From: Hymenobacter tibetensis
GTDB taxonomy: Bacteria > Bacteroidota > Bacteroidia > Cytophagales > Hymenobacteraceae
DNA length: 64,000 nucleotides
Direction: 5' to 3'
NCBI RefSeq assembly: GCF_022827545.1
Contig: NZ_CP094669.1
Coordinates: 1,516,001-1,580,000 of the forward strand
Shown here piece by piece: positions 1-64,000 of the stretch. Position 1 is the first letter of the stretch; each line of letters opens with the position of its first letter. A model generated the notes under the pieces. The model had not been told where the DNA came from. It saw only the letters and a program-made list of their open reading frames with translations, and searched no databases. A program made the translations under genes and the position numbers.

Positions 1-538
1 TGCTCATCCGGATGCCACCCGACACCGACAAGTTTTCGGTAATCATGTAGTCGGCGCGCAAGCTCATGCCCGAGCCCATATTGCCTCCAAAACCTGCGTA
101 CGGATTCACTACCGGGCCGCCCGGCACCGCTCCCGACAAATCCTTCCAGGCAGTGCCCGTGAGGGCCAGTCGTGGCGACACCGCGTATTGCGCACCCACC
201 TGCATCAGGTATTGATTGGAGCCACTCCAGGCGCGCGGCGCCCCATCCTCAGCCCGACGGTACGCCACGCCCGGTGTGAGGCGCATATATGTAAGTCCTG
301 TAAACACGGTGAGCCGGTTGGTTAGCTTGTAAGCCGCTTCCGGGCTAACGTAGGATGCCGAGCCAAACCGCCCCGCCGACATAAAGCCTGCACTCATCCG
401 GAAGCTTTGGCGCGGCCCCAGCACGCCGGGCAACGTTGGCGAAGTAGTAGCCAGGCCAGCAGTAGCCATGGGGCCGGTTTGGGCCACCGCACTGCCTGCT
501 AACAGCAAACTCACAAGGAAAACGGAAAGACGAAGCAT
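1..538 (-). CDS. Outer-membrane beta-barrel-like protein, partial
   Basis: The open frame begins at the ATG at 538 and runs off the left edge of the window, so 179 codons of the N-terminal part are visible. It starts with a clear signal peptide (MLRLSVFLVSLLLAGSAVAQ). After that, alternating polar and aromatic stretches with many Gly, Tyr and Ala residues (for example 'KLTNRLTVFTGLTYMRL' and 'YAVSPRLALTGTAWKDL') look like amphipathic beta strands of an outer-membrane barrel. I do not recognise a named family. The next gene downstream on this strand lies outside the window. The beta-barrel reading is an inference from strand pattern and signal peptide only. Confidence 0.6.
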   Translation of the reverse strand, partial: MLRLSVFLVSLLLAGSAVAQTGPMATAGLATTSPTLPGVLGPRQSFRMSAGFMSAGRFGSASYVSPEAAYKLTNRLTVFTGLTYMRLTPGVAYRRAEDGAPRAWSGSNQYLMQVGAQYAVSPRLALTGTAWKDLSGAVPGGPVVNPYAGFGGNMGSGMSLRADYMITENLSVSGGIRMS

Positions 539-850
539 ATACAAGCGGGAAAGTCAGCCGATAATAAGAACAGACACTCGACCAGCGAAAAAGGTGGCAT
601 CAAGCGTAAGCAGACGTTGAAAACATACTACGCGTGAAGGGCAAGACAGGTGCCTGACTGCAACGTACGTATGCCTAAATATACGCTTGGGTTCGTTTAT
701 AAGCAGACATTTTAACGCTAGTAGCCAGCAAACCTTGCCTCACGTCGCGCGGGCAACAGCAAATTCTTTGCTAGCTCAGCCCCTACAGCGCCGCTTCAGT
801 CCTTATGCGTTATGATACTACTGCTAGTGAAGCAAGAGCGGCCAACGGTG
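539..850. other. Intergenic stretch without recognised genes
   Basis: 312 bases lie between the start of the barrel-like gene and the stop of the coiled-coil gene, both on the minus strand. I see no open frame of convincing composition, no clear terminator hairpin and no perfect TAnnTTTG element on the minus strand. The promoter of the partial gene must be here or overlap its start. Confidence 0.4.
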
Positions 851-1546
851 CTATGCAGCAGGCAAGCTGCTGGCCGCCAGAAAGGTTTCGGCCGCCTTGC
901 GGTGCGTCCGGATTTCTTCCAAGGCGCTGGCATTGGCCGTTTCGTAGCTAGCCAGCGCCGACTGTGCTTTCTGGCGCTCTGTGCGTAGCTGCTGCTGCGT
1001 TTCCACTAGTTGCTGCTGCTTGAGTTGTAGCTGTTTGGCTAGGTCCGCAATTTCAAGAGCCAGTTGCTGTTCTTGCTCTGTTAGTTGCAACAGTAGGCTA
1101 GGGGCAGCACTCCGGATTTTGATTTCGCCTACTTTCTCGCGGTGTCGTTCCAGCACCTTGTTGCGGTCTGATTCCAGCACCGTTTCAAACGTAGCAGCTG
1201 AAGCAAGCAAGCTAGGCACGGTAGCGCCGTTGATAGCCGCAAAAGCGTTGAAAGCTGTCTGGTAGAGTAGCGGCCCCGACATGCCCGCCGCCGCCATGCT
1301 CTTCACCATCTTCATGTACGCTCCGAAGTCTTTGCCGTCGCCGGCCAGCAACCCGGCAATGTGGTCGAGGTGGCGCTGTTCGGGAGCAGTAGGAGCGGTA
1401 CTTGTTGGTTGTTGCGGGTGTTGTGCAACATCGGAAAAACCACGTGTTGACTGCGGCTGACTCGGGGCAGTTGGTGTTGCGGGAGTAGCATCGTCTTCCA
1501 CGAAAAAGTCTTTCGCGGCTTTAGCTAGGTTATCGAAGATGGCCAT
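851..1546 (-). CDS. Hypothetical coiled-coil protein
   Basis: Unrecognised protein of 231 residues. The frame is open up to 1597, but the ATG at 1546 (MAIFDNLAKAAKDFF) is preferred because the added 17 residues look like noncoding DNA and Met-Ala-Ile-Phe is a natural start. Visible parts are a short amphipathic N-terminus, a Pro/Thr/Gln-rich linker (about residues 20-55), a helical middle segment, and a long Gln/Leu/Lys-rich coiled coil (about residues 145-215, with repeated 'KQQQLVETQQQLR'-like heptads). No signal peptide or membrane segment is seen, so it is probably cytoplasmic. It stands alone, with the MFS exporter gene upstream on the same strand. Function unknown. Confidence 0.6.
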   Translation of the reverse strand: MAIFDNLAKAAKDFFVEDDATPATPTAPSQPQSTRGFSDVAQHPQQPTSTAPTAPEQRHLDHIAGLLAGDGKDFGAYMKMVKSMAAAGMSGPLLYQTAFNAFAAINGATVPSLLASAATFETVLESDRNKVLERHREKVGEIKIRSAAPSLLLQLTEQEQQLALEIADLAKQLQLKQQQLVETQQQLRTERQKAQSALASYETANASALEEIRTHRKAAETFLAASSLPAA

Positions 1547-1678
1547 ACTGGTACGTGAAGCAAGAAAGTGGGCTGGTTTCACGTACTGTATCGCCAATCC
1601 ACCAACTTCATTACAGCGGCCTCACCTATTTGGATGACAAGCATCGGCCTACTGCTGCAGGCGGGCTTCCCGTCTCAA

Positions 1679-2914
1679 CTATGTCGCTTTAGCAGCTGGT
1701 AAGGGCTTTCGCTTGCGGGCCAGCACGGCTACTAATGCCAGGCACAGCGCAAACCAAACCCACGGCAGCCGCAAATCCAGCACCGACAGCAGGCCGCATA
1801 TCAGCGTAGACCCGAAGCTTGCCAATCCCTGAAACGCCTGATTCAGCCCGAAAATCTCGCCTCGGTCTGCTTCCGTGGTGCGGCGGGCCAGCAGCCCTTC
1901 CAGCAACCCCTGAATCAAGGAAAGCGTGAGACAATCAAAGAACACGAGGACGAAAAGCGCCACTTTCGAGGTGCCTACCAAGCCGTAGCCGGCCAACACT
2001 GGGGTGCCTACTGCTGCCAGCCACACAATAGCCCGTCGCTGGTTGATGCGGTCGGCGAGGTAGGTGTAGAAGCCGTAGTTCAGCGCAATGCTAAGCACGC
2101 CGAAAAACATGAAAAAGTAGGAAATAGACCGGGCATCCATTTGGAGCTCTCCCAAACTCATAAAGGGCACGAAATAGAAATAATAGCCGGTACTAAGGGT
2201 GAGAGCCACTTGCGTAAGCACTATGCGCCGAATGCCAGGATTAGCAGCATCTTTCTCTTGCAGCCGGGCCCAGAGCGTGAGCGGGTTGATGGAACGGCCT
2301 AACTCGGCCCGCAACTCACTGCCTCGTACGCCATTGCGCTGGGTGTGCGTTTCGCGCAGCAGCAGCGTAAGCCCGATGTTCAGGGCCGCCAGCCCTACCG
2401 CCAGCCGCACCACATAAGTGGCTTGTAGCGCGGTGGGCACGTGCAGCGACGTGAGTAGCACGCCGGCTGCCATAGGGCCAAGCACAAATCCCAGTGAAAT
2501 GATAGCGCCTTCCAGCCCCAGGTTTTTAAACAAGCGCTCGGGCGGTGAAATATCTGTAATAGCTGAACGCACCGTAGCATACATGCCGTTGGTGAGGCCA
2601 TCGGAAGCGCGGTTTGCAAAGTATAGGCCGGCCCGCACGGGCAGCAGCAGCACATTGGCTAGTAACGTGCCCACCGCCGATATAATAAAGATGGGGCGTC
2701 GGCCATATCCGTCGCTGAGCCGGCCCAGGAGGGGCGCCGAAAACAGCTGCACCCCTAGAAACACCCCCGTCCCAATTGATAGCCAGAGCTGCGGCTGTGG
2801 TAAGCCCCGCACAAACTCTGGCATCACGGGCCCAATGGCGGCGCCTGCAATGACGTCAAGCAGAATGATGCCGTAGAGCAGCCACAGGCGACGGTCGAGG
2901 GGTGGGGTGGGCAT
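1679..2914 (-). CDS. MFS transporter, TetA/Bcr-like drug exporter family
   Basis: 411-residue inner-membrane transporter of the major facilitator superfamily with about 12 hydrophobic segments. The loop after TM2 carries the signature GRLSDGYGRRP (motif A), and the N-terminal half is most like the TetA/TCR exporter group (first helix LLYGIILLDVIAGAAIGPVMP). Members use the proton gradient to export small hydrophobic compounds; the substrate here cannot be read from sequence. The frame is open to 3064, but I start it at the ATG at 2914 (MPTPPLDRRLW): the extra 50 residues come from an inverted repeat lying directly upstream and are not protein-like. The C-terminus ends in a basic tail (RKRKPLPAAK). 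Confidence 0.85.
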   Translation of the reverse strand: MPTPPLDRRLWLLYGIILLDVIAGAAIGPVMPEFVRGLPQPQLWLSIGTGVFLGVQLFSAPLLGRLSDGYGRRPIFIISAVGTLLANVLLLPVRAGLYFANRASDGLTNGMYATVRSAITDISPPERLFKNLGLEGAIISLGFVLGPMAAGVLLTSLHVPTALQATYVVRLAVGLAALNIGLTLLLRETHTQRNGVRGSELRAELGRSINPLTLWARLQEKDAANPGIRRIVLTQVALTLSTGYYFYFVPFMSLGELQMDARSISYFFMFFGVLSIALNYGFYTYLADRINQRRAIVWLAAVGTPVLAGYGLVGTSKVALFVLVFFDCLTLSLIQGLLEGLLARRTTEADRGEIFGLNQAFQGLASFGSTLICGLLSVLDLRLPWVWFALCLALVAVLARKRKPLPAAKAT

Positions 2915-2950
2915 GAGGCGGAAGGGGAGGTGTGGACAGGCAATCAAAAG

Positions 2951-3050
2951 AACGTCATGCGGAACGCAGCCGAAACATATGTACCGCTTCGCCCTCACAT
3001 CAGAGGCTACTGTAACGGTAGAAATGCTTCGCTGTACTCCGCATGACGTT
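2951..3050. repeat. Imperfect inverted repeat, GTCATGCGGA family
   Basis: The two ends read AACGTCATGCGGA inward on both strands (left arm about 2951-2992, right arm about 3009-3050), and the similarity continues through a GCAGC.GAA.CAT...TACCG block, giving arms of roughly 40 bases with some mismatches and a short spacer. It sits just upstream of the MFS gene. The pattern resembles dispersed 'GTCATGC...AGCGAAGCAT' repeats that I recall from Hymenobacter intergenic DNA. Role unknown; it could fold into a long RNA hairpin. Confidence 0.65.
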
Positions 3051-3178
3051 CCTCGTTGCGCCAAGAATCTGCTCTCAGCTAACTCTTACGCACCAACCAT
3101 GTAGTGCCGATAAACACCAGAACCCGGAGGTTGTTCGAGGCTTCTCTCTTAGTTGGTGTGGCTGGTTGGCACCAGAAC

Positions 3179-5005
3179 TTACTTCGTCTTGCCGGCTAGC
3201 CAGGCCTTACGGAAGGCGAGTTGCTTGCGGGTGGCGTTGGGCATGGGTACCACTTCCAGCGTGTTGTCTTGCTGAAGCGTGATTTGCGCAGTGTGTACCC
3301 CGTCGCGGGTGCGGTATTCCACGGGCACCACGTCGCCGGGCTTATGAGTGGCGAGGCGTTTCTGCATTTCCTTGGCACTGGTGGGCTTTTGACCTTCCAC
3401 TTTCAGCAATACGTCTTCCCGGTCGAGGCCGGCGGTGTAGAGCGGGCTGCCTAGTAGGGTAGTGCCTAGCGTGGCGGTGCTGTCAGGGTTGAATTGCAGG
3501 CGGGCGGCCAGGGTAGCTTGGCCGAGGCGAGCGGGCCGCACCAGCAGGCCGGCGGGAGCCAATAGGGCATCGTACTTGTGCAGCTCGTGGCCCATAATAT
3601 GCTGGCGGAAGAACTGCCCGGCAAAGGCGGTATCCTTGGCTACTTCGCCCAGCACGCGTTGTAGGTCGCGGAGGGTGTAGGGCTGCGCGGGCGCGTAGTT
3701 GCGCTGGGTTTTGCCGTGCTGCTGCCACACAGCGCGCATGTAAGTATCGAGGTCAGTTTTGTAATTCTGGCGCAGCTGTAAGTCCAATGCCAGGGCATTG
3801 CCCGCGCCAATGTAGTAGTAGCTCAGGTAGGTGTTCGAGCGGTTGTTGGGGTCGATGGCGGCGGCATCCACGAAGGGCGCCTGCTGGCTCATGTACACCG
3901 GCGAGTAGCGCTTAGGTCCCGGCATCGTGAGCATGGCATCCACGATGCCGCTCAGGGCCTCGGTGCAATATTCGGCATCGGTGTATACGCCCGCCCGGCG
4001 CAGCAACAGCTCGCCGTAGTACTGCGTGAAGCCTTCGGCAAACCAGAGGTTGCTGCTCATGTTAGCCCGCTCGAAATCAAACGGCTCCAGGTCCTGCGGA
4101 CGAATTCGCTCCACGTTCCAGCTATGGAAAAACTCGTGCGATACAGTGCCTAGGTTGTCGAGGGCGGCGGGGCCACGCAACGGACGGCTGCTGGTAAGTG
4201 AGGTGGAGTTGCGGTGCTCCATTCCGTCGCCGCTGGTTTGAGGCAGGTAGTTGGCAATAAAGGTGTAACGCCCGAAATCGTACTCCGGCAGCTCCCCGAA
4301 CACGGCGGCGGCTTCCTTCACCACTTTCTTGGTTAGGACCACATAGCTATCCAACTCGGCCTCGGTGCCATCGTGCAGTACTTGCATTTCAACGGTGCGG
4401 CCCTGTTCCTGCCAGCTGCGGGTTTGCTGCGGCCCCAGCGAGGTCGGTGAGTCCATGAGGTACTGTAGGTGAGGCGCGTACCAGGTGCCTTTGGCAGCGT
4501 CGGGCCGGAGCTGCGAGGCCACCTGCCAGCCAGCTGGCAACTCGAACTTCACTTCGGCAGGACGCTGCTCTAAGCCCCGAGCAAAAGCCAGCGTGGCCGG
4601 CATGTTGAGGTGAGCGTGCCGCCGGTCGATGCCCACGTAGGTGCCGTCAGTCCGGTCGCCGAACAGAGTGTAGCTGAACGTAACGGTGCCGTCGTGGCCG
4701 GTTACGTCCCAGCCGTATGGGTCGGGACGGCTAACGTTCAATGACTTACCTTTCGAGTCTGTAGCCTGCACATCGTACACATTCTTGGCAAACTCATGCA
4801 GCGCATAGCGGCCCGGCGAAGAGCGGGACATGCGTACCTGCAATGGCCCGGCCGGGAGCTGGGCAAACGTGACCTGGATGCGCGCCTCATGATGGATGGC
4901 GTTAGGAAAAGATACGTCGTAGGCAACGGGTGCCTGCGCAGCCACAGGTTCACAAAAAGCCAGCGGCAGCGCCAACAGAAAAGCAGCAGTAGTTTTCCGA
5001 ATCAT
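3179..5005 (-). CDS. M61 family metallopeptidase with PDZ domain
   Basis: 608-residue secreted zinc peptidase of family M61 (glycyl aminopeptidase type). It has a signal peptide (MIRKTTAAFLLALPLAF...AQA), an N-terminal beta domain (about residues 25-190), and a gluzincin catalytic core. The zinc motif is HEFFHSWN near residue 290 with the third ligand Glu in NLWFAEGFTQYY about 30 residues later. A C-terminal PDZ-like domain (about residues 500-590, LGSPLYTAGLDREDVLLKVE) is typical of the family. It is likely periplasmic or surface-exposed and trims peptides with N-terminal Gly or Ala. The length matches the family. It is monocistronic by spacing; an inverted repeat lies upstream of its start. 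Confidence 0.9.
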   Translation of the reverse strand: MIRKTTAAFLLALPLAFCEPVAAQAPVAYDVSFPNAIHHEARIQVTFAQLPAGPLQVRMSRSSPGRYALHEFAKNVYDVQATDSKGKSLNVSRPDPYGWDVTGHDGTVTFSYTLFGDRTDGTYVGIDRRHAHLNMPATLAFARGLEQRPAEVKFELPAGWQVASQLRPDAAKGTWYAPHLQYLMDSPTSLGPQQTRSWQEQGRTVEMQVLHDGTEAELDSYVVLTKKVVKEAAAVFGELPEYDFGRYTFIANYLPQTSGDGMEHRNSTSLTSSRPLRGPAALDNLGTVSHEFFHSWNVERIRPQDLEPFDFERANMSSNLWFAEGFTQYYGELLLRRAGVYTDAEYCTEALSGIVDAMLTMPGPKRYSPVYMSQQAPFVDAAAIDPNNRSNTYLSYYYIGAGNALALDLQLRQNYKTDLDTYMRAVWQQHGKTQRNYAPAQPYTLRDLQRVLGEVAKDTAFAGQFFRQHIMGHELHKYDALLAPAGLLVRPARLGQATLAARLQFNPDSTATLGTTLLGSPLYTAGLDREDVLLKVEGQKPTSAKEMQKRLATHKPGDVVPVEYRTRDGVHTAQITLQQDNTLEVVPMPNATRKQLAFRKAWLAGKTK

Positions 5006-5113
5006 CAGAAGAAGGAGAGAAAAGAAGCTCTAGGAGGCACTAAAGGTAGTTGGCTTTGCACATTTCTGGTAATGGGTATTTAATCTATGCTGAAGGCTTA
5101 GTTGAATAAGTGA

Positions 5114-5200
5114 GCTCCTGTCATTCCAACGCCGGAGGAATCTGAGTGAAGTCGTTGGAGCGAATAACTCAGATTCCTCCGGCGTCGGAATGACAGGAGC
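5114..5200. repeat. Inverted repeat, TCATTCC-AATCTGAGT family (copy 1)
   Basis: Two 34-base arms (5114-5147 and 5167-5200) are complementary with one mismatch and are separated by 19 bases. Each arm contains TCATTCC, then ACGCCGGAGGAATCT and GAGT. A second copy of the same family is at 7773-7850. It lies between the methyltransferase stop and the M61 start, both minus strand, so a hairpin could act as a terminator or mRNA 3'-end stabiliser. There is no U-tract. Confidence 0.8.
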
Positions 5201-5215
5201 TTCATCGGTCTGCAC

Positions 5216-5863
5216 TTACTGCGGGCGCCATACGGCAGCTTCCACCATCTCCCCAAAAAACTGCTTCGGCTCTTCCGCGCGCAAGCCTAACCGGGCTAGC
5301 TCTTCCCGTATCGGTGGCAGCTTCTGGCCCCGAATGCCCGTGGTGAGGCGGAAGAACCGATACATGGCCGCCAGCAAGCTGTGCTGCCACCACGTTTGCG
5401 GCGGCGCGAAATCGGCCAGTAGCCAGGGCGCATGCGGGTTGCGGACCGTATTAAGCTGCGCGACGAGTTTTCGTAGGCGTGGGGGTTCAAACAAATCGAG
5501 AAAAAAGAAGGTAACAACAGCATCAAATCGGTCGTGGTTACTCAACGAGGCTTCCGTACCTAACCAAAATTCCACTTGGCTGGCCGCTGCTGGGTGTTGG
5601 CGGAGCAGTTGGGTTTGGGCACCGGCCAGCATCTGAGCTGAGGCTTCCAGAAACAAGATGGTGGCAGCAGGACGTAGCCGCAGCAGTTCCAGCACCACCC
5701 AACCTGTGCCGCCCCCAATAACCAGAACGTGCGGCGCACCAGGCGGCAAACCGGCTACCAACGCATGCTGCTGCGCCCGTAGCAGGGCCTTGCCGTACAC
5801 GAGCCGGCTGAGCGGGTCGTAGAAGGTTGCAACCCGGTCGAAGCCGGCATCAGGGTGTGACAT
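5216..5863 (-). CDS. Class I SAM-dependent methyltransferase
   Basis: 215-residue cytoplasmic methyltransferase. The N-terminus (FDRVATFYDPLSRLVYG) is the helix typical of UbiE/COQ5-like class I enzymes, followed by motif I VLVIGGGTGWVVLELL (about residues 43-58), the acidic end of strand 2 (ILFLEAS) and motif post-I/IV region DAVVTFFFLDLF. The substrate cannot be assigned; small-molecule or quinone-like substrates are usual for this subgroup. The frame is open to 5917, but the ATG at 5863 (MSHPDAGFD) aligns with the usual family start. It is divergent from the PAP2 gene at 5987, sharing a 123-base intergenic region. Confidence 0.8.
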   Translation of the reverse strand: MSHPDAGFDRVATFYDPLSRLVYGKALLRAQQHALVAGLPPGAPHVLVIGGGTGWVVLELLRLRPAATILFLEASAQMLAGAQTQLLRQHPAAASQVEFWLGTEASLSNHDRFDAVVTFFFLDLFEPPRLRKLVAQLNTVRNPHAPWLLADFAPPQTWWQHSLLAAMYRFFRLTTGIRGQKLPPIREELARLGLRAEEPKQFFGEMVEAAVWRPQ

Positions 5864-5986
5864 GAGCGTAAGTGGAGTTTCGAGCGTATAGCATACGAGG
5901 TGGCGGCAGCTGTACATCGACTCTGCCCCACATTTCGTGTTTTTGTTTGTACACTAGGCACCGAAGCTACCGCCTATGCACCCTCT

Positions 5987-6676
5987 ATGCGCCGCATATT
6001 AGTTTTCCTTACGCTGTTTCTAACCGAATTCGCCATCACACTGGTGTTGGGTATCGCTGGGGTGGTTGGCTTTTTGGCGCTGGGCCGGGAAGTGTTCGAC
6101 CAAGATGCCGCCACCTTCGATGCCGAGGCATTTCGCTGGACACGGCGGCTGTTGGGGCCACGCCAAGAATGGGTGGAAACCGTCACGTTTCTGGCTTCCC
6201 GCAACTTTATCACCGTTATCGGCTGCCTGCTCATCGACTGGTTTCTGCTGGTGCGCCGGCACCGCTGGCACTCGTTGCTGGTGCCCGTCGTGGCGCTTGG
6301 CAGTATCACACTCAACTTGGCACTCAAGCAGGTGTATCATCGGCCGCGGCCGTTGCTGCCGTTGGTGTCGGCATCCGGCCTGAGCTTCCCCAGTGGCCAC
6401 GCCATGATTTCCGCTTCTTTCTACGGCCTGCTGATTTATCTGACCTACACCTACATGCAAAAGTCGGTTTGGCGCTGGCCGATTATCGGGGCGCTGGCCC
6501 TGCTGATTGTGTTGGTTGGCCTCACCCGCGTTTACCTGCGCGTGCACTATGCCACCGATGTGCTGGCTGGCTTTACGGCTGGATTGGTATGGTTACTCGT
6601 TGCTATTCCGGTCTTAAAGCAAGTAGAAATTCGACTGAAAAAGCCGTTGCAATTACCTGAAAAACAGCCTGAATAG
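5987..6676 (+). CDS. PAP2 family phosphatase (copy 1)
   Basis: 229-residue integral membrane protein of the type 2 phosphatidic acid phosphatase family. The three active-site motifs are visible: KQVYHRPRP (about residue 120), PSGHAM (about residue 143) and TRVYLRVHYATDVLAG (about residue 182). The catalytic His residues are in motifs 2 and 3. Usual substrates are lipid phosphates such as phosphatidic acid, undecaprenyl pyrophosphate or phosphatidylglycerol phosphate; which one is used here is unknown. I start at ATG 5987 (MRRILVFLTLF), giving a natural first membrane helix; an upstream GTG at 5900 adds an unlikely Cys/His-rich stretch. A paralogue follows at 7022, after a tRNA gene. Confidence 0.88.
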   Translation: MRRILVFLTLFLTEFAITLVLGIAGVVGFLALGREVFDQDAATFDAEAFRWTRRLLGPRQEWVETVTFLASRNFITVIGCLLIDWFLLVRRHRWHSLLVPVVALGSITLNLALKQVYHRPRPLLPLVSASGLSFPSGHAMISASFYGLLIYLTYTYMQKSVWRWPIIGALALLIVLVGLTRVYLRVHYATDVLAGFTAGLVWLLVAIPVLKQVEIRLKKPLQLPEKQPE

Positions 6677-6729
6677 CTTAGAAATAAAGATTTTGCTCAG
6701 GAAATTTGCTGGCTTTTTTGCGCCAATAC

Positions 6730-6761
6730 TTGCCTCAACTCAGAAAATGCCCTTATCTTTG
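6730..6761 (+). promoter_or_regulatory. Bacteroidota-type promoter for tRNA-Leu
   Basis: TTG at 6730-6732 and TATCTTTG at 6754-6761 are separated by 21 bases, matching the Bacteroidota housekeeping consensus (TTG, 17-23 bases, TAnnTTTG). The tRNA begins 51 bases after the -7 element, so a short 5' leader is expected. Confidence 0.8.
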
Positions 6762-6811
6762 CAGAACCAACTGACAATCCAGACGAGGATTTTTGACTTG
6801 GTAACTACTCT

Positions 6812-6893
6812 GCGCTTGTGGCGAAATTGGTAGACGCGCTGTCTTCAGGCGGCAGTTCCGCAAGGTGTGGGAGTTCGAGTCTCCCCGAGCGCA
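6812..6893 (+). tRNA. tRNA-Leu (anticodon CAG)
   Basis: The acceptor stem pairs GCGCTTG (6812-6818) with CGAGCGC (6886-6892), followed by discriminator A; CCA is not encoded. The anticodon arm CTGTC-TTCAGGC-GGCAG places CAG in the loop, reading CUG leucine codons. The T arm is GGGAG-TTCGAGT-CTCCC. A long variable arm, as in class II leucine tRNAs, lies between them (TTCCGCAAGG region). It has its own promoter and terminator and sits between two PAP2 genes. Confidence 0.95.
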
Positions 6894-6897
6894 CTTT

Positions 6898-6932
6898 GAA
6901 AGCCGGTCCAGTAATGGACCGGCTTTCTTCGT
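6898..6932 (+). terminator. Rho-independent terminator of tRNA-Leu
   Basis: A perfect 13-bp stem (6898-6910 with 6915-6927, GAAAGCCGGTCCA and its complement) closes a GTAA loop and is followed by a T-rich run. It begins four bases after the tRNA discriminator. Confidence 0.92.
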
Positions 6933-7021
6933 TTACAGGAACCTGGGTTGCGTAGAAGGACTTGTCTCTAACCGACAACTTTCTTCGGGGCCAAGCAGTC
7001 AGCCGCAAAATTCGTGATTCT

Positions 7022-7708
7022 GTGAAGAGGAAGCCCATCACCTCCCGTTTGCTCGCTCTGTTCAGCTTCCTGACCGTGGAAGTGGTTTTGATTGGTGCCG
7101 TCTTCACTGTGTCGTTGCTGCTTTTCTTCTACCTGACACGGGTGGTATTCGTCGCGCACTCGGCGCAGTTCGACGATTGGGGCTTCCAGCAAGCAGACAA
7201 GCTTCGGGCCTTCTGGTCGTGGCTAACTCCGGTGGCCAGATTCGTTACCTTTTTTGCCTCGTTTCCTTTTCTGGCACTAGCGGGCATTCTGGGCCCGGTT
7301 GTGCTGCGGTGGCGCGGCCACAAGCGGGAGGCGCTGGAGGTGTTTCTGGCGGTGCTTGGAGCGTCATTATTCAACCAGTTGCTTAAAACGCATTATCACC
7401 GGTCGCGCCCGTCTTCGGCGCTGGTGTTTCAGCCTGGCTTAAGCTTCCCCAGCGGCCACGCCATGATAGGCATGGCGTTGTACGGGTGTTTGGCGTGGTT
7501 GCTGTGGCGGCACCGTCGGCATCCTGTTTGGGCTGGCCTGTTGGTGCTGTGGGCCGTGCTCATTGGCTTCACCCGCGTGTATCTGCACGTGCACTATCCC
7601 ACAGACGTACTAGCCGGTTTTGCAGCTGGCCTCTTATGGCTGATTCTGTTGCGCACGGCGTTGCGCTTGTGGTGGCGAGAAGGCAAGGAATTGGGAATTG
7701 AAAACTAA
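7022..7708 (+). CDS. PAP2 family phosphatase (copy 2)
   Basis: Integral membrane PAP2 phosphatase with motifs KTHYHRSRP, PSGHAM and TRVYLHVHYPTDVLAG in the same spacing as its neighbour at 5987. The GTG at 7022 gives 228 residues, almost the same length as copy 1 (229) and the same N-terminal layout (basic start then helix RLLALFSFLTVEVVLIG); a TTG at 6962 would add 20 residues. No ATG is available before the active site. The two copies are clearly homologous but well diverged, so the duplication is old. It probably acts on lipid phosphates at the outer face of the inner membrane. Confidence 0.8.
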   Translation: MKRKPITSRLLALFSFLTVEVVLIGAVFTVSLLLFFYLTRVVFVAHSAQFDDWGFQQADKLRAFWSWLTPVARFVTFFASFPFLALAGILGPVVLRWRGHKREALEVFLAVLGASLFNQLLKTHYHRSRPSSALVFQPGLSFPSGHAMIGMALYGCLAWLLWRHRRHPVWAGLLVLWAVLIGFTRVYLHVHYPTDVLAGFAAGLLWLILLRTALRLWWREGKELGIEN

Positions 7709-7772
7709 AGCCCACCTGTCCAACGGTTCCTGGTTTGGATGTTGAACTGATGGGCTCAGAGTCTAATAGGTG

Positions 7773-7850
7773 TTGTCATTCCGACGCGGAAGGAATCTGA
7801 GTGGCCTCGTAACGGCTTCAACTCAGATTCCTCCCGCGTCGGAATGACAA
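7773..7850. repeat. Inverted repeat, TCATTCC-AATCTGAGT family (copy 2)
   Basis: Arms of 30 bases (7773-7802 and 7821-7850) share the TTGTCATTCCGACGCGG and AGGAATCTGAGT blocks with the copy at 5114-5200. It lies between two convergent genes (PAP2 copy 2 and the GAF protein) where it could act as a bidirectional transcription barrier. The middle (about 18 bases) differs between copies while the arms are conserved, as expected of a mobile or selected hairpin. Confidence 0.8.
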
Positions 7851-7892
7851 GTTCTATATAAATAGGCTTTCAGAGCTACTTCCCTGATGCCT

Positions 7893-10229
7893 CTAATCTA
7901 GCTTGACTTTTACGCGCAGCGCTAGCAGGCCTTTTACCCCCTGAAGCTCTTCCAACTCCAACTCTTCTATTTCGGGTTCGAGTAGGCCACGGTCTTGGAG
8001 GTAGTCGAGGTACTCGCAATATTCTTCGCTCTCGCGTTGCTGCGTGTACACCAGCGCAATATGGCCGGGCTGGGTGAGCCGTTCGCCGGTACCTTGCACA
8101 GTAGCCTTATCAATTCGCTTCTTGATGATTTCGTAGCGAATGTTGTAAGCACCATCCACGTCGAACTGGCGCTCATCTTGTCGGAACCGGATGCTCAACG
8201 ACTGGCTATGGATGAGGATGAGCTGAGTGGTATCCAGCGGAACCGGAAGTTGCGGCTTGATAGCGGCTGTACGACGCGTGATTTCAATCATCACCAGCAG
8301 TTGCCACAGCCGCAGGTTCTTCAGGAAAACCATATCGAACGGCTTGTTTTCCACCAGCGATGCGCCCACGTAGATGTTGTATTCCACGCCGTCGGTTTTG
8401 AAGCGTTGGAAATAGTGCGGGAACATCAGCTGCGCCTTCTCTTCTTCCTCGTCCAAATAGTCGCTCACAGCGTCGTTGAGCAAGGTGGTGCTTTGCTCGA
8501 AGGCCTTCCGGCGCTTGTACACAATGCCTAGCTCGGGGTCGATATTCGACCAGTATTGGCTGATAACAGGTTGTAACGCTGGCGTATTCTGCCGCAGATA
8601 CTCGAACAGCGGTTCCACCTCCGTCTTCAGCGACTCGAAAATGCTAACCTCGTCACCCGAGATAATGCCTTGCCGTAGGCGGCGCAAGTTTTTGTTAACG
8701 TAGAACTTGAGTTCGTCGAGTATGGGTAGCGCTTGAAACTCCGCGGCCTTTTTGAGCACGCGGTTCGCTAAGGTCAGGTGCTCGATCAAGTCGCCCTGCA
8801 CTGCCTCGTTGCGGGCCGTACTGCTGCCCCGAATATCAGCCGAGCCGTGTAGCGGAAATACATCATGAAACACAATGTCTTCCATTTCGGCGTTGCGGTT
8901 GCCGTCTTCCTGCTTTTGCAGCAGGTTCTGGGCCGCATTGGTGAAGCGCCACTCCATCGTAGGATGGATGGCCGTAAACTTCTCTTTGATGATGGCTTGC
9001 ACGCGGGTGTGAATTTCCTCGGCGTTGCGCTTCACAGCCACGGCAAACAACGGCACAAACTGCGCCACCGTTTCCACATCAAACTCGTCTAAGTCACCTT
9101 CATTAGGCGAGCCCAATTCCAGCAAACCCACCGTATCGTCGCCGTAGGGCAGCAATGCCAGAATGGCTGAGCGAATGCCCAAGCTTAGAATCTGCTGGCG
9201 CAAATCTTCGGGAATGTCGGCGGTTTCCACGTTCTCGAGTACCAGCGGCTGGCGGTTTTGCCATAGCTCCCGGTAGATCTGGCGGAAGCCCGAGCCGGCA
9301 TCCTGGCTGTGCAGCTGCTTGGTAAGAAAGCTGTGGTTGATTTTACGACCAAAATCTACAAAAGCCTGCTTCTTCTCGTCGTAGGCCGCAATGCCGAGCT
9401 GCAAGAAGGGCCGCCCAAACAACACCCGTAGCTTCTCCTGAATCTGTTCGAGCCGGTCCGAGGCTTGCAGCACGTCGCGCTCCAGCAAATCATATTTCAG
9501 CTCCGATAGGATTTCCTGGTCGGTTACGTCTACGAGGTGCAGAATGTGCATGCCTTCCAGCTCGAAGCGGTCCATGGGCAGTAGTTCCTGCCAGGCGTCG
9601 ATGCGGTGTGGGTTGCGGGTGAGGTGTTCTATCTGCTCGGAGGTCAGCTCGGGCCGCGGCCCGCCTACCACCCGCACATCCAAGAAAGTGGTATTGAAAT
9701 CGACGCCGTAGTGCCGGTACAGGCCAATGCTATAGTCCGGGACGGTAAACGTGATAGTGCCGTACTGCGGCATCTGCACGCCATATACCTTGTCGAGAAT
9801 CAACTGGTAGGCCATTCGGGTGGAATGGAGCTCCAGCGTCCGGTTATCGATATTGAGCGGCTGCTTGATGGTTTTGGTACCCGTCAGGAGCACTTCCGCA
9901 AAGCGCGGTGTGTGATAGAAGCTGTAGCGCTGAAAAGGCGCAATGGCACCGCTGATGTCGGATTTGAAAGAGGCCGGCGGAAACATGGCCAGCATCAGCG
10001 TCTCCACTAAGTCGCAGTTGCATTCCAGCACGGCCATGTCCGTAATAGGCCCACGCGCCCACGGTTGTTCGGCTACTTTTTCGCCGATGGCACGGGCCAG
10101 CAAGGCTAAGCCCGGATTAGGGTCGTGCTCATGCGCTTGCCAATACGCAATAAGTGGCTCGAAGCTAAGCGTCGATTTGAACGGAAACGCCGAGAGGGTG
10201 GTGCGGGCAATAGTAGGTTCGGGTAGCAT
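7893..10229 (-). CDS. Large GAF-domain protein
   Basis: 778-residue soluble protein. A GAF-like domain is visible at about residues 250-420 (RLEQIQEKLRVLF..., SLGIRSAILALLPYGDDTVGLLEL), the part of such proteins that binds small ligands or mediates dimerisation. The N-terminal 240 and C-terminal 350 residues match nothing I recognise; there is no histidine kinase, GGDEF or HTH motif. Start: the frame is open to a TTG at 10259, but the ATG at 10229 (MLPEPTIARTTLSAF) is preferred. It stands alone on the minus strand, convergent with the PAP2 gene. A sensory or scaffolding role is inferred from the GAF domain only. Confidence 0.7.
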   Translation of the reverse strand: MLPEPTIARTTLSAFPFKSTLSFEPLIAYWQAHEHDPNPGLALLARAIGEKVAEQPWARGPITDMAVLECNCDLVETLMLAMFPPASFKSDISGAIAPFQRYSFYHTPRFAEVLLTGTKTIKQPLNIDNRTLELHSTRMAYQLILDKVYGVQMPQYGTITFTVPDYSIGLYRHYGVDFNTTFLDVRVVGGPRPELTSEQIEHLTRNPHRIDAWQELLPMDRFELEGMHILHLVDVTDQEILSELKYDLLERDVLQASDRLEQIQEKLRVLFGRPFLQLGIAAYDEKKQAFVDFGRKINHSFLTKQLHSQDAGSGFRQIYRELWQNRQPLVLENVETADIPEDLRQQILSLGIRSAILALLPYGDDTVGLLELGSPNEGDLDEFDVETVAQFVPLFAVAVKRNAEEIHTRVQAIIKEKFTAIHPTMEWRFTNAAQNLLQKQEDGNRNAEMEDIVFHDVFPLHGSADIRGSSTARNEAVQGDLIEHLTLANRVLKKAAEFQALPILDELKFYVNKNLRRLRQGIISGDEVSIFESLKTEVEPLFEYLRQNTPALQPVISQYWSNIDPELGIVYKRRKAFEQSTTLLNDAVSDYLDEEEEKAQLMFPHYFQRFKTDGVEYNIYVGASLVENKPFDMVFLKNLRLWQLLVMIEITRRTAAIKPQLPVPLDTTQLILIHSQSLSIRFRQDERQFDVDGAYNIRYEIIKKRIDKATVQGTGERLTQPGHIALVYTQQRESEEYCEYLDYLQDRGLLEPEIEELELEELQGVKGLLALRVKVKLD

Positions 10230-10332
10230 AGTACAGGCAACAACACCCAAGGTAGCCAAATCATTGCGGCTTGCTAAGATGGTAGAATCTATACGCAGCC
10301 AAGCTTGAAGCGGACGTAGGGCCGCGGTGCTT

Positions 10333-10899
10333 TTAGCGAGTGAGCACCACCTCTATATCATCATCCTCGCCGCCAGGATCAGCCAAACTCCGGGGTTGGC
10401 CATCAAGAGTTAAGTCCTTCTTAATGTTGTTGTTGCAAGTGCAGCAAGCGTTGCTTATAAACTCGTCTTCTACCTTGACATTCGTTATTGAAAAGCTCTT
10501 GATTTCACGGTATCTCGGATTTGACCGTAGGCGTCTGCTGGCCAATAAGATCTTGTAAGTGTACTGGTCGAGCTTGCGGGTGCCGCTCTGCGGGAAAGGA
10601 GACGCGTTGTTGATGACTAGTGTCGGCACAAAACCGAGCCGGCCACCCAAAATAACGACGGTGTCTGCGCGAGGGCGTTGAGCCGTGTCGAGCGGTACTC
10701 GCTGGATATAGACAGTGTCGAGGTCGTTGGGCCGAAAACCGTTGGGGTTGGGGTTGGTTGCTGCAGTATCAAGGGCGAAGCGGAAAAACAGCGCATCGTC
10801 CACACTGTCATTGCAAGTGCAGGCAACAGAGCCGCAACAAGCTGCCAGCGCGGTAGAAAGAACAAATAGCAGAAGCCAGGTAAACGAATTGCGAAGCAT
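10333..10899 (-). CDS. Putative cysteine-rich lipoprotein
   Basis: 188-residue protein of unknown family. The N-terminus (MLRNSFTWLLLFVLSTALAAC) is a lipoprotein signal peptide with lipobox LAAC. Shortly after come CGSVACTC, and near the C-terminus CCTCNNN, so Cys pairs could be disulfide-bonded or bind metal. The tail is acidic (PGGEDDDIEVVL). The start at ATG 10899 is supported by the signal peptide and by a perfect TATCTTTG element (10913-10906) ending six bases upstream of it; the open frame reaching 11019 is not credible. The product is predicted to sit in the outer or inner membrane facing the periplasm. Confidence 0.65.
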   Translation of the reverse strand: MLRNSFTWLLLFVLSTALAACCGSVACTCNDSVDDALFFRFALDTAATNPNPNGFRPNDLDTVYIQRVPLDTAQRPRADTVVILGGRLGFVPTLVINNASPFPQSGTRKLDQYTYKILLASRRLRSNPRYREIKSFSITNVKVEDEFISNACCTCNNNIKKDLTLDGQPRSLADPGGEDDDIEVVLTR

Positions 10900-10905
10900 A
10901 GGGCG

Positions 10906-10913
10906 CAAAGATA
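10906..10913 (-). promoter_or_regulatory. -7 element TATCTTTG next to a start codon
   Basis: On the minus strand TATCTTTG ends six bases before the lipoprotein ATG at 10899. It matches the Bacteroidota -7 consensus exactly; I see no good TTG at the -33 spacing. If used, transcription would start at or inside the first codons, giving a leaderless mRNA. Confidence 0.5.
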
Positions 10914-11024
10914 CAGGGGATTCGAGCAGCATGTTGTGCCATGCAGCTAGAGTAAGCCACTTTACGCACGAGCCTGTTGCTTTGTGAAGCAAGCTACTTG
11001 GAGGTGGGTAAACAAGCACACATG

Positions 11025-11056
11025 AAAAAGCCAGCCTTCAGAGGAAAGCTGGCTTT
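11025..11056 (-). terminator. Terminator of the T9SS cargo gene
   Basis: On the minus strand AAAGCCAGC (11056-11048) pairs with GCTGGCTTT (11035-11027), followed by TTC. It starts 20 bases after the stop codon at 11077. Confidence 0.75.
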
Positions 11057-11076
11057 ACAACGGAAAAAGAGCTGAG

Positions 11077-11979
11077 TTATTCTTTCACGAAGCGCTTGGT
11101 TTCCGAGCCGGCGCGGGTGGTTATCTTGTAGTAGTAGGTGCCTGCGGCCAAGTCACCAAGGCTTACTTGCAGCGTATGAGTGCCTTTTTCCTGCTTGGGC
11201 TCCTGGGCCACCGTGCGGAGCGTATTGCCCCGGCCATCGAGAAGTTCTATCGTTACGGGGCCGGCCTTTACAACTGTGTAGTCGAGCTTACTGGTAGCCA
11301 CTGCCGGGTTCGGATACACCCCGGCGCTGCCTGCTTCGGGAGTTGGGCTGGCAGTTGGAGCCTTCGGGTCGAGCAGCAGGAAAGCGGCAGGGCGCAACAA
11401 ACTAGCGGCGCCGGCGCGGCGGTGTAGCCCGCCCTTGAAGTGGCCTGCTTTCTGTTGCTCCGGGCTGGTATTCTTAACGAGAAGCTCTTGAATGTCAGTG
11501 GCCCATTTCTCTTTCTGGGGCTGCACTTCTTGCGTTAGCTGCGCAATGTTGGTGGCATACCGCTGTGCCATCTCATTCACGCTGGTCATAACCGTGCGGG
11601 TTTCATTGCGCAGTTGCTCTCGTTGCTGCTGCTGGGCTTCTGTGAGGGCTATTCGCGGACTGGTCGGCTCCGTGGCCTGGGGCGTAGGCTGGCCAGTGCG
11701 GAAGCTGTGTCGCAGGGCTTGGCGGCGCTGCCGAATTTCCTTGAGCTGACTGCGGTAGATGGCAAGTTGAGCTTTGTCGGAGGTAGCTAGCTGCGCTTCT
11801 AGCTTCTGGCGCTGCTGCCGAACCACGGGCAGCACATTCTGCTCGATGTACGCTCTTACTTCACGGCGTGCTGGGCGGTTGTCGTCGCGGAGGGTTGAAC
11901 TGGCTGAGCTGGCCGGGCCGAGCAGCAAAAGCACGAGCAGCAAGGCTAGCGTTTGGGAGAGAAATACTTTCATCATCAA
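11077..11979 (-). CDS. Secreted protein with type IX secretion C-terminal sorting domain
   Basis: 300 residues. An N-terminal signal peptide (MMMKVFLSQTLALLLVLLLLG) is followed by a long charged, Gln/Arg-rich helical region (about residues 35-180), a Pro/Thr/Ala linker and a type A T9SS sorting domain at the C-terminus. The last 80 residues show the hallmark VYPNPA start, the LLDGRG turn, LAAGTYYYKI and a final basic KRFVKE. In T9SS bacteria this domain directs export across the outer membrane and is often cleaved. The helical part resembles no named family. Three consecutive ATG codons make the exact start uncertain by two residues. A terminator follows directly. Confidence 0.8.
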   Translation of the reverse strand: MMMKVFLSQTLALLLVLLLLGPASSASSTLRDDNRPARREVRAYIEQNVLPVVRQQRQKLEAQLATSDKAQLAIYRSQLKEIRQRRQALRHSFRTGQPTPQATEPTSPRIALTEAQQQQREQLRNETRTVMTSVNEMAQRYATNIAQLTQEVQPQKEKWATDIQELLVKNTSPEQQKAGHFKGGLHRRAGAASLLRPAAFLLLDPKAPTASPTPEAGSAGVYPNPAVATSKLDYTVVKAGPVTIELLDGRGNTLRTVAQEPKQEKGTHTLQVSLGDLAAGTYYYKITTRAGSETKRFVKE

Positions 11980-12253
11980 CGTAAAATAAGGTTGCAGCTT
12001 TCAATGCTATGGATGCAACCCATCAAGCAAAGTTTAAAAGTGAAGGAAAAAATGTGCCAGCGAAAAGCGTATGAGTGACAATACATAGGACAGTAGCTGT
12101 TGTGTGGCTTCCGCGCTACTCTCCGTACAGACTATAGGCCAAGCCTGCGTCTCCACTGCCAATCCCTTTCTGCCGAATGCCGACTTAACGTGCCATTACC
12201 TGCGGCAGTATATTTTTTAGCTTAACGGGGGGCGGCTGTATCTTGCGCTCCTG

Positions 12254-12898
12254 ATGAACGACCCGGAGATTCGTGCGCTACTGTATCCGCTATTGCAAGG
12301 CGGTGTCTACGTCGATGAACTGCCTACTGGTAGCACTCGGGTCGATGTAGTGCACATCACCGAACACTTTATGCACGGCTACGAAGTGAAAGGTGATGGC
12401 GACACGCTGCAACGAGTGAGCCGCCAACTGGCTTGCTATGCTTGCGCTTACGATTTGGTGACCTTTGTCGTGACCGAGAAGCACTTGCTGAAGGTGTTGC
12501 CTTTGCTGCCCGAGTGGGTGGGCATTTTGGTGGCTTCCCCGGCCGGGCTGCACCTGCACCGGCCGGCTCTCTATAATGCCAGTGTGGAGCGAGCCGCTGT
12601 GGCAGATCTGCTGCTGCTGGAAGAAGTGCGCCAGTTTCTGATGGCCCGCGGCATGACGGGTGTGAGCTTACTGCGCCGCCGGGAAGTGCTTAATGTATTG
12701 CGCACGGCCCATTCTATTCCGCTTTCTGCGCTGGCGCAGTACGTGCGGGCGCAACTCACGGCTCGGCTACCCCAACGGCTGGAGGCGCGGGCCGAGCGAA
12801 AAGCCGAGCGTCAGCGCTTGGGTCGGTTGCGGCGCAAACCAAAAACAAAGCGCAAGAAGCCTCGTTCGCAACCGAAAGCAACGAAACGGCCCACGTAG
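12254..12898 (+). CDS. sce7726 family protein, PD-(D/E)XK nuclease-like fold
   Basis: 214 residues. The N-terminus matches the sce7726 family: MNDPEIRALL, then RVDVVHI and HGYEVKGDGDTLQR (about residues 28-55), which supply the Asp and Glu-x-Lys of a PD-(D/E)XK-like site, and later LVTFVVTEKHL and WVGILVA. The final 40 residues are extremely basic (many Lys and Arg, tail QRLGRLRRKPKTKRKK), suggesting nucleic acid binding. sce7726 proteins occur as orphan genes and in phage or accessory regions; the biochemical role is not established. It stands alone on the plus strand between minus-strand genes. A nuclease activity is inferred, not shown. Confidence 0.75.
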   Translation: MNDPEIRALLYPLLQGGVYVDELPTGSTRVDVVHITEHFMHGYEVKGDGDTLQRVSRQLACYACAYDLVTFVVTEKHLLKVLPLLPEWVGILVASPAGLHLHRPALYNASVERAAVADLLLLEEVRQFLMARGMTGVSLLRRREVLNVLRTAHSIPLSALAQYVRAQLTARLPQRLEARAERKAERQRLGRLRRKPKTKRKKPRSQPKATKRPT

Positions 12899-12985
12899 CC
12901 TCCACCCAAAGCCGCCTGCCGCTGCGAAACAGGTGAGGGAAGCGCGTTGGAATGCCGACTTCAGTGCCTGATTCAAATAACAGCG

Positions 12986-14065
12986 CTACAGCCGTAGCAC
13001 CAGTTGCTGGCCGGGCACTTCCGTATCAGATTCCAGGGTGGAAAGCGTTACGCCCAACAAGCGCACTCCTAGCGGCAAAGGCAGTAGGGCCGCCAGCAAT
13101 TCGTGGCTGACTTGCGCCAGTAGCTCCGGCGTCCGGATAGGAGCCAGAAAGGTGCGGCTACGCGTAATCTGCCGGAAATCAGCATACTTCACTTTCAGCG
13201 TGACGGTGCGGCCCGCCGTGTTCGTGCGCTGGGTGGTGGCCCACACGGCGGCCAACACGGGCTCCAGCCCAGCCAAGAGTTCGTCGTGGGTGACTAGGTC
13301 GTGCTCAAAGGTGGTTTCCGAGCCGATGGACTTGCGTATCCGGTCGGCCACCACAGGGCGGTGGTCTTGGGCGCGGGCAATGTGATAATAGTGCGAGCCG
13401 GCCTTGCCGAAATGCTGCCGCAGAAACGCCTCCGACTGTTGGCGTAAATCCAGCCCCGTAAAGATGCCCAGCTGATGTAGCCGGGCCACCGTGGCGGGCC
13501 CGATGCCGTGAAACTGCCCCACCGCCAGCGTTTCTACAAAAGCCAGTCCTTCATGCGGTTTGATTACAAACTGACCGTTAGGTTTGCGGTAGTCAGAGGC
13601 AAGCTTGGCCAGAAATTTATTGTAGGAAATGCCGGCGGAAGCTGTCAGCTGCGTTTCGGCCAGAATGCGGGCCCTGATTTCCTGCGCTAGCTGCGTGGCC
13701 GACTGAATTTGCTTGAGGTTGTGCGTAACGTCCAGGTAGGCTTCGTCCAGTGAGAGCGGCTCAATCAGGGGCGTGTAGTCGGCAAAAATGGCCCGGATCT
13801 GCCGCGACACTTCTTTGTATACCTCGAAGCGCGGCTTCACAAAAATCAAGTCGGGGCACTTGCGCAGGGCCACCGACGAGGCCATGGCGGAACGCACCCC
13901 AAACTGCCGGGCCTCGTAGCTAGCCGCCGCCACCACGCCCCGTTGCCGCGAACCGCCTACTGCTACCGGGCGGCCCCGCAACGCCGGTTGGTCGCGCTGC
14001 TCCACTGAGGCATAGAACGCATCCATGTCCAGATGAATGATCTTGCGCTGTAACTCCTGCTCCAC
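12986..14065 (-). CDS. dinB: DNA polymerase IV (Y-family)
   Basis: Translesion DNA polymerase of the DinB group, 359 residues from the GTG at 14065. Catalytic acidic residues are visible in KIIHLDMDAFYASVE (start of the palm) and PLSLDEAYLDVT (about residue 105). The HhH thumb region (VGQFHGIGPATVARLHQLGI) and the little-finger domain follow; the C-terminus ends VPGQQLVLRL without an obvious beta-clamp peptide. It allows error-prone bypass of lesions and is usually damage-induced, though I see no LexA-type site. The frame is open up to another GTG at 14149, but those 28 residues are not conserved-looking and overlap the symporter terminator. Confidence 0.9.
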   Translation of the reverse strand: MEQELQRKIIHLDMDAFYASVEQRDQPALRGRPVAVGGSRQRGVVAAASYEARQFGVRSAMASSVALRKCPDLIFVKPRFEVYKEVSRQIRAIFADYTPLIEPLSLDEAYLDVTHNLKQIQSATQLAQEIRARILAETQLTASAGISYNKFLAKLASDYRKPNGQFVIKPHEGLAFVETLAVGQFHGIGPATVARLHQLGIFTGLDLRQQSEAFLRQHFGKAGSHYYHIARAQDHRPVVADRIRKSIGSETTFEHDLVTHDELLAGLEPVLAAVWATTQRTNTAGRTVTLKVKYADFRQITRSRTFLAPIRTPELLAQVSHELLAALLPLPLGVRLLGVTLSTLESDTEVPGQQLVLRL

Positions 14066-14138
14066 TTCGTTGGCCCTGAAAACACGAAGATAAAGTGCCA
14101 CTGCCAACCTAGTGCTTCCGGGCGCGCCTCTCTCAACG

Positions 14139-14188
14139 AAAAGCCCCACCGGCGTGGCCTCCTGAAGTGGGAGCCATGCCGGTGGGGC
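14139..14188 (-). terminator. Terminator of the symporter gene
   Basis: On the minus strand GCCCCACCGGC (14188-14178) and GCCGGTGGGGC (14153-14143) form a strong stem extended by GGC/GCC pairs and followed by TTTTCGTT. It begins 24 bases after the stop at 14212 and separates the symporter from dinB. Confidence 0.88.
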
Positions 14189-14211
14189 AGAAAACCAGAA
14201 AGCTGAAGTAG

Positions 14212-15633
14212 CTAGTGCGACTGTTGTACCAAGCTACTGTCTACTTCCGCCAAACCTTCCACTGGGTCGGGTGCTACATAGTTGTCTACGAACTCGCCTT
14301 CCCAGCGGGCTACTACGGCCGTAGCCAAGCAGTTGCCGATTACGTTCACAGCAGTACGGGCCATGTCCATCAGGGCGTCAATGCCCAAGATGATGAACAC
14401 TGGCCAGGCTGGCAGGTTGAACGAAGCCACCGTAGCCAGCAGAATAACGAGCGAAGCGCGCGGCACGCCCGCCACGCCTTTCGAGGTAAGCATAAGCGTG
14501 AATACCATTACCAGCTGTTGCCCAAACGACAGCTCAATACCTGCTGCCTGCGCCACAAACACGGCCGCCAACGACAGGTACAGGGTAGTGCCATCAAGGT
14601 TGAACGAGTAGCCGGTAGGCATTACGAAGGCCACAATGCGGCGCGGCACCCCTATGCCCTCCATAGCCTCCATGGCCCGGGGCAAAGCAGCCTCCGACGA
14701 CGTGGTAGCAAAAGCAATGCTCACTGGTTCGGCAATAGCCTGCACAAAGCGCTTAACAGGAATACGCGCTAGCAGCGCCACAGGCAGTAGCACAAGCACT
14801 AGGAAAGCTATCAGGGCCGCGTACAGTGTAATAAGCAAATAGAAGGCGTTGCGGAGTGGCTCAAACCCCATCTTACCTACCGTGTAGGCGAGGGCGCCTC
14901 CCACCCCAATCGGGGCGAAGAACATCACCACGTTGGTGAATTTGAACATCACCTCCGACAAGCTGTCGATTATATCGAGCATGGGGCGACGCTTGTTTTG
15001 GTGCACCATGGCCAGCCCGATAGCGAAAATGATGGCGAATACCACTACCTGCAACACCTGCCCCTCCGCAACCGATTTGGCAATGTTTTCAGGGAAGATG
15101 TGCAGAATGATATCCGCTGTGGTTTGCTTGACGGGTTGCAGAGTTTCGGCTTCCACCTCTACGCCGGCTTGACTGATGCCGACCCCCGCTTTGGTTAAGT
15201 TGATGGCCGCCAGGCCAATGAACAGCGCAAACGTGGTGATAACCTCGAAGTAAACCAGGGCTTTGAGCCCCATTTTGCCTACTTGCTTTAAGTCGGCGTG
15301 GCCGGCAATGCCCACTACCAAGGTAGCAAAGACCAGCGGCGCAATAATCGTCTTAACTAGGCGCAGAAAGACGTCGCTGAGCACTTTCAGGCTCACGGCA
15401 AACGTTGGGAAGTCGTTCCCGATTTCGGCCCCGACAAACATGCTCACCACAATCCAGAAAGTGAGGGAACGGCGCTGTACACCGTATGCGGCAAGAGCCA
15501 CTAGAAACAGCCAGCGCGCCGCTCGCGCCACCAAAGGGTCGAGGGTTAGCACCTGGTAGGAGGTAAGCAAGGTGAGCAAAACGGCCACTACGGCCAGCAC
15601 CAAAACGACGGGGACAAGTCGCGAAAACTTCAT
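14212..15633 (-). CDS. Dicarboxylate/amino acid:cation symporter (DAACS family)
   Basis: 473-residue inner-membrane transporter of the GltP/DctA group. Signature segments are present: the serine-rich re-entrant hairpin ATTSSEAALP (about residue 315), MPTGYSFNLDGTTLYL (about residue 345), and IDALMDMARTAVNVIGN near the end, which hold the substrate- and sodium-binding residues. It should import glutamate, aspartate or C4-dicarboxylates with protons or sodium. There is an unusual pair of N-terminal hydrophobic helices before the canonical start (LTFWIVVSMFVGAEIGN), making it longer than the E. coli proteins. The ATG at 15633 (MKFSRLVPVV) is preferred over one 12 codons upstream. A perfect TATCTTTG lies 34 bases before it. 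Confidence 0.88.
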   Translation of the reverse strand: MKFSRLVPVVLVLAVVAVLLTLLTSYQVLTLDPLVARAARWLFLVALAAYGVQRRSLTFWIVVSMFVGAEIGNDFPTFAVSLKVLSDVFLRLVKTIIAPLVFATLVVGIAGHADLKQVGKMGLKALVYFEVITTFALFIGLAAINLTKAGVGISQAGVEVEAETLQPVKQTTADIILHIFPENIAKSVAEGQVLQVVVFAIIFAIGLAMVHQNKRRPMLDIIDSLSEVMFKFTNVVMFFAPIGVGGALAYTVGKMGFEPLRNAFYLLITLYAALIAFLVLVLLPVALLARIPVKRFVQAIAEPVSIAFATTSSEAALPRAMEAMEGIGVPRRIVAFVMPTGYSFNLDGTTLYLSLAAVFVAQAAGIELSFGQQLVMVFTLMLTSKGVAGVPRASLVILLATVASFNLPAWPVFIILGIDALMDMARTAVNVIGNCLATAVVARWEGEFVDNYVAPDPVEGLAEVDSSLVQQSH

Positions 15634-15992
15634 ACGCGGCAGCAAAGAGAAAGGAGTTGGAGGTAGCAAAGATAGGTTTTTGGGTTTCGCTATTCGTTGC
15701 CGGCCTTTTCAGCCTGGTAGCCTACGGGTGTAGCGCCTGCTCAGACATAGAAAAGAACTGCAATTAGGCCCGCTTCGTGCCTCCCCGAAAGATGTTTTTG
15801 CGTCCTTGTAGCTGTCGTAAAAAGCCAACTGAAACAGACCATGCTGTAGCACCAGCAGCTCTTGGTACGAGCCGCAACGGTCCCAGTGAAAACTTCCACT
15901 AGCTTAAGCACTGGTATAAACAGCGGAGGCATTGCTCGGCGCTAGGTGGCCGATACAGGCTGACCGCCTACTTTTATCTTTTCTGCCGCCCT
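15634..15992. other. Intergenic region between divergent genes
   Basis: 359 bases separate the symporter from the epimerase gene. The minus-strand element TATCTTTG (15674-15667) is the likely -7 of the symporter promoter, without a clear TTG at -33. A 63-codon minus-strand frame (15741-15932) exists; its translation does not look like a protein, though a neighbouring frame gives HGLFQLAFYDSYKDAK, which could be the remains of a gene. I do not call a gene here. Confidence 0.45.
15667..15674 (-). promoter_or_regulatory. -7 promoter element of the symporter
   Basis: TATCTTTG on the minus strand, 33 bases upstream of the ATG at 15633. Exact match to TAnnTTTG; the -33 box is weak. Confidence 0.55.
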
Positions 15993-17006
15993 ATGCTTGT
16001 CTGGTCCCTTACGCCCCACACGTTGCCGTTGCGCTTCACTTGGAAAATCTCGCGCAACGCTTCCACCTTTAAAACCAACCTGATTCTACAAGTGCACGAT
16101 CCGGCTGGCGGCCCCATAGGAAGGGGGGAGGCGGCTCCTAACGTGCGCTACGGCGAAACGCCCGAAGGCATACAGCAAGAATTCAGCGCCTTGCAGCAGG
16201 CCGGCTTGGGTGCCGTTCGGACCGAAGCAGAGTTGCACGAGTTTCTGGCGACCCACACACCGGCGCATGCCTTGCGTTTCGCCATCGAGGCGGCATTTGT
16301 GCAGTGGGCGGCGGCACAGGCGGGACAAGCCGTTTGGCAGTGGCTGGGGGCTCCCCAACCAGCAGTGGCTGTTCCAACGGCTTTCACCCTGCCCATCATG
16401 GAGCCAGAAGCCGTAGCGGCTTTCGTGCGGGAGCAAGGCATGGCCCGCTTTCAAACCCTTAAAGTGAAAGTAAACCAGGAAAGCGGGTTCGAGCTATTGC
16501 AGGCCCTTGTGCAAGAATTGCCGGGTCGGCCGCTCATCATTGATGGCAACGAGACCTGGCACGATGTCGATACTCTGCTGCAGTTCGTAGAGCGCGTAAC
16601 AACCCTGCCCGGCTTACACGTGCGCCTACTAGAACAGCCCATGCCCGCCACTCACGTCGCTGACTACCAGTATCTGCGCGCCCGCTCGCCCTGGCCGGTT
16701 TTTGCCGATGAATCCGTCACCGATACCACCGACTTCGAAAGCATAGCCCAGCAGTTTCATGGCGTCAACATGAAGCTGATGAAGGCCGGTGGCTACCGCA
16801 ACGGCCTGCGCATCTTGCGGGAAACCCAGGCCCACGGGTTGCAAACCATGGTTGGCTGCATGGTGGAAACGTCTCTTGGCATTTGGGGGGCTTTGCAAGT
16901 CAGTGGCTTGGCGCAAGTCTGCGACCTGGATGGCTTTCTCATCCTGCGCGACGAGCCATTCAACCTCGTGCATGAAGAAACCGGCCAACTTTATTGGCAC
17001 GAGTAA
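15993..17006 (+). CDS. Dipeptide epimerase (enolase superfamily, MLE subgroup)
   Basis: 337 residues with an N-terminal capping domain and a C-terminal TIM barrel. Catalytic lysine motif LKVKVN (about residue 159), metal ligands Asp in IIDGNETW, Glu in RLLEQPMP and Asp in VFADESVTD, and the second catalytic Lys in VNMKLMKAGG are all visible. The VGCMVETSLGI stretch is typical of L-Ala-D/L-Glu-type dipeptide epimerases. Such enzymes interconvert epimers of dipeptides released from peptidoglycan or the diet. Neighbours give no operon support. o-Succinylbenzoate synthase (MenC) is a relative, but the MxxG-rich C-terminal pattern and lack of men genes nearby favour the epimerase call. Confidence 0.82.
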   Translation: MLVWSLTPHTLPLRFTWKISRNASTFKTNLILQVHDPAGGPIGRGEAAPNVRYGETPEGIQQEFSALQQAGLGAVRTEAELHEFLATHTPAHALRFAIEAAFVQWAAAQAGQAVWQWLGAPQPAVAVPTAFTLPIMEPEAVAAFVREQGMARFQTLKVKVNQESGFELLQALVQELPGRPLIIDGNETWHDVDTLLQFVERVTTLPGLHVRLLEQPMPATHVADYQYLRARSPWPVFADESVTDTTDFESIAQQFHGVNMKLMKAGGYRNGLRILRETQAHGLQTMVGCMVETSLGIWGALQVSGLAQVCDLDGFLILRDEPFNLVHEETGQLYWHE

Positions 17007-17058
17007 CGCTGGGCTAGTGCGTGCGTCTGGCACAGCGTTACCGCCGCAAGGCACGCGG

Positions 17059-17637
17059 TTAGCGCCCTATTTGCGCGTCCAGGCTTTTTATCTGCTGATT
17101 TACGTTGTCAAGCGCGGCTTGATTGGCGGGGTTAGGCGTCATCAAGCTGATTTTCTCGTTCAGAAGCTGGATTTTGCGAGTCAAAAGCCCCGTTAGCTCT
17201 TCTGCTACAGGAGTTGCCGAAACCTTGGTGCTGGTAGGGGAGGTACCGCGGTCTACGTACGTATTGAATTGCGCGTTGGAAGGTACCGAGGTGTTGCCCC
17301 GAGCAGCGGCGGCGCTGGCGGGTGTAGCAAACACCAGGTCACCGTTCATTTTCACGTAGTCGCCTTCGTGTAGCGTGGTTTTTTTGCCGGTCGTGAATTC
17401 AACGATGCCACTCTTGTAGTTAATTTTGGTGCCGTTGGAAAGCATCACGTTTTTGGTGAGCGGTGTAGAGCGCTGGCCCTGAACTAGCACAACAGCGCCA
17501 TCCTGCATTATAAAACGATCAGTGGAGTTGGCCGTGACAGCTCCGACAGATGGTGCGATTTTGGCTTGAGCACTTGCGAAGTGTGAGGTGCCTGCAACTA
17601 GTGTGAGCAGAAAGAACAGGTATGGTAGCTTTTTCAT
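17059..17637 (-). CDS. Secreted DUF6799-like protein
   Basis: 192 residues with a signal peptide (MKKLPYLFFLLTLVAGTSHFASAQA). The middle (about residues 38-105) shows the repeating pattern DRFIMQDGAVVLVQG, TPLTKNVMLSNGTKI, GKKTTLHEGDYVKMNG, which I associate with the DUF6799 domain common in Hymenobacter periplasmic proteins. The C-terminal 50 residues form a predicted coiled coil (LLTRKIQLLNEKISL, NVNQQIKSLDAQIGR). Function unknown. It is divergent from the marR gene; the region between carries the marR promoter and a palindrome. Confidence 0.65.
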   Translation of the reverse strand: MKKLPYLFFLLTLVAGTSHFASAQAKIAPSVGAVTANSTDRFIMQDGAVVLVQGQRSTPLTKNVMLSNGTKINYKSGIVEFTTGKKTTLHEGDYVKMNGDLVFATPASAAAARGNTSVPSNAQFNTYVDRGTSPTSTKVSATPVAEELTGLLTRKIQLLNEKISLMTPNPANQAALDNVNQQIKSLDAQIGR

Positions 17638-17730
17638 ACTTTCTTAAGGTAGCAGAAGGTGGGAAGCTCCTCTACGTTGGCACAGCCAAAACGATTGTCG
17701 TCAAATAAATAGAAAAATAAATATTGATTG

Positions 17731-17742
17731 ATGTTGCAACAT
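17731..17742. promoter_or_regulatory. Perfect palindrome overlapping the marR -33 box
   Basis: ATGTTGCAACAT is a perfect 12-base palindrome whose TTG is also the -33 box of the marR promoter. A partial copy, TTTGCAAC, overlaps the end of the -7 element (17761-17768). Placement makes it a good candidate operator for the MarR protein encoded just downstream. Confidence 0.55.
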
Positions 17743-17764
17743 TAAATGTAGGTACATATATTTG
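17734..17764 (+). promoter_or_regulatory. Promoter of the marR-yceI unit
   Basis: TTG (17734-17736), 20 bases, then TATATTTG (17757-17764): a full match to the Bacteroidota consensus. The marR ATG is 31 bases after the -7 element. Confidence 0.78.
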
Positions 17765-17795
17765 CAACGCCTTTCCAAGGTAGCTCATCCTTATC

Positions 17796-18242
17796 ATGAA
17801 AATCGAAGACGAAATTAAACAGCCAGTATTTAGTGATATCTTCCAAAAGGGGATGATTAACCTAGTGTACACCGCTGGCTGGATTGGGCAACGAAACGCT
17901 GCTTTGTTTAAAGATTACGGCATCACAGGGCCGCAATTCAATGTACTCCGCATTCTGCGTGGCCAGCACCCCAAGCCGGCTACCGTGAATCTGCTCATCG
18001 ACCGGATGCTGGATAAGACCAGCAATGCCTCTCGCATAGTAGACAAGCTGGAGACCAAGAAACTCGTGACCCGCACCGTATGCCCCAGCAACCGGCGGGC
18101 CGTGGACATTCGCATTACCGAAGCAGGGTTGAGCCTGCTTCTTGAAATAGACAAAGTGCTCGTGCAGGCTCCTCACCTGCGCAACCTCACCGAAACCGAA
18201 GCTATGCAACTCAACGAGTTGCTCGACAAAATCCGCGACTGA
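17796..18242 (+). CDS. MarR family transcriptional regulator
   Basis: 148-residue winged-helix regulator. The recognition region reads LLIDRMLDKTSNASRIVDKLE (helices 3 and 4, about residues 66-86), followed by the wing KKLVTRTVCPSNRRAVDIRIT, with the conserved Asp-Arg-Arg-like turn (NRRAVDI). N- and C-terminal helices form the usual dimer interface. Such proteins repress their own operon and release on binding a ligand or thiol oxidation. It is 45 bases from the yceI gene on the same strand, so the two are probably one operon, and a palindrome sits on its promoter. One Cys (TVCPSNR) in the wing might sense oxidation, which is speculative. Confidence 0.88.
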   Translation: MKIEDEIKQPVFSDIFQKGMINLVYTAGWIGQRNAALFKDYGITGPQFNVLRILRGQHPKPATVNLLIDRMLDKTSNASRIVDKLETKKLVTRTVCPSNRRAVDIRITEAGLSLLLEIDKVLVQAPHLRNLTETEAMQLNELLDKIRD

Positions 18243-18287
18243 CGGCTTTCAGTTTGCTTTTACTTTTACTTAACACTTGACTTTATC

Positions 18288-18968
18288 ATGAAAAAGATCA
18301 TTCTGCCAGCACTGTTAGCTGTTACGCTGCTTGCGGCCCCTGTTCTGGCTGATACCCCTGCCGCTCGCACAACCACTGCTAGCAGCAAAGCCGCCGACAA
18401 AACCTACAAGCTGCAGCAGCAGCTCAGCAAATTGGGCTGGGTAGGCAAGAAGGTAACTGGGCAGCATAACGGCAGCGTGGAGTTCAAAGAAGGCAGCGTG
18501 TTGGTGCGTGGCAACCAAATAGTAGGCGGCATGTTCACCGTGGACATGAACACGCTGAAGGTGGAAGACATCAAGGATGCTGAAACCAATGGCAAACTGA
18601 TGGGCCACCTGCGTTCCGACGACTTCTTCAGCATCGATAAGAACCCAACCTCGACCTTCAAAATCACCAAGGTTACGCCTATCAAAGCAGATGCTGCTGG
18701 TAACAACGCCACTATCACCGGCGACCTGACCATCAAAGGCATCACCAACCCAGTGACTTTTCCCGCCAAAGTAGGCGTGAAAGGTGGCCTGGCTTCTGCT
18801 AGCGGCACTGCTAACATTGACCGCACGAAATTCGACATCAAGTACGGCTCGAAGTCGTTCTTCGAAAGCATCGGCGACAAAGCCATCATGGATGAATTTG
18901 CCATGAGCTTCAACGTTATTGCCAAGGCTGAGCCAGCTGGCAACGCTTCAGCTAAAGCAGCTAAGTAG
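18288..18968 (+). CDS. YceI family periplasmic lipid-binding-like protein
   Basis: 226 residues. A signal peptide (MKKIILPALLAVTLLAAPVLA) precedes a YceI-type lipocalin-like barrel: SKLGWVGKKVTGQHNGSVEF, GMFTVDMNTLKVEDI, HLRSDDFFSIDKNPTSTF, LTIKGITNPVTFP and FDIKYGSKSFFESIGDKAI. Homologues bind polyprenoid chains in a hydrophobic barrel and are tied to stress or quinone metabolism. It follows marR closely, an arrangement I have seen repeatedly in Bacteroidota. A strong palindromic terminator follows the stop codon. A short Ala/Lys-rich tail (NASAKAAK) extends the domain. Confidence 0.88.
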   Translation: MKKIILPALLAVTLLAAPVLADTPAARTTTASSKAADKTYKLQQQLSKLGWVGKKVTGQHNGSVEFKEGSVLVRGNQIVGGMFTVDMNTLKVEDIKDAETNGKLMGHLRSDDFFSIDKNPTSTFKITKVTPIKADAAGNNATITGDLTIKGITNPVTFPAKVGVKGGLASASGTANIDRTKFDIKYGSKSFFESIGDKAIMDEFAMSFNVIAKAEPAGNASAKAAK

Positions 18969-18994
18969 TAGCAGCCTCCAGTAAGAAGTAGCAT

Positions 18995-19030
18995 AAAGTC
19001 CCCGCTGGTAATTACCAGCGGGGACTTTTG
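18995..19030. terminator. Bidirectional terminator
   Basis: A perfect 34-base palindrome (18995-19028, AAAGTCCCCGCTGGTAA and its complement) with A and T runs at the ends lies between the convergent yceI gene and the lipoprotein gene at 19053. It can terminate both strands. Confidence 0.9.
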
Positions 19031-19052
19031 CGTTGTGGGTGGCCTGCTTCCA

Positions 19053-19829
19053 TTACTCTGTTTGGCGGCTTTGACGGCGCAGCATCTGCTGTTGTAGCGC
19101 GCTAGCTGCGGTGGCAATCGGCTGCTGTACGGGCGCGGCATCAAGGCTGCTTAGGTCGAAGCGTAGCCAATAGGTGCCATCGGCGTGCGTGAACTCCCGG
19201 TCGTGGTTGACATCAGGGCGGACCTCTACCAGCAGCAAACTGGTCTTGGGTAACAATGTGCGGCTTTCCAAATGGGTGCCGTCGGGCGTGAGCTGCCGGA
19301 GCTGCCGGCCGCTCCGGTCGGAAACATACAAGGCGCTGGCGTCTTTTTCGTCCTGCCGGCCATCGGCATTGGTATCCGCTTTGATAACGGTGTAGAACAA
19401 GTAAGGCCAGCGAGCGTCAGGCTTACTATCGGTGTCAATTTCTGTAACTACGAAGCGCCCGTGCGGGAACAAAGCATGTTCCTGCAAGGTCGATTTCTGG
19501 AAGAAAAGTAGGTTGTAGCAAGTGCCTTCAATGTCATTGGGGCGGGTGTCGTACTCACTGTCGTAGGAACTGCTGGATAGCAGCTTGCTGCCAGTGCTAC
19601 GCTCTTCTTCCAAAGGCACCACCGACACAGGTTGGTAATAGAAGTCGGTGCTGTCGAGGTTCTGTGGCTGATTATACTCTACCCGAAACTCCCGTGCCGC
19701 TTTCCGTACGGCGGCTGTATCAGGCGGTGCTGTAGCGGACACGGCCGCTGAGCGCCGCGTGGGGCTTTCGGAGCAAGCCACAAGGCTGCCGAGTAAAGTT
19801 AGCGCAACAAGCAGGCGAGGAAGGAGCAT
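19053..19829 (-). CDS. Putative lipoprotein
   Basis: 258 residues with a lipoprotein signal (MLLPRLLVALTLLGSLVAC, lipobox LVAC followed by Ser-Glu). The mature part begins with a Ser/Thr/Ala linker and then contains several Asp-rich loops, such as DTNADGRQDEKDASALY and DVNHDREFTHADG, which look like calcium-binding dockerin or EF-hand-type loops. Between them SDRSGRQLRQLTPDGTHL resembles a single blade of a Tol-Pal/WD40-like beta propeller. No named family is recognised. It is probably exported and anchored to the outer membrane. It lies 27 bases downstream of the gene at 19857 on the same strand, so the two may be cotranscribed. Confidence 0.65.
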   Translation of the reverse strand: MLLPRLLVALTLLGSLVACSESPTRRSAAVSATAPPDTAAVRKAAREFRVEYNQPQNLDSTDFYYQPVSVVPLEEERSTGSKLLSSSSYDSEYDTRPNDIEGTCYNLLFFQKSTLQEHALFPHGRFVVTEIDTDSKPDARWPYLFYTVIKADTNADGRQDEKDASALYVSDRSGRQLRQLTPDGTHLESRTLLPKTSLLLVEVRPDVNHDREFTHADGTYWLRFDLSSLDAAPVQQPIATAASALQQQMLRRQSRQTE

Positions 19830-19856
19830 AGCACATCAGTTTCCCGCAAGTAACCA

Positions 19857-20414
19857 CTAATCAGGTAGTACTAGCTCGCGCGGCAACACGAACTTTAGGC
19901 TGTGGCTTTTATTGCGTGCGTGCAACTGGCTTAGAAAGTCGTCGAGGTCTTCCTTGTATTCCAGCCACAGATCTTCGTGCAGATTGGTGGTAACGAGCTG
20001 GGTGGTGCGGGCTGCCAGCCGGGCCGTAGCCGTGTAGAAACCGCCGTACACGCTGTCGAACTGACCAGTGTAGTTATCGAAGATGAGGCGCAGGATGTAC
20101 AAGTTCAGGTCGATTTCCAGGCGCTTGTCTTTGGTGACGCGTTTGGCGCGGGCCACTTCCTTGGTAGCTTTCTGAAGGGCTTTAGTAAGGCTACGGTTGA
20201 GTAATCGGCCAGTGGCGCCCACCGCAAACAGCTCGTGAATTCGGTCCGAAGTTTCCTCGAATACCGCCTCGATGGTTACGTCAGACAACAGTTCGAAGCG
20301 TAGCGTGTCGTAGAGCTCGGCGTCGCGGCGGGCGGCGCGGAGTAGTAGGGTTTCCTTTTCTTTATCGGAGAGGCGCTGGAGCGCTTTCTTGAAATCGGCA
20401 GACGGAACGGGCAT
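19857..20414 (-). CDS. Conserved-looking hypothetical cytoplasmic protein
   Basis: 185 residues, mostly alpha-helical and charged (MPVPSADFKKALQRLSDKEKETLLLRAAR..., KALQKATKEVARAKRVTKDKR, LNLYILRLIFDNYTGQF). No signal peptide, no membrane segment and no catalytic motif is visible. The ATG at 20414 is chosen because the frame above it (to 20471) reads as a Cys-rich non-protein. The next gene upstream, at 20556, is divergent. It might share regulation with that unit, since the 141-base gap holds paired palindrome-like repeats. Function unknown. Confidence 0.6.
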   Translation of the reverse strand: MPVPSADFKKALQRLSDKEKETLLLRAARRDAELYDTLRFELLSDVTIEAVFEETSDRIHELFAVGATGRLLNRSLTKALQKATKEVARAKRVTKDKRLEIDLNLYILRLIFDNYTGQFDSVYGGFYTATARLAARTTQLVTTNLHEDLWLEYKEDLDDFLSQLHARNKSHSLKFVLPRELVLPD

Positions 20415-20492
20415 GGGCAGGCAAAAACAGCAAGTGCGCACTAAAAGTAGACTAGAAACGCAGCCACGCAACTTTTGGCGATATTGCTGGTG

Positions 20493-20544
20493 CAGTTAGT
20501 AACTGTTGCTAAAAAAATTAGTATATTGAATTCAGTTAGCAACT
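20493..20544. promoter_or_regulatory. Two operator-like CAGTTA repeats
   Basis: CAGTTAGTAACTG (20493-20505) is a perfect 13-base odd palindrome. A near copy, CAGTTAGCAACT, lies 40 bases further (20533-20544), so both face the same side of the helix. They flank an AT-rich stretch (TTAGTATATTGAA) that may hold the promoter of the gene at 20556. Likely binding sites for an unidentified regulator. Confidence 0.45.
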
Positions 20545-20555
20545 CACTTTTCTAT

Positions 20556-20948
20556 ATGGCTTACCTCACCATTCAGGATGAAACGGCTACCGGCAGCATC
20601 CTCAACCGGCTAGAGCTGGAAATCACTCAGGAAACCCTCACTGTGCGCGACTTGATTGCCCAGCGCGTGCAGCAGGAAGTAGCCAATTACAACGTGCAGC
20701 AGTTGGATGTGTACCAAGGACTGGTGCAGCCTACCGACTCGGAGCGGATACTCAACGGGTTTCGGCTGCGCAAAGCCAAGCTGATTGACGCCGAAGAGCA
20801 GGTGTATAAGGCGCTCGAAGGATTCCAGCAAAACGGCTATTTCATATTAGTGAATGACCGGCAAGTGGAAAGCCTGGACGAAGAAGTATGGCTAGGGGCA
20901 GGTGCTACGGCTAGTTTCATCAAGCTCACGCCACTGGTAGGTGGATGA
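20556..20948 (+). CDS. Putative ubiquitin-like beta-grasp protein ending in Gly-Gly
   Basis: 130 residues, start ATG 20556 (MAYLTIQDETATG); the frame extends upstream but reads through promoter DNA. Predicted layout: strand 1 AYLTIQDE, turn, strand 2 NRLELEI, then helix TVRDLIAQRVQQEV, a helical insert (about residues 55-95), and strands FILVNDRQVESL and ATASFIKLTPLVGG. This is the order of a ubiquitin-like/MoaD-ThiS fold, and the C-terminus ends exactly in Gly-Gly as in proteins that are adenylated and conjugated or thiocarboxylated. The helical insert is unlike MoaD. The next gene, 38 bases on, encodes a DUF4132-like protein. No E1, E2 or JAB-domain gene is visible nearby. Fold assignment is inference from pattern, not from alignment. 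Confidence 0.65.
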   Translation: MAYLTIQDETATGSILNRLELEITQETLTVRDLIAQRVQQEVANYNVQQLDVYQGLVQPTDSERILNGFRLRKAKLIDAEEQVYKALEGFQQNGYFILVNDRQVESLDEEVWLGAGATASFIKLTPLVGG

Positions 20949-20986
20949 GGTACATTGCTATTTTACAAGCATTTGTGTATTCTTTT

Positions 20987-23563
20987 ATGGCTAAAGCCTC
21001 CAAGTTTCAATTAGCTGCGCTACCCGCCAATGCCAGTCCGGTCAGCGTGGAAATGCACCCAGTACTGCAACAGCTTATTCGGGAAGCTGGCGCTAATGCC
21101 AACTGGCACAGCAACGTTACCCAGCTACCGGTGTACCAAGCCGCTCGGGCGGCAGATGCGGCCTACCGGGGCCGCTTGGCGCTGGCGGCCGTGGTAGCTT
21201 TGCGCGCCAATGAGGGCCGTATTCGCACGACCTGCTTGCAGCTGCTCGAAGGGCTCAGCCGAATGACTGTGGAGCTTAGTGAGGCCGATTATATTCAGCT
21301 TTTGCAGGCATACGGGTTGGTATTTGATGCGCCCTCTGGCGGCTCGGCGGCCCCTAATCCTTCTATTGTCAGCGATGCGTTGGTTTTTCCGGTGGGCCTC
21401 ACTCTAGGTCAGCTTGAAAAGACCACGAAGAAAAGGGGCCTAGGTACGTCCCTAGCTGCTTATTTAGCCCAGTTTCTGGCCGCTACTGAGCGCGAGTCAA
21501 CGGGCTACCGAGTCAGAGATATTGGCAAGCTGCACCATCGCCTTCAGGTTATTTTAGGCTTGGCTGATGGAAATAGCCGGCCGGTTGTCACCTTCCCGAC
21601 TGGCGACCCTTTTGGTCAGGCCCTCAACGAGTTTGCAGCGGGCCTACCCGATGCGGACGCCACCACCCTGCCGTGGCTGAAGCTTTTTCAACTGTGGCAG
21701 AAAGCCAGCGGCGGACAGCCCACGGCCAAGTTGCGCAAGGAACTAGACGCTGCCGTGGTAGCAGTGGGCAACGAAAACGTATACAAGCAAAGCAGCAAAT
21801 GGCTGCAACTGCTACTAACCATGCCGGTGGTAGAGCATTCTAACACCGTTGACTACAACAACGGCCACACCTATACTTACACGTCCTACACGTATTTGCT
21901 CGATGCCAACGCCGTGGTAGCTAAAGGAATGGTTTGGAGCCTGCTGCCGTTGCTGGACGAACCGCTTCGGCAACAGGTGGCTAGCTTGGCCGGTAAATGC
22001 TACCGCAAAATTCCGGGCAAAGGGCCGCTAGCGGTGGGCTTAGGTAATGCTTGCCTGTTCGTTCTTTCGCAGGGTGGCTTGCCTGGAGTAGCCGCTCTAG
22101 CGCAGGTTCGGTCGAAAATCAAGCAAACCAACACCCAGGAGCTGATTGCTAACCACATTGAAAAGGCCTCGCAAAAACTAGGCGTAAGTGCCGCAGAAAT
22201 TGAAGATATGGCCATGCCCGACGCTGGCCTGCAAAATGGCCGCGTGCACGAGGAATTTGGGGAGTACACCGCTACGCTTACGCTGCTGGAAGGCAAGGCC
22301 GAAGTTCAGTGGGAAAAAGCCGGTAAGCCGTTGAAATCGGCTCCGTCAGCCCTCAAAAGTACGCACGCCGAAGAGTTAAAGGACTTGAAAACCACCCAAG
22401 CTTTAGCCCAACAAACGTTCCTGGCGCAACGTGAGCGGCTTGATCGTGGCTTCGTAGAGGAGCGGCGCATTCCGTTTGCTTGGTTTCAGCAATACTACTT
22501 CGGGCATGGCTTGATGGCTGAACTCGTGCGTCCGCTCATCTGGCGCTTTCATCAGGTTGGCGGCTCTTTCACGGATGCTTTATGGCTTGATGGCGCCTGG
22601 TGCGACAACCAGGGACAGCCTGTGGAACTGCCTTCCGAAACCGATACCGTGCAGTTGTGGCATCCCGTGCTGGCCGATAGCGCGCAAGTGCTGGCGTGGC
22701 GCAGCCTCCTAGATGCCCGGCAACTGCGTCAGCCCCTTAAGCAAGCCTACCGCGAAGTGTACTTGCTTACACCACCCGAAGAGCGCACCCGTACGTATTC
22801 CAACCGCATGGCGGCGCACGTTCTTAAGCAGCACCAATTCAACTCGTTGGTGAAGCTGCGTGGCTGGCGCTATAGCCTGATGGGTGCCTACGATAAAGGC
22901 TACGAATCGGATAGTGCCAAGCTGCTAGTGCCTGGGCACGATTTGCGCGCCGAGTTCTGGGTGAGTGAGGTGAATGCCGATGGTGCCTGGAACGATACAG
23001 GCATCTACTTCTATATCAGTACCGACCAGGTTCGTTTCACGCGCGCAAACGCCGACGAACCCCTCCCGCTGCCCGAGGTGCCCCCGCTGGTATTTTCGGA
23101 AGTGATGCGCGACGTGGACCTGTTCGTGGGTGTGGCCTCCGTCGGCAACGACCCGCTGTGGCGCGACAATGGGGGCTTGGTGCAGTACCGCAACTACTGG
23201 GAAAACTACAGCTTCGGGGAACTGGGTGAAGTAGCCAAAACCCGCAAGCTGGCCCTGGAACGACTGGTGCCGCGCCTGAAAATTGGGAAGGTGAGTGAAA
23301 TCAAAGGCAATTTCCTGGAAGTAAAAGGCAAGCTGCGGACCTACAAAATCCACCTCGGCTCGGGCAATATCCTTATGACGCCCAACGACCAATACCTGTG
23401 CATCGTGCCCGACCGGTCCGTGAAAACCGCCAGCACTGCTGGCGTCTTCCTGCCTTTCGAAGGCGACGCCGTTTTGTCTATTATCCTCAGCAAAGCCCTG
23501 CTGCTGATGGACGACGACACCATCACCGACGACACCATCGTGCGCCAAATCAAGCAACGGTAG
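20987..23563 (+). CDS. DUF4132/MolR-like large protein
   Basis: 858 residues, cytoplasmic, no signal peptide. The C-terminal half matches the DUF4132 group (E. coli YehI/MolR relatives): SNRMAAHVLKQHQFNSLVKLRGW (about residue 605), LRAEFWV, PLVFSEVMRDVDLFVGVASV, and the terminal KGKLRTYKIHLGSGNILM plus YLCIVPDRS near residue 790. The N-terminal half appears as helical repeats (HPVLQQLIREAG..., LVTFPTGDP...). In E. coli, such genes sit with MoxR AAA ATPase and VWA genes; here none is adjacent. The ATG at 20987 (MAKASKFQLAALP) is the natural start, although the frame opens at 20945 inside the previous gene's stop. Cotranscribed with the Gly-Gly protein. Molecular function unknown. Confidence 0.72.
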   Translation: MAKASKFQLAALPANASPVSVEMHPVLQQLIREAGANANWHSNVTQLPVYQAARAADAAYRGRLALAAVVALRANEGRIRTTCLQLLEGLSRMTVELSEADYIQLLQAYGLVFDAPSGGSAAPNPSIVSDALVFPVGLTLGQLEKTTKKRGLGTSLAAYLAQFLAATERESTGYRVRDIGKLHHRLQVILGLADGNSRPVVTFPTGDPFGQALNEFAAGLPDADATTLPWLKLFQLWQKASGGQPTAKLRKELDAAVVAVGNENVYKQSSKWLQLLLTMPVVEHSNTVDYNNGHTYTYTSYTYLLDANAVVAKGMVWSLLPLLDEPLRQQVASLAGKCYRKIPGKGPLAVGLGNACLFVLSQGGLPGVAALAQVRSKIKQTNTQELIANHIEKASQKLGVSAAEIEDMAMPDAGLQNGRVHEEFGEYTATLTLLEGKAEVQWEKAGKPLKSAPSALKSTHAEELKDLKTTQALAQQTFLAQRERLDRGFVEERRIPFAWFQQYYFGHGLMAELVRPLIWRFHQVGGSFTDALWLDGAWCDNQGQPVELPSETDTVQLWHPVLADSAQVLAWRSLLDARQLRQPLKQAYREVYLLTPPEERTRTYSNRMAAHVLKQHQFNSLVKLRGWRYSLMGAYDKGYESDSAKLLVPGHDLRAEFWVSEVNADGAWNDTGIYFYISTDQVRFTRANADEPLPLPEVPPLVFSEVMRDVDLFVGVASVGNDPLWRDNGGLVQYRNYWENYSFGELGEVAKTRKLALERLVPRLKIGKVSEIKGNFLEVKGKLRTYKIHLGSGNILMTPNDQYLCIVPDRSVKTASTAGVFLPFEGDAVLSIILSKALLLMDDDTITDDTIVRQIKQR

Positions 23564-23580
23564 GAGGTTTGTGTTAAGAG

Positions 23581-23627
23581 CTAAAACCTAGTTCTCTTCC
23601 TCAGATGAGGAGGGGAACTAGGTTTTA
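23581..23627. terminator. Bidirectional terminator between convergent genes
   Basis: CTAAAACCTAGTTC (23581-23594) pairs with GAACTAGGTTTTAG (23614-23627), with further CCTC/GAGG pairs and a four-base loop. It separates the DUF4132 gene from the S9 peptidase gene, which converge. Confidence 0.85.
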
Positions 23628-23675
23628 GCCATACCATACGGCTTAGGAGTGTGGCTATTTAACTGTCTAAACAGC

Positions 23676-25847
23676 TTACAGCTTTTCGTCGAAGTACTGG
23701 GTGATTTTATTGTAGAGGTGCACTCGGTCTTTGCCGCCGACATTGTGTGGGTGGCCGGGATACACGAAGTAGTCGAGCTGGATGCCTTTATCAACGGCGG
23801 TTTTCAGGTAATCGAGGCTGTGCTGCCATACTACCACGTCGTCAACGGTGCCGTGGATGAGCAGGAGCTTGCCTTGCAGCTTATCCACGTAGTTGAGCAG
23901 GTTGGCTTTCTCGTAGCCATCGGGATTTTGCTGGGGCGTATCCATGTACCGCTCGGTGTACATGATTTCGTACATGCGCCAGTCGATAACCGGGCCACCG
24001 CCCACGCCCACTTTGAACGTGCCGGGGCTGCGCGTCATCAGGGTAGTAGTCATAAAGCCGCCGAAGCTCCAGCCGTGGATACCCATGCGGGTTTGGTCTA
24101 CGTAGGGCAGGCTTTTGAGGTACTCGACGCCCTTGAGCTGGTCGGCCATTTCTACGGTGCCGAGCTGCCGGAATGTGGCCCGCTCAAATGCCGAACCCCG
24201 GTTACCGCTACCGCGTGAGTCCAGCGTAAATACCACGTAGCCTTTCTGCGCCATCAATTGCATCCAGAGGTTAGAGCCGCCTAGCCACGAGTCTGTTACG
24301 AGTTGCACGTGGGGGCCACCGTAGAGGTACACCACCGTCGGGTACTTCTTGGCCGGGTCGAAGTTGGGCGGCGTGATGAGGCGGCAATACAAGTCCGTAG
24401 TGCCGTCAGCGGCCTTAATAGGAAAGAGCTTGGTTTCGCCCAGTATGTAGCCGGCTACCGGATTGGGCGCCTTGAGAAGCTGTTGCTGCACTTTGCCACT
24501 TAGGCTCACCACCTGCACAACACGAGGTGTGGTAGCACTGCTGTAGGTATCAAGTAGGTGCTTGCTGCTGGGACTGAGTAGGGTGGCGTGCGTGCCTTTG
24601 CCTGAGGTGAGTTGGCGAGGCTTGCCCCCGTTTAGGCTTACGGCGTACGTGTGCCGCTCCAGTGGGCTGGCCGCTGTGCTTTGAAACACAACTTCGCGGT
24701 TCTTATCAGCGAAGCCTACCAATTCCGTGACTTGCCAGCTGCCCGTGGTGAGTTGGCGCAGCAGTTTGCCACTGGTTGAGTACAGGTACAAGTGTTCGTA
24801 CCCGTCGCGCTGGCTGCGCCAGAGGAACTGGTTGGGTTGGCCCGGTACGAACGTGAGAGGGTGCAAGGGTTCAACAAAGGTCTTGTCGTCTTTTTCCTCG
24901 AACAAGGTTTTCACGAAAGCCCCGGTGCTGGCATCATACTGATTGAGCTTGAGGTGATTTTGGTCCCGGTTCAGTACCGCCACGTAAAGTGATTTCTCAT
25001 CAGGGCTCCAGCTGATGTTGGTGAGGTATTGCTCTCGAGGTTCGCCGGTTTGCAGAAATACCGTTTTGCGCGAAGCCAAGTCGTACACGCCCACAGTTGC
25101 TTCGTGGCTTTTGTCGCCGGCCATCGGGTATTTAATGGGTACCGCCTTGGCTGGGGTGGGCTCCACTGTCACCAGCGGGTAGTCGGTCACCATCGACTGG
25201 TCCATGCGGTAGTAGGCCAGCTTGGTGCCTGTGGGGCTCCAGAAGGTGCCTTTGGTGATGCCAAACTCCGAGCGGTGCGCCGCCTGCCCATTCACAATGC
25301 CTGGGTTAGGCTCCTGCGTTACGGCCTCGTCTTCGCGGCCAGCCAACGACACGTATAGGTTCTGGGATTTGGTGTACGCCACGCGGGTTTTGGTAGGGTC
25401 CATGTCCACGTTTTCAGCGGCAGCATCATACCCAAACAGAGCCGTCGCTTGCTTGGTAGCGGCATCTATGCGGTACACTTTGCTGGCTCGGCTGGTGATA
25501 AGGCTGCTTGGCCCGCTCCACGTAACCACCGGAAAAGCAGCGGCCTTCACGGCGGGCGCCCCCGCCGCTTGTAGCGCTTGGCCTAGCTGGCCCAGGGTGA
25601 ATACGGCCGTAGCTGGGCCACCCACGGCGCCCCGTACGAGTTCATCTTGCCCGCCCACCGTGCGCAGGAAACTGTATTCGTCTTTCGAACCCGGAATCCA
25701 AGTGAGCTGCCGCAAGTTCTCGGGCTGAAGGCTGCGGTTGAGGAAGGCATCTTCCATGGTCAGCAGTTTCTGTTGGGCGTGCGCGGGTAGTTGCGCCACC
25801 ACTACCAGCAACCCAAATAGTAGCCGGAGAGGGGAGGAGTTAAGCAT
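23676..25847 (-). CDS. S9 family peptidase, dipeptidyl peptidase IV-like
   Basis: 723 residues. Signal peptide MLNSSPLRLLFGLLVVVAQLPAHA, an N-terminal beta-propeller (about residues 30-480) and a C-terminal alpha/beta hydrolase domain. The catalytic triad is readable: Ser in GIHGWSFGGFMT, Asp in HGTVDDVVVW, His in YPGHPHNVGG. The oxyanion region is YLYGGPHVQLV. Such periplasmic enzymes cleave X-Pro or similar dipeptides or tripeptides from peptides. The ATG at 25847 is chosen for the signal peptide; the frame is open to 25973. It ends 48 bases before the convergent terminator. Assignment to DPP-IV rather than prolyl tripeptidyl peptidase is not certain. Confidence 0.88.
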   Translation of the reverse strand: MLNSSPLRLLFGLLVVVAQLPAHAQQKLLTMEDAFLNRSLQPENLRQLTWIPGSKDEYSFLRTVGGQDELVRGAVGGPATAVFTLGQLGQALQAAGAPAVKAAAFPVVTWSGPSSLITSRASKVYRIDAATKQATALFGYDAAAENVDMDPTKTRVAYTKSQNLYVSLAGREDEAVTQEPNPGIVNGQAAHRSEFGITKGTFWSPTGTKLAYYRMDQSMVTDYPLVTVEPTPAKAVPIKYPMAGDKSHEATVGVYDLASRKTVFLQTGEPREQYLTNISWSPDEKSLYVAVLNRDQNHLKLNQYDASTGAFVKTLFEEKDDKTFVEPLHPLTFVPGQPNQFLWRSQRDGYEHLYLYSTSGKLLRQLTTGSWQVTELVGFADKNREVVFQSTAASPLERHTYAVSLNGGKPRQLTSGKGTHATLLSPSSKHLLDTYSSATTPRVVQVVSLSGKVQQQLLKAPNPVAGYILGETKLFPIKAADGTTDLYCRLITPPNFDPAKKYPTVVYLYGGPHVQLVTDSWLGGSNLWMQLMAQKGYVVFTLDSRGSGNRGSAFERATFRQLGTVEMADQLKGVEYLKSLPYVDQTRMGIHGWSFGGFMTTTLMTRSPGTFKVGVGGGPVIDWRMYEIMYTERYMDTPQQNPDGYEKANLLNYVDKLQGKLLLIHGTVDDVVVWQHSLDYLKTAVDKGIQLDYFVYPGHPHNVGGKDRVHLYNKITQYFDEKL

Positions 25848-26130
25848 GAGATAAGCGAAAGAACCAGGAATAAGGAGCGGAAAATTACGTTCCCTTCCGC
25901 TAACCCGCTCATCGCATGTCTCCAGTAAGAGAGGACAATGGCCCGTGCACAGCCTACGCGAACTGCCTGGCAAGCCAATATAGGCTCTTGCTTAAAGAGA
26001 CAAGGGTACTCCAAAAGCCTTGTTGGCAATCAACAATACTTTCCTGGAAACGCCGAAACGTTTCTGCCTCTCAAGTGGTTATACAAGGCCGACAGAGGTC
26101 ATTATCCCCGTTTTTTTGCTCGTTTTTACG

Positions 26131-26138
26131 TACTTTTG
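26131..26138 (+). promoter_or_regulatory. -7 element TACTTTTG just before clpS
   Basis: TACTTTTG ends four bases before the clpS ATG at 26143. A run of T with TTTTTTTG lies upstream but only 12 bases away (26111-26118), shorter than the usual spacing. If the element is used, clpS mRNA would be leaderless. Confidence 0.5.
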
Positions 26139-26142
26139 CACC

Positions 26143-26424
26143 ATGAATAGCAAACCGCAAATCGATTACGACGAGGACGTTCTGTTGCTGGAGGAAACCA
26201 CCGACGTACGCGACCTTATTGTCTATAACGACGATATCAACACCTTCGACCACGTCATTAAAACCCTTATCGACGTGTGCGGCCACGAGCCCGAGCAAGC
26301 CGAGCAATGTACGCTGCTCATTCACTACAAAGGCCAGTGCACTGTGAAGCATGGCATCTACGATGAGCTAGTGGCCATGTGTACCGCCATCCACGACCGA
26401 GGCATTTCGGCCGACGTTTTATAA
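26143..26424 (+). CDS. clpS: ATP-dependent Clp protease adaptor ClpS
   Basis: 93 residues. The N-end-rule adaptor core is visible: LIVYNDDINTFDHVIKTLI, the conserved Asn-Asp-Asp and His of the degron pocket (about residues 28-35), then EQAEQCTLLIHYKGQCTVKHG and the helix ELVAMCTAIHDRGISADV. ClpS binds ClpA-type ATPase N-domains and delivers proteins with bulky N-terminal residues to ClpAP. The N-terminal tail is acidic (MNSKPQIDYDEDVLLLEETTD), as is usual in Bacteroidota. The start at 26143 is set by family alignment and by the -7 element just upstream; the frame is open from 26020. recR follows 100 bases on. Confidence 0.92.
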   Translation: MNSKPQIDYDEDVLLLEETTDVRDLIVYNDDINTFDHVIKTLIDVCGHEPEQAEQCTLLIHYKGQCTVKHGIYDELVAMCTAIHDRGISADVL

Positions 26425-26524
26425 GTGGCTGAGCTGTGCAGGAAGTTGGGTAGCTGATCGTTTGGGCGGTCCGCTAATTCCACAACTCACGCAGCAGATC
26501 AGCCATGCAACTAGTTACTACTGA

Positions 26525-27139
26525 ATGGATTTTCCTTCCAAACTGATTGAAAACGCCGTTGGGGAGCTGTCTAAGCTGCCCGGCATCGGTAAAAAAACCG
26601 CGTTGCGCTTAGCGCTGCACCTACTCAAAGCTGAAACGGATACCACCGCTACGCTGGCCGAGGCACTGGCCAAGATGCGCTTCGATATCCGCTATTGCGA
26701 CACTTGCCACAACATTTCTGATACCGCGGAGTGCACTATCTGTGCCAACAAGCTCCGCGACCATAGCACCATCTGCGTGGTGTCAGACATCCGCGACGTT
26801 ATTGCCATCGAGAACACCGGGCAGTACAAAGGCGGGTACCATGTGCTGGGTGGGGTTATTTCGCCCATTGAAGGCGTGGGCCCCAGCGACCTGCAAATTG
26901 ATTCGTTGGTGGAGCGTATCAGCGCGCCAAACTCGGAAATCAAAGAAGTGATTCTAGCTATCAGCCCCACAATGGAAGGCGACACCACCGCCTTCTATCT
27001 GTCGAGGAGGCTGCGCGATTTTGCGGAAGTGCACATTAGCTCCATTGCCCGCGGCATTCCGATGGGCGGTGAACTGGAATACGCCGACGAAATTACGCTG
27101 GGTCGTAGCATTGTTGAGCGGCAGCGCCAGGTGAAGTAA
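26525..27139 (+). CDS. recR: Recombination mediator RecR
   Basis: 204 residues, complete. The N-terminal helix-hairpin-helix (SKLPGIGKKTALRLALHLL), the four-cysteine zinc motif CDTCHN...CTIC (about residues 59-74) and a Toprim domain (ICVVSDIRDVIAIENTGQYKGGYHVL, ILAISPTMEGDTTAFYL) are all present. RecR works with RecF and RecO to load RecA at gapped or broken DNA. It follows clpS with a 100-base gap and is followed by a terminator, so it may be its own unit. Confidence 0.96.
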   Translation: MDFPSKLIENAVGELSKLPGIGKKTALRLALHLLKAETDTTATLAEALAKMRFDIRYCDTCHNISDTAECTICANKLRDHSTICVVSDIRDVIAIENTGQYKGGYHVLGGVISPIEGVGPSDLQIDSLVERISAPNSEIKEVILAISPTMEGDTTAFYLSRRLRDFAEVHISSIARGIPMGGELEYADEITLGRSIVERQRQVK

Positions 27140-27162
27140 GAACACCGCATCTGCTACTGCAC

Positions 27163-27197
27163 AAGGGCCATCACGGATAGTGGTGGCCCTTTTTTGT
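27163..27197 (+). terminator. Terminator of recR
   Basis: AAGGGCCA-TCAC pairs with GTG-G-TGGCCCTT (27163-27192), then a run of T. It begins 23 bases after the recR stop. Confidence 0.85.
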
Positions 27198-27310
27198 GTG
27201 CTGCAGATTTCGAGCCGGCTCAAGCAAGAGGGCGTGCAGGTAGCCGTTTCGAGGGGTTCCTGAATACGCGGGGTCTTGCAGTTCATACTGTATATATGGG
27301 GCTTGGTGTC

Positions 27311-27318
27311 TATGTTTG
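27311..27318 (+). promoter_or_regulatory. -7 element TATGTTTG upstream of aspartate kinase
   Basis: Exact TAnnTTTG match 22 bases before the ATG at 27341. I find no TTG at the right distance (-33), so it is only a partial promoter. Confidence 0.45.
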
Positions 27319-27340
27319 CCTTCCAACTTTTGCTGTTTTC

Positions 27341-28720
27341 ATGCTTACCGTAGAAAAAATAGGGGGTACGTCGATGAGTGCTTTCGGCGACGTACTGCGC
27401 AACATTATCCTGTTCAACCGCACCGGCGCTGAACTCTACAACCGAATTTTTGTGGTATCGGCGTACGCTGGGGTCACGAACTGGCTGCTGGAAAACAAGA
27501 AAACGGGGGAGCCTGGGGTGTACCACCGCATCACGGAGCACAAGAAATTTCATCAAGCGCTGGCTGAAGTGGCTACCAAGCTGAAAGCCCTAAACCGGCA
27601 ATATGAGCCGCTGGGCCTGGACTTGGTGGTAGCTGATGCCTTTATTGACCAGCGCATTCAGGACGCGCAAACCTACCTCAACAGCCTCACCAATATTTTG
27701 GCTTCCGGCTACGTAAGCAGCTACAATATTCTGCAAGCCGCCCGCGAAATCCTGGCCTCTATCGGCGAGACGCACTCGGCGTTCAACTCAGTCAATATCC
27801 TGCAAAACCAAGGCATCAATGCCACGTTGGTGGATTTGAGTGGTTTCCACGACCATAAGTCGTACACCATCGACCAGCGGATTCGGCACGCGTTCAAGCG
27901 AATCAACTTCGCCGAGACCATCTGTATCGTGACGGGCTACGTGAAAGGTACCGAAGGCATCATGCGCGAATTCGACCGGGGCTACTCGGAAGTAACGTTC
28001 AGCAAGATAGCCGTGGCCGTGAAACCCAAAGAGGCCATCATCCACAAAGAATACCACTTGTGCTCGGCCGACCCGGTTATGGTTGGAGTCGAGAATTGCG
28101 AGCCCATTGGCTTCACCAACTACGACGTAGCCGACCAGCTGGCCGACGTAGGCATGGAGGCCATTCACCCCAAGGCGTCGAAGCCGCTGGAAATAAACAA
28201 AATCAATCTTCGCATCAAGAACACCTTCGAGCCCGAGCACCCCGGCACGCTCATCACCGAAGACTACGTGTCGCCGCACAAGCGGGTGGAGGTTATTACC
28301 GGCACCGAGAAGGTGCTCATCATTGATGTGTATGACCCCTTGATGGTAGGCACCGCCGGGTACGACCTGCACATCATGCAAACCTTCTTTGACCTGGGCA
28401 TCAGCTATACCTTCAAAGCTACCAGCGCCAACAGTATTTCGGTGGTCATCTGGGAGAAGGATTTCAACAAAAAGCTGGTGCAGGACCTGCAGGAGAAGTA
28501 CGAAAAGATAACGGTTGAGAAGGCCGCCATGGTCTGCCTGATCGGGTCCAATATCGACCAGCCGGGCTTGCTGGCGAAGGCCGCCGGCGCCTTGGCCGAG
28601 GCCGATATTAACATTTTGAGCGCCGGGTTTGCGTTGCGCAAGGTTAACATTCAGTTTCTAATTGCGCGCAAGGACTTCCGCTCGGCCATTATTTCTTTAA
28701 ATAAAACCCTGTTTTTCTGA
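27341..28720 (+). CDS. Aspartate kinase
   Basis: 459 residues. Kinase signature VEKIGGTSMS at the start, substrate-binding residues around LVDLSGFHDHKSYTIDQRI and the Asp-rich nucleotide region FAETICIVTGYVKGTEG follow. The C-terminal part carries two ACT-type regulatory domains (about residues 310-459; KVLIIDVYDPLMVGTAG and CLIGSNIDQPGLLAKAAGAL). It phosphorylates L-aspartate, the first step to lysine, threonine and methionine; the ACT domains suggest allosteric feedback, probably by lysine or threonine. The frame is open to 27194, but the ATG at 27341 fits the family. It is a monofunctional kinase; no homoserine dehydrogenase part is fused. Confidence 0.85.
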   Translation: MLTVEKIGGTSMSAFGDVLRNIILFNRTGAELYNRIFVVSAYAGVTNWLLENKKTGEPGVYHRITEHKKFHQALAEVATKLKALNRQYEPLGLDLVVADAFIDQRIQDAQTYLNSLTNILASGYVSSYNILQAAREILASIGETHSAFNSVNILQNQGINATLVDLSGFHDHKSYTIDQRIRHAFKRINFAETICIVTGYVKGTEGIMREFDRGYSEVTFSKIAVAVKPKEAIIHKEYHLCSADPVMVGVENCEPIGFTNYDVADQLADVGMEAIHPKASKPLEINKINLRIKNTFEPEHPGTLITEDYVSPHKRVEVITGTEKVLIIDVYDPLMVGTAGYDLHIMQTFFDLGISYTFKATSANSISVVIWEKDFNKKLVQDLQEKYEKITVEKAAMVCLIGSNIDQPGLLAKAAGALAEADINILSAGFALRKVNIQFLIARKDFRSAIISLNKTLFF

Positions 28721-28848
28721 TATATGTGTGATTAGTGGTATATAGCGTATCTGAAGTAGAAGCGCGTCTGTCTCAGCGCTATAGGGCCGTGGCGTAACTC
28801 TGCGTACCTTACGTTACCTCTCCAGAACTAGCCGCCCGTTATACGCCC

Positions 28849-30927
28849 GTGAAGCTATCTGTCGTTATCGTCAACTACAACGTCTGCTACTTCCTAGAGC
28901 AGGCTCTCCTCTCGGTGCGGCGGGCAGCGGAGAAGCTACAGCACCCGATGGAGGTGTTCGTGGTCGACAACAATTCGGTGGATGGTTCGGTGGCCATGGT
29001 GCGCGCCCGGTTCCCGGAGGTTATCCTGATTGAAAACAAGGACAACCCTGGTTTCTCGAAAGCCAACAACCAGGCGCTACGGGAAGCGCAGGGCGAGTAC
29101 CTGCTGCTGCTCAACCCCGACACCGTAGTGGAAGAAGACACCTTCCGGGCCTGCTGCGAGTTCATGGATGAGCACCCCAACGCCGGCGGGCTAGGGGTGA
29201 AAATGCTGGACGGGCAAGGCAAGTTTCTGCCGGAAAGCAAGCGGGGCCTACCCACGCCTTGGGTGGCCTTCTACAAGATTTTTGGGCTGGCTAAGCTGTT
29301 CCCTAAATCCCGGCAGTTCGGCCGCTACCACCTCGGGTTTCTTGACAAAGACCAGACCCACGAGGTAGAGGTGCTCAGCGGCGCCTTCATGATGATGCGC
29401 CACACCATGCTGGAGCAGGTCGGCTTGCTCGATGAAGACTATTTCATGTACGGCGAGGACATCGACCTTTCGTACCGCATTACGCAGGGCGGTTGGAAGA
29501 ACTACTACTTCCCCGAAACCCGCATCATTCATTACAAGGGCGAAAGCACCAAGCGCACGAGCGTGAACTACGTGTTCGTGTTCTACCGCGCTATGGTCAT
29601 TTTTGCTCAGAAGCATTTTGCGCCCAAGCAGGCCGGTATGTTTTCCCTGCTTATCAACGCGGCTATCTGGCTGCGTGCTGGCATAGCGGTGGCCGAGCGG
29701 TTCTTTACCAAGGCGGCGCCCGTTCTACTGGACGGCGGGTTGATTTACGGCGGGCTATGGTTTTTGAAGAACTACTGGGAGCACAACCACAAATTCGTCA
29801 ATACGCCCTATCCACCGCAGTTTATGCTGGTAGCCGTACCGGCCTACATTATGGTGTGGCTGACTTCGGCCTATTTCAGCGGCGCCTACGACGAACCCAG
29901 CAGAAACTCGCGCATTGCTCGCGGCATCTTCTTGGGTACCGTACTTATTTCTGCCATCAGCAACTTCTTTGATGCGTGGCGCTTTTCAAAAGCCCTTATT
30001 GTGCTAGGTGGCGTGTGGGCGGTAGCAGCGTTGGTTATACGCCAGATGGCCGCGCACTTTTTGCGCTACCACGACCTGCGCCTGCACGAGAGGCGACAAA
30101 AAAACGTAGCCATTGTAGGCTCGTCGGTGGAGAGCATGCGCGTGCGCCGGCTGTTGCAGCACGCCGCCGTGCAGGCCCGCATCATCGGATATATCACCCC
30201 CGATGCCACGCCTGATGTGCTCCGCGAAAATGCGCTGGTGGCCGCTGCCACGGCGCCCCTTCGGGGCGGCGCTTCTTGGTCGGCAACCTCCGTTATGACA
30301 GCGGTGGCCGAAGCGCCTACGGCAGTGGCTTCGCCTCCCGACGACCAATTGGGCGAAATACGGCAGCTTGCGGAAATCATTCGCATCTATGCGCTGGATG
30401 AGCTTATCTTCTGTGGTCGGGATTTATCAGCCAGTCAGATTATTGGGCTAATGGTGAGTTTGCCGCAGCACCCACCCGTGGCGTACAAAATCCTGCCGCA
30501 GGATAGCCAGTACATCATTGGTAGCTCCTCGAAAGATGCGCCCGGCGACTACTATGCTTTGGATATTACACTCAATCTGTTTCGGCCGCAACAGGTGCGC
30601 AACAAGCGAGTGCTAGACATTCTGGCGAGTGTGTTGCTGCTGCTGGCTGCTCCGCTGCTAGTCGGGTTCCAATTCAATAAAGTGGGCTTTGTGCGCAACT
30701 GTTTGCGCGTGCTGGGAGGCTCACGCACCTGGGTAGGCATGCTCCACGCCGCCGCTCCGGGCCGTTTGGCCCGCGCCATCCTGTCGCCTGCCGACGTAGC
30801 CCAGGGCGCTACCCCACTCACCGACGCTACCCGCCGCCGTTTGGAGTTGCTCTACGCCAAAGACTACGAGCCCAGCACCGATATAAGCATTCTGTTCCGC
30901 TGCTTTCGGTGGCTAGGAACAGAATAA
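28849..30927 (+). CDS. GT2 glycosyltransferase fused to a sugar-transferase-like C-terminal part
   Basis: 692 residues from a GTG start (KLSVVIVNYN). The N-terminus is a GT2 glycosyltransferase: VFVVDNNSVDGS, DNPGFSKANNQALREA, the metal-binding LLLLNPDTVV and the acceptor region LDEDYFMYGEDIDLSYRI (about residues 200-215). A membrane block of about four helices follows (about 255-405). The C-terminal part begins with a Rossmann-like NVAIVGSSVES (about residue 420), like the N-terminal domain of WbaP/WcaJ-type initiating transferases, and ends with RNKRVLDILASVLLLLAAPLL, resembling the start of a sugar-transferase domain that then lacks its catalytic half. Role is probably in surface polysaccharide synthesis; activity of the C-terminal part is doubtful. 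Confidence 0.75.
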   Translation: MKLSVVIVNYNVCYFLEQALLSVRRAAEKLQHPMEVFVVDNNSVDGSVAMVRARFPEVILIENKDNPGFSKANNQALREAQGEYLLLLNPDTVVEEDTFRACCEFMDEHPNAGGLGVKMLDGQGKFLPESKRGLPTPWVAFYKIFGLAKLFPKSRQFGRYHLGFLDKDQTHEVEVLSGAFMMMRHTMLEQVGLLDEDYFMYGEDIDLSYRITQGGWKNYYFPETRIIHYKGESTKRTSVNYVFVFYRAMVIFAQKHFAPKQAGMFSLLINAAIWLRAGIAVAERFFTKAAPVLLDGGLIYGGLWFLKNYWEHNHKFVNTPYPPQFMLVAVPAYIMVWLTSAYFSGAYDEPSRNSRIARGIFLGTVLISAISNFFDAWRFSKALIVLGGVWAVAALVIRQMAAHFLRYHDLRLHERRQKNVAIVGSSVESMRVRRLLQHAAVQARIIGYITPDATPDVLRENALVAAATAPLRGGASWSATSVMTAVAEAPTAVASPPDDQLGEIRQLAEIIRIYALDELIFCGRDLSASQIIGLMVSLPQHPPVAYKILPQDSQYIIGSSSKDAPGDYYALDITLNLFRPQQVRNKRVLDILASVLLLLAAPLLVGFQFNKVGFVRNCLRVLGGSRTWVGMLHAAAPGRLARAILSPADVAQGATPLTDATRRRLELLYAKDYEPSTDISILFRCFRWLGTE

Positions 30928-31317
30928 GCAAGGTTCTCAAACAAAGAGCCACATTAGTTATGTTTCAGGCAGTAAGGCAGGTTTTGCAGCTATATCGGGG
31001 GCGTTAGAAATAATTGTTTGGCACCAAGCGAAGCAAGCTGAACCAGGCCGAAGAGCAATGCACTCCATTGGGTGCTTGCTGAAATAGTTTGTAGCAAAGC
31101 AGGCGGTTTTTAGGGTGTCTGGCGGTGTATTGCCAGTGGTGCTCTTGCCTTTTGTGGTACAGGTAGTAGAATAGCAGGACTAGCTGTGTAGGTCTATGCT
31201 GTTCATACCGAAGGGTCAGAGTGGGTCGTTGGCCTGTGTAGTAATCCGTTTTTTGGTGCTAATTAATTACACCATACTGATTACATTCGCCCGCTTCACT
31301 AATTTGTCTTTGCCCCC
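30928..31317. other. Intergenic region upstream of the aminotransferase
   Basis: 390 bases without a credible gene. A 60-codon plus-strand frame (31196-31378) overlaps the next gene start and is not protein-like. Near the end, TGTCTTTG (31305-31312) resembles a -7 element six bases before the ATG at 31318. No terminator was found after the glycosyltransferase gene. Confidence 0.4.
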
Positions 31318-32547
31318 ATGTCTCAAGAAGTTACGCTTGCCCCAGTGTCGACCTCCGTTCTGTCCGACCGGATCCTGACTATGCAGGAATCCCAGACGAT
31401 AGCCATGGCCAAAAAATCCCGTGAACTGGCTGCCCAGGGCGTGGATGTTATCAACCTCAGCTTCGGAGAGCCTGATTTTCAAACGCCGCAGTACATTAAG
31501 GATGCCGCCAAAGCAGCGCTGGATGAAGGCTTCACGTTCTATACGCCCGTGCCCGGCTACCCCGAACTACGCCAGGCCATCTGCGACAAACTGAAGCGCG
31601 ACAACAACCTCGACTACAAAAACGAGAACATTGTGGTAAGCACCGGGGCCAAGCAGTCGTTGGCTAACGCTGTGCTGAGCTTGGTGAATCCCGGCGACGA
31701 GGTTATTGTGTTTGCGCCCTACTGGGTGAGCTACACCGAAATAGTGAAACTGGCCGAAGGCACCGTAGTGGAGCTGGTTGGCTCTATCGAAAACGACTTC
31801 AAGGTGACAGCGGCCGAGTTGGAAGCGGCCATTACGCCCCGCACCAAGCTTATCATGTATTCCTCGCCCTGCAACCCTACGGGCTCGGTGTTTTCCAGCG
31901 AAGACCTGGAAGCCATTGCCGAAGTGGTAGCGCGCCATCAGCAGATATACGTGCTGGCCGATGAGATTTACGAGTACATCAACTTCGTAGGCGACCACGC
32001 CAGCATTGCGCAGTTCGCTGACATCAAGGACCGCGTAATTACGGTGAATGGCTTTTCGAAAGGCTACGCCATGACCGGCTGGCGCGTGGGCTACATTGCG
32101 GCCCACAAGGATATTGCCAGCGCCTGCGAAAAAATCCAGAGCCAGATTACCTCGGGCACTTGCTCTATTGCCCAGCGTGCTGCCATTGCAGCCCTGAAAG
32201 GCGGCCGGGCCTCCGCCGACGAAATGGTGGAAGCCTACCACCGCCGCCGCGACTTAGTGCTGGAAATGGCCAAGGACATTCCCGGCCTGCGGACCCCAAC
32301 ACCGAGTGGTGCTTTCTACGTTTTCCCCGACGTAAGCAGCTTTTTCGGTAAGACCGCGCCCGATGGTCAGGTGATTGAAAATGCCTACGACCTAGCCCTG
32401 TTTATTCTGCGTGATGCCCACGTGTCGTCGGTTGATGGCCGAGCTTTTGGTGCGCCAAACTGCATCCGGTTCAGCACCGCCGCCGCCGACGAAAAGCTAC
32501 GCGAAGCGTTTACCCGCATCAAAAAGAGCCTTTCTACGCTGGAATAG
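31318..32547 (+). CDS. PLP-dependent aminotransferase, aspartate aminotransferase type
   Basis: 409 residues, fold type I, class I aminotransferase. The cofactor lysine is in NGFSKGYAMTGWRVGY (about residue 247), Asn and Asp/Tyr binding residues are in SSPCNPTGSVF and LADEIYEYI, and the substrate carboxylate Arg near the end is in CIRFSTAAADEKLREAF. The first 20 residues (MSQEVTLAPVSTSVL) form an extra N-terminal tail. It transfers amino groups between aspartate (or another amino acid) and 2-oxoglutarate. Next to the upstream aspartate kinase gene this gives some support for aspartate metabolism, but the two are separated by a transferase gene and a long gap. Followed by a terminator. Confidence 0.9.
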   Translation: MSQEVTLAPVSTSVLSDRILTMQESQTIAMAKKSRELAAQGVDVINLSFGEPDFQTPQYIKDAAKAALDEGFTFYTPVPGYPELRQAICDKLKRDNNLDYKNENIVVSTGAKQSLANAVLSLVNPGDEVIVFAPYWVSYTEIVKLAEGTVVELVGSIENDFKVTAAELEAAITPRTKLIMYSSPCNPTGSVFSSEDLEAIAEVVARHQQIYVLADEIYEYINFVGDHASIAQFADIKDRVITVNGFSKGYAMTGWRVGYIAAHKDIASACEKIQSQITSGTCSIAQRAAIAALKGGRASADEMVEAYHRRRDLVLEMAKDIPGLRTPTPSGAFYVFPDVSSFFGKTAPDGQVIENAYDLALFILRDAHVSSVDGRAFGAPNCIRFSTAAADEKLREAFTRIKKSLSTLE

Positions 32548-32570
32548 CGCGAGTCTTCCTGTAGCTTAAA

Positions 32571-32626
32571 GAAGCGAATAATTGGTAGCTGCACCTCTCG
32601 GTTCAGGGCCAAGTATTCGCTTCGCT
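32571..32626 (+). terminator. Terminator of the aminotransferase gene
   Basis: GAAGCGAATA and TATTCGCTTC (32571-32580 and 32614-32623) pair, extended by TTGG/CCAA with one mismatch, leaving a loop of about 23 bases and a T-rich tail. Confidence 0.6.
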
Positions 32627-32722
32627 TGTTTCAGTGATTTACCGCTTTTGATTGACTACGCACCTGTTAAGCCTTGCCCAGTAGACGCCGAAGACAACTT
32701 TTTGGCTTCGCGTGGCTGATCG

Positions 32723-34150
32723 TTAGTTTGATACTTCTACCCGCACTGAGTCCACGCCGAACCAGGTGGCCAGCCGCGTATTCACCCCGAACTCAGGCAT
32801 GGTGGACAAGTCATCGGGGGGAAGGAAGTTGAACCGGTTGGTGAACGGAGGGGGAGGAGGCACCTGAAGGAGAGTGTGCGGTGTGTGGCCCGCGCGTTGC
32901 AAGGCTTGAAAACGCTCTTCCCAATTGCGCGCATACGCTGGCGCATCGTACTGCAAATCCAGGTAAGCCCGCCCGCTTGGTATAAGCACAATAACAAGCA
33001 GCACCACGCCAACCAACGTGCGCACTGCTAGCGAGGTCGTTGGTACTGTCGCTGGCGCGGGCGGTAAGCTAGCCCACGCAGCCACTATCCAGCCGAGCAG
33101 CCACCACCATACCATAGCATTGGTGGCACGTGGCAATAGAGATGGGCGGGGTAGCATCAGGGCATATGGAGCAGTAGCTAGCACTACGCCGCCTACCAGT
33201 ACAACAGCACTTAAAAGCAGCGGCAACTGCAATCCTGGTGGCCGGGCTGGCAGTGTTCGAGCAGCTACCGGTGCCAGCACCAACGTCAGGACGGGCACAA
33301 CCAGCATGGCAGGCTCTACAAACAAGTAGCGCAACAGCACCACCAGACGCGAAGCAGCTTCCCATACAGAAGCAGCAGGAGCCACTGCGCCATCGAGGTG
33401 TTGGCGGGCCGTATTGCCTGGCGCCAGCACCGATAGAGTGCCACACAGTAACAAAAGCACACCTAGGCTCCCCCAGATTTGGAAGCTACGGTACTGCCGC
33501 CGGTACAAGCTCAGCCCTGCTGCCACGGCCATCAGCCAACCGAGCTGTACCAACGTAAGCTCATTGGAGCCGGCTGCAGCTATAGTGCCCAAAACAGCGG
33601 CCACTCCCCAGGCTTTTCGGGCCCTACCACTAGCAGCCCGGTGCAGCCGCTCCACTGCTAGCGGAACCAGCACTAGCAGCCAGGTAGCCACTTGATACAC
33701 AGTAATTTCAGTGAAATAGTACAGCACAGAAAACCGGTACGGTGCCAGCGCCACGTACACCAACGTTAAGCCGGCAGCAAATAAGCCCGCCTCAGAGCGG
33801 CGAAGCTGCTGACCCGTCAGACGGCGGATAACCAGATATAGCACCGCAATACGCAGTACCTGGCTGATGGCGGCTACCCACTTAACTCCTTCAAGCCACC
33901 GGTAACTCAGCGGGTTAGCTACATACAGCAGGAAGTTGCTAAAGTACCGTCCCGACCATTGCTGAAAAAGATACGGCTGGGCGCCCCAAATGCCATAATT
34001 GAACGTATCCGAGGACACTGAAAAATCGCACAAGTAGGGTTGGTTGTACTGGCATAGCGCCAAAAACGGTAGTAGCCCTAGCGCCAGCCCAACGGCTATC
34101 AGCGCCAAGTAATGAGAGACAACCCACCGTATTACTTGTGAACGAGGCAT
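32723..34150 (-). CDS. DUF6056-like multipass membrane protein
   Basis: 475 residues with about 11 hydrophobic helices. The first extracytoplasmic loop, with LCDFSVSSDTFNYGIWGAQ and WSGRYFSNFLLY, resembles the DUF6056/GT-C type glycosyltransferases that carry an acidic DD/DE motif there; here the acidic pair is not intact. The last 60 residues form a soluble tail. The frame is open to 34171, but the ATG at 34150 (MPRSQVIRWVV) is preferred. It may be an undecaprenyl-phosphate-sugar-dependent transferase or its degenerate relative; no substrate can be read. Confidence 0.6.
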   Translation of the reverse strand: MPRSQVIRWVVSHYLALIAVGLALGLLPFLALCQYNQPYLCDFSVSSDTFNYGIWGAQPYLFQQWSGRYFSNFLLYVANPLSYRWLEGVKWVAAISQVLRIAVLYLVIRRLTGQQLRRSEAGLFAAGLTLVYVALAPYRFSVLYYFTEITVYQVATWLLVLVPLAVERLHRAASGRARKAWGVAAVLGTIAAAGSNELTLVQLGWLMAVAAGLSLYRRQYRSFQIWGSLGVLLLLCGTLSVLAPGNTARQHLDGAVAPAASVWEAASRLVVLLRYLFVEPAMLVVPVLTLVLAPVAARTLPARPPGLQLPLLLSAVVLVGGVVLATAPYALMLPRPSLLPRATNAMVWWWLLGWIVAAWASLPPAPATVPTTSLAVRTLVGVVLLVIVLIPSGRAYLDLQYDAPAYARNWEERFQALQRAGHTPHTLLQVPPPPPFTNRFNFLPPDDLSTMPEFGVNTRLATWFGVDSVRVEVSN

Positions 34151-34171
34151 AAAGGGTTCTGCTACACACAA

Positions 34172-34197
34172 CGTAGCCCGCTGGTGAGCGGGCTACG
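34172..34197 (-). terminator. Terminator-like hairpin after hemE
   Basis: CGTAGCCCGCT and AGCGGGCTACG form a perfect 11-bp stem with a GGTG loop. It lies 36 bases after the hemE stop on the minus strand. There is only a short U-rich tail (TTGTGTG), so termination may be weak. Confidence 0.6.
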
Positions 34198-34232
34198 GCA
34201 GTAAGAGCATAAGTTAAGACAAGGCCGAAAGA

Positions 34233-35264
34233 CTAGCGCAGTTTTGGGCTATACTCCTTTACCGTTTCAATAAACACCTTCACGTTGTCGGGGTTGGTGT
34301 CGGGGTAGACGCCGTGGCCCAGGTTGGCAATGTGGCGGTGCGGACCGAACTGGTCGAGCATGGCAATGGTGGCGGCGCGTACCTGCTCGCGGGAACCGTA
34401 GAGGGCGCAAGGGTCGAGGTTGCCTTGCAATGTTTTGTCGCCTACCAGCGGACGAACAGCGCGGGCGTCCTGGTTCCAGTCCAAGCCGATGGTGCGGCAG
34501 GGGAGCTGCGCGAATTCCTCCACAGCCCAGAAAGCCCCTTTGGCAAATACCGTTACGGGCACTTCGGGAATGGCCCGGCAGATTTCAGCTATGTAGCGCG
34601 TGCTAAACTCCTGGTAGTGCGCAGGTGGCAATATCCCGGCCCAGGAGTCGAATACCTGCACGATGTTGGCACCTGCTTCCACCTGGGCTTTCAGGTAGGC
34701 AATGGTGGTGGCGGTGATTTTGGCGAGCAGCTCGTGGGCTAAGGCGGGCTCCGCGTACAGCATGCGGCGCGCTTTGCTGAAGGTTTTCGAGCCGTGGCCC
34801 TCCACCATATACGCCAGAATAGTCCAGGGGGCGCCAGCAAACCCGATGAGCGGCACCCGGCCGTTGAGGGCCCGTTTGGTTACGCGCAGGGCTTCCAACA
34901 CGTAGCCTAAGTGCTCTTCTGGGTCGGCAACGCGCATACGAGCTACATCCTGCGCGTTCTTAATGGTTTCGGGGAAGAGCGGGCCTTTAGCTTCCACCAT
35001 TTCGTAGGTGAGGCCCATGGCTTCGGGCACCACCAAGATGTCGGAGAAAATGATGGCAGCATCTACGTCCAGCGCGTCCACGGGCTGAATAGTGACTTCA
35101 GCAGCCAAAGCGGGGGTTTCCACTAATTCCTTGAAACCACTGAGGCGCCCCCGCAGGGCACGATATTCGGGGAGAATGCGGCCGGCCTGGCGCATCAGCC
35201 ACACGGGAGTACGTTCGGTTTCTTCGCCGCGGGCGGCCCGGAGGAGGAGGTCGTTTTTAAGCAC
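34233..35264 (-). CDS. hemE: Uroporphyrinogen decarboxylase
   Basis: 343 residues. The substrate-binding RQAGR loop appears as [18 protein letters not shown] near the N-terminus; [31 protein letters not shown] and the C-terminal [15 protein letters not shown] are all diagnostic. The enzyme removes four acetate carboxyls from uroporphyrinogen III, a step in heme and siroheme synthesis. The start codon is GTG (35264). A TACCTTTG element 40 bases upstream on the minus strand (35312-35305) is the likely -7 promoter box. MarC-like gene follows upstream on the same strand at 35339. Confidence 0.95.
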
Positions 35265-35304
35265 TGATCTTGCAGATTATACGGATTGCGCTGATTCGCT
35301 GCCG

Positions 35305-35312
35305 CAAAGGTA
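35305..35312 (-). promoter_or_regulatory. -7 promoter element of hemE
   Basis: TACCTTTG on the minus strand, 40 bases before the GTG start of hemE. Exact match to TAnnTTTG; the -33 box is not obvious. Confidence 0.5.
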
Positions 35313-35338
35313 GCGCCTGCCAGGTAAGGGACCAGTTG

Positions 35339-35956
35339 CTACTCCTGAAACAGTGCCTTAATAGCCGTAGCCAGAAAATTCACGCCGATAGCCAGCGTGA
35401 TAAAACCCATGATGCGGGCCAATGCCGCCATGCCCGGCCGCCCCAAAAACCGAGTCAGCCGCAACGACGACATCAGGATAATATAGGCGGCCAGCGCCAC
35501 GAACACAAAGCCTAGTACAATCAACCCCATATCGAGGTAGGTCAGCTTTTCAGTGAACAACCCGATGCACACGGCCATGGAGCCCGGCCCCGACAGCATG
35601 GGCATGGCCAGCGGCGTGAAAGAAATATCGTCTTTGTGCATGCTTTCCTCTAGCGTCTCTTCCGATACTTTCGAGCGGTTGCCGCCGGGCGTGAGCAAAT
35701 CAAAGGCGGAGCGCATAAGCAAAATACCGCCCGCAATGCGCAGGTGGTGAATGTTGATGCCGAAGAAGTTGAGTACGTACTGCCCCGCGAAAAATGACAC
35801 CGACAGTACTCCAATCATGTAGAGGCAGGCCCGCAGACCAATATTGGCACGCTCGGCGGGCGAATCTTCTTCGGTTAAAGTCAGGAATACAGGCATCGCC
35901 CCGAACGGATTGACGACCGAGAAAAGCGTGGTAAAGGTGGCGAGCAGAATTTCCAT
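35339..35956 (-). CDS. MarC family integral membrane protein
   Basis: 205 residues with six predicted membrane helices of the MarC/UPF0056 (NAAT) group: the first helix TTLFSVVNPFGAMPVFLTLT carries the conserved Asn-Pro-x-Gly, and the second repeat SFTPLAMPMLSGPGSMAV carries the matching Gly-Pro motif. The cytoplasmic loop with GGNRSKVSEETLEESMH separates the two halves. Family members are proposed neutral amino acid transporters or drug-response proteins; activity is unproven. It has a full promoter 29 bases before its ATG. Confidence 0.88.
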   Translation of the reverse strand: MEILLATFTTLFSVVNPFGAMPVFLTLTEEDSPAERANIGLRACLYMIGVLSVSFFAGQYVLNFFGINIHHLRIAGGILLMRSAFDLLTPGGNRSKVSEETLEESMHKDDISFTPLAMPMLSGPGSMAVCIGLFTEKLTYLDMGLIVLGFVFVALAAYIILMSSLRLTRFLGRPGMAALARIMGFITLAIGVNFLATAIKALFQE

Positions 35957-35984
35957 GCAGCAGCGAAGCCGATAAAAGGCTGCA

Positions 35985-36014
35985 CAAAGGTACGGGCCTA
36001 GGTATAAGCAGCAA
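35985..36014 (-). promoter_or_regulatory. Promoter of the marC-like gene
   Basis: On the minus strand TTG (36014-36012), 19 bases, TACCTTTG (35992-35985): complete Bacteroidota consensus. The ATG at 35956 is 28 bases after the -7 element. Confidence 0.72.
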
Positions 36015-36172
36015 TTATAGAAAACGTTATGTTTGGGAGGTCAACCGTGAAGCCGCGCTAGCGTACAGACGAGCATTGCTCTGCTCTTCTGAAGCATGGA
36101 TGGCCTGGTACTTGCAAAGTCACCTGCATTGTTGTCTGCTTCACCCTTCTCACACACCTTCATCACTCACCC

Positions 36173-37330
36173 GTGCCCACCCTCGACGCTCCTCTCTGGA
36201 TTCTATTAGCGCATGGTTTAACGTTCTTTTTGGCAATCGTATCGATAATAGCTACTCTTTTGCCGCTGCTCCGCCAAACGGCTTGGTGGATTCGGATTTT
36301 CGATTTTCCGCGCCTACAGATTGTGGGAGTAACGGCGCTGGCTGTAGGGGCTGCTTTCCTGCTAGACTGGCATCAACTACCCGGTTGGGCTGGTGTAGGC
36401 CTCATGTCGGCACTAGGAATAGTGGTAGTTTATCAGTCAGTGCGTATTGCGCCGTACACAACCATTGTCAAAAAACAAGTCGGCGACAGTACCCTAAAAG
36501 ATGGCAAGCGGCACCTGAGCTTGGCCGTGATGAACGTGCTGCAATACAACAAGCATAGCGAAATGGCCCTGGCGGTTCTGCTGGAATCCGACCCAGACGT
36601 TATCATGGCGGTTGAAACCGACGAGTGGTGGCACGATCAACTCAAGCCGCTGGAAAAAACGCATCCGTATACTTGTCATGAGCCTCTCGACAACACGTAT
36701 GGCCTGCTGTTCTTTTCCCGGTTGCCGCTGGAAGGCTGCCACGTGAAATACCTGCTCGACGATGACGTGCCGTCGTTGCATACCCGCGTGCAACTGCCCG
36801 ACGGCAAGACGTGGGTACGCCTCTACGGCCTGCACCCCAAACCACCAGCTCCCGCCGAGTCGAAAACCAGCACCAAGCGCGACGCTGAATTGCTGATGGT
36901 AGGCAAGGAAATAAACGAGCATGAAGAACCAACCATTGTGTTCGGCGACATGAATGATGTGGCGTGGTCCCATACCTCCGAGCTGTTCAGAAGGGTAAGT
37001 GGCCTGATGGACCCGCGCGTAGGCCGCGGCCTCCTCCCTACGTTTCACGCCGACCACTTTGTCTTGCGCTGGCCCCTCGACCACGTGTTTGTTTCGCCTG
37101 ATTTTAAAGTAGACGACATTCAACGCCTGCCTTACGTAGGGTCCGACCATTTTCCTATCTACATCAAACTCAGCTACGAGCCTCACGACAAGGAAGAACA
37201 AAAGGAGAATGCCGAGCAGGCAGACGCCGACGACCATGAAGAGGCCACCGAAAAAATTCAAGAAGGCTTCGAGGAAGAAGAGGAGCAGGAGGTAGAAGAA
37301 GCAGAGGAAGTATCTTCTTCGAAATCATAG
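36173..37330 (+). CDS. Membrane-anchored endonuclease/exonuclease/phosphatase family protein
   Basis: 385 residues from a GTG start. Three N-terminal hydrophobic helices (residues 5-90) anchor the protein; an EEP domain follows. Motifs seen: NVLQYN (first strand), MAVETDEWW (metal-binding Glu), GLHPKPP, VFGDMNDVAWS (catalytic Asp-Asn pair), LDHVFVSPDF and GSDHFPIYI (terminal Asp-His). Homologues include phosphodiesterases acting on lipids or nucleic acids on the outer face of the membrane. The last 55 residues are highly acidic (repeating Glu/Asp, EEEEQEVEEAEE), an unusual tail of unknown use. A long hairpin follows the gene. Confidence 0.85.
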   Translation: MPTLDAPLWILLAHGLTFFLAIVSIIATLLPLLRQTAWWIRIFDFPRLQIVGVTALAVGAAFLLDWHQLPGWAGVGLMSALGIVVVYQSVRIAPYTTIVKKQVGDSTLKDGKRHLSLAVMNVLQYNKHSEMALAVLLESDPDVIMAVETDEWWHDQLKPLEKTHPYTCHEPLDNTYGLLFFSRLPLEGCHVKYLLDDDVPSLHTRVQLPDGKTWVRLYGLHPKPPAPAESKTSTKRDAELLMVGKEINEHEEPTIVFGDMNDVAWSHTSELFRRVSGLMDPRVGRGLLPTFHADHFVLRWPLDHVFVSPDFKVDDIQRLPYVGSDHFPIYIKLSYEPHDKEEQKENAEQADADDHEEATEKIQEGFEEEEEQEVEEAEEVSSSKS

Positions 37331-37342
37331 GCAACAGCTATG

Positions 37343-37398
37343 CCCTAAATCACTAAAAAATTCTGGCTGCACCGCCAGGATTTTTTAGTGATTTAGGG
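37343..37398 (+). terminator. Long terminator hairpin after the EEP gene
   Basis: CCCTAAATCACTAAAAAAT pairs with ATTTTTTAGTGATTTAGGG across a CTGGC/GCCAG extension (37343-37398), giving a stem of over 20 bp with a six-base loop. It begins 13 bases after the stop codon. Confidence 0.75.
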
Positions 37399-37491
37399 AA
37401 ACTATATGGCACCTACGTCAAGAACCAAGGCAGCTAGTAACGCTGCTTTAGGTAGGCTTCCTCTGGCTTTATCACGCAACTAAACTACTAG

Positions 37492-37608
37492 ACAACAAAA
37501 AGGCCTGAAGCAATGTGCTTCGGGCCTTTTTGTTAATAATCAACAACTCGCCATCAACAATTACTTGATGCCTACTTCTTCATAATCCACATCGATTATG
37601 TTGTCGTG
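37492..37608 (-). pseudogene. Decayed copy of the dnaK 3' end and terminator
   Basis: On the minus strand 37608-37561 reads [15 protein letters not shown] and a stop, matching the real DnaK tail [15 protein letters not shown]; by eye 43 of 48 bases agree with 38478-38525. The terminator that follows (37492-37529) agrees with 38406-38443 at 36 of 38 bases. All seven differences have A or T in this copy and G or C in dnaK. An in-frame stop lies just upstream and homology ends at 37608, so it is not part of a gene. The distance between copies is 914 bases. Confidence 0.8.
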
Positions 37609-37659
37609 GGAACTGTTTGGTTCCCTCAGATTTTACACGACTCACCCACAGGCAGGGCA

Positions 37660-38394
37660 CTACTGCCGAGTTAAGATAGACTGACGAATTATTGTCTGGT
37701 ACGTCAGGTAGCGTCCCGGTACCTTGCGCTCCGTCACACCGCAGGTGTGCAGCAACAGGCGGCCCTCTTGGTCCATTCCTATCTGGGCTACGCTGCCAGC
37801 CGCTCTGGATGCACCATATAACAGCAGATAACGCTGCTGAATCAGGGCATAATTTCGATTCAGTCGATTGGCTTTCGGTTCGTCAGTCTGTAAGCTGAAT
37901 TTTTGGTTGGTGACCGTCAACGCCACAGTGCCAGGTAGTTCATGCACAATGGCACTGCGGTACATTTTTTGGTCGGCTACAGAGAATGAATCGATATGTA
38001 CAACAACACGGTTGGCAACCGTGCGCCAGTTGCCTAACAACCGGTCCGGATTGGTAATACGTGTGGTGGTATCCAATTGAGCGTGAGGGCTGGCTGAATT
38101 AGCAACCCACCACGTCTTTACACCGTTTTTAGCAAATGAAAGGCCCTGTTGAGTGCGTCGGATATTGGGTGTCAGAAACCGCTCATAACGGTTGTAATCT
38201 TTTTCCCACTGGTCCAGGGGTGTTAAGGTGGGCAGCGCCGTGGCGTAAGTGGCTGGGAAGCGTAGCGTGTCGGTAACAGCAGGAGCTAGTGCTATCTTTC
38301 GTGTCAATGATAGCTTAACTGATGACTCACGGGTAAAGCTAAATAACGTATTGATTGCCAACAGCAAAAACAAGAATATAAAGGTGAAATTCAT
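37660..38394 (-). CDS. Orphan hypothetical secreted protein
   Basis: 244 residues, no family recognised. The N-terminus is a membrane or signal segment (MNFTFIFLFLLLAINTLFSF). The rest is mixed alpha/beta, with a LLGNWRTVANRVVVHIDSF stretch reminiscent of lipocalin-like start regions (Gly-x-Trp), and basic Arg/Gln-rich segments. It is bracketed by the dnaK terminator on its 5' side, only 16 bases before its ATG at 38394, and the decayed copy on its 3' side. The 5' end is AT-rich (26 of 60 bases G+C at 38281-38340). Because the dnaK terminator lies so close, its promoter must overlap it or lie within the gene. Likely a recent arrival. Confidence 0.6.
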   Translation of the reverse strand: MNFTFIFLFLLLAINTLFSFTRESSVKLSLTRKIALAPAVTDTLRFPATYATALPTLTPLDQWEKDYNRYERFLTPNIRRTQQGLSFAKNGVKTWWVANSASPHAQLDTTTRITNPDRLLGNWRTVANRVVVHIDSFSVADQKMYRSAIVHELPGTVALTVTNQKFSLQTDEPKANRLNRNYALIQQRYLLLYGASRAAGSVAQIGMDQEGRLLLHTCGVTERKVPGRYLTYQTIIRQSILTRQ

Positions 38395-38410
38395 GTCGAA
38401 AGCTAACAAC

Positions 38411-38443
38411 AAAAAGGCCCGAAGCAATGCGCTTCGGGCCTTT
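38411..38443 (-). terminator. Terminator of dnaK
   Basis: AAAGGCCCGAAGC pairs with GCTTCGGGCCTTT around a short loop and is followed on the minus strand by TTTTGTTGTT. It starts 34 bases after the dnaK stop. Confidence 0.9.
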
Positions 38444-38477
38444 CATATGAGCAATCAGCAAGTTGCTGATCAACAAC

Positions 38478-40424
38478 TTACTTGGTGCCTACTTCTTCGT
38501 AATCCACGTCGGTTACGTTGTCGTGAGGCTGGCCTTGCTGGCCGTTGCCATTGGGCTGACCACCACCGAAGGGGTTGCCACCATCGGCGCCAGGCTGGCC
38601 TTCGGCACCGCCTTGGGTAGCGGCGTACATCTCTTGCGAGGCAGCCTGCCAAGCGGTATTGATAGCCTCCATAGCGGTATCAATCTGGCTGATGTCTTTG
38701 CTCTCGTGGGCCTTCTTCAAGTCGCCAAGGGCATTTTCAACAGCCGTTTTGTTGCCAGCGCTTAGTTTGTCGCCGTACTCTTTCAACTGCTTCTCGGTCT
38801 GGAAGATCATCGAGTCAGCTGCGTTTACCTTGCCGATACGCTCGGTTTCCGCTTTGTCAGCTTCGGCGTTGGCTGCAGCTTCGTTGCGCATCCGCTCGAT
38901 GTCGGCGTCGGTGAGGCCCGACGAAGCTTCAATACGGATTTTCTGCTCTTTGCCAGTGCCTTTGTCCTTGGCCGATACGTGCAAGATACCGTTGGCGTCG
39001 ATGTCGAAGGTTACTTCGATTTGTGGAACACCGCGGGGTGCTGGCGGAATCGAATCGAGGTGGAAGCGGCCGATGGTGCGGTTCTGCGAAGCCAGCGGAC
39101 GCTCGCCTTGCAACACATGAATCTCAACCGAAGGCTGGTTGTCGGAAGCCGTTGAGAACGTCTCGGACTTTTTGGTAGGAATGGTCGTGTTCGACTCGAT
39201 CAGCTTAGTCATTACGCCGCCCATGGTCTCGATGCCCAACGAAAGCGGGGTCACGTCGAGCAGGAGCACGTCCTTCACTTCGCCGGTCAGTACACCACCT
39301 TGAATAGCAGCACCAATGGCCACTACTTCGTCGGGGTTTACACCTTTCGAAGGCTTCTTGCCAAAGAACTTCTCCACTTCTTCCTGGATGCGCGGAATGC
39401 GGGTCGAACCACCTACAAGGATAACCTCGTTGATATCCGACGTGCTCAAGCCAGCATCTTGCAAGGCTTTCTTCACAGGCTCCATCGAACGACGAACCAA
39501 GCTGTCAGCTAGTTGCTCGAATTTGGCGCGGCTCAATTTTACCACCAAGTGCTTGGGGCCCGAAGCCGTAGCCGTTACGTACGGCAGGTTGATTTCCGTC
39601 TCAGTCGACGAAGACAACTCTACTTTAGCTTTCTCAGCAGCTTCTTTCAGGCGCTGAAGAGCCATAGCGTCTTTGCGCAGGTCAAGGCCTTCGTTTTCGT
39701 TGGCGAACGTCTCGGCCAGGAAGTTGATGATTACTTGGTCGAAGTCGTCACCACCGAGGTGGGTGTCACCGTTGGTGCTAAGTACTTCAAATACACCGTC
39801 GCCGAGCTCCAGGATGGAGATATCGAAGGTACCACCACCAAGGTCGTACACGGCAATCTTCTGGTCGGTGTGCTTTTTATCTAGGCCATATGCCAAGGCA
39901 GCGGCAGTCGGCTCGTTGATGATGCGTTTTACATCGAGGCCTGCAATAGCACCGGCTTCTTTAGTAGCCTGGCGCTGGGCGTCGTTGAAGTAAGCCGGAA
40001 CCGTAATAACGGCCTCGGTTACAGTCTGGCCGAGGTAGTCTTCAGCAGTCTGCTTCATCTTCTGAAGCACCATAGCTGAAAGCTCCTGCGGAGTATATTG
40101 ACGGTCGCCAATTTTCACGGCTACCGTGCTATTAGAACCACGCTCTAGCGCGTAGGACACGTTTTTCGCTTCTTCGGTTACTTCTCCGAAGGCGCGACCC
40201 ATGAAACGCTTGATCGACTGGATGGTGTTGGTGGGGTTGGTAATGGCCTGACGCTTGGCCGGGTCACCGACTTTCCGCTCACCTTTACCATTGTCGAGGA
40301 ACGCCACGATAGAAGGAGTCGTGCGGCGGCCTTCGCTGTTCGGAATTACCACCGGCTCGTTGCCTTCCATTACGGCCACGCACGAGTTGGTGGTGCCGAG
40401 GTCAATACCGATTATTTTGCCCAT
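38478..40424 (-). CDS. dnaK: Molecular chaperone DnaK (Hsp70)
   Basis: 648 residues, full length. The N-terminal ATPase domain has [16 protein letters not shown], the phosphate loop [16 protein letters not shown] and the adenosine-binding [13 protein letters not shown]. The interdomain linker [15 protein letters not shown] and the substrate-binding domain follow. The lid ends in a Gly/Asn/Pro-rich tail and the conserved DVDYEEV ending. Together with DnaJ and GrpE it refolds proteins and controls the heat-shock response; neither partner gene is in the window. No CIRCE element was found upstream, so HrcA control is not supported by sequence. Confidence 0.98.
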
Positions 40425-40908
40425 TTGAATGGTTGTTATGTAGTAGTTGAGGTGTCAGGTTGTAGCTGCGAATCATTCGCACGGGGGGAATTACAAGGCT
40501 CGTACCAGCCCCGGCAAAGTGCTTTATTTGTGACAGATTGTCATTTTTGAAGGCACACCACCCGGATCATCCGCCGTACTGACTTTTCCGCTGAACTGCA
40601 TCCGACAGATATTCCGACTTCTGGTTTCTCCTCGCCTGCGGCTGATGTAGCTTCTGGCACCCATCGAGAACGTACCCCAAGCCTTGTCAGCTAATTATCA
40701 GCAAGTAGTAGTCCACCTGAGATGGAATCAGACTTTTCCGCTGGTTTCGGGTGGCAGATGCGAGTATGTTCCTTGGGAAGGGGCGTTATATAGAACAAGA
40801 GTAAGACAGTATATTGAAATTCCTTTGTCACTTCCCATTGCCATTCTTTCTGCTCTGCACCCTGCCAAGTACAGCCACTTGCTTGGCAAAATAAGTCTGT
40901 TCATAACA
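40425..40908. other. Intergenic region between dnaK and the GH2 gene
   Basis: 484 bases between two divergent genes. An open frame that extends the GH2 protein to 40684 does not look like protein. I see no clear TAnnTTTG box on either strand and no CIRCE-like inverted repeat. Promoters of both genes should be here. Confidence 0.4.
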
Positions 40909-43698
40909 ATGAAGGCAAGCCAAAAAGCAATCAGACAAGTAGTTGCGAACATTATACTAAGTATTCTTTGTCTGGTTGGCTCCGCTGCCCTGGCCCAAAC
41001 CACCCAACTCCAGTACCTCTCAGGCCGTGGCAAAGACGACCCTGTGAAGTGGGATTTCATGTGCACGCGTGGCCGCAACAGTGGTAAGTGGACTAAAATC
41101 GGGGTGCCTTCCAATTGGGAAACGCAGGGTTTTGGTACATTCAACTACGGCTTTGGCAAGGAAGACCCGCAGGAAGCCGGCCTCTACCGGCGCACCTTCT
41201 CGGTGCCCGCTACGTGGAAGCAGAAGCGCATTTTTCTGGTGTTTGATGGTTCCATGACCGATACTGAGGTGAAAGTGAACGGGCAGCTGGCCGGTCCTAT
41301 CCACCAAGGCTCGTTCTACCGCTTCCGCTATGACATTACGCCCCTACTGAAGGTGGGCCAGAAAAACAAGCTGGAAGTAACCGTTCATAAAGTATCCGCC
41401 AACAAGACGGTTAATGAGGCCGAACGCACGGCGGACTTCTGGATCTTCGGCGGCATTTTCCGGCCGGTATTTCTGGAAGCGTACCCGGAAGAGCACCTGG
41501 AACGCCTCGCCCTCGATGCCAAAGCTGACGGTTCGTTCCGGCTTGATGCCTACATAACTGGAATTAAAACGGCCACTACGGTGCAAGCTCAGGTGAAAAC
41601 CCGGGCGGGGCAACCCGTAGGAGCGCCGCTTACGAGTACTGTGCCGGTGGGTAGCACTGTGGTACAGCTACAAGAGCAGTTCCAGAACCCGGCGCTTTGG
41701 TCGCCGGAGGCTCCCAACCTGTACCGCGTGGAAGTGACGTTGAAAAGCGGAGCCAGCACGCTGCACACCACCACCGAAACCTTCGGCTTTCGGACCGTGG
41801 AGCTGCGCCGGCGCGACGGGTTTTACGTGAATGGGCAGCGCATCCTATTCAAGGGCGTCAACCGGGGCTCGTACTGGCCGACTTCGGGGCGCACCACCAG
41901 CCGGCGCATCAGTGAGCTGGACGTGAACCTGATGAAGGACATGAACATGAACGCCGTGCGCATGTCGCATTACCCGCCCGACGAGCATTTCCTGCAAGTG
42001 TGCGACTCGCTGGGGCTGTTCGTGATTGACGAGCTGACCGGCTGGCAGTATCCGCCTTACGATACCGAAGTGGGCCGCAAGCTGGTGAAAGAACTGGTGC
42101 TGCGCGACGTCAACCACCCCAGCATTGTGCTGTGGGCCAACGGCAACGAAGGGGGCTTCAACTACGACCTGCTGCCCGACTATCCGAAGTACGACCCGCA
42201 AAACCGCCCCGTGATTCATCCCTGGATCAACGTCAACGGTATGAACACAGCGCATTACATCGGCTACAACTACGGCCTGAACACGTTTTTCAATGGCGCT
42301 GACGTGTTCTTTCCTACCGAGTTCCTGCATGGCCTTTACGACGGCGGCCACGGCGCCGGCCTCGACGATTTCTGGAACCTGATGCGCAGCCGTCCTAACT
42401 CCGCCGGGGGCTTCCTCTGGGACTTCTGCGACCAAGCCGTGGTGCGGGTTGATCAAAAGGGCGAGTTGGACACCAAAGGCAATTCCGCCGCCGATGGTAT
42501 TCTGGGTCCTTACCGCGAGAAAGAAGCTAGCTTCTTTACCATCAAGGAAATATGGGCGCCCATCTTCTTCCCAAAACGCTACCTCACCCCCCAGTTCGAC
42601 GGTAAGCTGGCCATCGAGAACCGCTACCACTACACCAACCTAGCCCAGTGCAAGTTCAACTGGAAGCTCAAGAAGTTCGGCAGCCTGAACCTTGCCGACA
42701 CGACCGTGCTTACCGGTACGGCGCCCGCGCCCAACCTGCTGCCCCAAACGAGCGGCATGCTCAGCATCCCACTGCCTACGGGCTGGGAAAGTTACGACGT
42801 GCTCTACCTAACCGCCCATGACCAATACGGCCGGGAAATCTATACCTGGTCGTGGCCGATTTCCCGGCCCGAGCAAGTAGCCAACCGGCTGGTGAGTAAG
42901 GGCACTGGCCCCGTAACAGCGCAAGAAGACGCCGACCAGGTGACCATAACCGCCAACGGCGTGGAAGTAACGATAAGCAAGAAAACCGGGCTGCTACAAC
43001 GCGTCCGGAACGCGAAAAAGGTTATTTCGCTCACCAACGGCCCCGTGCTGCTCGACACCGATGCGCAGTTTCAACGCCTACGCCACACCGACACGCTAGG
43101 TACCCACGTGGTGGAAGCGCGCTACGCTGGCAAGGATCGGTTCGGCGTGAAGTGGATCATGCATCCATCGGGGTGGTTGGAACTACGCTATCAGTACCAG
43201 CAAGGCGGTTCGCGGGAGCTGATGGGAGTTACGTTCAGCTACCCGGAAGCGCAAGTAACAGGTATGCAACTGCTGGCTGATGGCCCTTATCGGGTGTGGA
43301 AAAACCGCCTCAAAGGCACTACGCTCAACTCCTGGAATAAAACCTACAACAACACCGTGACCGGGGAAACTTGGCTGTACCCCGAGTTCAAGGGCTACTA
43401 CGCCAATTTCTATGGGGCCCGCGTGCGCACGCGGGAAGCTGATTTCACGGTGCTATCGGGAAGCGACAACCTCTACCTGCACATGCTCAACCCGGCTGTG
43501 CCCAAGTTCGCAGCTAAAACCAACTCCGTGGCCCCGTTCCCGGAGGCGGGCGGCATCTCTTTTCTGCACGGCATCAGCGCCATTGGCACCAAAAGCCAAA
43601 AAGCCGTGGAATTAGGGCCTATGAGCCAGCAAAATATCACCACCGCCAATGGCCACACCGATTTTCAACAGGGTGTGCTGTATTTCAACTTTCGGTAG
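40909..43698 (+). CDS. Glycoside hydrolase family 2 protein, beta-galactosidase-like
   Basis: 929 residues, exported (MKASQKAIRQVVANIILSILCLVGSAALAQ). A jelly-roll sugar-binding domain (about residues 60-200; GLYRRTFSVPATW, FDGSMTDTEVKVNGQLAG), an Ig-like domain and a TIM barrel follow. The acid/base Glu lies in VLWANGNEGGFNYD (about residue 415), and GGFLWDFCDQAV marks the barrel end; a nucleophile candidate is in FPTEFLHGLYD. The long C-terminal region has beta-galactosidase small-chain features. Substrate could be a galactoside, glucuronide or other beta-linked sugar. No transport genes are next to it. The ATG at 40909 is set by the signal peptide. Confidence 0.83.
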   Translation: MKASQKAIRQVVANIILSILCLVGSAALAQTTQLQYLSGRGKDDPVKWDFMCTRGRNSGKWTKIGVPSNWETQGFGTFNYGFGKEDPQEAGLYRRTFSVPATWKQKRIFLVFDGSMTDTEVKVNGQLAGPIHQGSFYRFRYDITPLLKVGQKNKLEVTVHKVSANKTVNEAERTADFWIFGGIFRPVFLEAYPEEHLERLALDAKADGSFRLDAYITGIKTATTVQAQVKTRAGQPVGAPLTSTVPVGSTVVQLQEQFQNPALWSPEAPNLYRVEVTLKSGASTLHTTTETFGFRTVELRRRDGFYVNGQRILFKGVNRGSYWPTSGRTTSRRISELDVNLMKDMNMNAVRMSHYPPDEHFLQVCDSLGLFVIDELTGWQYPPYDTEVGRKLVKELVLRDVNHPSIVLWANGNEGGFNYDLLPDYPKYDPQNRPVIHPWINVNGMNTAHYIGYNYGLNTFFNGADVFFPTEFLHGLYDGGHGAGLDDFWNLMRSRPNSAGGFLWDFCDQAVVRVDQKGELDTKGNSAADGILGPYREKEASFFTIKEIWAPIFFPKRYLTPQFDGKLAIENRYHYTNLAQCKFNWKLKKFGSLNLADTTVLTGTAPAPNLLPQTSGMLSIPLPTGWESYDVLYLTAHDQYGREIYTWSWPISRPEQVANRLVSKGTGPVTAQEDADQVTITANGVEVTISKKTGLLQRVRNAKKVISLTNGPVLLDTDAQFQRLRHTDTLGTHVVEARYAGKDRFGVKWIMHPSGWLELRYQYQQGGSRELMGVTFSYPEAQVTGMQLLADGPYRVWKNRLKGTTLNSWNKTYNNTVTGETWLYPEFKGYYANFYGARVRTREADFTVLSGSDNLYLHMLNPAVPKFAAKTNSVAPFPEAGGISFLHGISAIGTKSQKAVELGPMSQQNITTANGHTDFQQGVLYFNFR

Positions 43699-43715
43699 GC
43701 AAGGCAGGATGTGCG

Positions 43716-44675
43716 TTACTGCTTCTCTAGGAAGCCGGCTATAGTTTGCTCCCACAGAGGTTTGTTTTTCCACCAGTACGGCTCATGGCCGGAACCTGGG
43801 AAGTCCTGGCGTTGCTTGGGGCCGCGCAGGTTAGCGAAGATGGCATCGGTTTCAGAGCGAGTGACGCGCGGGTCGGCGGCGCCCCATAGCAGCAGGGTAG
43901 GGGTGTTGATGCGGGTGGCGAAGCGCGTGGCATTTAAATCGAAAGCCCAAAAGCTATTTTGCACGCCGCCCCAAAACACCAGCAAGTTGGCCAGCGGAAA
44001 AGTGGGCAGGTGCATGGAGTGGAAGCGGTTCTGCGCCGTTTGCAGCATGCTCCCGTAGGGGCATTCCACCACGTTGGCGGTGGGGCGCACGCCCAACTCA
44101 CTTTCGGCGCGCAGAATGGCTTCGGCCCCCATCGAATTGCCATAGAGAATCACGGAGCCGGGTTGCCGTTGCAGCCAGCGCGTCACGGCGGCTACATCGG
44201 CAGCTTCATGGTGGCCTACCGTGCAGACATTGCCGGCGGAACCTCCGTTGCCCGCAAAATCGGTGAGCAGCACCGAGTAGCCGAGGCGGCGGAAGTAGGC
44301 AGCTTCGGTCAGGAGCTTGCTTTTGCAGCTGGTGTAGCCATGAAACAACGCCACCGTGCCGCGCGGACGAGCAACCGGCCCGTACCAAGCTTCCAGGCGG
44401 CCATTCGGACTACCGAGGTAGATAGTGGCGTACGGGAAAGCAGGGGTGGTATGGTTGCGGGGCTTCGGGTTCTTGAGCCCGGTGAGCAACACACCGAACT
44501 TCTGAAAGGACGTAAGCTTTTCGGGGTTGCTGGTGCGTGCGCCAGGTTCAGTGATGAAATGCGTGAACCGCCACGCGTGAAAAAACGCTACCGCATTCAA
44601 CAGCAACACTGCCGCCCCCGTTAGCACAAGCAACTTGCGGAGGCGTTGGGATGTTTGCGTAAGCAAGGGGGCCAT
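43716..44675 (-). CDS. Membrane-anchored alpha/beta hydrolase
   Basis: 319 residues with one N-terminal membrane helix (LLVLTGAAVLLLNAVAFF). The hydrolase fold shows an oxyanion segment ALFHGYTSCKSK, nucleophile elbow ILYGNSMGAEA (about residue 190), catalytic Asp in WGAADPRV and His in FPGSGHEPY. Most like the serine aminopeptidase/lysophospholipase group with an N-terminal anchor. Probable esterase acting at the periplasmic face; substrate unknown. Its stop is 17 bases from the stop of the convergent GH2 gene, so no room is left for a terminator between them. Confidence 0.8.
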   Translation of the reverse strand: MAPLLTQTSQRLRKLLVLTGAAVLLLNAVAFFHAWRFTHFITEPGARTSNPEKLTSFQKFGVLLTGLKNPKPRNHTTPAFPYATIYLGSPNGRLEAWYGPVARPRGTVALFHGYTSCKSKLLTEAAYFRRLGYSVLLTDFAGNGGSAGNVCTVGHHEAADVAAVTRWLQRQPGSVILYGNSMGAEAILRAESELGVRPTANVVECPYGSMLQTAQNRFHSMHLPTFPLANLLVFWGGVQNSFWAFDLNATRFATRINTPTLLLWGAADPRVTRSETDAIFANLRGPKQRQDFPGSGHEPYWWKNKPLWEQTIAGFLEKQ

Positions 44676-44719
44676 TGGAGTAGCTGAGTTTACTGAATGC
44701 AGAATAAGTAACTACACAC

Positions 44720-44774
44720 AAGCCCGAAGACCGGCCTTACTCCTCGTTTGAGGCAACACTAGTCTCCGGGCTTT
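44720..44774 (-). terminator. Terminator of the pseudouridine synthase gene
   Basis: AAGCCCG.AGAC (44720-44731) pairs with GTCT.CGGGCTT around a loop with further pairs; it lies 43 bases after the stop at 44817. Confidence 0.6.
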
Positions 44775-44816
44775 CTAGAAGGCGGCCCACCAACAAGCAA
44801 GTAGCACGCTAGCGCC

Positions 44817-45719
44817 TTACTTACGCTTGGCGGCACCACGCCCCGCCGACTTGGGGCCGGGCTTGCTGCCGGTTTTACCGGGCGTTTTCACGTTGCCGCT
44901 GGCGGGCTTGCCACCAGTGGGTTTCGCTTTGAACGTGCCTCCGCTGCTGTTGCGGCCCGAGCCACGGGTGCCCGCCGAACGACCATCAGCGCCGGCTGAT
45001 TTGGCGTCGCCAGCCTTGCCGAAGCCACCACGGCTGTAACCACCAGCGCTATTTTGACCAGGTTTGGCACTTGCGGGCCGAATGCCACCAGGCCAGAAGG
45101 TTTCGGCTTTGCCAGGGGTTTTGAACGTGCCCGCGGCTGCGGTTTGAGCAGCCATATCTTCTTTAAGCGCCTGCACTTCCTGGTCGGTTAGCTCGCGCCA
45201 TTTGCCGGGGTCGAGGCCTTCCACCCGCAGGTCGGCAATGCCGACTCGCACCAGGCGCAGGGTAGGGAAGCCTACAGCGGCCGTCATTTTGCGCACCTGG
45301 CGGTTCATACCCTGCGAAATGGTTATTTCCACCCAGCTGGTTGGGATGTTGGCACGGAAACGTACCGGCTTGCTGCGGGCCCATAGCTCGGTATCATGGG
45401 GTAGCAAGCGCGCCTGCGCAGGGGAGGTGAAGCCGCTCTTGATGTCAACGCCGCGGCGCAAGGTTTCCAGGGCTTCTTCGGTAGGCACGCCTTCCACTTG
45501 CACCCAGTAGGTTTTCGCTACTTTAAAACGGGGTTCGGAGAGGCGATGCTGAAGTTGCTTGTCGTCGGTGAGCAGTACTAGGCCTTCGGAGTCGAAATCC
45601 AGCCGGCCAACAGGATAAATATTGGGAATGGCTACGAAGTCTTTAAGCGTGGCGCGGCCTTGCTCGTCGGTGAATTGGGTGAGGACTTCGTAGGGTTTGT
45701 TGACCAGGATGTAGCGCAT
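44817..45719 (-). CDS. RsuA/RluE family pseudouridine synthase with a long basic tail
   Basis: 300 residues. The catalytic Asp is in YPVGRLDFDSEGLVLLT (about residue 41), and the family signatures RYILVNKPYEVLTQF and ISQGMNRQVRKM (about residue 135) are present. It isomerises a uridine in 23S rRNA, probably in the RluE/RluB class. The usual S4 domain is absent. The last 100 residues are a Gly, Ser, Lys and Ala-rich disordered tail that probably binds RNA. The -7 element TAACTTTG (45731-45724) ends four bases before the ATG at 45719. Confidence 0.85.
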   Translation of the reverse strand: MRYILVNKPYEVLTQFTDEQGRATLKDFVAIPNIYPVGRLDFDSEGLVLLTDDKQLQHRLSEPRFKVAKTYWVQVEGVPTEEALETLRRGVDIKSGFTSPAQARLLPHDTELWARSKPVRFRANIPTSWVEITISQGMNRQVRKMTAAVGFPTLRLVRVGIADLRVEGLDPGKWRELTDQEVQALKEDMAAQTAAAGTFKTPGKAETFWPGGIRPASAKPGQNSAGGYSRGGFGKAGDAKSAGADGRSAGTRGSGRNSSGGTFKAKPTGGKPASGNVKTPGKTGSKPGPKSAGRGAAKRK

Positions 45720-45723
45720 AGTG

Positions 45724-45731
45724 CAAAGTTA
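45724..45731 (-). promoter_or_regulatory. -7 element next to the pseudouridine synthase start
   Basis: TAACTTTG on the minus strand is followed by CACT and then the ATG. The same arrangement is at clpS. No TTG at -33. If used, the mRNA is leaderless. Confidence 0.48.
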
Positions 45732-45782
45732 CGCGCCTTTCAGTCCTTTCGCTACTTTCCGAGTGCCGGATGGTTTCCAGCC

Positions 45783-46916
45783 TCATTGCACCTGACGCCA
45801 CCAGGGCATGTTAGGCAGCGGACCCGCCCCCAGCGTTACCGGCTCACCGAGCTGCGGAGTGGCAATCTGTACGTGCTGGCGCATAGCCGCTGCCGTGGCC
45901 CGCTCAATAGGGTCGTTCCAGGCGTGGTTGGCTTCCGTGAAAGCAGCCCAGTGCACCGGCAGCATCACGTTCCCGCGCACATCTACAGCCGCCTGCACGC
46001 TTTGCTCGGGCATCATATGAATTTCGGCCCAATCTTCATTGTACTGCCCGCATTCCATGAGCGCCAGGTCGAAGGGGCCGTGGGTGATGCCAATGGCTTT
46101 GAAGTGCGGACCGTAGCCTCCGTCGCCGCTGTAGAAAACGCGTTTCGTGGCCGACTTCAGCACCCAGGAGCTCCACAGCGTGGAGTTGCGGTTGGTGAGG
46201 CCCCGGCCCGAAAAATGCCGACTAGGCGTACACACCACGGTTAGGCCCGGCACGCTGGTACTATCACCCCAGTTCATTTCCTTGATGCGCTCCGGCGCTA
46301 CGCCCCACTTGCGCAAGTGCGGCCCGATGCCCAGCGGCACGTAGAAACAAGCTACTTTGTCTTTGATCAGCTGGATGGTCTGGTAGTCCAGGTGGTCGTA
46401 GTGGTCGTGCGAAATCAGGACGGCATCGATGGGGGGCAACTGCTGCGGCGTGATGGGCAGAGCAGGGTTGTAGCGGTTTGGGGTAACCCATGAAACTGGC
46501 CCCATGTCGATGCCAAGCATCGGGTCGAGCAAGATGTTTTTGCCAGCCAGTTCCACCAGGCTAGCGGAGTGCCCGAACCACGTGACGCGCACTAAGTCCG
46601 GGGTTTTGCGCGTGATGGCCAGCGAATCCAGCGGCTGCATGGGCAGTGGTTTGGTTGGAGTAGCGTGCGGGTCTTTGTGAAAGATAAACTTCCACATGGT
46701 AGCCGCGAAACTGCGGCCGGTTGAGACAGAAGTGGGTACCAGATTCACAAACTCTCCATCCTGGTAGTGCCCGGACTTTGCGTAAGCCTGCTTATCAGCC
46801 TCGGTGGGTTTGCCACCGAACTGCGGGCTCAACCCAGTGAAAGCTACTGCTGCGAGCAGAAGCGCGCCAATAATACCGCTGGTAGTCAAGAGAAAACGCT
46901 TTAGGGAGTTGTTCAT
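45783..46916 (-). CDS. MBL-fold metal-dependent hydrolase (NAPE-PLD/UlaG-like)
   Basis: 377 residues with an N-terminal membrane or signal segment (MNNSLKRFLLTTSGIIGALLLAAVA). The metal site is SHDHYDHLD (about residue 190), preceded by VTWFGHSASLVEL and followed by FYSGDGGYGPHF (His/Asp ligand), LMECGQY and a late His in MLPVHWAAF. The family acts on phosphodiesters or lactones; the closest named group is the N-acylphosphatidylethanolamine phospholipase D type. The frame runs to 47000 through a long hairpin, but the ATG at 46916 is natural. Confidence 0.83.
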   Translation of the reverse strand: MNNSLKRFLLTTSGIIGALLLAAVAFTGLSPQFGGKPTEADKQAYAKSGHYQDGEFVNLVPTSVSTGRSFAATMWKFIFHKDPHATPTKPLPMQPLDSLAITRKTPDLVRVTWFGHSASLVELAGKNILLDPMLGIDMGPVSWVTPNRYNPALPITPQQLPPIDAVLISHDHYDHLDYQTIQLIKDKVACFYVPLGIGPHLRKWGVAPERIKEMNWGDSTSVPGLTVVCTPSRHFSGRGLTNRNSTLWSSWVLKSATKRVFYSGDGGYGPHFKAIGITHGPFDLALMECGQYNEDWAEIHMMPEQSVQAAVDVRGNVMLPVHWAAFTEANHAWNDPIERATAAAMRQHVQIATPQLGEPVTLGAGPLPNMPWWRQVQ

Positions 46917-46941
46917 GCATGTACGGCGGCTTGTCGTGTTT

Positions 46942-47009
46942 CGGCGCCTGTTCCGTCTAGGTAGGCGCCCAAGCCATGGTAGCCACCTACCTAGACGCAA
47001 CAGGCGCCG
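46942..47009. repeat. Long perfect inverted repeat upstream of the MBL gene
   Basis: Arms of about 26 bases, CGGCGCCTGTT.CGTCTAGGTAGG and its complement, with two mismatches and a loop of about 14 bases (GCCATGG in the middle). It lies 25 bases from the start codon. It could be a REP-like element or a hairpin in the 5' leader of the MBL gene. Confidence 0.7.
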
Positions 47010-47117
47010 CTATACCTTATCAGTCCCATCATCTTCCTCCCCAATCAACGTTTATTGCCAGGAAAATACCTGCCATATGCCGCTTCCAAGCTCGTACACA
47101 GGAGACAAACCCTAGCG

Positions 47118-49196
47118 TTACACTCCCCCCGAATACTTGCGGGTAGCCCACTCGATGGTCACGAGGGCCAGGATAAGGAAGAACAGCCATTTTAGGTTGA
47201 TGAGCTCTTTTAGATCCTCCTTGGAATAGATAACAGGCTTATACTCGGCCTTCAGGATATCCTGGGTGAGTTGGGCGAACTGCTGCGGATAGTACAGGCG
47301 CGACTTGCTGCGCCGGGCCAGCTGGTAAAGCAAATTGTGGTCGGCGCGGGCATCCAGGGCTTCCAGTTGTTGCTCCTGAATCAGCAGCTCGCCGCGGTCT
47401 TGCTGGAGCTGGCCGTTGAGGGTAGCGCGGGCCGCATAGCGGTAGAAGCCGCCCGGCAGCGTGCCGAGGTGTAGCGGGGCGCCGTCTTCGGAGTTGGTAT
47501 AGTTGAAAGTCCGGGTCTTCTGCTGCTCGTCGGTGAGGGTGAGCGTGATTTGCTGGCCGTAAGTACGCTCGAAAATAGCGTTATAAGTTTCTGCGCCGAA
47601 CGTTACATCGTCCTGGGTGCTGAAAACATCTTGCGTAGGATACACATCCAGGCGCTTCTTGTTGGCGTTTTGGGTGAGCAGCTGAAGCGTGCGAACCACA
47701 AGTCGGTCGTATGCATCAGGTCGGTCTTCGTGCTCTACCGCTTCCTGTAGACGCCACTGCCAACTCCCGTCGGTGAGTAGGGTGGCTTGGCGTTGGGCAG
47801 GGGTACCACCAAATACGAGCAAGGGTTTTTGTGTGCGCAAACGCCCCACTTGCTGGTACAGGGCAGCTTCGGCCCCACCACTCAGGCGTATATCGCCAAA
47901 CGGCACCAACGCGGGCGGATACGTAGCAAAGCGGCGCAGTGCTTCCTCCTCGAACGTGAACCGTGAAAAGCCAGGGTTGAGCACAGGCGTTACCTCATCG
48001 GTTTGGGAGCCTCTAGGTAGCACCGTCAGGCCGGCCCCCACACTATTATAAGCGTTGAAATCTGACTGGGCCCCCAAGATGTACAAGGCCGGAATGCGGC
48101 GGCTTTTCACTTGCGCCAGCACTTCTGCCCCCTCGCCCCCACGAGCAGGTAGCTGGTGTAGAATAGCCACATCGTAGTCCTGGCTTTTCAGCGGACTGAT
48201 ACCTGGCAGATACGTGACCAGGTCGAAGTTGTCGTTCTGCTGAATGGCGGCACGCAAGGCTTTCAGGTCGGGGTGAGGGGCCGCGCCGGCTAGCAAGACG
48301 CGCAGCTTGCCTTTCACAATTTCGATGTAAGCAAACTTGCTGTTGTTGAGGGGCGTAAACTCGCCGGCCTGCTTTTCCACCACCACTTCGTAGCGGCGCT
48401 TGCCAGGGGCAGGCGCTACTAGCGTAAACGTAGTTTTGGTGCGCCGCTGGCCAACTGGCAGCCGCACACGCTGGGTTTGCAGCACGCGGCCGTTTTCGCG
48501 TAGCTGCACTACGGCCGTGCTACCTGCAAAGCCATCATACGTTACCTCGGCTTCAATTGTGAATTTGTTGCCGCTGAACGCCACCCGGTTGTAGTTCAGG
48601 GTAGGCAGGTTCAAATCTTTTTTGGGCAGCGTGTCGCCTACGGCCACCGAGTAAATAGGAAAGTTAAACTCCGAATAAGCCGGCGAGCGGCCTTGGTTCA
48701 CGATGCCATCCGACACCAGCACCACCCCCGCCAGGTTTCGTCCTTCATACGTTTCCCGGACGCCAGTTAGCAGGCCATCTAGGTCGGTGGCGGCAGCGGT
48801 AAAGCGCACCGAGTCAGGCGCAACGGGGCGTGCGGCAGTGGGGCCGAGGGTGCGGGTTTCCACATGGAAGCCGCGGCCGCGCAACGTTTCGGCAAGCTGT
48901 CGCAACCCCGTAGTAGCCTGCCCGAGCACCGCTGGCGGCGTGAACAGCCCCACTGACTGTGAGTTATCGACGGCCAGTACCACCGTGGGCTTCTCGGTGG
49001 TATTGGAAGTGGTTTTAAGGAAGGGCGAGAGCAGCAGAAAGCACAGCAAGCTCACCACCACGAAACGTAGCGCGGCCAGCCCGAGGTTAAGTGCCTTGCT
49101 CCACGGAGCCTTAGCCGAATATAGGAGAGCCGCATAGCCCGCGCCCACAGCCAGGCACAGCAGAATAAACCAGGGAGAAGCAGCGACGGAAATCAA
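47118..49196 (-). CDS. VWA-domain membrane protein
   Basis: 692 residues. Two N-terminal membrane helices, then a von Willebrand A-like domain beginning VVLAVDNSQSVG (about residue 78) with an intact DxSxS metal-site pattern, and LAGVVLVSDGIVN. A long beta-rich middle (several Ig-like domains) and a final membrane helix (KWLFFLILALVTIEWATRKYSGGV) follow. Such proteins occur in Bacteroidota near MoxR/BatA genes, but none is near here. The start is set by the first membrane helix (MISVAASPWFILLCL). Confidence 0.72.
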   Translation of the reverse strand: MISVAASPWFILLCLAVGAGYAALLYSAKAPWSKALNLGLAALRFVVVSLLCFLLLSPFLKTTSNTTEKPTVVLAVDNSQSVGLFTPPAVLGQATTGLRQLAETLRGRGFHVETRTLGPTAARPVAPDSVRFTAAATDLDGLLTGVRETYEGRNLAGVVLVSDGIVNQGRSPAYSEFNFPIYSVAVGDTLPKKDLNLPTLNYNRVAFSGNKFTIEAEVTYDGFAGSTAVVQLRENGRVLQTQRVRLPVGQRRTKTTFTLVAPAPGKRRYEVVVEKQAGEFTPLNNSKFAYIEIVKGKLRVLLAGAAPHPDLKALRAAIQQNDNFDLVTYLPGISPLKSQDYDVAILHQLPARGGEGAEVLAQVKSRRIPALYILGAQSDFNAYNSVGAGLTVLPRGSQTDEVTPVLNPGFSRFTFEEEALRRFATYPPALVPFGDIRLSGGAEAALYQQVGRLRTQKPLLVFGGTPAQRQATLLTDGSWQWRLQEAVEHEDRPDAYDRLVVRTLQLLTQNANKKRLDVYPTQDVFSTQDDVTFGAETYNAIFERTYGQQITLTLTDEQQKTRTFNYTNSEDGAPLHLGTLPGGFYRYAARATLNGQLQQDRGELLIQEQQLEALDARADHNLLYQLARRSKSRLYYPQQFAQLTQDILKAEYKPVIYSKEDLKELINLKWLFFLILALVTIEWATRKYSGGV

Positions 49197-49410
49197 AGAC
49201 AGGAATAGCGAGTGAGAATACCAAGAACCCCAAAACAGGCCGTAGAGTTGCGTGCCTTCGGTCGGCCGCTGCTATAGCCGAGCGGCGTGGGCTAAGTTAG
49301 GGAGTTGCCGGGGAGTAGATTATTATAAATTAGTATACTCTCATTACTTGAAAATATATTGTGCCCGTAATTCTTATTCGTCTTTTACTGATTATAAAGT
49401 TATTGTTCAA

Positions 49411-49887
49411 GTGAAAAAAATATACACGTTAGCTATTGTAGCTCTATTACAAGCCTGTCAAAATCAAGACAACAAGAGTACAGGAACATGGAGTGATGTA
49501 AATAAAATTCAGGCTGGTCCTATTCTGCGAGACTCACTTTCCAATGCGCAACTAGGGAAAGTAGACTACTTAGTCGAGACTTTTAAAGAAGTAGATCCGA
49601 CAACTCGGGAAAATTGGATAGAAGATTTCAAGAAGGATCAAAACCCAGACCGCGAGATTGAAATATGGTTGATGATGGCGAAAGCATATACTACCTACTG
49701 TGAGGGGAAACCCCTTGATTCAAGAATCAAAAAAGAAGTGTTCAAGGTAATCTTGATGAGGTCATCAGTTTCAGAGGACGAGGTTATAAAAAGTATGGAT
49801 TTGAAATATCTTTCCGTTGGAGATGCTAAACAAGTAATGAAGGCTTACACATTAGCCGCAAAACCTATACGGGTGACCGACAAGTAA
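49411..49887 (+). CDS. AT-rich putative lipoprotein
   Basis: 158 residues from the GTG at 49411, chosen because KKIYTLAIVALLQAC is a lipoprotein signal with lipobox LLQAC; the frame is open from 49252 but the upstream part is not protein-like. The mature part is charged and helical, with no family recognised. The DNA is strikingly AT-rich compared with all neighbours: I count 22 of 60 G+C at 49741-49800 and 15 of 60 at 49321-49380 just upstream. Codon use (AAA, ATA, AGA) is foreign too. Both suggest recent horizontal arrival. No mobile element remains are visible. Confidence 0.6.
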   Translation: MKKIYTLAIVALLQACQNQDNKSTGTWSDVNKIQAGPILRDSLSNAQLGKVDYLVETFKEVDPTTRENWIEDFKKDQNPDREIEIWLMMAKAYTTYCEGKPLDSRIKKEVFKVILMRSSVSEDEVIKSMDLKYLSVGDAKQVMKAYTLAAKPIRVTDK

Positions 49888-50034
49888 AAAATATACACTA
49901 TGTGGTTTTTGCTGACTAATATGATGTAAACCACTGTATAACTGCATGTTATCTAAAGCCATGCTGCCGAACGTCTGGACCGGTGAAAGTACCTCCTTCG
50001 TCACAGAAATAGGATGCTTTAGCGCTGAACCAAG

Positions 50035-51213
50035 CTAAATCTCCAGTTGGAAGTAGCCCCCTTGGCCTTTCAAGGATGATTGACGGATAACTAAGTCACC
50101 GGAAACAACGAATGTGCGGGGCTTGAAAAGGTCCCTCTGCTGAATCTGTTCCAGAAACAAGCGGGCGGCGTGCTGGCCCAGGCGGTAGGGGTGCAGGTTG
50201 ACGGTAGTGAGGCCTGGCTCTACTAAGGCCGCCAGAAACTCGTCGCCGAAGCCCACTACCGCAACGTCCTGCGGCACGCGCAGGCCTCGCCGCTTTAGTT
50301 CCAGCATGATATCGAAGGCGTTGCGGTAGTTGATGGCAAAAATGGCATCGGGCGGCTCAGGCAGTGCTAGCCAAGTGTCAAGCGCCGCCAACGCCGACTC
50401 AGCCTGAAAGTCGCTGTGCACTTCATACTCTGGCCGTATTGGCATGCGGTAGCGCTTCAGCGCGCTTTGGTGGCCACTAATGCGCTGCCGGCTGATAAGC
50501 AACGACTCGGGGCCCGCCAGAATGGCGATGCGCTGGCACCCTTCCTGAATCAGGTGTTCGGTTACGGCGTAGGCGCCACCCCAGTCGTCGAGCACCACTT
50601 GGGCGCTATCCACTTCGTTGCACACCCGGTCGAAGTGCACGATGGGGGTGCCGCGGTTGGCGTGTTGTGTTACGTGGTCGAAGTTCTCGGTGTCGCGGGA
50701 GTGGCAAATCAGGAGCCCATCCACCCGGCTGGCAATCAGTGCCTGCACGTTGCTAACCTCCATGTCGTACGACTCTTTGGACTGGCAAATCATGACGCGG
50801 TAGCCGGCTTCGGCAGCCACTTGCTGAATGCCACTCACGGCTGTAGCAAAGAAGGGGCGCTCGATGTCGGGAATAACCACGCCGATGGTGTGGGTGGCGC
50901 TGCTCTTTAAGCTTTGCGCCAGCAGGTTCGGTTGATAGTCGAGTTGGCGTGCTACGTCAATAATGGCCTGCCGGGTATTGGAGTTGATGTCGGAGTGCCC
51001 ATTGAGGGCTCGTGATACTGTAGACGGCGCAACACCTAGTACCTTTGCCACGTCGCTGATGGTGGTTTGGTGGCGCTTGCGTTCTGGTGCTGGCAGTGCC
51101 TTCGGGTCGGTGAAATGACAGTTGCAGGCTTTGCAAAAGAACCGTTGGCGGCCCCGAATAAACCCTGCACGCTTCACCTCATCGGCCGAATGGCACCTCG
51201 TGCATTTCATCAT
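50035..51213 (-). CDS. LacI family regulator with an N-terminal zinc ribbon
   Basis: 392 residues. Residues 1-40 form a zinc ribbon (C4-x2-C7, C27-x2-C30) with GRQRFFCKACNCHFT, like the N-terminus of IS1-type transposase InsA. The LacI helix-turn-helix follows at about 50 (TTISDVAKVLGVAPSTVSRAL, positions 50-70), including the hinge SRALNGHSDIN. The rest is the periplasmic-binding-like sensor domain (THTIGVVIPDIERPFFA, DAIFAINYRNAFDIML, DVAVVGFGDEF). It is divergent from uxuA, and LacI-like half-sites lie in the shared intergenic DNA, so it probably represses this xylan/uronate operon and responds to a uronate-derived sugar. Confidence 0.88.
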   Translation of the reverse strand: MMKCTRCHSADEVKRAGFIRGRQRFFCKACNCHFTDPKALPAPERKRHQTTISDVAKVLGVAPSTVSRALNGHSDINSNTRQAIIDVARQLDYQPNLLAQSLKSSATHTIGVVIPDIERPFFATAVSGIQQVAAEAGYRVMICQSKESYDMEVSNVQALIASRVDGLLICHSRDTENFDHVTQHANRGTPIVHFDRVCNEVDSAQVVLDDWGGAYAVTEHLIQEGCQRIAILAGPESLLISRQRISGHQSALKRYRMPIRPEYEVHSDFQAESALAALDTWLALPEPPDAIFAINYRNAFDIMLELKRRGLRVPQDVAVVGFGDEFLAALVEPGLTTVNLHPYRLGQHAARLFLEQIQQRDLFKPRTFVVSGDLVIRQSSLKGQGGYFQLEI

Positions 51214-51543
51214 ATGGTAAATGGTATTATTATCAAATACCAGGTTAGAAGTGGGTGGGAGAGAGCAAAAAGATCGTTTAATTATTTGAAGATAATCTAC
51301 GAAAAATTTTTACCGCTCCATGCTTTCGAGAATAGCTATCGAAACCGTTTCCGGTAACGTTTCCGATATTTTTATTTGTAAAACAGCGCGTTAAGGGGGT
51401 TTTTGGATGCGTGAAAATGAGAATCGCTCTTTTATATTCGAGAGCAGGTAGCTCTTACGGGGGCTAAACGGTTTTTCCAGTGTTCTTCTGCTTGATACTG
51501 GTGAAACAATCAATTGATTGTAATTTTCCGCTATATTTTCTCC
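51214..51543. promoter_or_regulatory. Divergent control region with LacI-like operators
   Basis: 330 bases between the divergent regulator and uxuA. GAAACCGTTTC (51341-51351) is an 11-base palindrome, and GGTAACGTTTCC (51353-51364) is a 10-of-12 palindrome with the central CG typical of LacI-family operators; they are back to back. Downstream, TATATTTTC (51532-51540) just before the ATG at 51544 resembles a -7 box. The two operators are about 165 bases from that box, so repression might involve looping or the regulator's own promoter. Confidence 0.6.
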
Positions 51544-52806
51544 ATGCTGCACACGATGCGCTGGTTCGGGCCTCAGGACCCAACGTCGCTGTTTTCGATT
51601 CGTCAGGCAGGCTGTGCTGGCATAGTTACCGCCCTGCACCAACTGCCGGTAGGGGCTGTTTGGCCTGTGGAAGCCATTCAGGAGCGCCAGCAGCTAATTG
51701 AGGCCGACAACGCGCGCTACGCGCCGTTGCACTGGGTGGTAGTGGAAAGCTTGCCTGTGCACGAAGACATCAAGAAAGGCTTGCCCTCGCGCACGCAGTA
51801 CATCAACAACTATAAGGAGTCGTTGCGCAACTTGGCGGCCTGCGGCATCCGCACGGTGTGCTACAATTTCATGCCCGTGCTGGACTGGTCGCGCACCAAC
51901 CTCAGCTACGAAATGCCAGATGGCTCACGGGCTCTGCGCTTTGTGTGGCAGGACTTTGCCGTCTTCGACTTGTGCATTCTGCGCCGCCCCACTGCCGAGG
52001 CTGATTATGAGCCAGCGGTAGTAAGCGCCGCCCACGAGCAGTTTGCCGCTATGTCGGACACTGAGCGCGCGGAACTCACCAACACCGTACTATTAGGCCT
52101 GCCTGGTTCCGAGGAAGCATTCAAGCTTGATAATTTCCAGAGCCTGCTCAATGAGTACGCGGCTATTGATGCCAAGCAGCTCCGCGAAAACCTATATTAC
52201 TTTTTGCGCGAGATAGGGCCAGTAGCCGAAGAAGTAGGTGTGAACCTGTGCATTCACCCCGACGATCCGCCGTACCCGCTGCTCGGTTTGCCCCGCGTGG
52301 TAAGCACCGAAGCCGACCTGCTGGGGTTGTACAGTGCGTACAACTCGCCGGTGAATGGCCTGACCTTTTGCACGGGCTCATTAGGCGTGCGCTCCGATAA
52401 CGACTTACCTGGCATGGTTCGGCGCCTCGGCCACCGGATTCACTTCGTACACCTGCGGGCCACTAAACGCGAAGAAAACCCGCGCAATTTCCACGAGGCC
52501 GACCACCTGACCGGCGATGTGGACATGTACGCGGTGGTGCGGGCGCTGGTAGAAGAAGAACTACAGCGGGCCCGCAACGGCAACGCCAACCCCCACTTGC
52601 CCATGCGCCCCGACCATGGCCACCAGATGCTCGACGACCTGACCAGTGGCAAAAGAACTTACCCTGGATACTCCGCCATCGGGCGGCTACGCGGGCTGGC
52701 TGAGCTGCGCGGTTTGGAGCTAGGTATCCGCCGCAGTTTGCTAGCCGCAGAAAAGAACCCACCGGGTAGTCTCCGCTCCGAATCCTACGTGCCTCGCTTC
52801 GTTTAA
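51544..52806 (+). CDS. uxuA: Mannonate dehydratase
   Basis: 420 residues. N-terminal MRWFGPQDPTSLFSIRQAG and ALHQLPVGAVWP, then WVVVESLPVHEDIKKGL and CYNFMPVLDWSRTNL, and metal-binding NLCIHPDDPPYPLLGLPR, VHLRATKR, and PDHGHQMLDD are diagnostic for UxuA. It dehydrates D-mannonate to 2-keto-3-deoxy-D-gluconate in hexuronate breakdown. The ATG at 51544 is used; an ATG four codons on (51556) is also plausible. It is the first gene of the operon, 24 bases from the GH67 gene. Start is 16 bases after the likely -7 box. Confidence 0.95.
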   Translation: MLHTMRWFGPQDPTSLFSIRQAGCAGIVTALHQLPVGAVWPVEAIQERQQLIEADNARYAPLHWVVVESLPVHEDIKKGLPSRTQYINNYKESLRNLAACGIRTVCYNFMPVLDWSRTNLSYEMPDGSRALRFVWQDFAVFDLCILRRPTAEADYEPAVVSAAHEQFAAMSDTERAELTNTVLLGLPGSEEAFKLDNFQSLLNEYAAIDAKQLRENLYYFLREIGPVAEEVGVNLCIHPDDPPYPLLGLPRVVSTEADLLGLYSAYNSPVNGLTFCTGSLGVRSDNDLPGMVRRLGHRIHFVHLRATKREENPRNFHEADHLTGDVDMYAVVRALVEEELQRARNGNANPHLPMRPDHGHQMLDDLTSGKRTYPGYSAIGRLRGLAELRGLELGIRRSLLAAEKNPPGSLRSESYVPRFV

Positions 52807-52830
52807 TTGCCCCGCCCCGCCTTCCCACCT

Positions 52831-54933
52831 ATGCTACTTCGCTCCCTACTGCTACTGCTTCTCATTGCAGCCCCAACCCTCGGGCGTGCCGATGATGGCT
52901 ACCGTCTATGGCTGAAATATGATCAGCTTTCTGACGCTGGCCTGCGCAAAGCGTGGCAGGGGCAAGCACGGGGCATAGTACTGGAATCGGCGGCCACGCC
53001 TACGCTGCAAACGGCTGCCAACGAACTGCAACTTGGATTGCAGGGCCTGCTAGGGCAGCCAGTGGCCGTGGGAAATAAGGCAGGCGGCAAAGGACAAATT
53101 CGGTTGCGGGTGGCCCCCAATCCGGCTCTTGGCAAAGAAGGATACCGGGTATCCACGCAAAAAAACGGATTGGAAATCACGGGGCCTACGGATGCGGCTG
53201 TGCTCTACGGGTGCTATGCCTTGCTCCGCCACGTGCAAACCGGGCAGCGCCCTGGCAACCTAAGTTTAAGCAGCCAGCCCCGCATTCAGTACCGCCTGCT
53301 CAACCACTGGGACAACCCCAACGGCACCGTAGAGCGCGGCTACGCGGGTTCCTCTATGTGGAAGTGGTACGAACTGCCCGAGCGCATTGACCCACGCTAC
53401 CAGGATTATGCTCGCGCCAATGCCTCTATTGGCATCAATGGCGTAGTGCTCAACAACGTAAACGCCAGCGCCCGCTACCTCACCACCGAATACCTGCAAA
53501 AGGTAGCCGCCGTGGCGGGGGTGCTCCGGCCTTATGGCATCAAGGTGTACCTCTCCGTGCTGTGGGCTGCGCCTAAAGTAATTGGCGGCCTGCCGACGTC
53601 GGACCCGCTCGACCCCAAGGTTAAGCAGTGGTGGACCGCTCGGACCAACGAAATCTATAAAACCATCCCCGATTTCGGAGGCTTTCTGGTGAAAGCTAAC
53701 TCGGAAGGGGAGCCTGGTCCGCAAGACTACGGCCGCAACCACGCCGACGGAGCCAATATGTTGGCTGAGGCGTTGGGCCAGCACGAAGGCGTAGTGATGT
53801 GGCGGGCCTTTGTATATAAAGCTAATTCCAAGGGCGACCGGTTCAAAGAAGCCTATCAGGAGTTCCAACCACTCGACGGCAAGTTTGCCCCGAAAGTGCT
53901 GGTGCAAGTGAAAAACGGCCCCATCGATTTTCAGTCGCGCGAGCCGTTCCACCCGCTGTTTGGGGCCATGCCCCGCACCCCGCTGGTGCTGGAAGTACAA
54001 CTCACGCAAGAATACTTAGGGTTTGCGACACACCTAGTGTATCTGGGGCCCCTTATCAAGGAATGCCTGGAAGCCGACACGCACACCCAAGGACCTGGCT
54101 CCACAGTGGCGAAAGTAGTGGACGGCAGCCTGGAGAAGCACAGCGTTAGTGGCATTGCCGGCGTAGCCAATATCGGCTCGGACCGCAACTGGACCGGCCA
54201 CCCAGTAGGGCAGGCCAACTGGTATGCTTACGGCCGCCTCGCCTGGGACCATACCCTGAGTTCGGCGGCTATTAGTGAGGAATGGACGCGCATGACCCTA
54301 ACCCGCGAACCTACGGCTGTAGCTAGCATCACGCAGGTACTTAATCAGTCGCGCAACATCTATGTGCGCTACACTACGCCGCTGGGCTTGCACCACATCA
54401 TGGGGCAGAGCATCCATTATGGCCCGGAGCCTTGGCTTTCGCAGAGCGCCCGGCCCGACTGGACCTCGGTGTATTACCACAAGGCCGATTCAGCTGGTTT
54501 GGGTTTCGACCGGACAGCACGCGGCTCCAATGCCTTGGCGTTGTATGCGCCCGGCGTGCGTCAGTTGTGGGGCAACCCCGCTACTTGCCCCCCCGATTAC
54601 CTGTTATGGTTCCACCACGTGGGATGGAAGCAGCAGCTTAGCACTGGCCGCACCCTTTGGAACGAACTATGCACCCGCTACTATTCCGGCGCCGATTCGG
54701 TGCTCTGGATGCAGCGGCAATGGGAGCAAGCCAAGCCTGCCCTCGACCCGGAACTGTACACCGATGTTGCTTCCCGTCTGCGCATCCAGCACCGCGAGGC
54801 GCTGTGGTGGCGCGATGCGTGCGTGCTTTACTTCCAAACTTTTTCGCGGCAGCCGCTACCCTCTGGTCTTACGCCACCCACTCGCCCTCTAACCGAGGTC
54901 AAGGAGATAGTGGATATCTACCAGCTGCGTTAA
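52831..54933 (+). CDS. Alpha-glucuronidase, glycoside hydrolase family 67
   Basis: 700 residues, exported (MLLRSLLLLLLIAAPTLGRA). GH67 layout: an N-terminal beta domain (LESAATPTLQTAANELQLGLQ, residues 45-65), a TIM barrel with FLVKANSEGEPGPQDYGR (catalytic acid Glu) and LVQVKNGPIDFQSREPF, then the C-terminal helical domain (LLWFHHVGW, TRYYSGADSVLWMQRQW). It removes 4-O-methyl-glucuronic acid from the non-reducing end of xylo-oligosaccharides. The product glucuronate feeds the next steps via uxuA, so operon context is consistent. It is probably periplasmic. Confidence 0.95.
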   Translation: MLLRSLLLLLLIAAPTLGRADDGYRLWLKYDQLSDAGLRKAWQGQARGIVLESAATPTLQTAANELQLGLQGLLGQPVAVGNKAGGKGQIRLRVAPNPALGKEGYRVSTQKNGLEITGPTDAAVLYGCYALLRHVQTGQRPGNLSLSSQPRIQYRLLNHWDNPNGTVERGYAGSSMWKWYELPERIDPRYQDYARANASIGINGVVLNNVNASARYLTTEYLQKVAAVAGVLRPYGIKVYLSVLWAAPKVIGGLPTSDPLDPKVKQWWTARTNEIYKTIPDFGGFLVKANSEGEPGPQDYGRNHADGANMLAEALGQHEGVVMWRAFVYKANSKGDRFKEAYQEFQPLDGKFAPKVLVQVKNGPIDFQSREPFHPLFGAMPRTPLVLEVQLTQEYLGFATHLVYLGPLIKECLEADTHTQGPGSTVAKVVDGSLEKHSVSGIAGVANIGSDRNWTGHPVGQANWYAYGRLAWDHTLSSAAISEEWTRMTLTREPTAVASITQVLNQSRNIYVRYTTPLGLHHIMGQSIHYGPEPWLSQSARPDWTSVYYHKADSAGLGFDRTARGSNALALYAPGVRQLWGNPATCPPDYLLWFHHVGWKQQLSTGRTLWNELCTRYYSGADSVLWMQRQWEQAKPALDPELYTDVASRLRIQHREALWWRDACVLYFQTFSRQPLPSGLTPPTRPLTEVKEIVDIYQLR

Positions 54934-54968
54934 TCTTCTACTCCTCCCGGCTTCTTATTTCCTGCTTT

Positions 54969-55781
54969 ATGTCACATCTCGAGTCTTTTCCCACCACTGA
55001 TACTCAACCCAACGGACTGCATCAGCCCAACCCTTTTTCACTGGAAGGCAAGCTTGCCCTTGTTACCGGCGGGGGCACGGGTATTGGTCTGGAAATAGCC
55101 CGCTGCATGGCTGTGGCTGGTGCCACCGTCATCATCACGGGGCGCCGCGAAGGGGTGTTGCAGGATGCCGTAGCCGACCTCGGCGAATCAGTGCATTACC
55201 TCACCAACGACGTCTGCGAGCTAGACAAACTGGAAGGACTTGTGGCGCATATTGAAGCCACTTATGGCCCGCTGGACATCCTGGTCAATAATGCCGGGGT
55301 GAACATGAAAAAGCCAGCGCTGGAGGTAACCGATGATGAATTCAACCGCATCATTCAAACCAATTTGAATGCAGTATTTGCCTTGACCCGGGCTTGTGGC
55401 AAGCGCATGGTAGCCCGCCGCAGCGGGGTTATTCTGATGATATCCTCGATGGCGGCTTACTACGGCATCGACCGGGTAGTGGCTTATGCGGCGTCCAAGT
55501 CGGCGGTGGAAGGCATTGTGAAAGTGCTGGCTTCGGAGTTTTCCAAAGACAATGTGCGGGTAAACGCAATTGCACCAGGATTCATTGAAACCGAGATGAG
55601 CCGCAAGGCCATGAACTCCGACCCTGACCGCCGCGACCGGGCTATGCGCCGCACACCCATGGGCAAATTCGGTCAACCGCAAGACATCGGTCATGCAGCT
55701 GTTTTCTTGGCCTCGGAAGCGGCACGGTACATCACGGGGGCTTCCCTACCCGTGGATGGTGGCAATTCCATAGGCTTTTAA
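54969..55781 (+). CDS. SDR family oxidoreductase, probable D-mannonate oxidoreductase
   Basis: 270 residues. Rossmann cofactor motif LVTGGGTGIGLEIAR (about residue 33), NNAGV, the catalytic Ser (MISSMAAYYG) and Tyr-x-x-x-Lys (VVAYAASKSAVEG), and the C-terminal PVDGGNS. The 26-residue Ser/Pro-rich N-terminus is unusual. Between GH67 and SusC, and downstream of uxuA, it is most likely the fructuronate/mannonate oxidoreductase of the uronate path, replacing the long-chain UxuB dehydrogenase. This identification is from context, as related SDRs act on many alcohols. Confidence 0.85.
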   Translation: MSHLESFPTTDTQPNGLHQPNPFSLEGKLALVTGGGTGIGLEIARCMAVAGATVIITGRREGVLQDAVADLGESVHYLTNDVCELDKLEGLVAHIEATYGPLDILVNNAGVNMKKPALEVTDDEFNRIIQTNLNAVFALTRACGKRMVARRSGVILMISSMAAYYGIDRVVAYAASKSAVEGIVKVLASEFSKDNVRVNAIAPGFIETEMSRKAMNSDPDRRDRAMRRTPMGKFGQPQDIGHAAVFLASEAARYITGASLPVDGGNSIGF

Positions 55782-55815
55782 TTTTTAAAAACTTTACCAT
55801 AAAATCCCACACATC

Positions 55816-58800
55816 ATGCACTTACCAATACGCAAAGCGGCGTTGCGCTTAAGCCTGCCGCTAGCTACGGCTGTCGGGCTGCCTATTGCCAGCCTCTTAT
55901 TCCCTACTTCTTACGCCCTGGCGCAAGAAGCGCAAACGATTTCCGGTAAGGTAACCAGTGAGGAAGGCGAAGGCCTGCCCGGCGTAACCGTACTGCAAAA
56001 GGGCACCACGAATGGTGTATCAACCAACAGCGACGGAGGATTTACCCTGAGTGCTCCAAATGGTAGTACGTTGGTATTTAGCGCTATCGGTTTTGTTAGC
56101 CAGCAGGCAATCGTTTCCGGTCCCACGCTCAATGTCAAGCTCGCGACGAACACCAAAGCGCTGGACGAGGTAGTGGTAGTTGGATACGGTACCCAAAGAA
56201 AAAGCCAGGTAACGGGCGCTATTTCTTCGGTTGATGAGCAGTCGTTGCGCGATGTGCCGGTGGCCAACATTGGCCAGGCGCTGCAAGGCCGGGCAGCCGG
56301 TATCACCATTGCCAGCAACGGCACCGCACCGGGCCAGTCGCCTACCATTCGTATTCGGGGTAACCGCTCGTTTTCGGGTTCCAACGACCCGCTGCTGGTA
56401 GTGGATGGCGTACCATATGATGGCAGCATCAACGACTTGAACCCTGACGATATTACCTCGCTGGAAGTGCTGAAAGATGCTTCCTCAACGGCCATTTACG
56501 GTGCGCGTGGTGCCAACGGCGTTATCCTGATTACCACCCGCCGCGGTAAGAGCGGAGCCCCCAAGGCGACGTATAGCGGCTACTATGGCTCGAAAAGAGC
56601 TTACGGTAAGTTTGACATCCAGAACGGTGAGGAGTTCTACAACTATCGTCTCGAAGCTTTCCGCGCCCAGAATCCTAATTTCAATCCTGACCCTAACATC
56701 TCCCCTACGTTCCTGACGGCCGACGAGCGGGCCAACTATGAGGCTGGCCGGACCACCGATTACCAGGATCAGCTGTTGCAAAACGGCCACATTCAAAACC
56801 ACTCTCTAGGAGTGAGTGGCGGCACCGATATCACCCAGTACTCGGCGTCGTTGGGCTACTATGATGAAACCGGTATTGTGCCGGTGCAGCGCTTCCGTCG
56901 TTACTCGGTACGCGGCACGCTGGATCAGCAGATTGGCACGCGAGTGAAAGTGGGTTTGAACTCGCTCAATACCTTCTCCAACGAGAACGACCCGAACGTT
57001 AACGTTCTGAACCAGATTGTAACTACTAGTCCCCTGGCTTCGGCATATGATGCCAATGGCCAGTTGGTGCTCTACCCGAACGGCGACAACGCCGGCTCTA
57101 ACCCGCTGACTTTGTACGTGCCAGATGCGCACCTCGACCGTCGCCGTCGCCTGCGCAGCTTCAACAGCCTGTACGGACAAGTGAACATTCTGAAAGGGCT
57201 GGATTACCGCCTGAACGTGGGCCTCGATGGCCGTACGCAGGCCGATGACAGCTTCTACGCTTCAGTTACTCCACAAAACGGCGGTGGCCTCAACACAGCG
57301 AGCAGCGGCTCCAGCATTGCCTACAACCTGCTGGCGGAAAACATCCTGACCTACAACCGCAACTTTGCCGAGAAGCACGACCTGAACGTGACGGCTTTGT
57401 ATAGCCGCCAAACCTACCATACCGATGGGTTTGGAGGAGCAGTGCAAGGTACCTTGGCCGACTATCAGCTCAACACCAACTTGGCTGCTGGTACGCCTAC
57501 TCGGGTGAACAACCCCACGCAGCCAGTGGACTGGGCGCTTGAGTCGTACATGGGCCGTGTGAACTACGCCTTTGATAACCGGTATTCGGCCACATTGACG
57601 ATACGCTACGACGGTTCGTCGCGCTTGGCCCCCGGCAACAAATACAAGCCGTTTCCTTCGGCCGCTGTGGCCTGGAACATTGCCAACGAGTCGTTCCTGA
57701 AGGATTACAGCCAAATCAGCACCCTGAAACTGCGGGCCAGCTTGGGCCGCGTGGGTAGCACTGCCGTGAACCCGTACCAGACGCAAGGCTCTCTGTCGTC
57801 CGGACTAGGCTCGGGTCTTTATAACTACGGCGCCACGGGTGCAGTAGGGGTGGTGCCAGCCAACATTCCGAACCCTAACCTGGGCTGGGAATACACCACT
57901 ACCACCAACTTTGGTTTGGACTTCGGCTTCCTCGACAACCGCCTCTCGGGTAGCGTAGAAGTGTACCAGCAGCGCACCAGCGACCTGCTGCTACCGGATG
58001 CTTTGCCAACGGCCAGCGGCTACGGCTCGTTCGTCCGCAACGCCGGCGAAACCCAGAACCGCGGCGTCGAGATTTCGCTTACCACCCAAAACCTGCGCCC
58101 CAAGAATGCTGACGGCTTCGAGTGGAGCACCGACTGGAACTTCACGGTTAACCGCGAGAAAGTACTGGACCTGAACTTGTACAACGCCGACGGCAGCGAG
58201 CGAGACGATATTGGCAACCAGCGCTTTATCGGTCAGCCACTGTATGTGATCTACGATTACAAGAAAATTGGCATCTGGCAGACGTCGGAAGCCGATGAGG
58301 CCCGCAAGTTCAATACGAAGCCCGGCCAGATCAAGGTGGAAGACGTAGACGGCAATGGCACTATCAACGCCAACGACCGGGTGGTGGTTGGTTCGCGCCA
58401 GCCGAAGTTTGAAGCCGGTCTAACCAACCGTTTCCGTTTCAAAGGCCTCGACCTGACCATTGTAGCCCTGACCCGCGTGGGCGCTACCGTAGTTGACCCG
58501 TATTCGTTTGGTCCTAGCTACTACGCCACCAACACAGGCCGTCGTAACCAGTTGAACTTCAACTACTGGACGCCTACCAACCCAAGCAACGAGTATCCGC
58601 AGCCCGACCAGAGCGTGCGTGCCAACGAATGGCCTACCTACGGCTCCACACTGGGCTACCACAGCGGCACGTTCATTAAAGTGCGCAGCATAGACCTAGG
58701 CTACACGCTGCCTGCTACCTGGGCTCAATCAGCTTTGATGAGCTCGGCCCGCATCTACGTGCAAGTTCAGAACCCACTTATCTGGGCGAAGGACAGCTAC

Positions 58801-58956
58801 TTCCAGCGCAACAAGGCCATCGACCCAGATGCCCTGTCGTATTCGAGCCGCTTCAACACCAGCGCTGGTGTAACGGCAGCTAACATCGAATTCCAAGGCG
58901 GTAGCAACTACCCCGTAACGCGCTCCTTCATCGTGGGTGTGAACCTCGGCTTCTAG
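55816..58956 (+). CDS. SusC/RagA family TonB-linked outer membrane protein
   Basis: 1046 residues. Signal peptide (LLFPTSYALAQ), a carboxypeptidase-regulatory-like domain (ISGKVTSEEGEGLPGVTVLQ), a TonB box (LDEVVVVGYGTQRK), plug (PTIRIRGNRSF, DPLLVVDGVPYDG, VLKDASSTAIYGARGANGVI) and a long barrel ending in YPVTRSFIVGVNLGF. It imports oligosaccharides in a SusCD pedal-bin complex powered by TonB. Transcribed with the enzymes before it and SusD after it. Length and order of parts are normal. Confidence 0.96.
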   Translation: MHLPIRKAALRLSLPLATAVGLPIASLLFPTSYALAQEAQTISGKVTSEEGEGLPGVTVLQKGTTNGVSTNSDGGFTLSAPNGSTLVFSAIGFVSQQAIVSGPTLNVKLATNTKALDEVVVVGYGTQRKSQVTGAISSVDEQSLRDVPVANIGQALQGRAAGITIASNGTAPGQSPTIRIRGNRSFSGSNDPLLVVDGVPYDGSINDLNPDDITSLEVLKDASSTAIYGARGANGVILITTRRGKSGAPKATYSGYYGSKRAYGKFDIQNGEEFYNYRLEAFRAQNPNFNPDPNISPTFLTADERANYEAGRTTDYQDQLLQNGHIQNHSLGVSGGTDITQYSASLGYYDETGIVPVQRFRRYSVRGTLDQQIGTRVKVGLNSLNTFSNENDPNVNVLNQIVTTSPLASAYDANGQLVLYPNGDNAGSNPLTLYVPDAHLDRRRRLRSFNSLYGQVNILKGLDYRLNVGLDGRTQADDSFYASVTPQNGGGLNTASSGSSIAYNLLAENILTYNRNFAEKHDLNVTALYSRQTYHTDGFGGAVQGTLADYQLNTNLAAGTPTRVNNPTQPVDWALESYMGRVNYAFDNRYSATLTIRYDGSSRLAPGNKYKPFPSAAVAWNIANESFLKDYSQISTLKLRASLGRVGSTAVNPYQTQGSLSSGLGSGLYNYGATGAVGVVPANIPNPNLGWEYTTTTNFGLDFGFLDNRLSGSVEVYQQRTSDLLLPDALPTASGYGSFVRNAGETQNRGVEISLTTQNLRPKNADGFEWSTDWNFTVNREKVLDLNLYNADGSERDDIGNQRFIGQPLYVIYDYKKIGIWQTSEADEARKFNTKPGQIKVEDVDGNGTINANDRVVVGSRQPKFEAGLTNRFRFKGLDLTIVALTRVGATVVDPYSFGPSYYATNTGRRNQLNFNYWTPTNPSNEYPQPDQSVRANEWPTYGSTLGYHSGTFIKVRSIDLGYTLPATWAQSALMSSARIYVQVQNPLIWAKDSYFQRNKAIDPDALSYSSRFNTSAGVTAANIEFQGGSNYPVTRSFIVGVNLGF

Positions 58957-59013
58957 GAGTAACTGCCCTTTTTTGTCAACCAATCAAATTTCCAGCGCCA
59001 CGCGCTACTTTAT

Positions 59014-60759
59014 ATGAAAAGAATAGTTTTAGCTACACTGGGCACGGCCCTGTTTCTGTCGGTGAGTAGCTGCCAAAAAGACCTGCTAGAGGAAGAGCCA
59101 CAATCTGTGCTGACTCCCGCTTTCCTTAGAACCCAACAAGGCGTGGAAGCCGGCACCACGGGCGTGTATTCTGGCCTGCGCCAGCTCTACGGTAACGATG
59201 CCGCCTTCTTTACCACAGAAGCTGGCACCGACCTCTGGACCACCGGTATCTCGGCCAGTAGCGGCTTGAGCGACTACAACAACAACGACCTTACACCCGT
59301 CAACGACGGCTCTCACTCCTTTATCTGGACGGTGTGCTACACCCAGATAAACAACGCCAACGGTGTACTCCAGTTCGGCCCAGAAGCTGCGGGCATTGCG
59401 CCGGCACGCTTAGAGCAGCTGATTGCGCAAGTGAAGCTGCTCCGCGCCCAGTACTACTTTGTGTTGGCGCAGGACTTTGGCGATGTGCCGCTCATGCTGT
59501 CTTTTGTAGACGCTCCTACCAAGGACATTGTGCGGGCACCGCTAGCAGACATATACACGCAGATCCTCAAGGACCTGACGGAGTCGTTGGCTGTTATTGC
59601 CGACAAGCCTGCCCAGCCCGGCCGCGTAACGCGCGCCACGGCGCTGCACTTGCTGGCGAAAGTACACCTTACCCGCGCCACTTCGTCGGCCAGACAAGCC
59701 AATGACTACGCCATGGCTGCCCAATATGCCAAAGAGCTGATCGACAACCAGACCCGCTACGGCGTAGGCTTGGAAGCTGATCCGGCTGCTGTGTTCACGG
59801 AAGGCAACGAGAACGGCAAAGAGGTGCTCTTCAACGCCCAGTTCAACACAGATGCTACCTTCTCGCGTCTGAACGGCTTCGACTACGGTGGAGAAAACAT
59901 AGCCGCCTTCCAGTTCCGCAGCCGCTACGACCAGCTGCCCAACATGGCCCGCGACATTGCCAACGGCCGGCCCTTCGCCCGTCACGTACCAACCTACTTC
60001 TTAGAGGATTCTTACATCCTGCGCGACGCCGGTGGTGCTGCTCTAGAAACGGGTGCTGCCCTCCGCACCACCGATACCCGGTACAACAAGTGGTTTACAA
60101 CGGTGTACCGCGTGAACTCGCCGGGTGCTAACTCCGGTAATACCCGGGCAGTAGTTGGCGACACAGCCGCTTGGTATCCAGGCCGTCAGTTGTCGGCAGC
60201 ACGGCTAGCGCAGATTGCGGCCCGCCAGCCTGCACCCTACCTCGTTATCCAGCCAAACCAGTACACCACCGAGCGGTTTCCAACCCTCAACAAGTTCGAC
60301 AGCCGCAACCGCACGTCGGCAAACGGTTTCTCGACGCGGCCCAACATCATCTATCGTTTGGCAGAAACCTATCTGCTGGCAGCAGAAGCCAACTTCTACC
60401 TGAACAACGTAGCGCAGGCCCGCGACTACATCAACATAGTACGCCGCCGCGCCGCAGCACCAGGCCGCGCCGCGCAAATGGAGATTACCACGGCCCAGGT
60501 AAACATCGACTTCATCTTGGCTGAGCGCGCCCGCGAACTGTGCGGAGAGTTCACCCGGTGGTATGATCTGAAGCGCACCGGCCAGTTGCTCTCACGTATT
60601 CGCAACACCAGCATCACGCCGGCCCTACGGAACCAGGGCGGTGGGGTATATGGCTCTAATGCCGCTGCTAACATCCGGGACTTCCACGTACTGCGGCCCA
60701 TCCCGCAAACCGAGATTGACCGCACCAGCGGACTAATCACGCAGAACGACGGGTACTAA
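59014..60759 (+). CDS. RagB/SusD family nutrient-uptake lipoprotein
   Basis: 581 residues. Lipoprotein signal MKRIVLATLGTALFLSVSSC with a lipobox, then the SusD tetratricopeptide-like helices (AQVKLLRAQYYFVLAQDFGDVPL, ATALHLLAKVHLTRA). The C-terminal SusD motif YRLAETYLLAAEANFYL, VNIDFILAERARELCGEFTRWYDLKRTGQL and DFHVLRPIPQTEIDRT are clear. It caps the SusC barrel and binds the glycan. A strong terminator follows, so the SusCD operon ends here or is partly read through. Confidence 0.96.
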   Translation: MKRIVLATLGTALFLSVSSCQKDLLEEEPQSVLTPAFLRTQQGVEAGTTGVYSGLRQLYGNDAAFFTTEAGTDLWTTGISASSGLSDYNNNDLTPVNDGSHSFIWTVCYTQINNANGVLQFGPEAAGIAPARLEQLIAQVKLLRAQYYFVLAQDFGDVPLMLSFVDAPTKDIVRAPLADIYTQILKDLTESLAVIADKPAQPGRVTRATALHLLAKVHLTRATSSARQANDYAMAAQYAKELIDNQTRYGVGLEADPAAVFTEGNENGKEVLFNAQFNTDATFSRLNGFDYGGENIAAFQFRSRYDQLPNMARDIANGRPFARHVPTYFLEDSYILRDAGGAALETGAALRTTDTRYNKWFTTVYRVNSPGANSGNTRAVVGDTAAWYPGRQLSAARLAQIAARQPAPYLVIQPNQYTTERFPTLNKFDSRNRTSANGFSTRPNIIYRLAETYLLAAEANFYLNNVAQARDYINIVRRRAAAPGRAAQMEITTAQVNIDFILAERARELCGEFTRWYDLKRTGQLLSRIRNTSITPALRNQGGGVYGSNAAANIRDFHVLRPIPQTEIDRTSGLITQNDGY

Positions 60760-60775
60760 GATTGCACAAGTCCGG

Positions 60776-60814
60776 CACTGCCGGGTTGCCTTTGGGCAGC
60801 CCGGCAGTGTTTTG
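60776..60814 (+). terminator. Terminator after susD
   Basis: CACTGCCGGG.TGCC pairs with GGCA.CCCGGCAGTG around a TTTG loop (60776-60809), followed by TTTTG. It separates susD from the GH35 gene. Confidence 0.9.
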
Positions 60815-60852
60815 CGGTGCTAGTCTTTGCTTCATCTTCCACTGCTTCGGCA

Positions 60853-62490
60853 GTGAACAAAGCACTTCTTATTTTGCTACGTAGATTTTTCCTTGTTTTT
60901 CTACTGCTCTTAGGCTCTTGGAGAGGACAGGCACAAACGAGCTTGCCTCATCTAGCCAAAACAGGTACGAGCACGCAATTAATTGTTGATGGCAAGCCCT
61001 ACTTCGTGCTGGGCGGCGAACTGGGTAATTCCACCGCTTCCAGCACGGCGTACATGCAGCCCGTATGGCCCAAATTGAAGGCCATGCACCTCAACACCGT
61101 TATTGCGCCCGTGTACTGGGAACTGATGGAGCCACAAGAAGGCAAGTTTGACTTCGCGCTAGTGGACGACCTGCTGCGCGACGCTCGCAAACACCAGATG
61201 AAACTAGTGCTTCTGTGGTTTGGAGCTTGGAAAAACAGCATGTCGTGCTACGCACCGGCCTGGGTGAAGACCGATACGAAACGGTTCCCGCGGGTGGAAG
61301 ACGATCAGGGAGTGCTACAAGAAATCATGACGCCTTTCGACTCCCGCAATCTAGAGGTAGACAAAAAGGCTTTTGTGAAGCTAATGCAGCACCTTAAAGA
61401 GGTAGACGGTCAGCAGCACACGGTTGTTACGGTGCAGGTGGAAAACGAAATTGGCATGCTTCCTACCGCCCGCAGCTACGACAGCCACGCTAACGCAGCT
61501 TTCAAGCAGCCTGTGCCCGCTCCGCTGCTTGCTTACCTGCAGCGCGAACGAAAGAACTTGAAGCCAGAATTTGCGTCTGTGTGGCAAAAGCAAGGTGCCA
61601 AAACTAAAGGCAACTGGGAAGAAGTGTTTGGCAAGAGTCTAGCCACTGATGAAATATTCATGGCCTGGCATTACGCTACGTTCACCAATGCCCTGGCTGT
61701 GGCCGGTAAAGCAGCGTATCCTTTGCCGATGTACGTGAATGCTGCGCTAAACCGGCCTGGTGTGGCGCCAGGGAAGTATCCGAGTGCTGGTCCGCTGCCG
61801 CACATCATGGACGTATGGCTGGCCGGAGCCCCGGCTATCGACATTCTGGCACCCGATTTCTACAACCCTGACTTCAAGCATTGGTGCGACCTGTATACCC
61901 GCGGCGGCAATCCGCTGTTCATTCCGGAGCACCGCTTCGAAGATGGGGTGGCAGCCAAGGCTTTTTTTGCCTTCGGAAACTATAATTGCTTGTCGTTTTC
62001 GCCCTTTGCCATTGAAGGCAGCGATACGCTGAGCGGTGCCCCCATTGGCAAGGCGTACGAGTTGTTGCAGCAAGTGAGCTTTTTACTAGCCAAACACCAG
62101 CCTCTCAACCAAGTGCGCGGCTTTTTGCAAGAAAAGGATTCGGCTGCGCACACCACTACCCTCGGCGACTACCGCTTCACGGCCAAGCACGAATACACGC
62201 TGGGCTGGTCATTGGGCGCGAAAAAGCCCACTTGGTCGCCGGGTGGCGGGCTTTTGATTGCGGTGGCTCCCGACGAGTTCTACGTAGTGGGCACCGGCAT
62301 CGTGCTGACCTGCGAACCAACGGCCAAAGGCAAACGGGCAGGCTACGTGAGCGTTGATGAAGGCTACTTTGAAGGAGAGAAGTGGGTGGCCGGGCGCCGT
62401 ATGAACGGCGACCAAGACCACCAAGGCCGCCACGTGCGCATACCCGGCGAGGAATACAGCATTCAGCGAGTCAAACTCTACACGTACTAG
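60853..62490 (+). CDS. Glycoside hydrolase family 35 / DUF5597 protein, beta-galactosidase-like
   Basis: 545 residues, exported. A GTG at 60853 gives a clean signal peptide (NKALLILLRRFFLVFLLLLGSW) and is preferred over the GTG at 60817, which overlaps the end of the terminator and lies before a TAGTCTTTG promoter-like sequence. The barrel shows VIAPVYWELMEPQEGKFDF, the acid/base VQVENEIGML (about residue 195) and nucleophile Glu in NPLFIPEHRFED (about residue 360). The C-terminal DUF5597 domain has FTAKHEYTLGWSLGAKKP and EYSIQRVKLY. Xylan PULs often carry such enzymes; the exact sugar removed is unknown. Confidence 0.85.
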   Translation: MNKALLILLRRFFLVFLLLLGSWRGQAQTSLPHLAKTGTSTQLIVDGKPYFVLGGELGNSTASSTAYMQPVWPKLKAMHLNTVIAPVYWELMEPQEGKFDFALVDDLLRDARKHQMKLVLLWFGAWKNSMSCYAPAWVKTDTKRFPRVEDDQGVLQEIMTPFDSRNLEVDKKAFVKLMQHLKEVDGQQHTVVTVQVENEIGMLPTARSYDSHANAAFKQPVPAPLLAYLQRERKNLKPEFASVWQKQGAKTKGNWEEVFGKSLATDEIFMAWHYATFTNALAVAGKAAYPLPMYVNAALNRPGVAPGKYPSAGPLPHIMDVWLAGAPAIDILAPDFYNPDFKHWCDLYTRGGNPLFIPEHRFEDGVAAKAFFAFGNYNCLSFSPFAIEGSDTLSGAPIGKAYELLQQVSFLLAKHQPLNQVRGFLQEKDSAAHTTTLGDYRFTAKHEYTLGWSLGAKKPTWSPGGGLLIAVAPDEFYVVGTGIVLTCEPTAKGKRAGYVSVDEGYFEGEKWVAGRRMNGDQDHQGRHVRIPGEEYSIQRVKLYTY

Positions 62491-62503
62491 CGCAAGACAA
62501 CGC

Positions 62504-64000
62504 ATGCATACACGCACAACTAACACCCCATCAGTAGTGCCCACTAGCGGAGGGCGCTACACGCGCAGTCTGTTGGTCGCCCTGGCAGGTGGCCTCGCGT
62601 TGCCCATGCAGCAGGTGGCCGCAGAAGTTCGGCTGCCGCGCTTGGTGAGCGACGGCATGATCTTGCAGCGCGATACCAACCTGAACATGTGGGGCTGGGG
62701 CGCGCCCGGAGAGAAAGTGGCACTCACCTTCACCGGCAAAACCTACCAGGCCACCACGGGTGCCGATGGCAAATGGCGCATGAGCTTGCCCGCTCAAAAA
62801 GCGGGCGGGCCGTTCCAGTTGGAAATTGCAGCCAGCAACCGCATTACCATCAAAGATGTGTTGGTAGGCGACGTATGGGTGTGTTCGGGCCAATCCAACA
62901 TGGAAACTCCCATGTCGCGGCTGCGCGACAAGTACCCCGACGTCGTTGCTCAGGCCAACAACCCTATGATTCGGCAGTTCAACGTGGATCTGCGCTACGC
63001 CTTTAGCGGGCCGAAAGCGGATGTGGCGGGCGGCAAGTGGGTAACGACCACCCCTCAAAATGTGCTGGCCTTCAGTGCCGTTGGATACTTTTTCGCGAAG
63101 ACCCTATTCGACAAATACCACGTACCAGTCGGCATTATTAAATCGGCCGTGGGTGGGTCGCCCGCCGAAGCCTGGCTGAGCGCCGAGGCGTTAAAGGCTT
63201 TTCCGAGCTACCAGCAAGCTGCCGAGAAAGTGAAGGACAGCACCTACGTAGCCCGCACAATTGCGGAAGGCCAAGCGGCTTCCCGGGCCTGGTACACCAA
63301 CTTGCGGCAGCTCGACCAAGGCCATGCCAAAGGCTCGACTCCTTGGTACGACCCAGCATATAATGCTACGGACTGGAAAACCATGAAAATACCCGGCTAC
63401 TGGGCCGACCAAGGCTTAGGGCGGGTCAACGGGGTAGTGTGGTTTCGCAAGGAAGTGGACGTGCCCGCCAGCATGGTAGGCAAGCCGGCCCGGTTGGAGC
63501 TAGGAACCATCGTTGATAGTGACTCGGTGTACATTAACGGGCAATTTGCGGGTACCACGGGCTACCAGTACCCCCCGCGCAAGTATGACCTACCCGCTAC
63601 GTTGCTCAAACCCGGCCGCAACGTGGTGGTGGTACGGGTCATCAACAACGGTGGGCGGGGTGGTTTCACCCTCGACAAGCAGTACCAGCTCACGGCCGGC
63701 GGCCAAGCCGTAGATTTGCGCGGCGACTGGCAGTACAAGCTCGGTGCTGCTACGCCGCCCGCTCCCGGCTCTATTTCCTTTCAAAACCAGCCCGGCGGCT
63801 TATATAACGGCATGATAGCACCCTTGCTGTCCTATACTATCAAAGGCGTGCTGTGGTACCAGGGCGAATCCAACACCGGCAAGCCCGAAGAATATCAACA
63901 GTTGCTTACGGCCCTGATTGCCGATTGGCGGGCGCAATGGAACCAGCCCAAGCTGCCCTTCTTGTACGCCCAGCTCCCCAACTTTATGCCGGCCAAAGAG
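62504..64000 (+). CDS. Sialate O-acetylesterase-like carbohydrate esterase, partial
   Basis: 499 codons of a gene that runs off the right edge. It has an N-terminal export signal (about LLVALAGGLALPMQQVAA), then SGNH blocks: VWVCSGQSNMETPMSRL (nucleophile Ser) and GVLWYQGESNTGKPEEYQ. Between them lies an inserted jelly-roll domain (WFRKEVDVPASM, DSVYINGQFAGTTGYQ) typical of these enzymes. The Asp-His part of the active site is beyond the window. It would remove acetyl groups from xylan side chains and is transcribed just after the GH35 gene (14 bases apart). Confidence 0.85.
   Translation, partial: MHTRTTNTPSVVPTSGGRYTRSLLVALAGGLALPMQQVAAEVRLPRLVSDGMILQRDTNLNMWGWGAPGEKVALTFTGKTYQATTGADGKWRMSLPAQKAGGPFQLEIAASNRITIKDVLVGDVWVCSGQSNMETPMSRLRDKYPDVVAQANNPMIRQFNVDLRYAFSGPKADVAGGKWVTTTPQNVLAFSAVGYFFAKTLFDKYHVPVGIIKSAVGGSPAEAWLSAEALKAFPSYQQAAEKVKDSTYVARTIAEGQAASRAWYTNLRQLDQGHAKGSTPWYDPAYNATDWKTMKIPGYWADQGLGRVNGVVWFRKEVDVPASMVGKPARLELGTIVDSDSVYINGQFAGTTGYQYPPRKYDLPATLLKPGRNVVVVRVINNGGRGGFTLDKQYQLTAGGQAVDLRGDWQYKLGAATPPAPGSISFQNQPGGLYNGMIAPLLSYTIKGVLWYQGESNTGKPEEYQQLLTALIADWRAQWNQPKLPFLYAQLPNFMPAKE

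Follow-up and report, generated by a model that had tools for sequence, protein, structure and literature searches.

A small gene of Hymenobacter tibetensis encodes a ubiquitin-like (Ubl) protein with a free C-terminal Gly-Gly, and it is paired with a gene encoding a DUF4132 protein. We propose, with a probability of about 0.5, that the two genes form a DNA-damage-inducible Ubl module, in which an E1 enzyme would activate the Gly-Gly tail and Cys805 of the DUF4132 protein would accept it, either as a thioester or as a sulfur donor. The pair had been pointed out in a first-pass annotation of the window (the whole stretch of DNA analysed, 64,000 nucleotides), and its presence is confirmed here; the interpretation given there is partly supported. 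New in this analysis are the ThiF genes that abut the DUF4132 gene in related operons, the co-variation of Cys805 with the tail, and an SOS box upstream of the pair. The features of the locus are given in Table 1.

Table 1. Features of the Ubl-DUF4132 locus in the H. tibetensis window (Cys805 is counted from the ATG at 20987).
Feature	Position	Strand	Basis
Half-sites TTAGTAA (20496-20502) and TTAGCAA (20536-20542), flanking the operator	20496..20542	+	motif repeats
Candidate SOS (Bacteroidetes LexA) operator TTGCTAAAAAAATTAGTA	20506..20523	+	core CTAA-N5-TTAG at 20509-20521
Ubl gene, 130 aa, predicted beta-grasp, free C-terminal Gly-Gly at the stop	20556..20948	+	sequence, structure prediction, homologues
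Conserved tail KLTPLVGG of Ubl	20922..20945	+	homologue comparison
DUF4132/DUF7737 protein, 872 aa (858 aa if the start is ATG 20987)	20945..23563	+	domain match
Cys805 codon TGC (motif YLCIVP), the residue proposed to accept the Gly-Gly tail	23399..23401	+	co-variation with the tail

The Ubl protein and its Gly-Gly tail

The Ubl protein is predicted to adopt a beta-grasp fold (model of medium confidence, pLDDT 67), and the nearest PDB folds to the predicted structure are MoaD, ubiquitin, and SAMP1, with MoaD and MOCS2A being the closest. The beta-grasp fold suggested in the first-pass annotation is therefore borne out, as a prediction, by the structure model and the PDB fold search. By sequence, the window protein matched nothing in the PDB and nothing in Pfam at E<=1, the MoaD/ThiS family PF02597 included; a Pfam search with 39 Ubl members returned one weak Urm1 match (E 0.16) and no ThiS among the families listed.

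The annotation had also made conservation of the Gly-Gly end a test of its proposal, and within the family this conservation holds: the end is kept in 119 of the 120 homologues listed, of 1707 found in a protein search, and in 78 of 80 genome loci (38 from Hymenobacter and 42 others). The 80-locus set was partly found via the tail pattern F[ILV]KLTPLVG and is biased towards GG for that reason; the pattern was not used in the protein search or in the profile search of genomes. Throughout the 78 GG loci, the K, L, P, L, G, and G of the tail are invariant, T is kept in 74 (V in four) and V in 77 (I in one), while the tail codons vary freely and the Gly positions use all four Gly codons, a pattern at the sequence level that indicates purifying selection on the C-terminal Gly-Gly. 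One Ubl ends GV (L080), and the same genome also carries a GG copy (L103); a Novosphingobium homologue with 32.6% identity is GG-ended as well. A distant sub-type has a Trp end in place of GG, mostly G[SAT]YW, with irregular ends in L226 (AGGW) and L185 (GRLW).

Pairing with DUF4132 and distribution

The DUF4132 protein of the window matches PF13569 at 138.9 bits (cut-off 27), and its AlphaFold2 model has a mean pLDDT of 85.3. The N-terminal half is predicted to be a helical-repeat region, possibly substrate-binding, and the C-terminal half is conserved and enzyme-like.

Ubl and DUF4132 were found in the identical 33 of 150 family genomes (genome lists compared by eye), and Ubl adjoins DUF4132 in 77 of the 80 loci, the other three (L114, L137, and L141) having Ubl without DUF4132. 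Among 395 Bacteroidota genomes, 10 have DUF4132, and a beta-grasp gene lies beside it in all 10, once with an intervening gene. By gene content, the pairing is near-obligate. The expectation that the small gene accompanies DUF4132 genes held in the sampled Bacteroidota but failed for two genes outside this phylum, those of Acetobacter and Burkholderia, which have neither a beta-grasp neighbour nor Cys805. Records with the pair span phyla, named ones including Streptomyces, cyanobacteria, and Gemmatimonas, and several of them are MAGs.

Candidate damage control sites and the Deinococcus radiodurans relative

The motif CTAA-N5-TTAG, the published SOS box of Hymenobacteraceae (PMC8565304), occurs only once in the 64-kb window, upstream of the pair. 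It is present upstream of Ubl in 17 of the 38 Hymenobacter loci, where first-order shuffles predict 0.20. None of the 42 non-Hymenobacter loci has it there. The exact 18-mer has 20 sites in 61 Hymenobacter genomes (0 for the reversed-pattern control), and its other sites precede umuDC-like and ruvB genes. A half-site, TTAGCAA or TTAGTAA, lies 28-30 bases from the main site in several Hymenobacter loci. The SOS link was absent from the first-pass annotation.

A distant member of the pair is DRA0165-DRA0166 of D. radiodurans (profile E 4.6e-14), where DRA0165 (SEP068184) has a GG tail and the adjacent DRA0166 is a DUF4132 protein with Cys805; DRA0166 differs from the window protein in being of the long type (1626 aa). 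The GG end is found in 98 of 99 relatives of DRA0165. According to a previous study, this pair is controlled by DdrO/IrrE, and it is only for this Deinococcus relative that damage induction has been shown (PMC8533742). Contrary to that study, another report found no damage motif upstream of DRA0165; in its available portion, the small protein is called Deinococcus-only, is likened to MPT synthase subunits/MoaD and SAMP1, binds thioredoxin Trx1, and is not handled as a DUF4132 partner or as a Ubl (PMC9650054).

Known Ubl defence systems are patchily spread, and the patchy occurrence of the pair (33 of 150 family genomes, and across phyla) would also suit a patchily inherited anti-phage or toxin-antitoxin-like defence module with a Ubl. 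Such a role is very improbable: no PADLOC match was found among the four window proteins scanned, the window Ubl matched none of 50,697 phage records and two of 72,556 plasmid records (one on an 11.85-Mb replicon), though long-type pairs were seen on plasmid records of Deinococcus and Bacteroides, and control by SOS and DdrO fits DNA damage better.

E1 genes in related operons

In ten related operons, a ThiF-type E1 gene abuts the DUF4132 stop (8 of the 42 non-Hymenobacter loci, plus L166 and L230), starting -4 to +4 bases from it in the eight measured. The statement in the first-pass annotation that no E1 is nearby thus describes the H. tibetensis locus correctly but not the family. No E1 lies beside the pair in any of the 38 Hymenobacter loci or in 34 of the 42 others, and the stretches fetched for 13 W-type and 4 Deinococcus loci contained no ThiF. 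On the DUF4132 tree, ThiF presence (9 rows) takes six changes, at least four of them forced by starred branches.

The operon E1s are 214-240 aa long and score nearest MoeB/ThiF models where scanned. Nine were aligned, and these keep GxGGLG, NLxRQ, DCxD, and the MoeB-type Cys. The Arg of the RxxR position, seen in 6/6 housekeeping E1s, is absent from eight of the nine, so their activity is not certain; in the ninth (L150), the N-terminal stretch with this position is missing. Directly beside the pair, the clusters that recur widely are those of Ubl, DUF4132, and ThiF alone; no recurrent E2- or JAB-like cluster was seen, and ten neighbour proteins searched against Pfam gave no E2 or JAB match.

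Since no E1 lies beside the pair in H. tibetensis, we only infer E1 activation there. Its genome encodes two E1s, both fused to rhodanese, and three ThiS-family genes elsewhere. A JAB-ThiS-E1-rhodanese cluster (C1:346822-348296) was considered as an in-trans source of E1 and protease and rejected as a dedicated partner, because it has a ThiS of its own and because, of the five family genomes (out of 150) with its JAB protein, H. tibetensis alone has the Ubl.

Co-variation of Cys805 with the tail

Cys805 is Cys in 51/51 aligned GG-type partners and in 0/13 partners of Trp-ended beta-grasp proteins; the criterion required one residue to be shared by 50 or more of the 51 GG rows and to appear in no more than one of the 13 W rows. 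The GG rows comprise 42 proteins (the window protein, L166, and 40 from the set of 74 complete proteins) and 9 others, with one genome counted twice (L119 = L227) and the partner of the GV-ended Ubl L080 included; the W rows include a deleted remnant, L221. In the 80-locus set, the position is Cys in 74/74 complete DUF4132 proteins, L080 and L083 (Ubl gene interrupted) among them. L230 (Ubl broken) and L187 (Nonomuraea, no Ubl found beside DUF4132) were counted apart from both groups and also have Cys at 805. The link between Cys805 and GG may come from a single event in the long-type clade of Bacteroidota in which both were lost together, according to a quick tree that carried long-branch warnings and left out L221 and L227. 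This co-variation gives good grounds for proposing a conjugation or thiocarboxylate system of a new kind.

The Ubl might instead serve DUF4132 as a structural or regulatory subunit, its tail threading into the active site without activation, as that of MoaD does in MoaE. The Trp-ended sub-type, which retains the pair without Gly-Gly, Cys805, or a neighbouring ThiF, points this way, as does the absence of E1 from most loci. Such a non-covalent partnership would leave unexplained both the ten ThiF genes abutting DUF4132 and a Cys that goes together with the GG tail, and we consider it unlikely.

Slightly less doubtful, yet still unlikely, is a sulfur carrier whose thiocarboxylate, as in MoaD, ThiS, and Urm1, would deliver sulfur to what DUF4132 binds, be it a small molecule, a tRNA, or a cofactor, with Cys805 as the relay and no protein tagged. 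The closeness of the MoaD and MOCS2A folds, the MoeB/ThiF-like scores of the scanned E1s with no recurring E2-like cluster, and the rhodanese fused to both H. tibetensis E1s are consistent with it, and so are the likeness of DRA0165 to MPT synthase subunits and SAMP1 and its Trx1 binding, as given in the available portion of PMC9650054. On the other hand, the operon E1s have only 214-240 aa, and the five scanned against Pfam have no rhodanese domain; H. tibetensis has three ThiS-family genes elsewhere in its genome; and regulation by damage does not point to cofactor synthesis.

Proposed mechanism

In the damage-inducible module that we favour, DNA damage would relieve LexA repression, and a ThiF/MoeB-type E1 would adenylate the terminal Gly of the Ubl. 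This E1 would be operon-encoded in some bacteria and, in H. tibetensis, one of the two E1-rhodanese proteins. The activated tail would then pass to the DUF4132 C-terminal domain at Cys805, forming either a thioester en route to a protein substrate, with DUF4132 as an E2/E3-like ligase, or a thiocarboxylate that donates sulfur. In the Trp-ended sub-type, the pair would persist without this chemistry, the beta-grasp protein serving as a non-covalent subunit.

More tentatively, DUF4132 could be a new class of Ubl transferase that receives the E1-charged tail at Cys805 and tags or sulfurates targets in the DNA-damage response, from Hymenobacter to Deinococcus, under unrelated repressors. The pair has relatives in several phyla, at times with an E1 of their own, and some of them have DNA-damage control sites, so it may represent a ubiquitin-style system of the bacterial stress response that has gone unrecognised. 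If so, such a system would be added to bacterial DNA-damage responses, DUF4132, a domain of unknown function, would gain an activity that can be assayed at one specified residue, and the stress peptide of D. radiodurans would have to be seen as ubiquitin-like. In vitro, the chemistry is directly accessible through the three-gene operons of Pedobacter, Kordia, and Aureisphaera.

Comparison with known systems

The pair resembles the MoaD/ThiS sulfur carriers with their MoeB/ThiF E1s in the predicted beta-grasp fold, the free Gly-Gly, and a ThiF-family E1 in some operons. However, the Ubl is longer, has a helical insert and no Pfam ThiS match, and its partner is DUF4132, not MoaE or ThiG. Archaeal SAMP1 and eukaryotic Urm1, which are activated by an E1 alone without an E2, share the fold and the MoaD-like tail with it; we know of no DUF4132 counterpart in their systems.

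CBASS Cap2/Cap3 and Bil are bacterial Ubl operons of the E1/E2/JAB kind. Operons with E1, E2, and/or JAB likewise combine a small Ubl gene with an E1 (Iyer 2006, PMC1779556, available portion), whereas here no E2 or JAB was seen and a single large DUF4132 protein stands in their place. MolR has 0 occurrences in PMC1779556, and this article is not among the literature naming DUF4132. The DUF4132 domain is held in common with other DUF4132 proteins, presumably including MolR of E. coli, and E. coli was matched as a control in the DUF4132 search.

The pairing and its Gly-Gly tail

The pairing of a Gly-Gly-ending beta-grasp protein (Ubl) with a DUF4132 protein, proposed in the first-pass annotation, is a real and widespread unit, in which the tail is nearly invariant and an E1 is optional. 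In the window, the ORF directly after the Ubl gene encodes a DUF4132/DUF7737 protein; neither product was matched by PADLOC, and the Ubl matched no Pfam family at E ≤ 1. An S9/DPP IV-type peptidase gene and then a ClpS gene lie 3' of the pair on the opposite strand. The Ubl gene is present in 33 of 150 family genomes and the DUF4132 gene in the identical 33, and a DUF4132 start lies at most 300 bases 3' of the Ubl gene in 77 of the 80 loci kept from 229 found in named genomes. Loci L114, L137, and L141 have a Ubl with a Gly-Gly tail and no adjoining DUF4132 gene; in L141, an FGGY kinase gene follows. Ten genomes in a sample of 395 from Bacteroidota had DUF4132 above the cut-off; the beta-grasp profile recovered the partner in nine, and profiles run over the fetched stretch recovered it in the tenth (L180). 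In L161, one of the ten, another gene intervenes between the two. Outside Bacteroidota, the examined Acetobacter and Burkholderia DUF4132 genes had no beta-grasp neighbour.

The C-terminus is Gly-Gly in 119 and Gly-Val in one of 120 listed Ubl homologues (among 1707 found), and the 80 loci gave 78 GG, one GV (L080, the second locus of Hymenobacter sp. H14-R3), and one interrupted gene. Of 864 other ORFs (≥150 aa) of the Ubl loci, 1 ends in GG. All four Gly codons are in use at both tail positions, so the constraint acts on the protein. The tail is also kept in relatives from records named cyanobacteria, Streptomyces, Plantactinospora, Nonomuraea, Gemmatimonas, and Novosphingobium, several of which are MAGs. 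In Nonomuraea gerenzanensis, locus L182 holds a full pair and L187 a DUF4132 with Cys805 and no Ubl found adjoining.

Coordinates of features in the window and in related loci
Feature	Locus	Position	Strand	Remarks
Ubl ORF	window	20556-20948	+	130 aa, C-terminus FIKLTPLVGG-stop
SOS motif CTAA-N5-TTAG	window	within TTGCTAAAAAAATTAGTA		upstream of Ubl
Divergent gene	window	19857-20471	-	about 185-204 aa, no Pfam match
One Ubl gene, then three tandem DUF4132 paralogues	L103 (Hymenobacter sp. H14-R3)	10001-18434		paralogues 56-57% identical to window DUF4132
469-471 aa gene	L110, L126 (Roseivirga MAGs)	13030-14439, 12886-14301		4-base overlap with DUF4132 stop
Prok-JAB / ThiS / ThiF-rhodanese cluster	L159, L233 (window's genome)	G000:C1:346822-348296		separate from Ubl pair

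Sub-types of DUF4132 and Cys805

DUF4132 partners of Gly-Gly proteins (GG-type) are mostly 820-890 aa long, with a few of 1041-1136 aa, and a long type measures about 1630-1720 aa. At 13 Bacteroidota loci, the partner of the long type ends in Trp (W-type), mostly G[SAT]YW, while in Deinococcus it ends in GG in 98 of 99 relatives of DRA0165, which adjoins DRA0166 (names assigned via PMC8533742 and gene order). The AlphaFold2 model of the DUF4132 protein from 42 sequences was good (pLDDT 85.3), with helical repeats and loose PDB matches over about residues 1-405; a whole-chain structure search listed no match for the mixed-fold C-terminal half. Fifteen residues invariant across 55 proteins (His559, Gln582, Gln586, Arg589, Glu590, Tyr592, Ser605, Trp627, Phe684, Arg708, Asp711, Asp722, His789, Pro823, and Asp827) look like an active site.

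Position 805 is Cys in 51/51 partners of GG-type Ubls and in all 74 complete DUF4132 proteins from loci of the named-genome set; it is Ser, Asn, Ala, or His in 13/13 partners of W-type proteins, and two DUF4132s that lack a Ubl likewise have a residue other than Cys there. Within the C-terminal 330 positions, it alone separates the two types (identical residue in ≥50/51 GG rows and ≤1/13 W rows). In the DUF4132 tree, Deinococcus groups with the W-type at 99% local support, a placement subject to long-branch warnings, and despite this grouping it has both GG and Cys. Most simply, GG and Cys805 were lost together once in the W-type lineage, and the link between them therefore counts as one event, not many. 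No other observation hints as strongly as their co-occurrence that the tail meets Cys805; the tail would then have a covalent role towards a putative substrate.

Association with ThiF-type E1

At 8 of 42 non-Hymenobacter loci (L115, L119, L128, L131, L139, L146, L148, and L150), the start of a ThiF gene falls between -4 and +4 bases relative to the DUF4132 stop, and a ThiF gene also directly follows DUF4132 in L166 and L230. The fetched stretches showed none at 38 loci of Hymenobacter, 13 of the W-type, and 4 of Deinococcus. It takes six changes to account for the distribution of ThiF over the DUF4132 tree, and its presence is therefore not a single accident. The five operon ThiF proteins scanned matched PF00899 (E 4.9e-65 to 2.1e-58), and NCBIfam placed five nearest to its MoeB/ThiF models, under the curated cut-offs. 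Nine aligned operon proteins retain the motifs NLxRQ and DCxD, that for nucleotide binding, and the Cys of MoeB type, whereas the RxxR position has no Arg in the eight reaching it, against Arg in 6/6 housekeeping E1s. In L110 and L126, the ThiF position is occupied by a gene whose product is lipoprotein-like by eye.

Some ThiF protein is present in 18/18 genomes checked and in 12/14 control genomes. The window's genome encodes two, both rhodanese fusions, one of which clusters with JAB and ThiS; one of the two may act on the Ubl there. The JAB protein of this cluster occurs in 5/150 family genomes, and clusters of this kind are described in PMC1779556.

Possible damage regulation and the Deinococcus relative

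CTAA-N5-TTAG, first met in our genus scan, is the Hymenobacteraceae SOS motif under a non-canonical LexA according to PMC8565304. The window has no second site, and the motif lies upstream of the Ubl in 17/38 Hymenobacter loci (0.20 expected) and in 0/42 others. The exact 18-mer occurs at 20 sites in 16 of 61 genomes of the genus (control 0). Five of these sites precede this Ubl gene, five an S24/UmuD-like gene, and two ruvB, and the other eight lie elsewhere. Of the S24/UmuD-like genes, Pfam confirmed four and the fifth was assigned by likeness; an IMS/UmuC-type gene follows one of the five.

In PMC8533742, which names DUF4132, DRA0165-DRA0166 is among the DdrO targets with all three criteria (ChIP-seq, RNA-seq, and RDRM), and mitomycin C raises DRA0166 protein in an IrrE-dependent manner. 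RDRM-like palindromes were also seen by eye upstream in three further Deinococcus loci. Unlike that study, PMC9650054 reports no such motif upstream of DRA0165; there, the protein has a MoaD/SAMP1-like predicted structure and binds Trx1, and its deletion mutant has higher catalase activity. DRA0165 was termed Deinococcus-only in the same text, and the present Ubl family suggests that it is not. Searches of open-licence literature on Ubl, ThiF, and MolR topics listed no title on a Ubl-DUF4132 unit. In that literature, DUF4132 is named by three papers, PMC8533742 among them, and 28 papers match the names DRA0165/DRA0166; judged by title, two of the 20 listed concern Deinococcus.

Two conserved families adjoin the same SOS-type 18-mer in Hymenobacter, an 84-aa ORF (L235, L239, and L249) and a 120-aa ORF (L238 and L246), and are candidate new SOS genes; one member of each was scanned and had no Pfam match. 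The divergent gene of the window has its intergenic region and SOS box in common with the Ubl, with which it is possibly co-regulated, and the same arrangement is found in L243, L245, L247, and L252.
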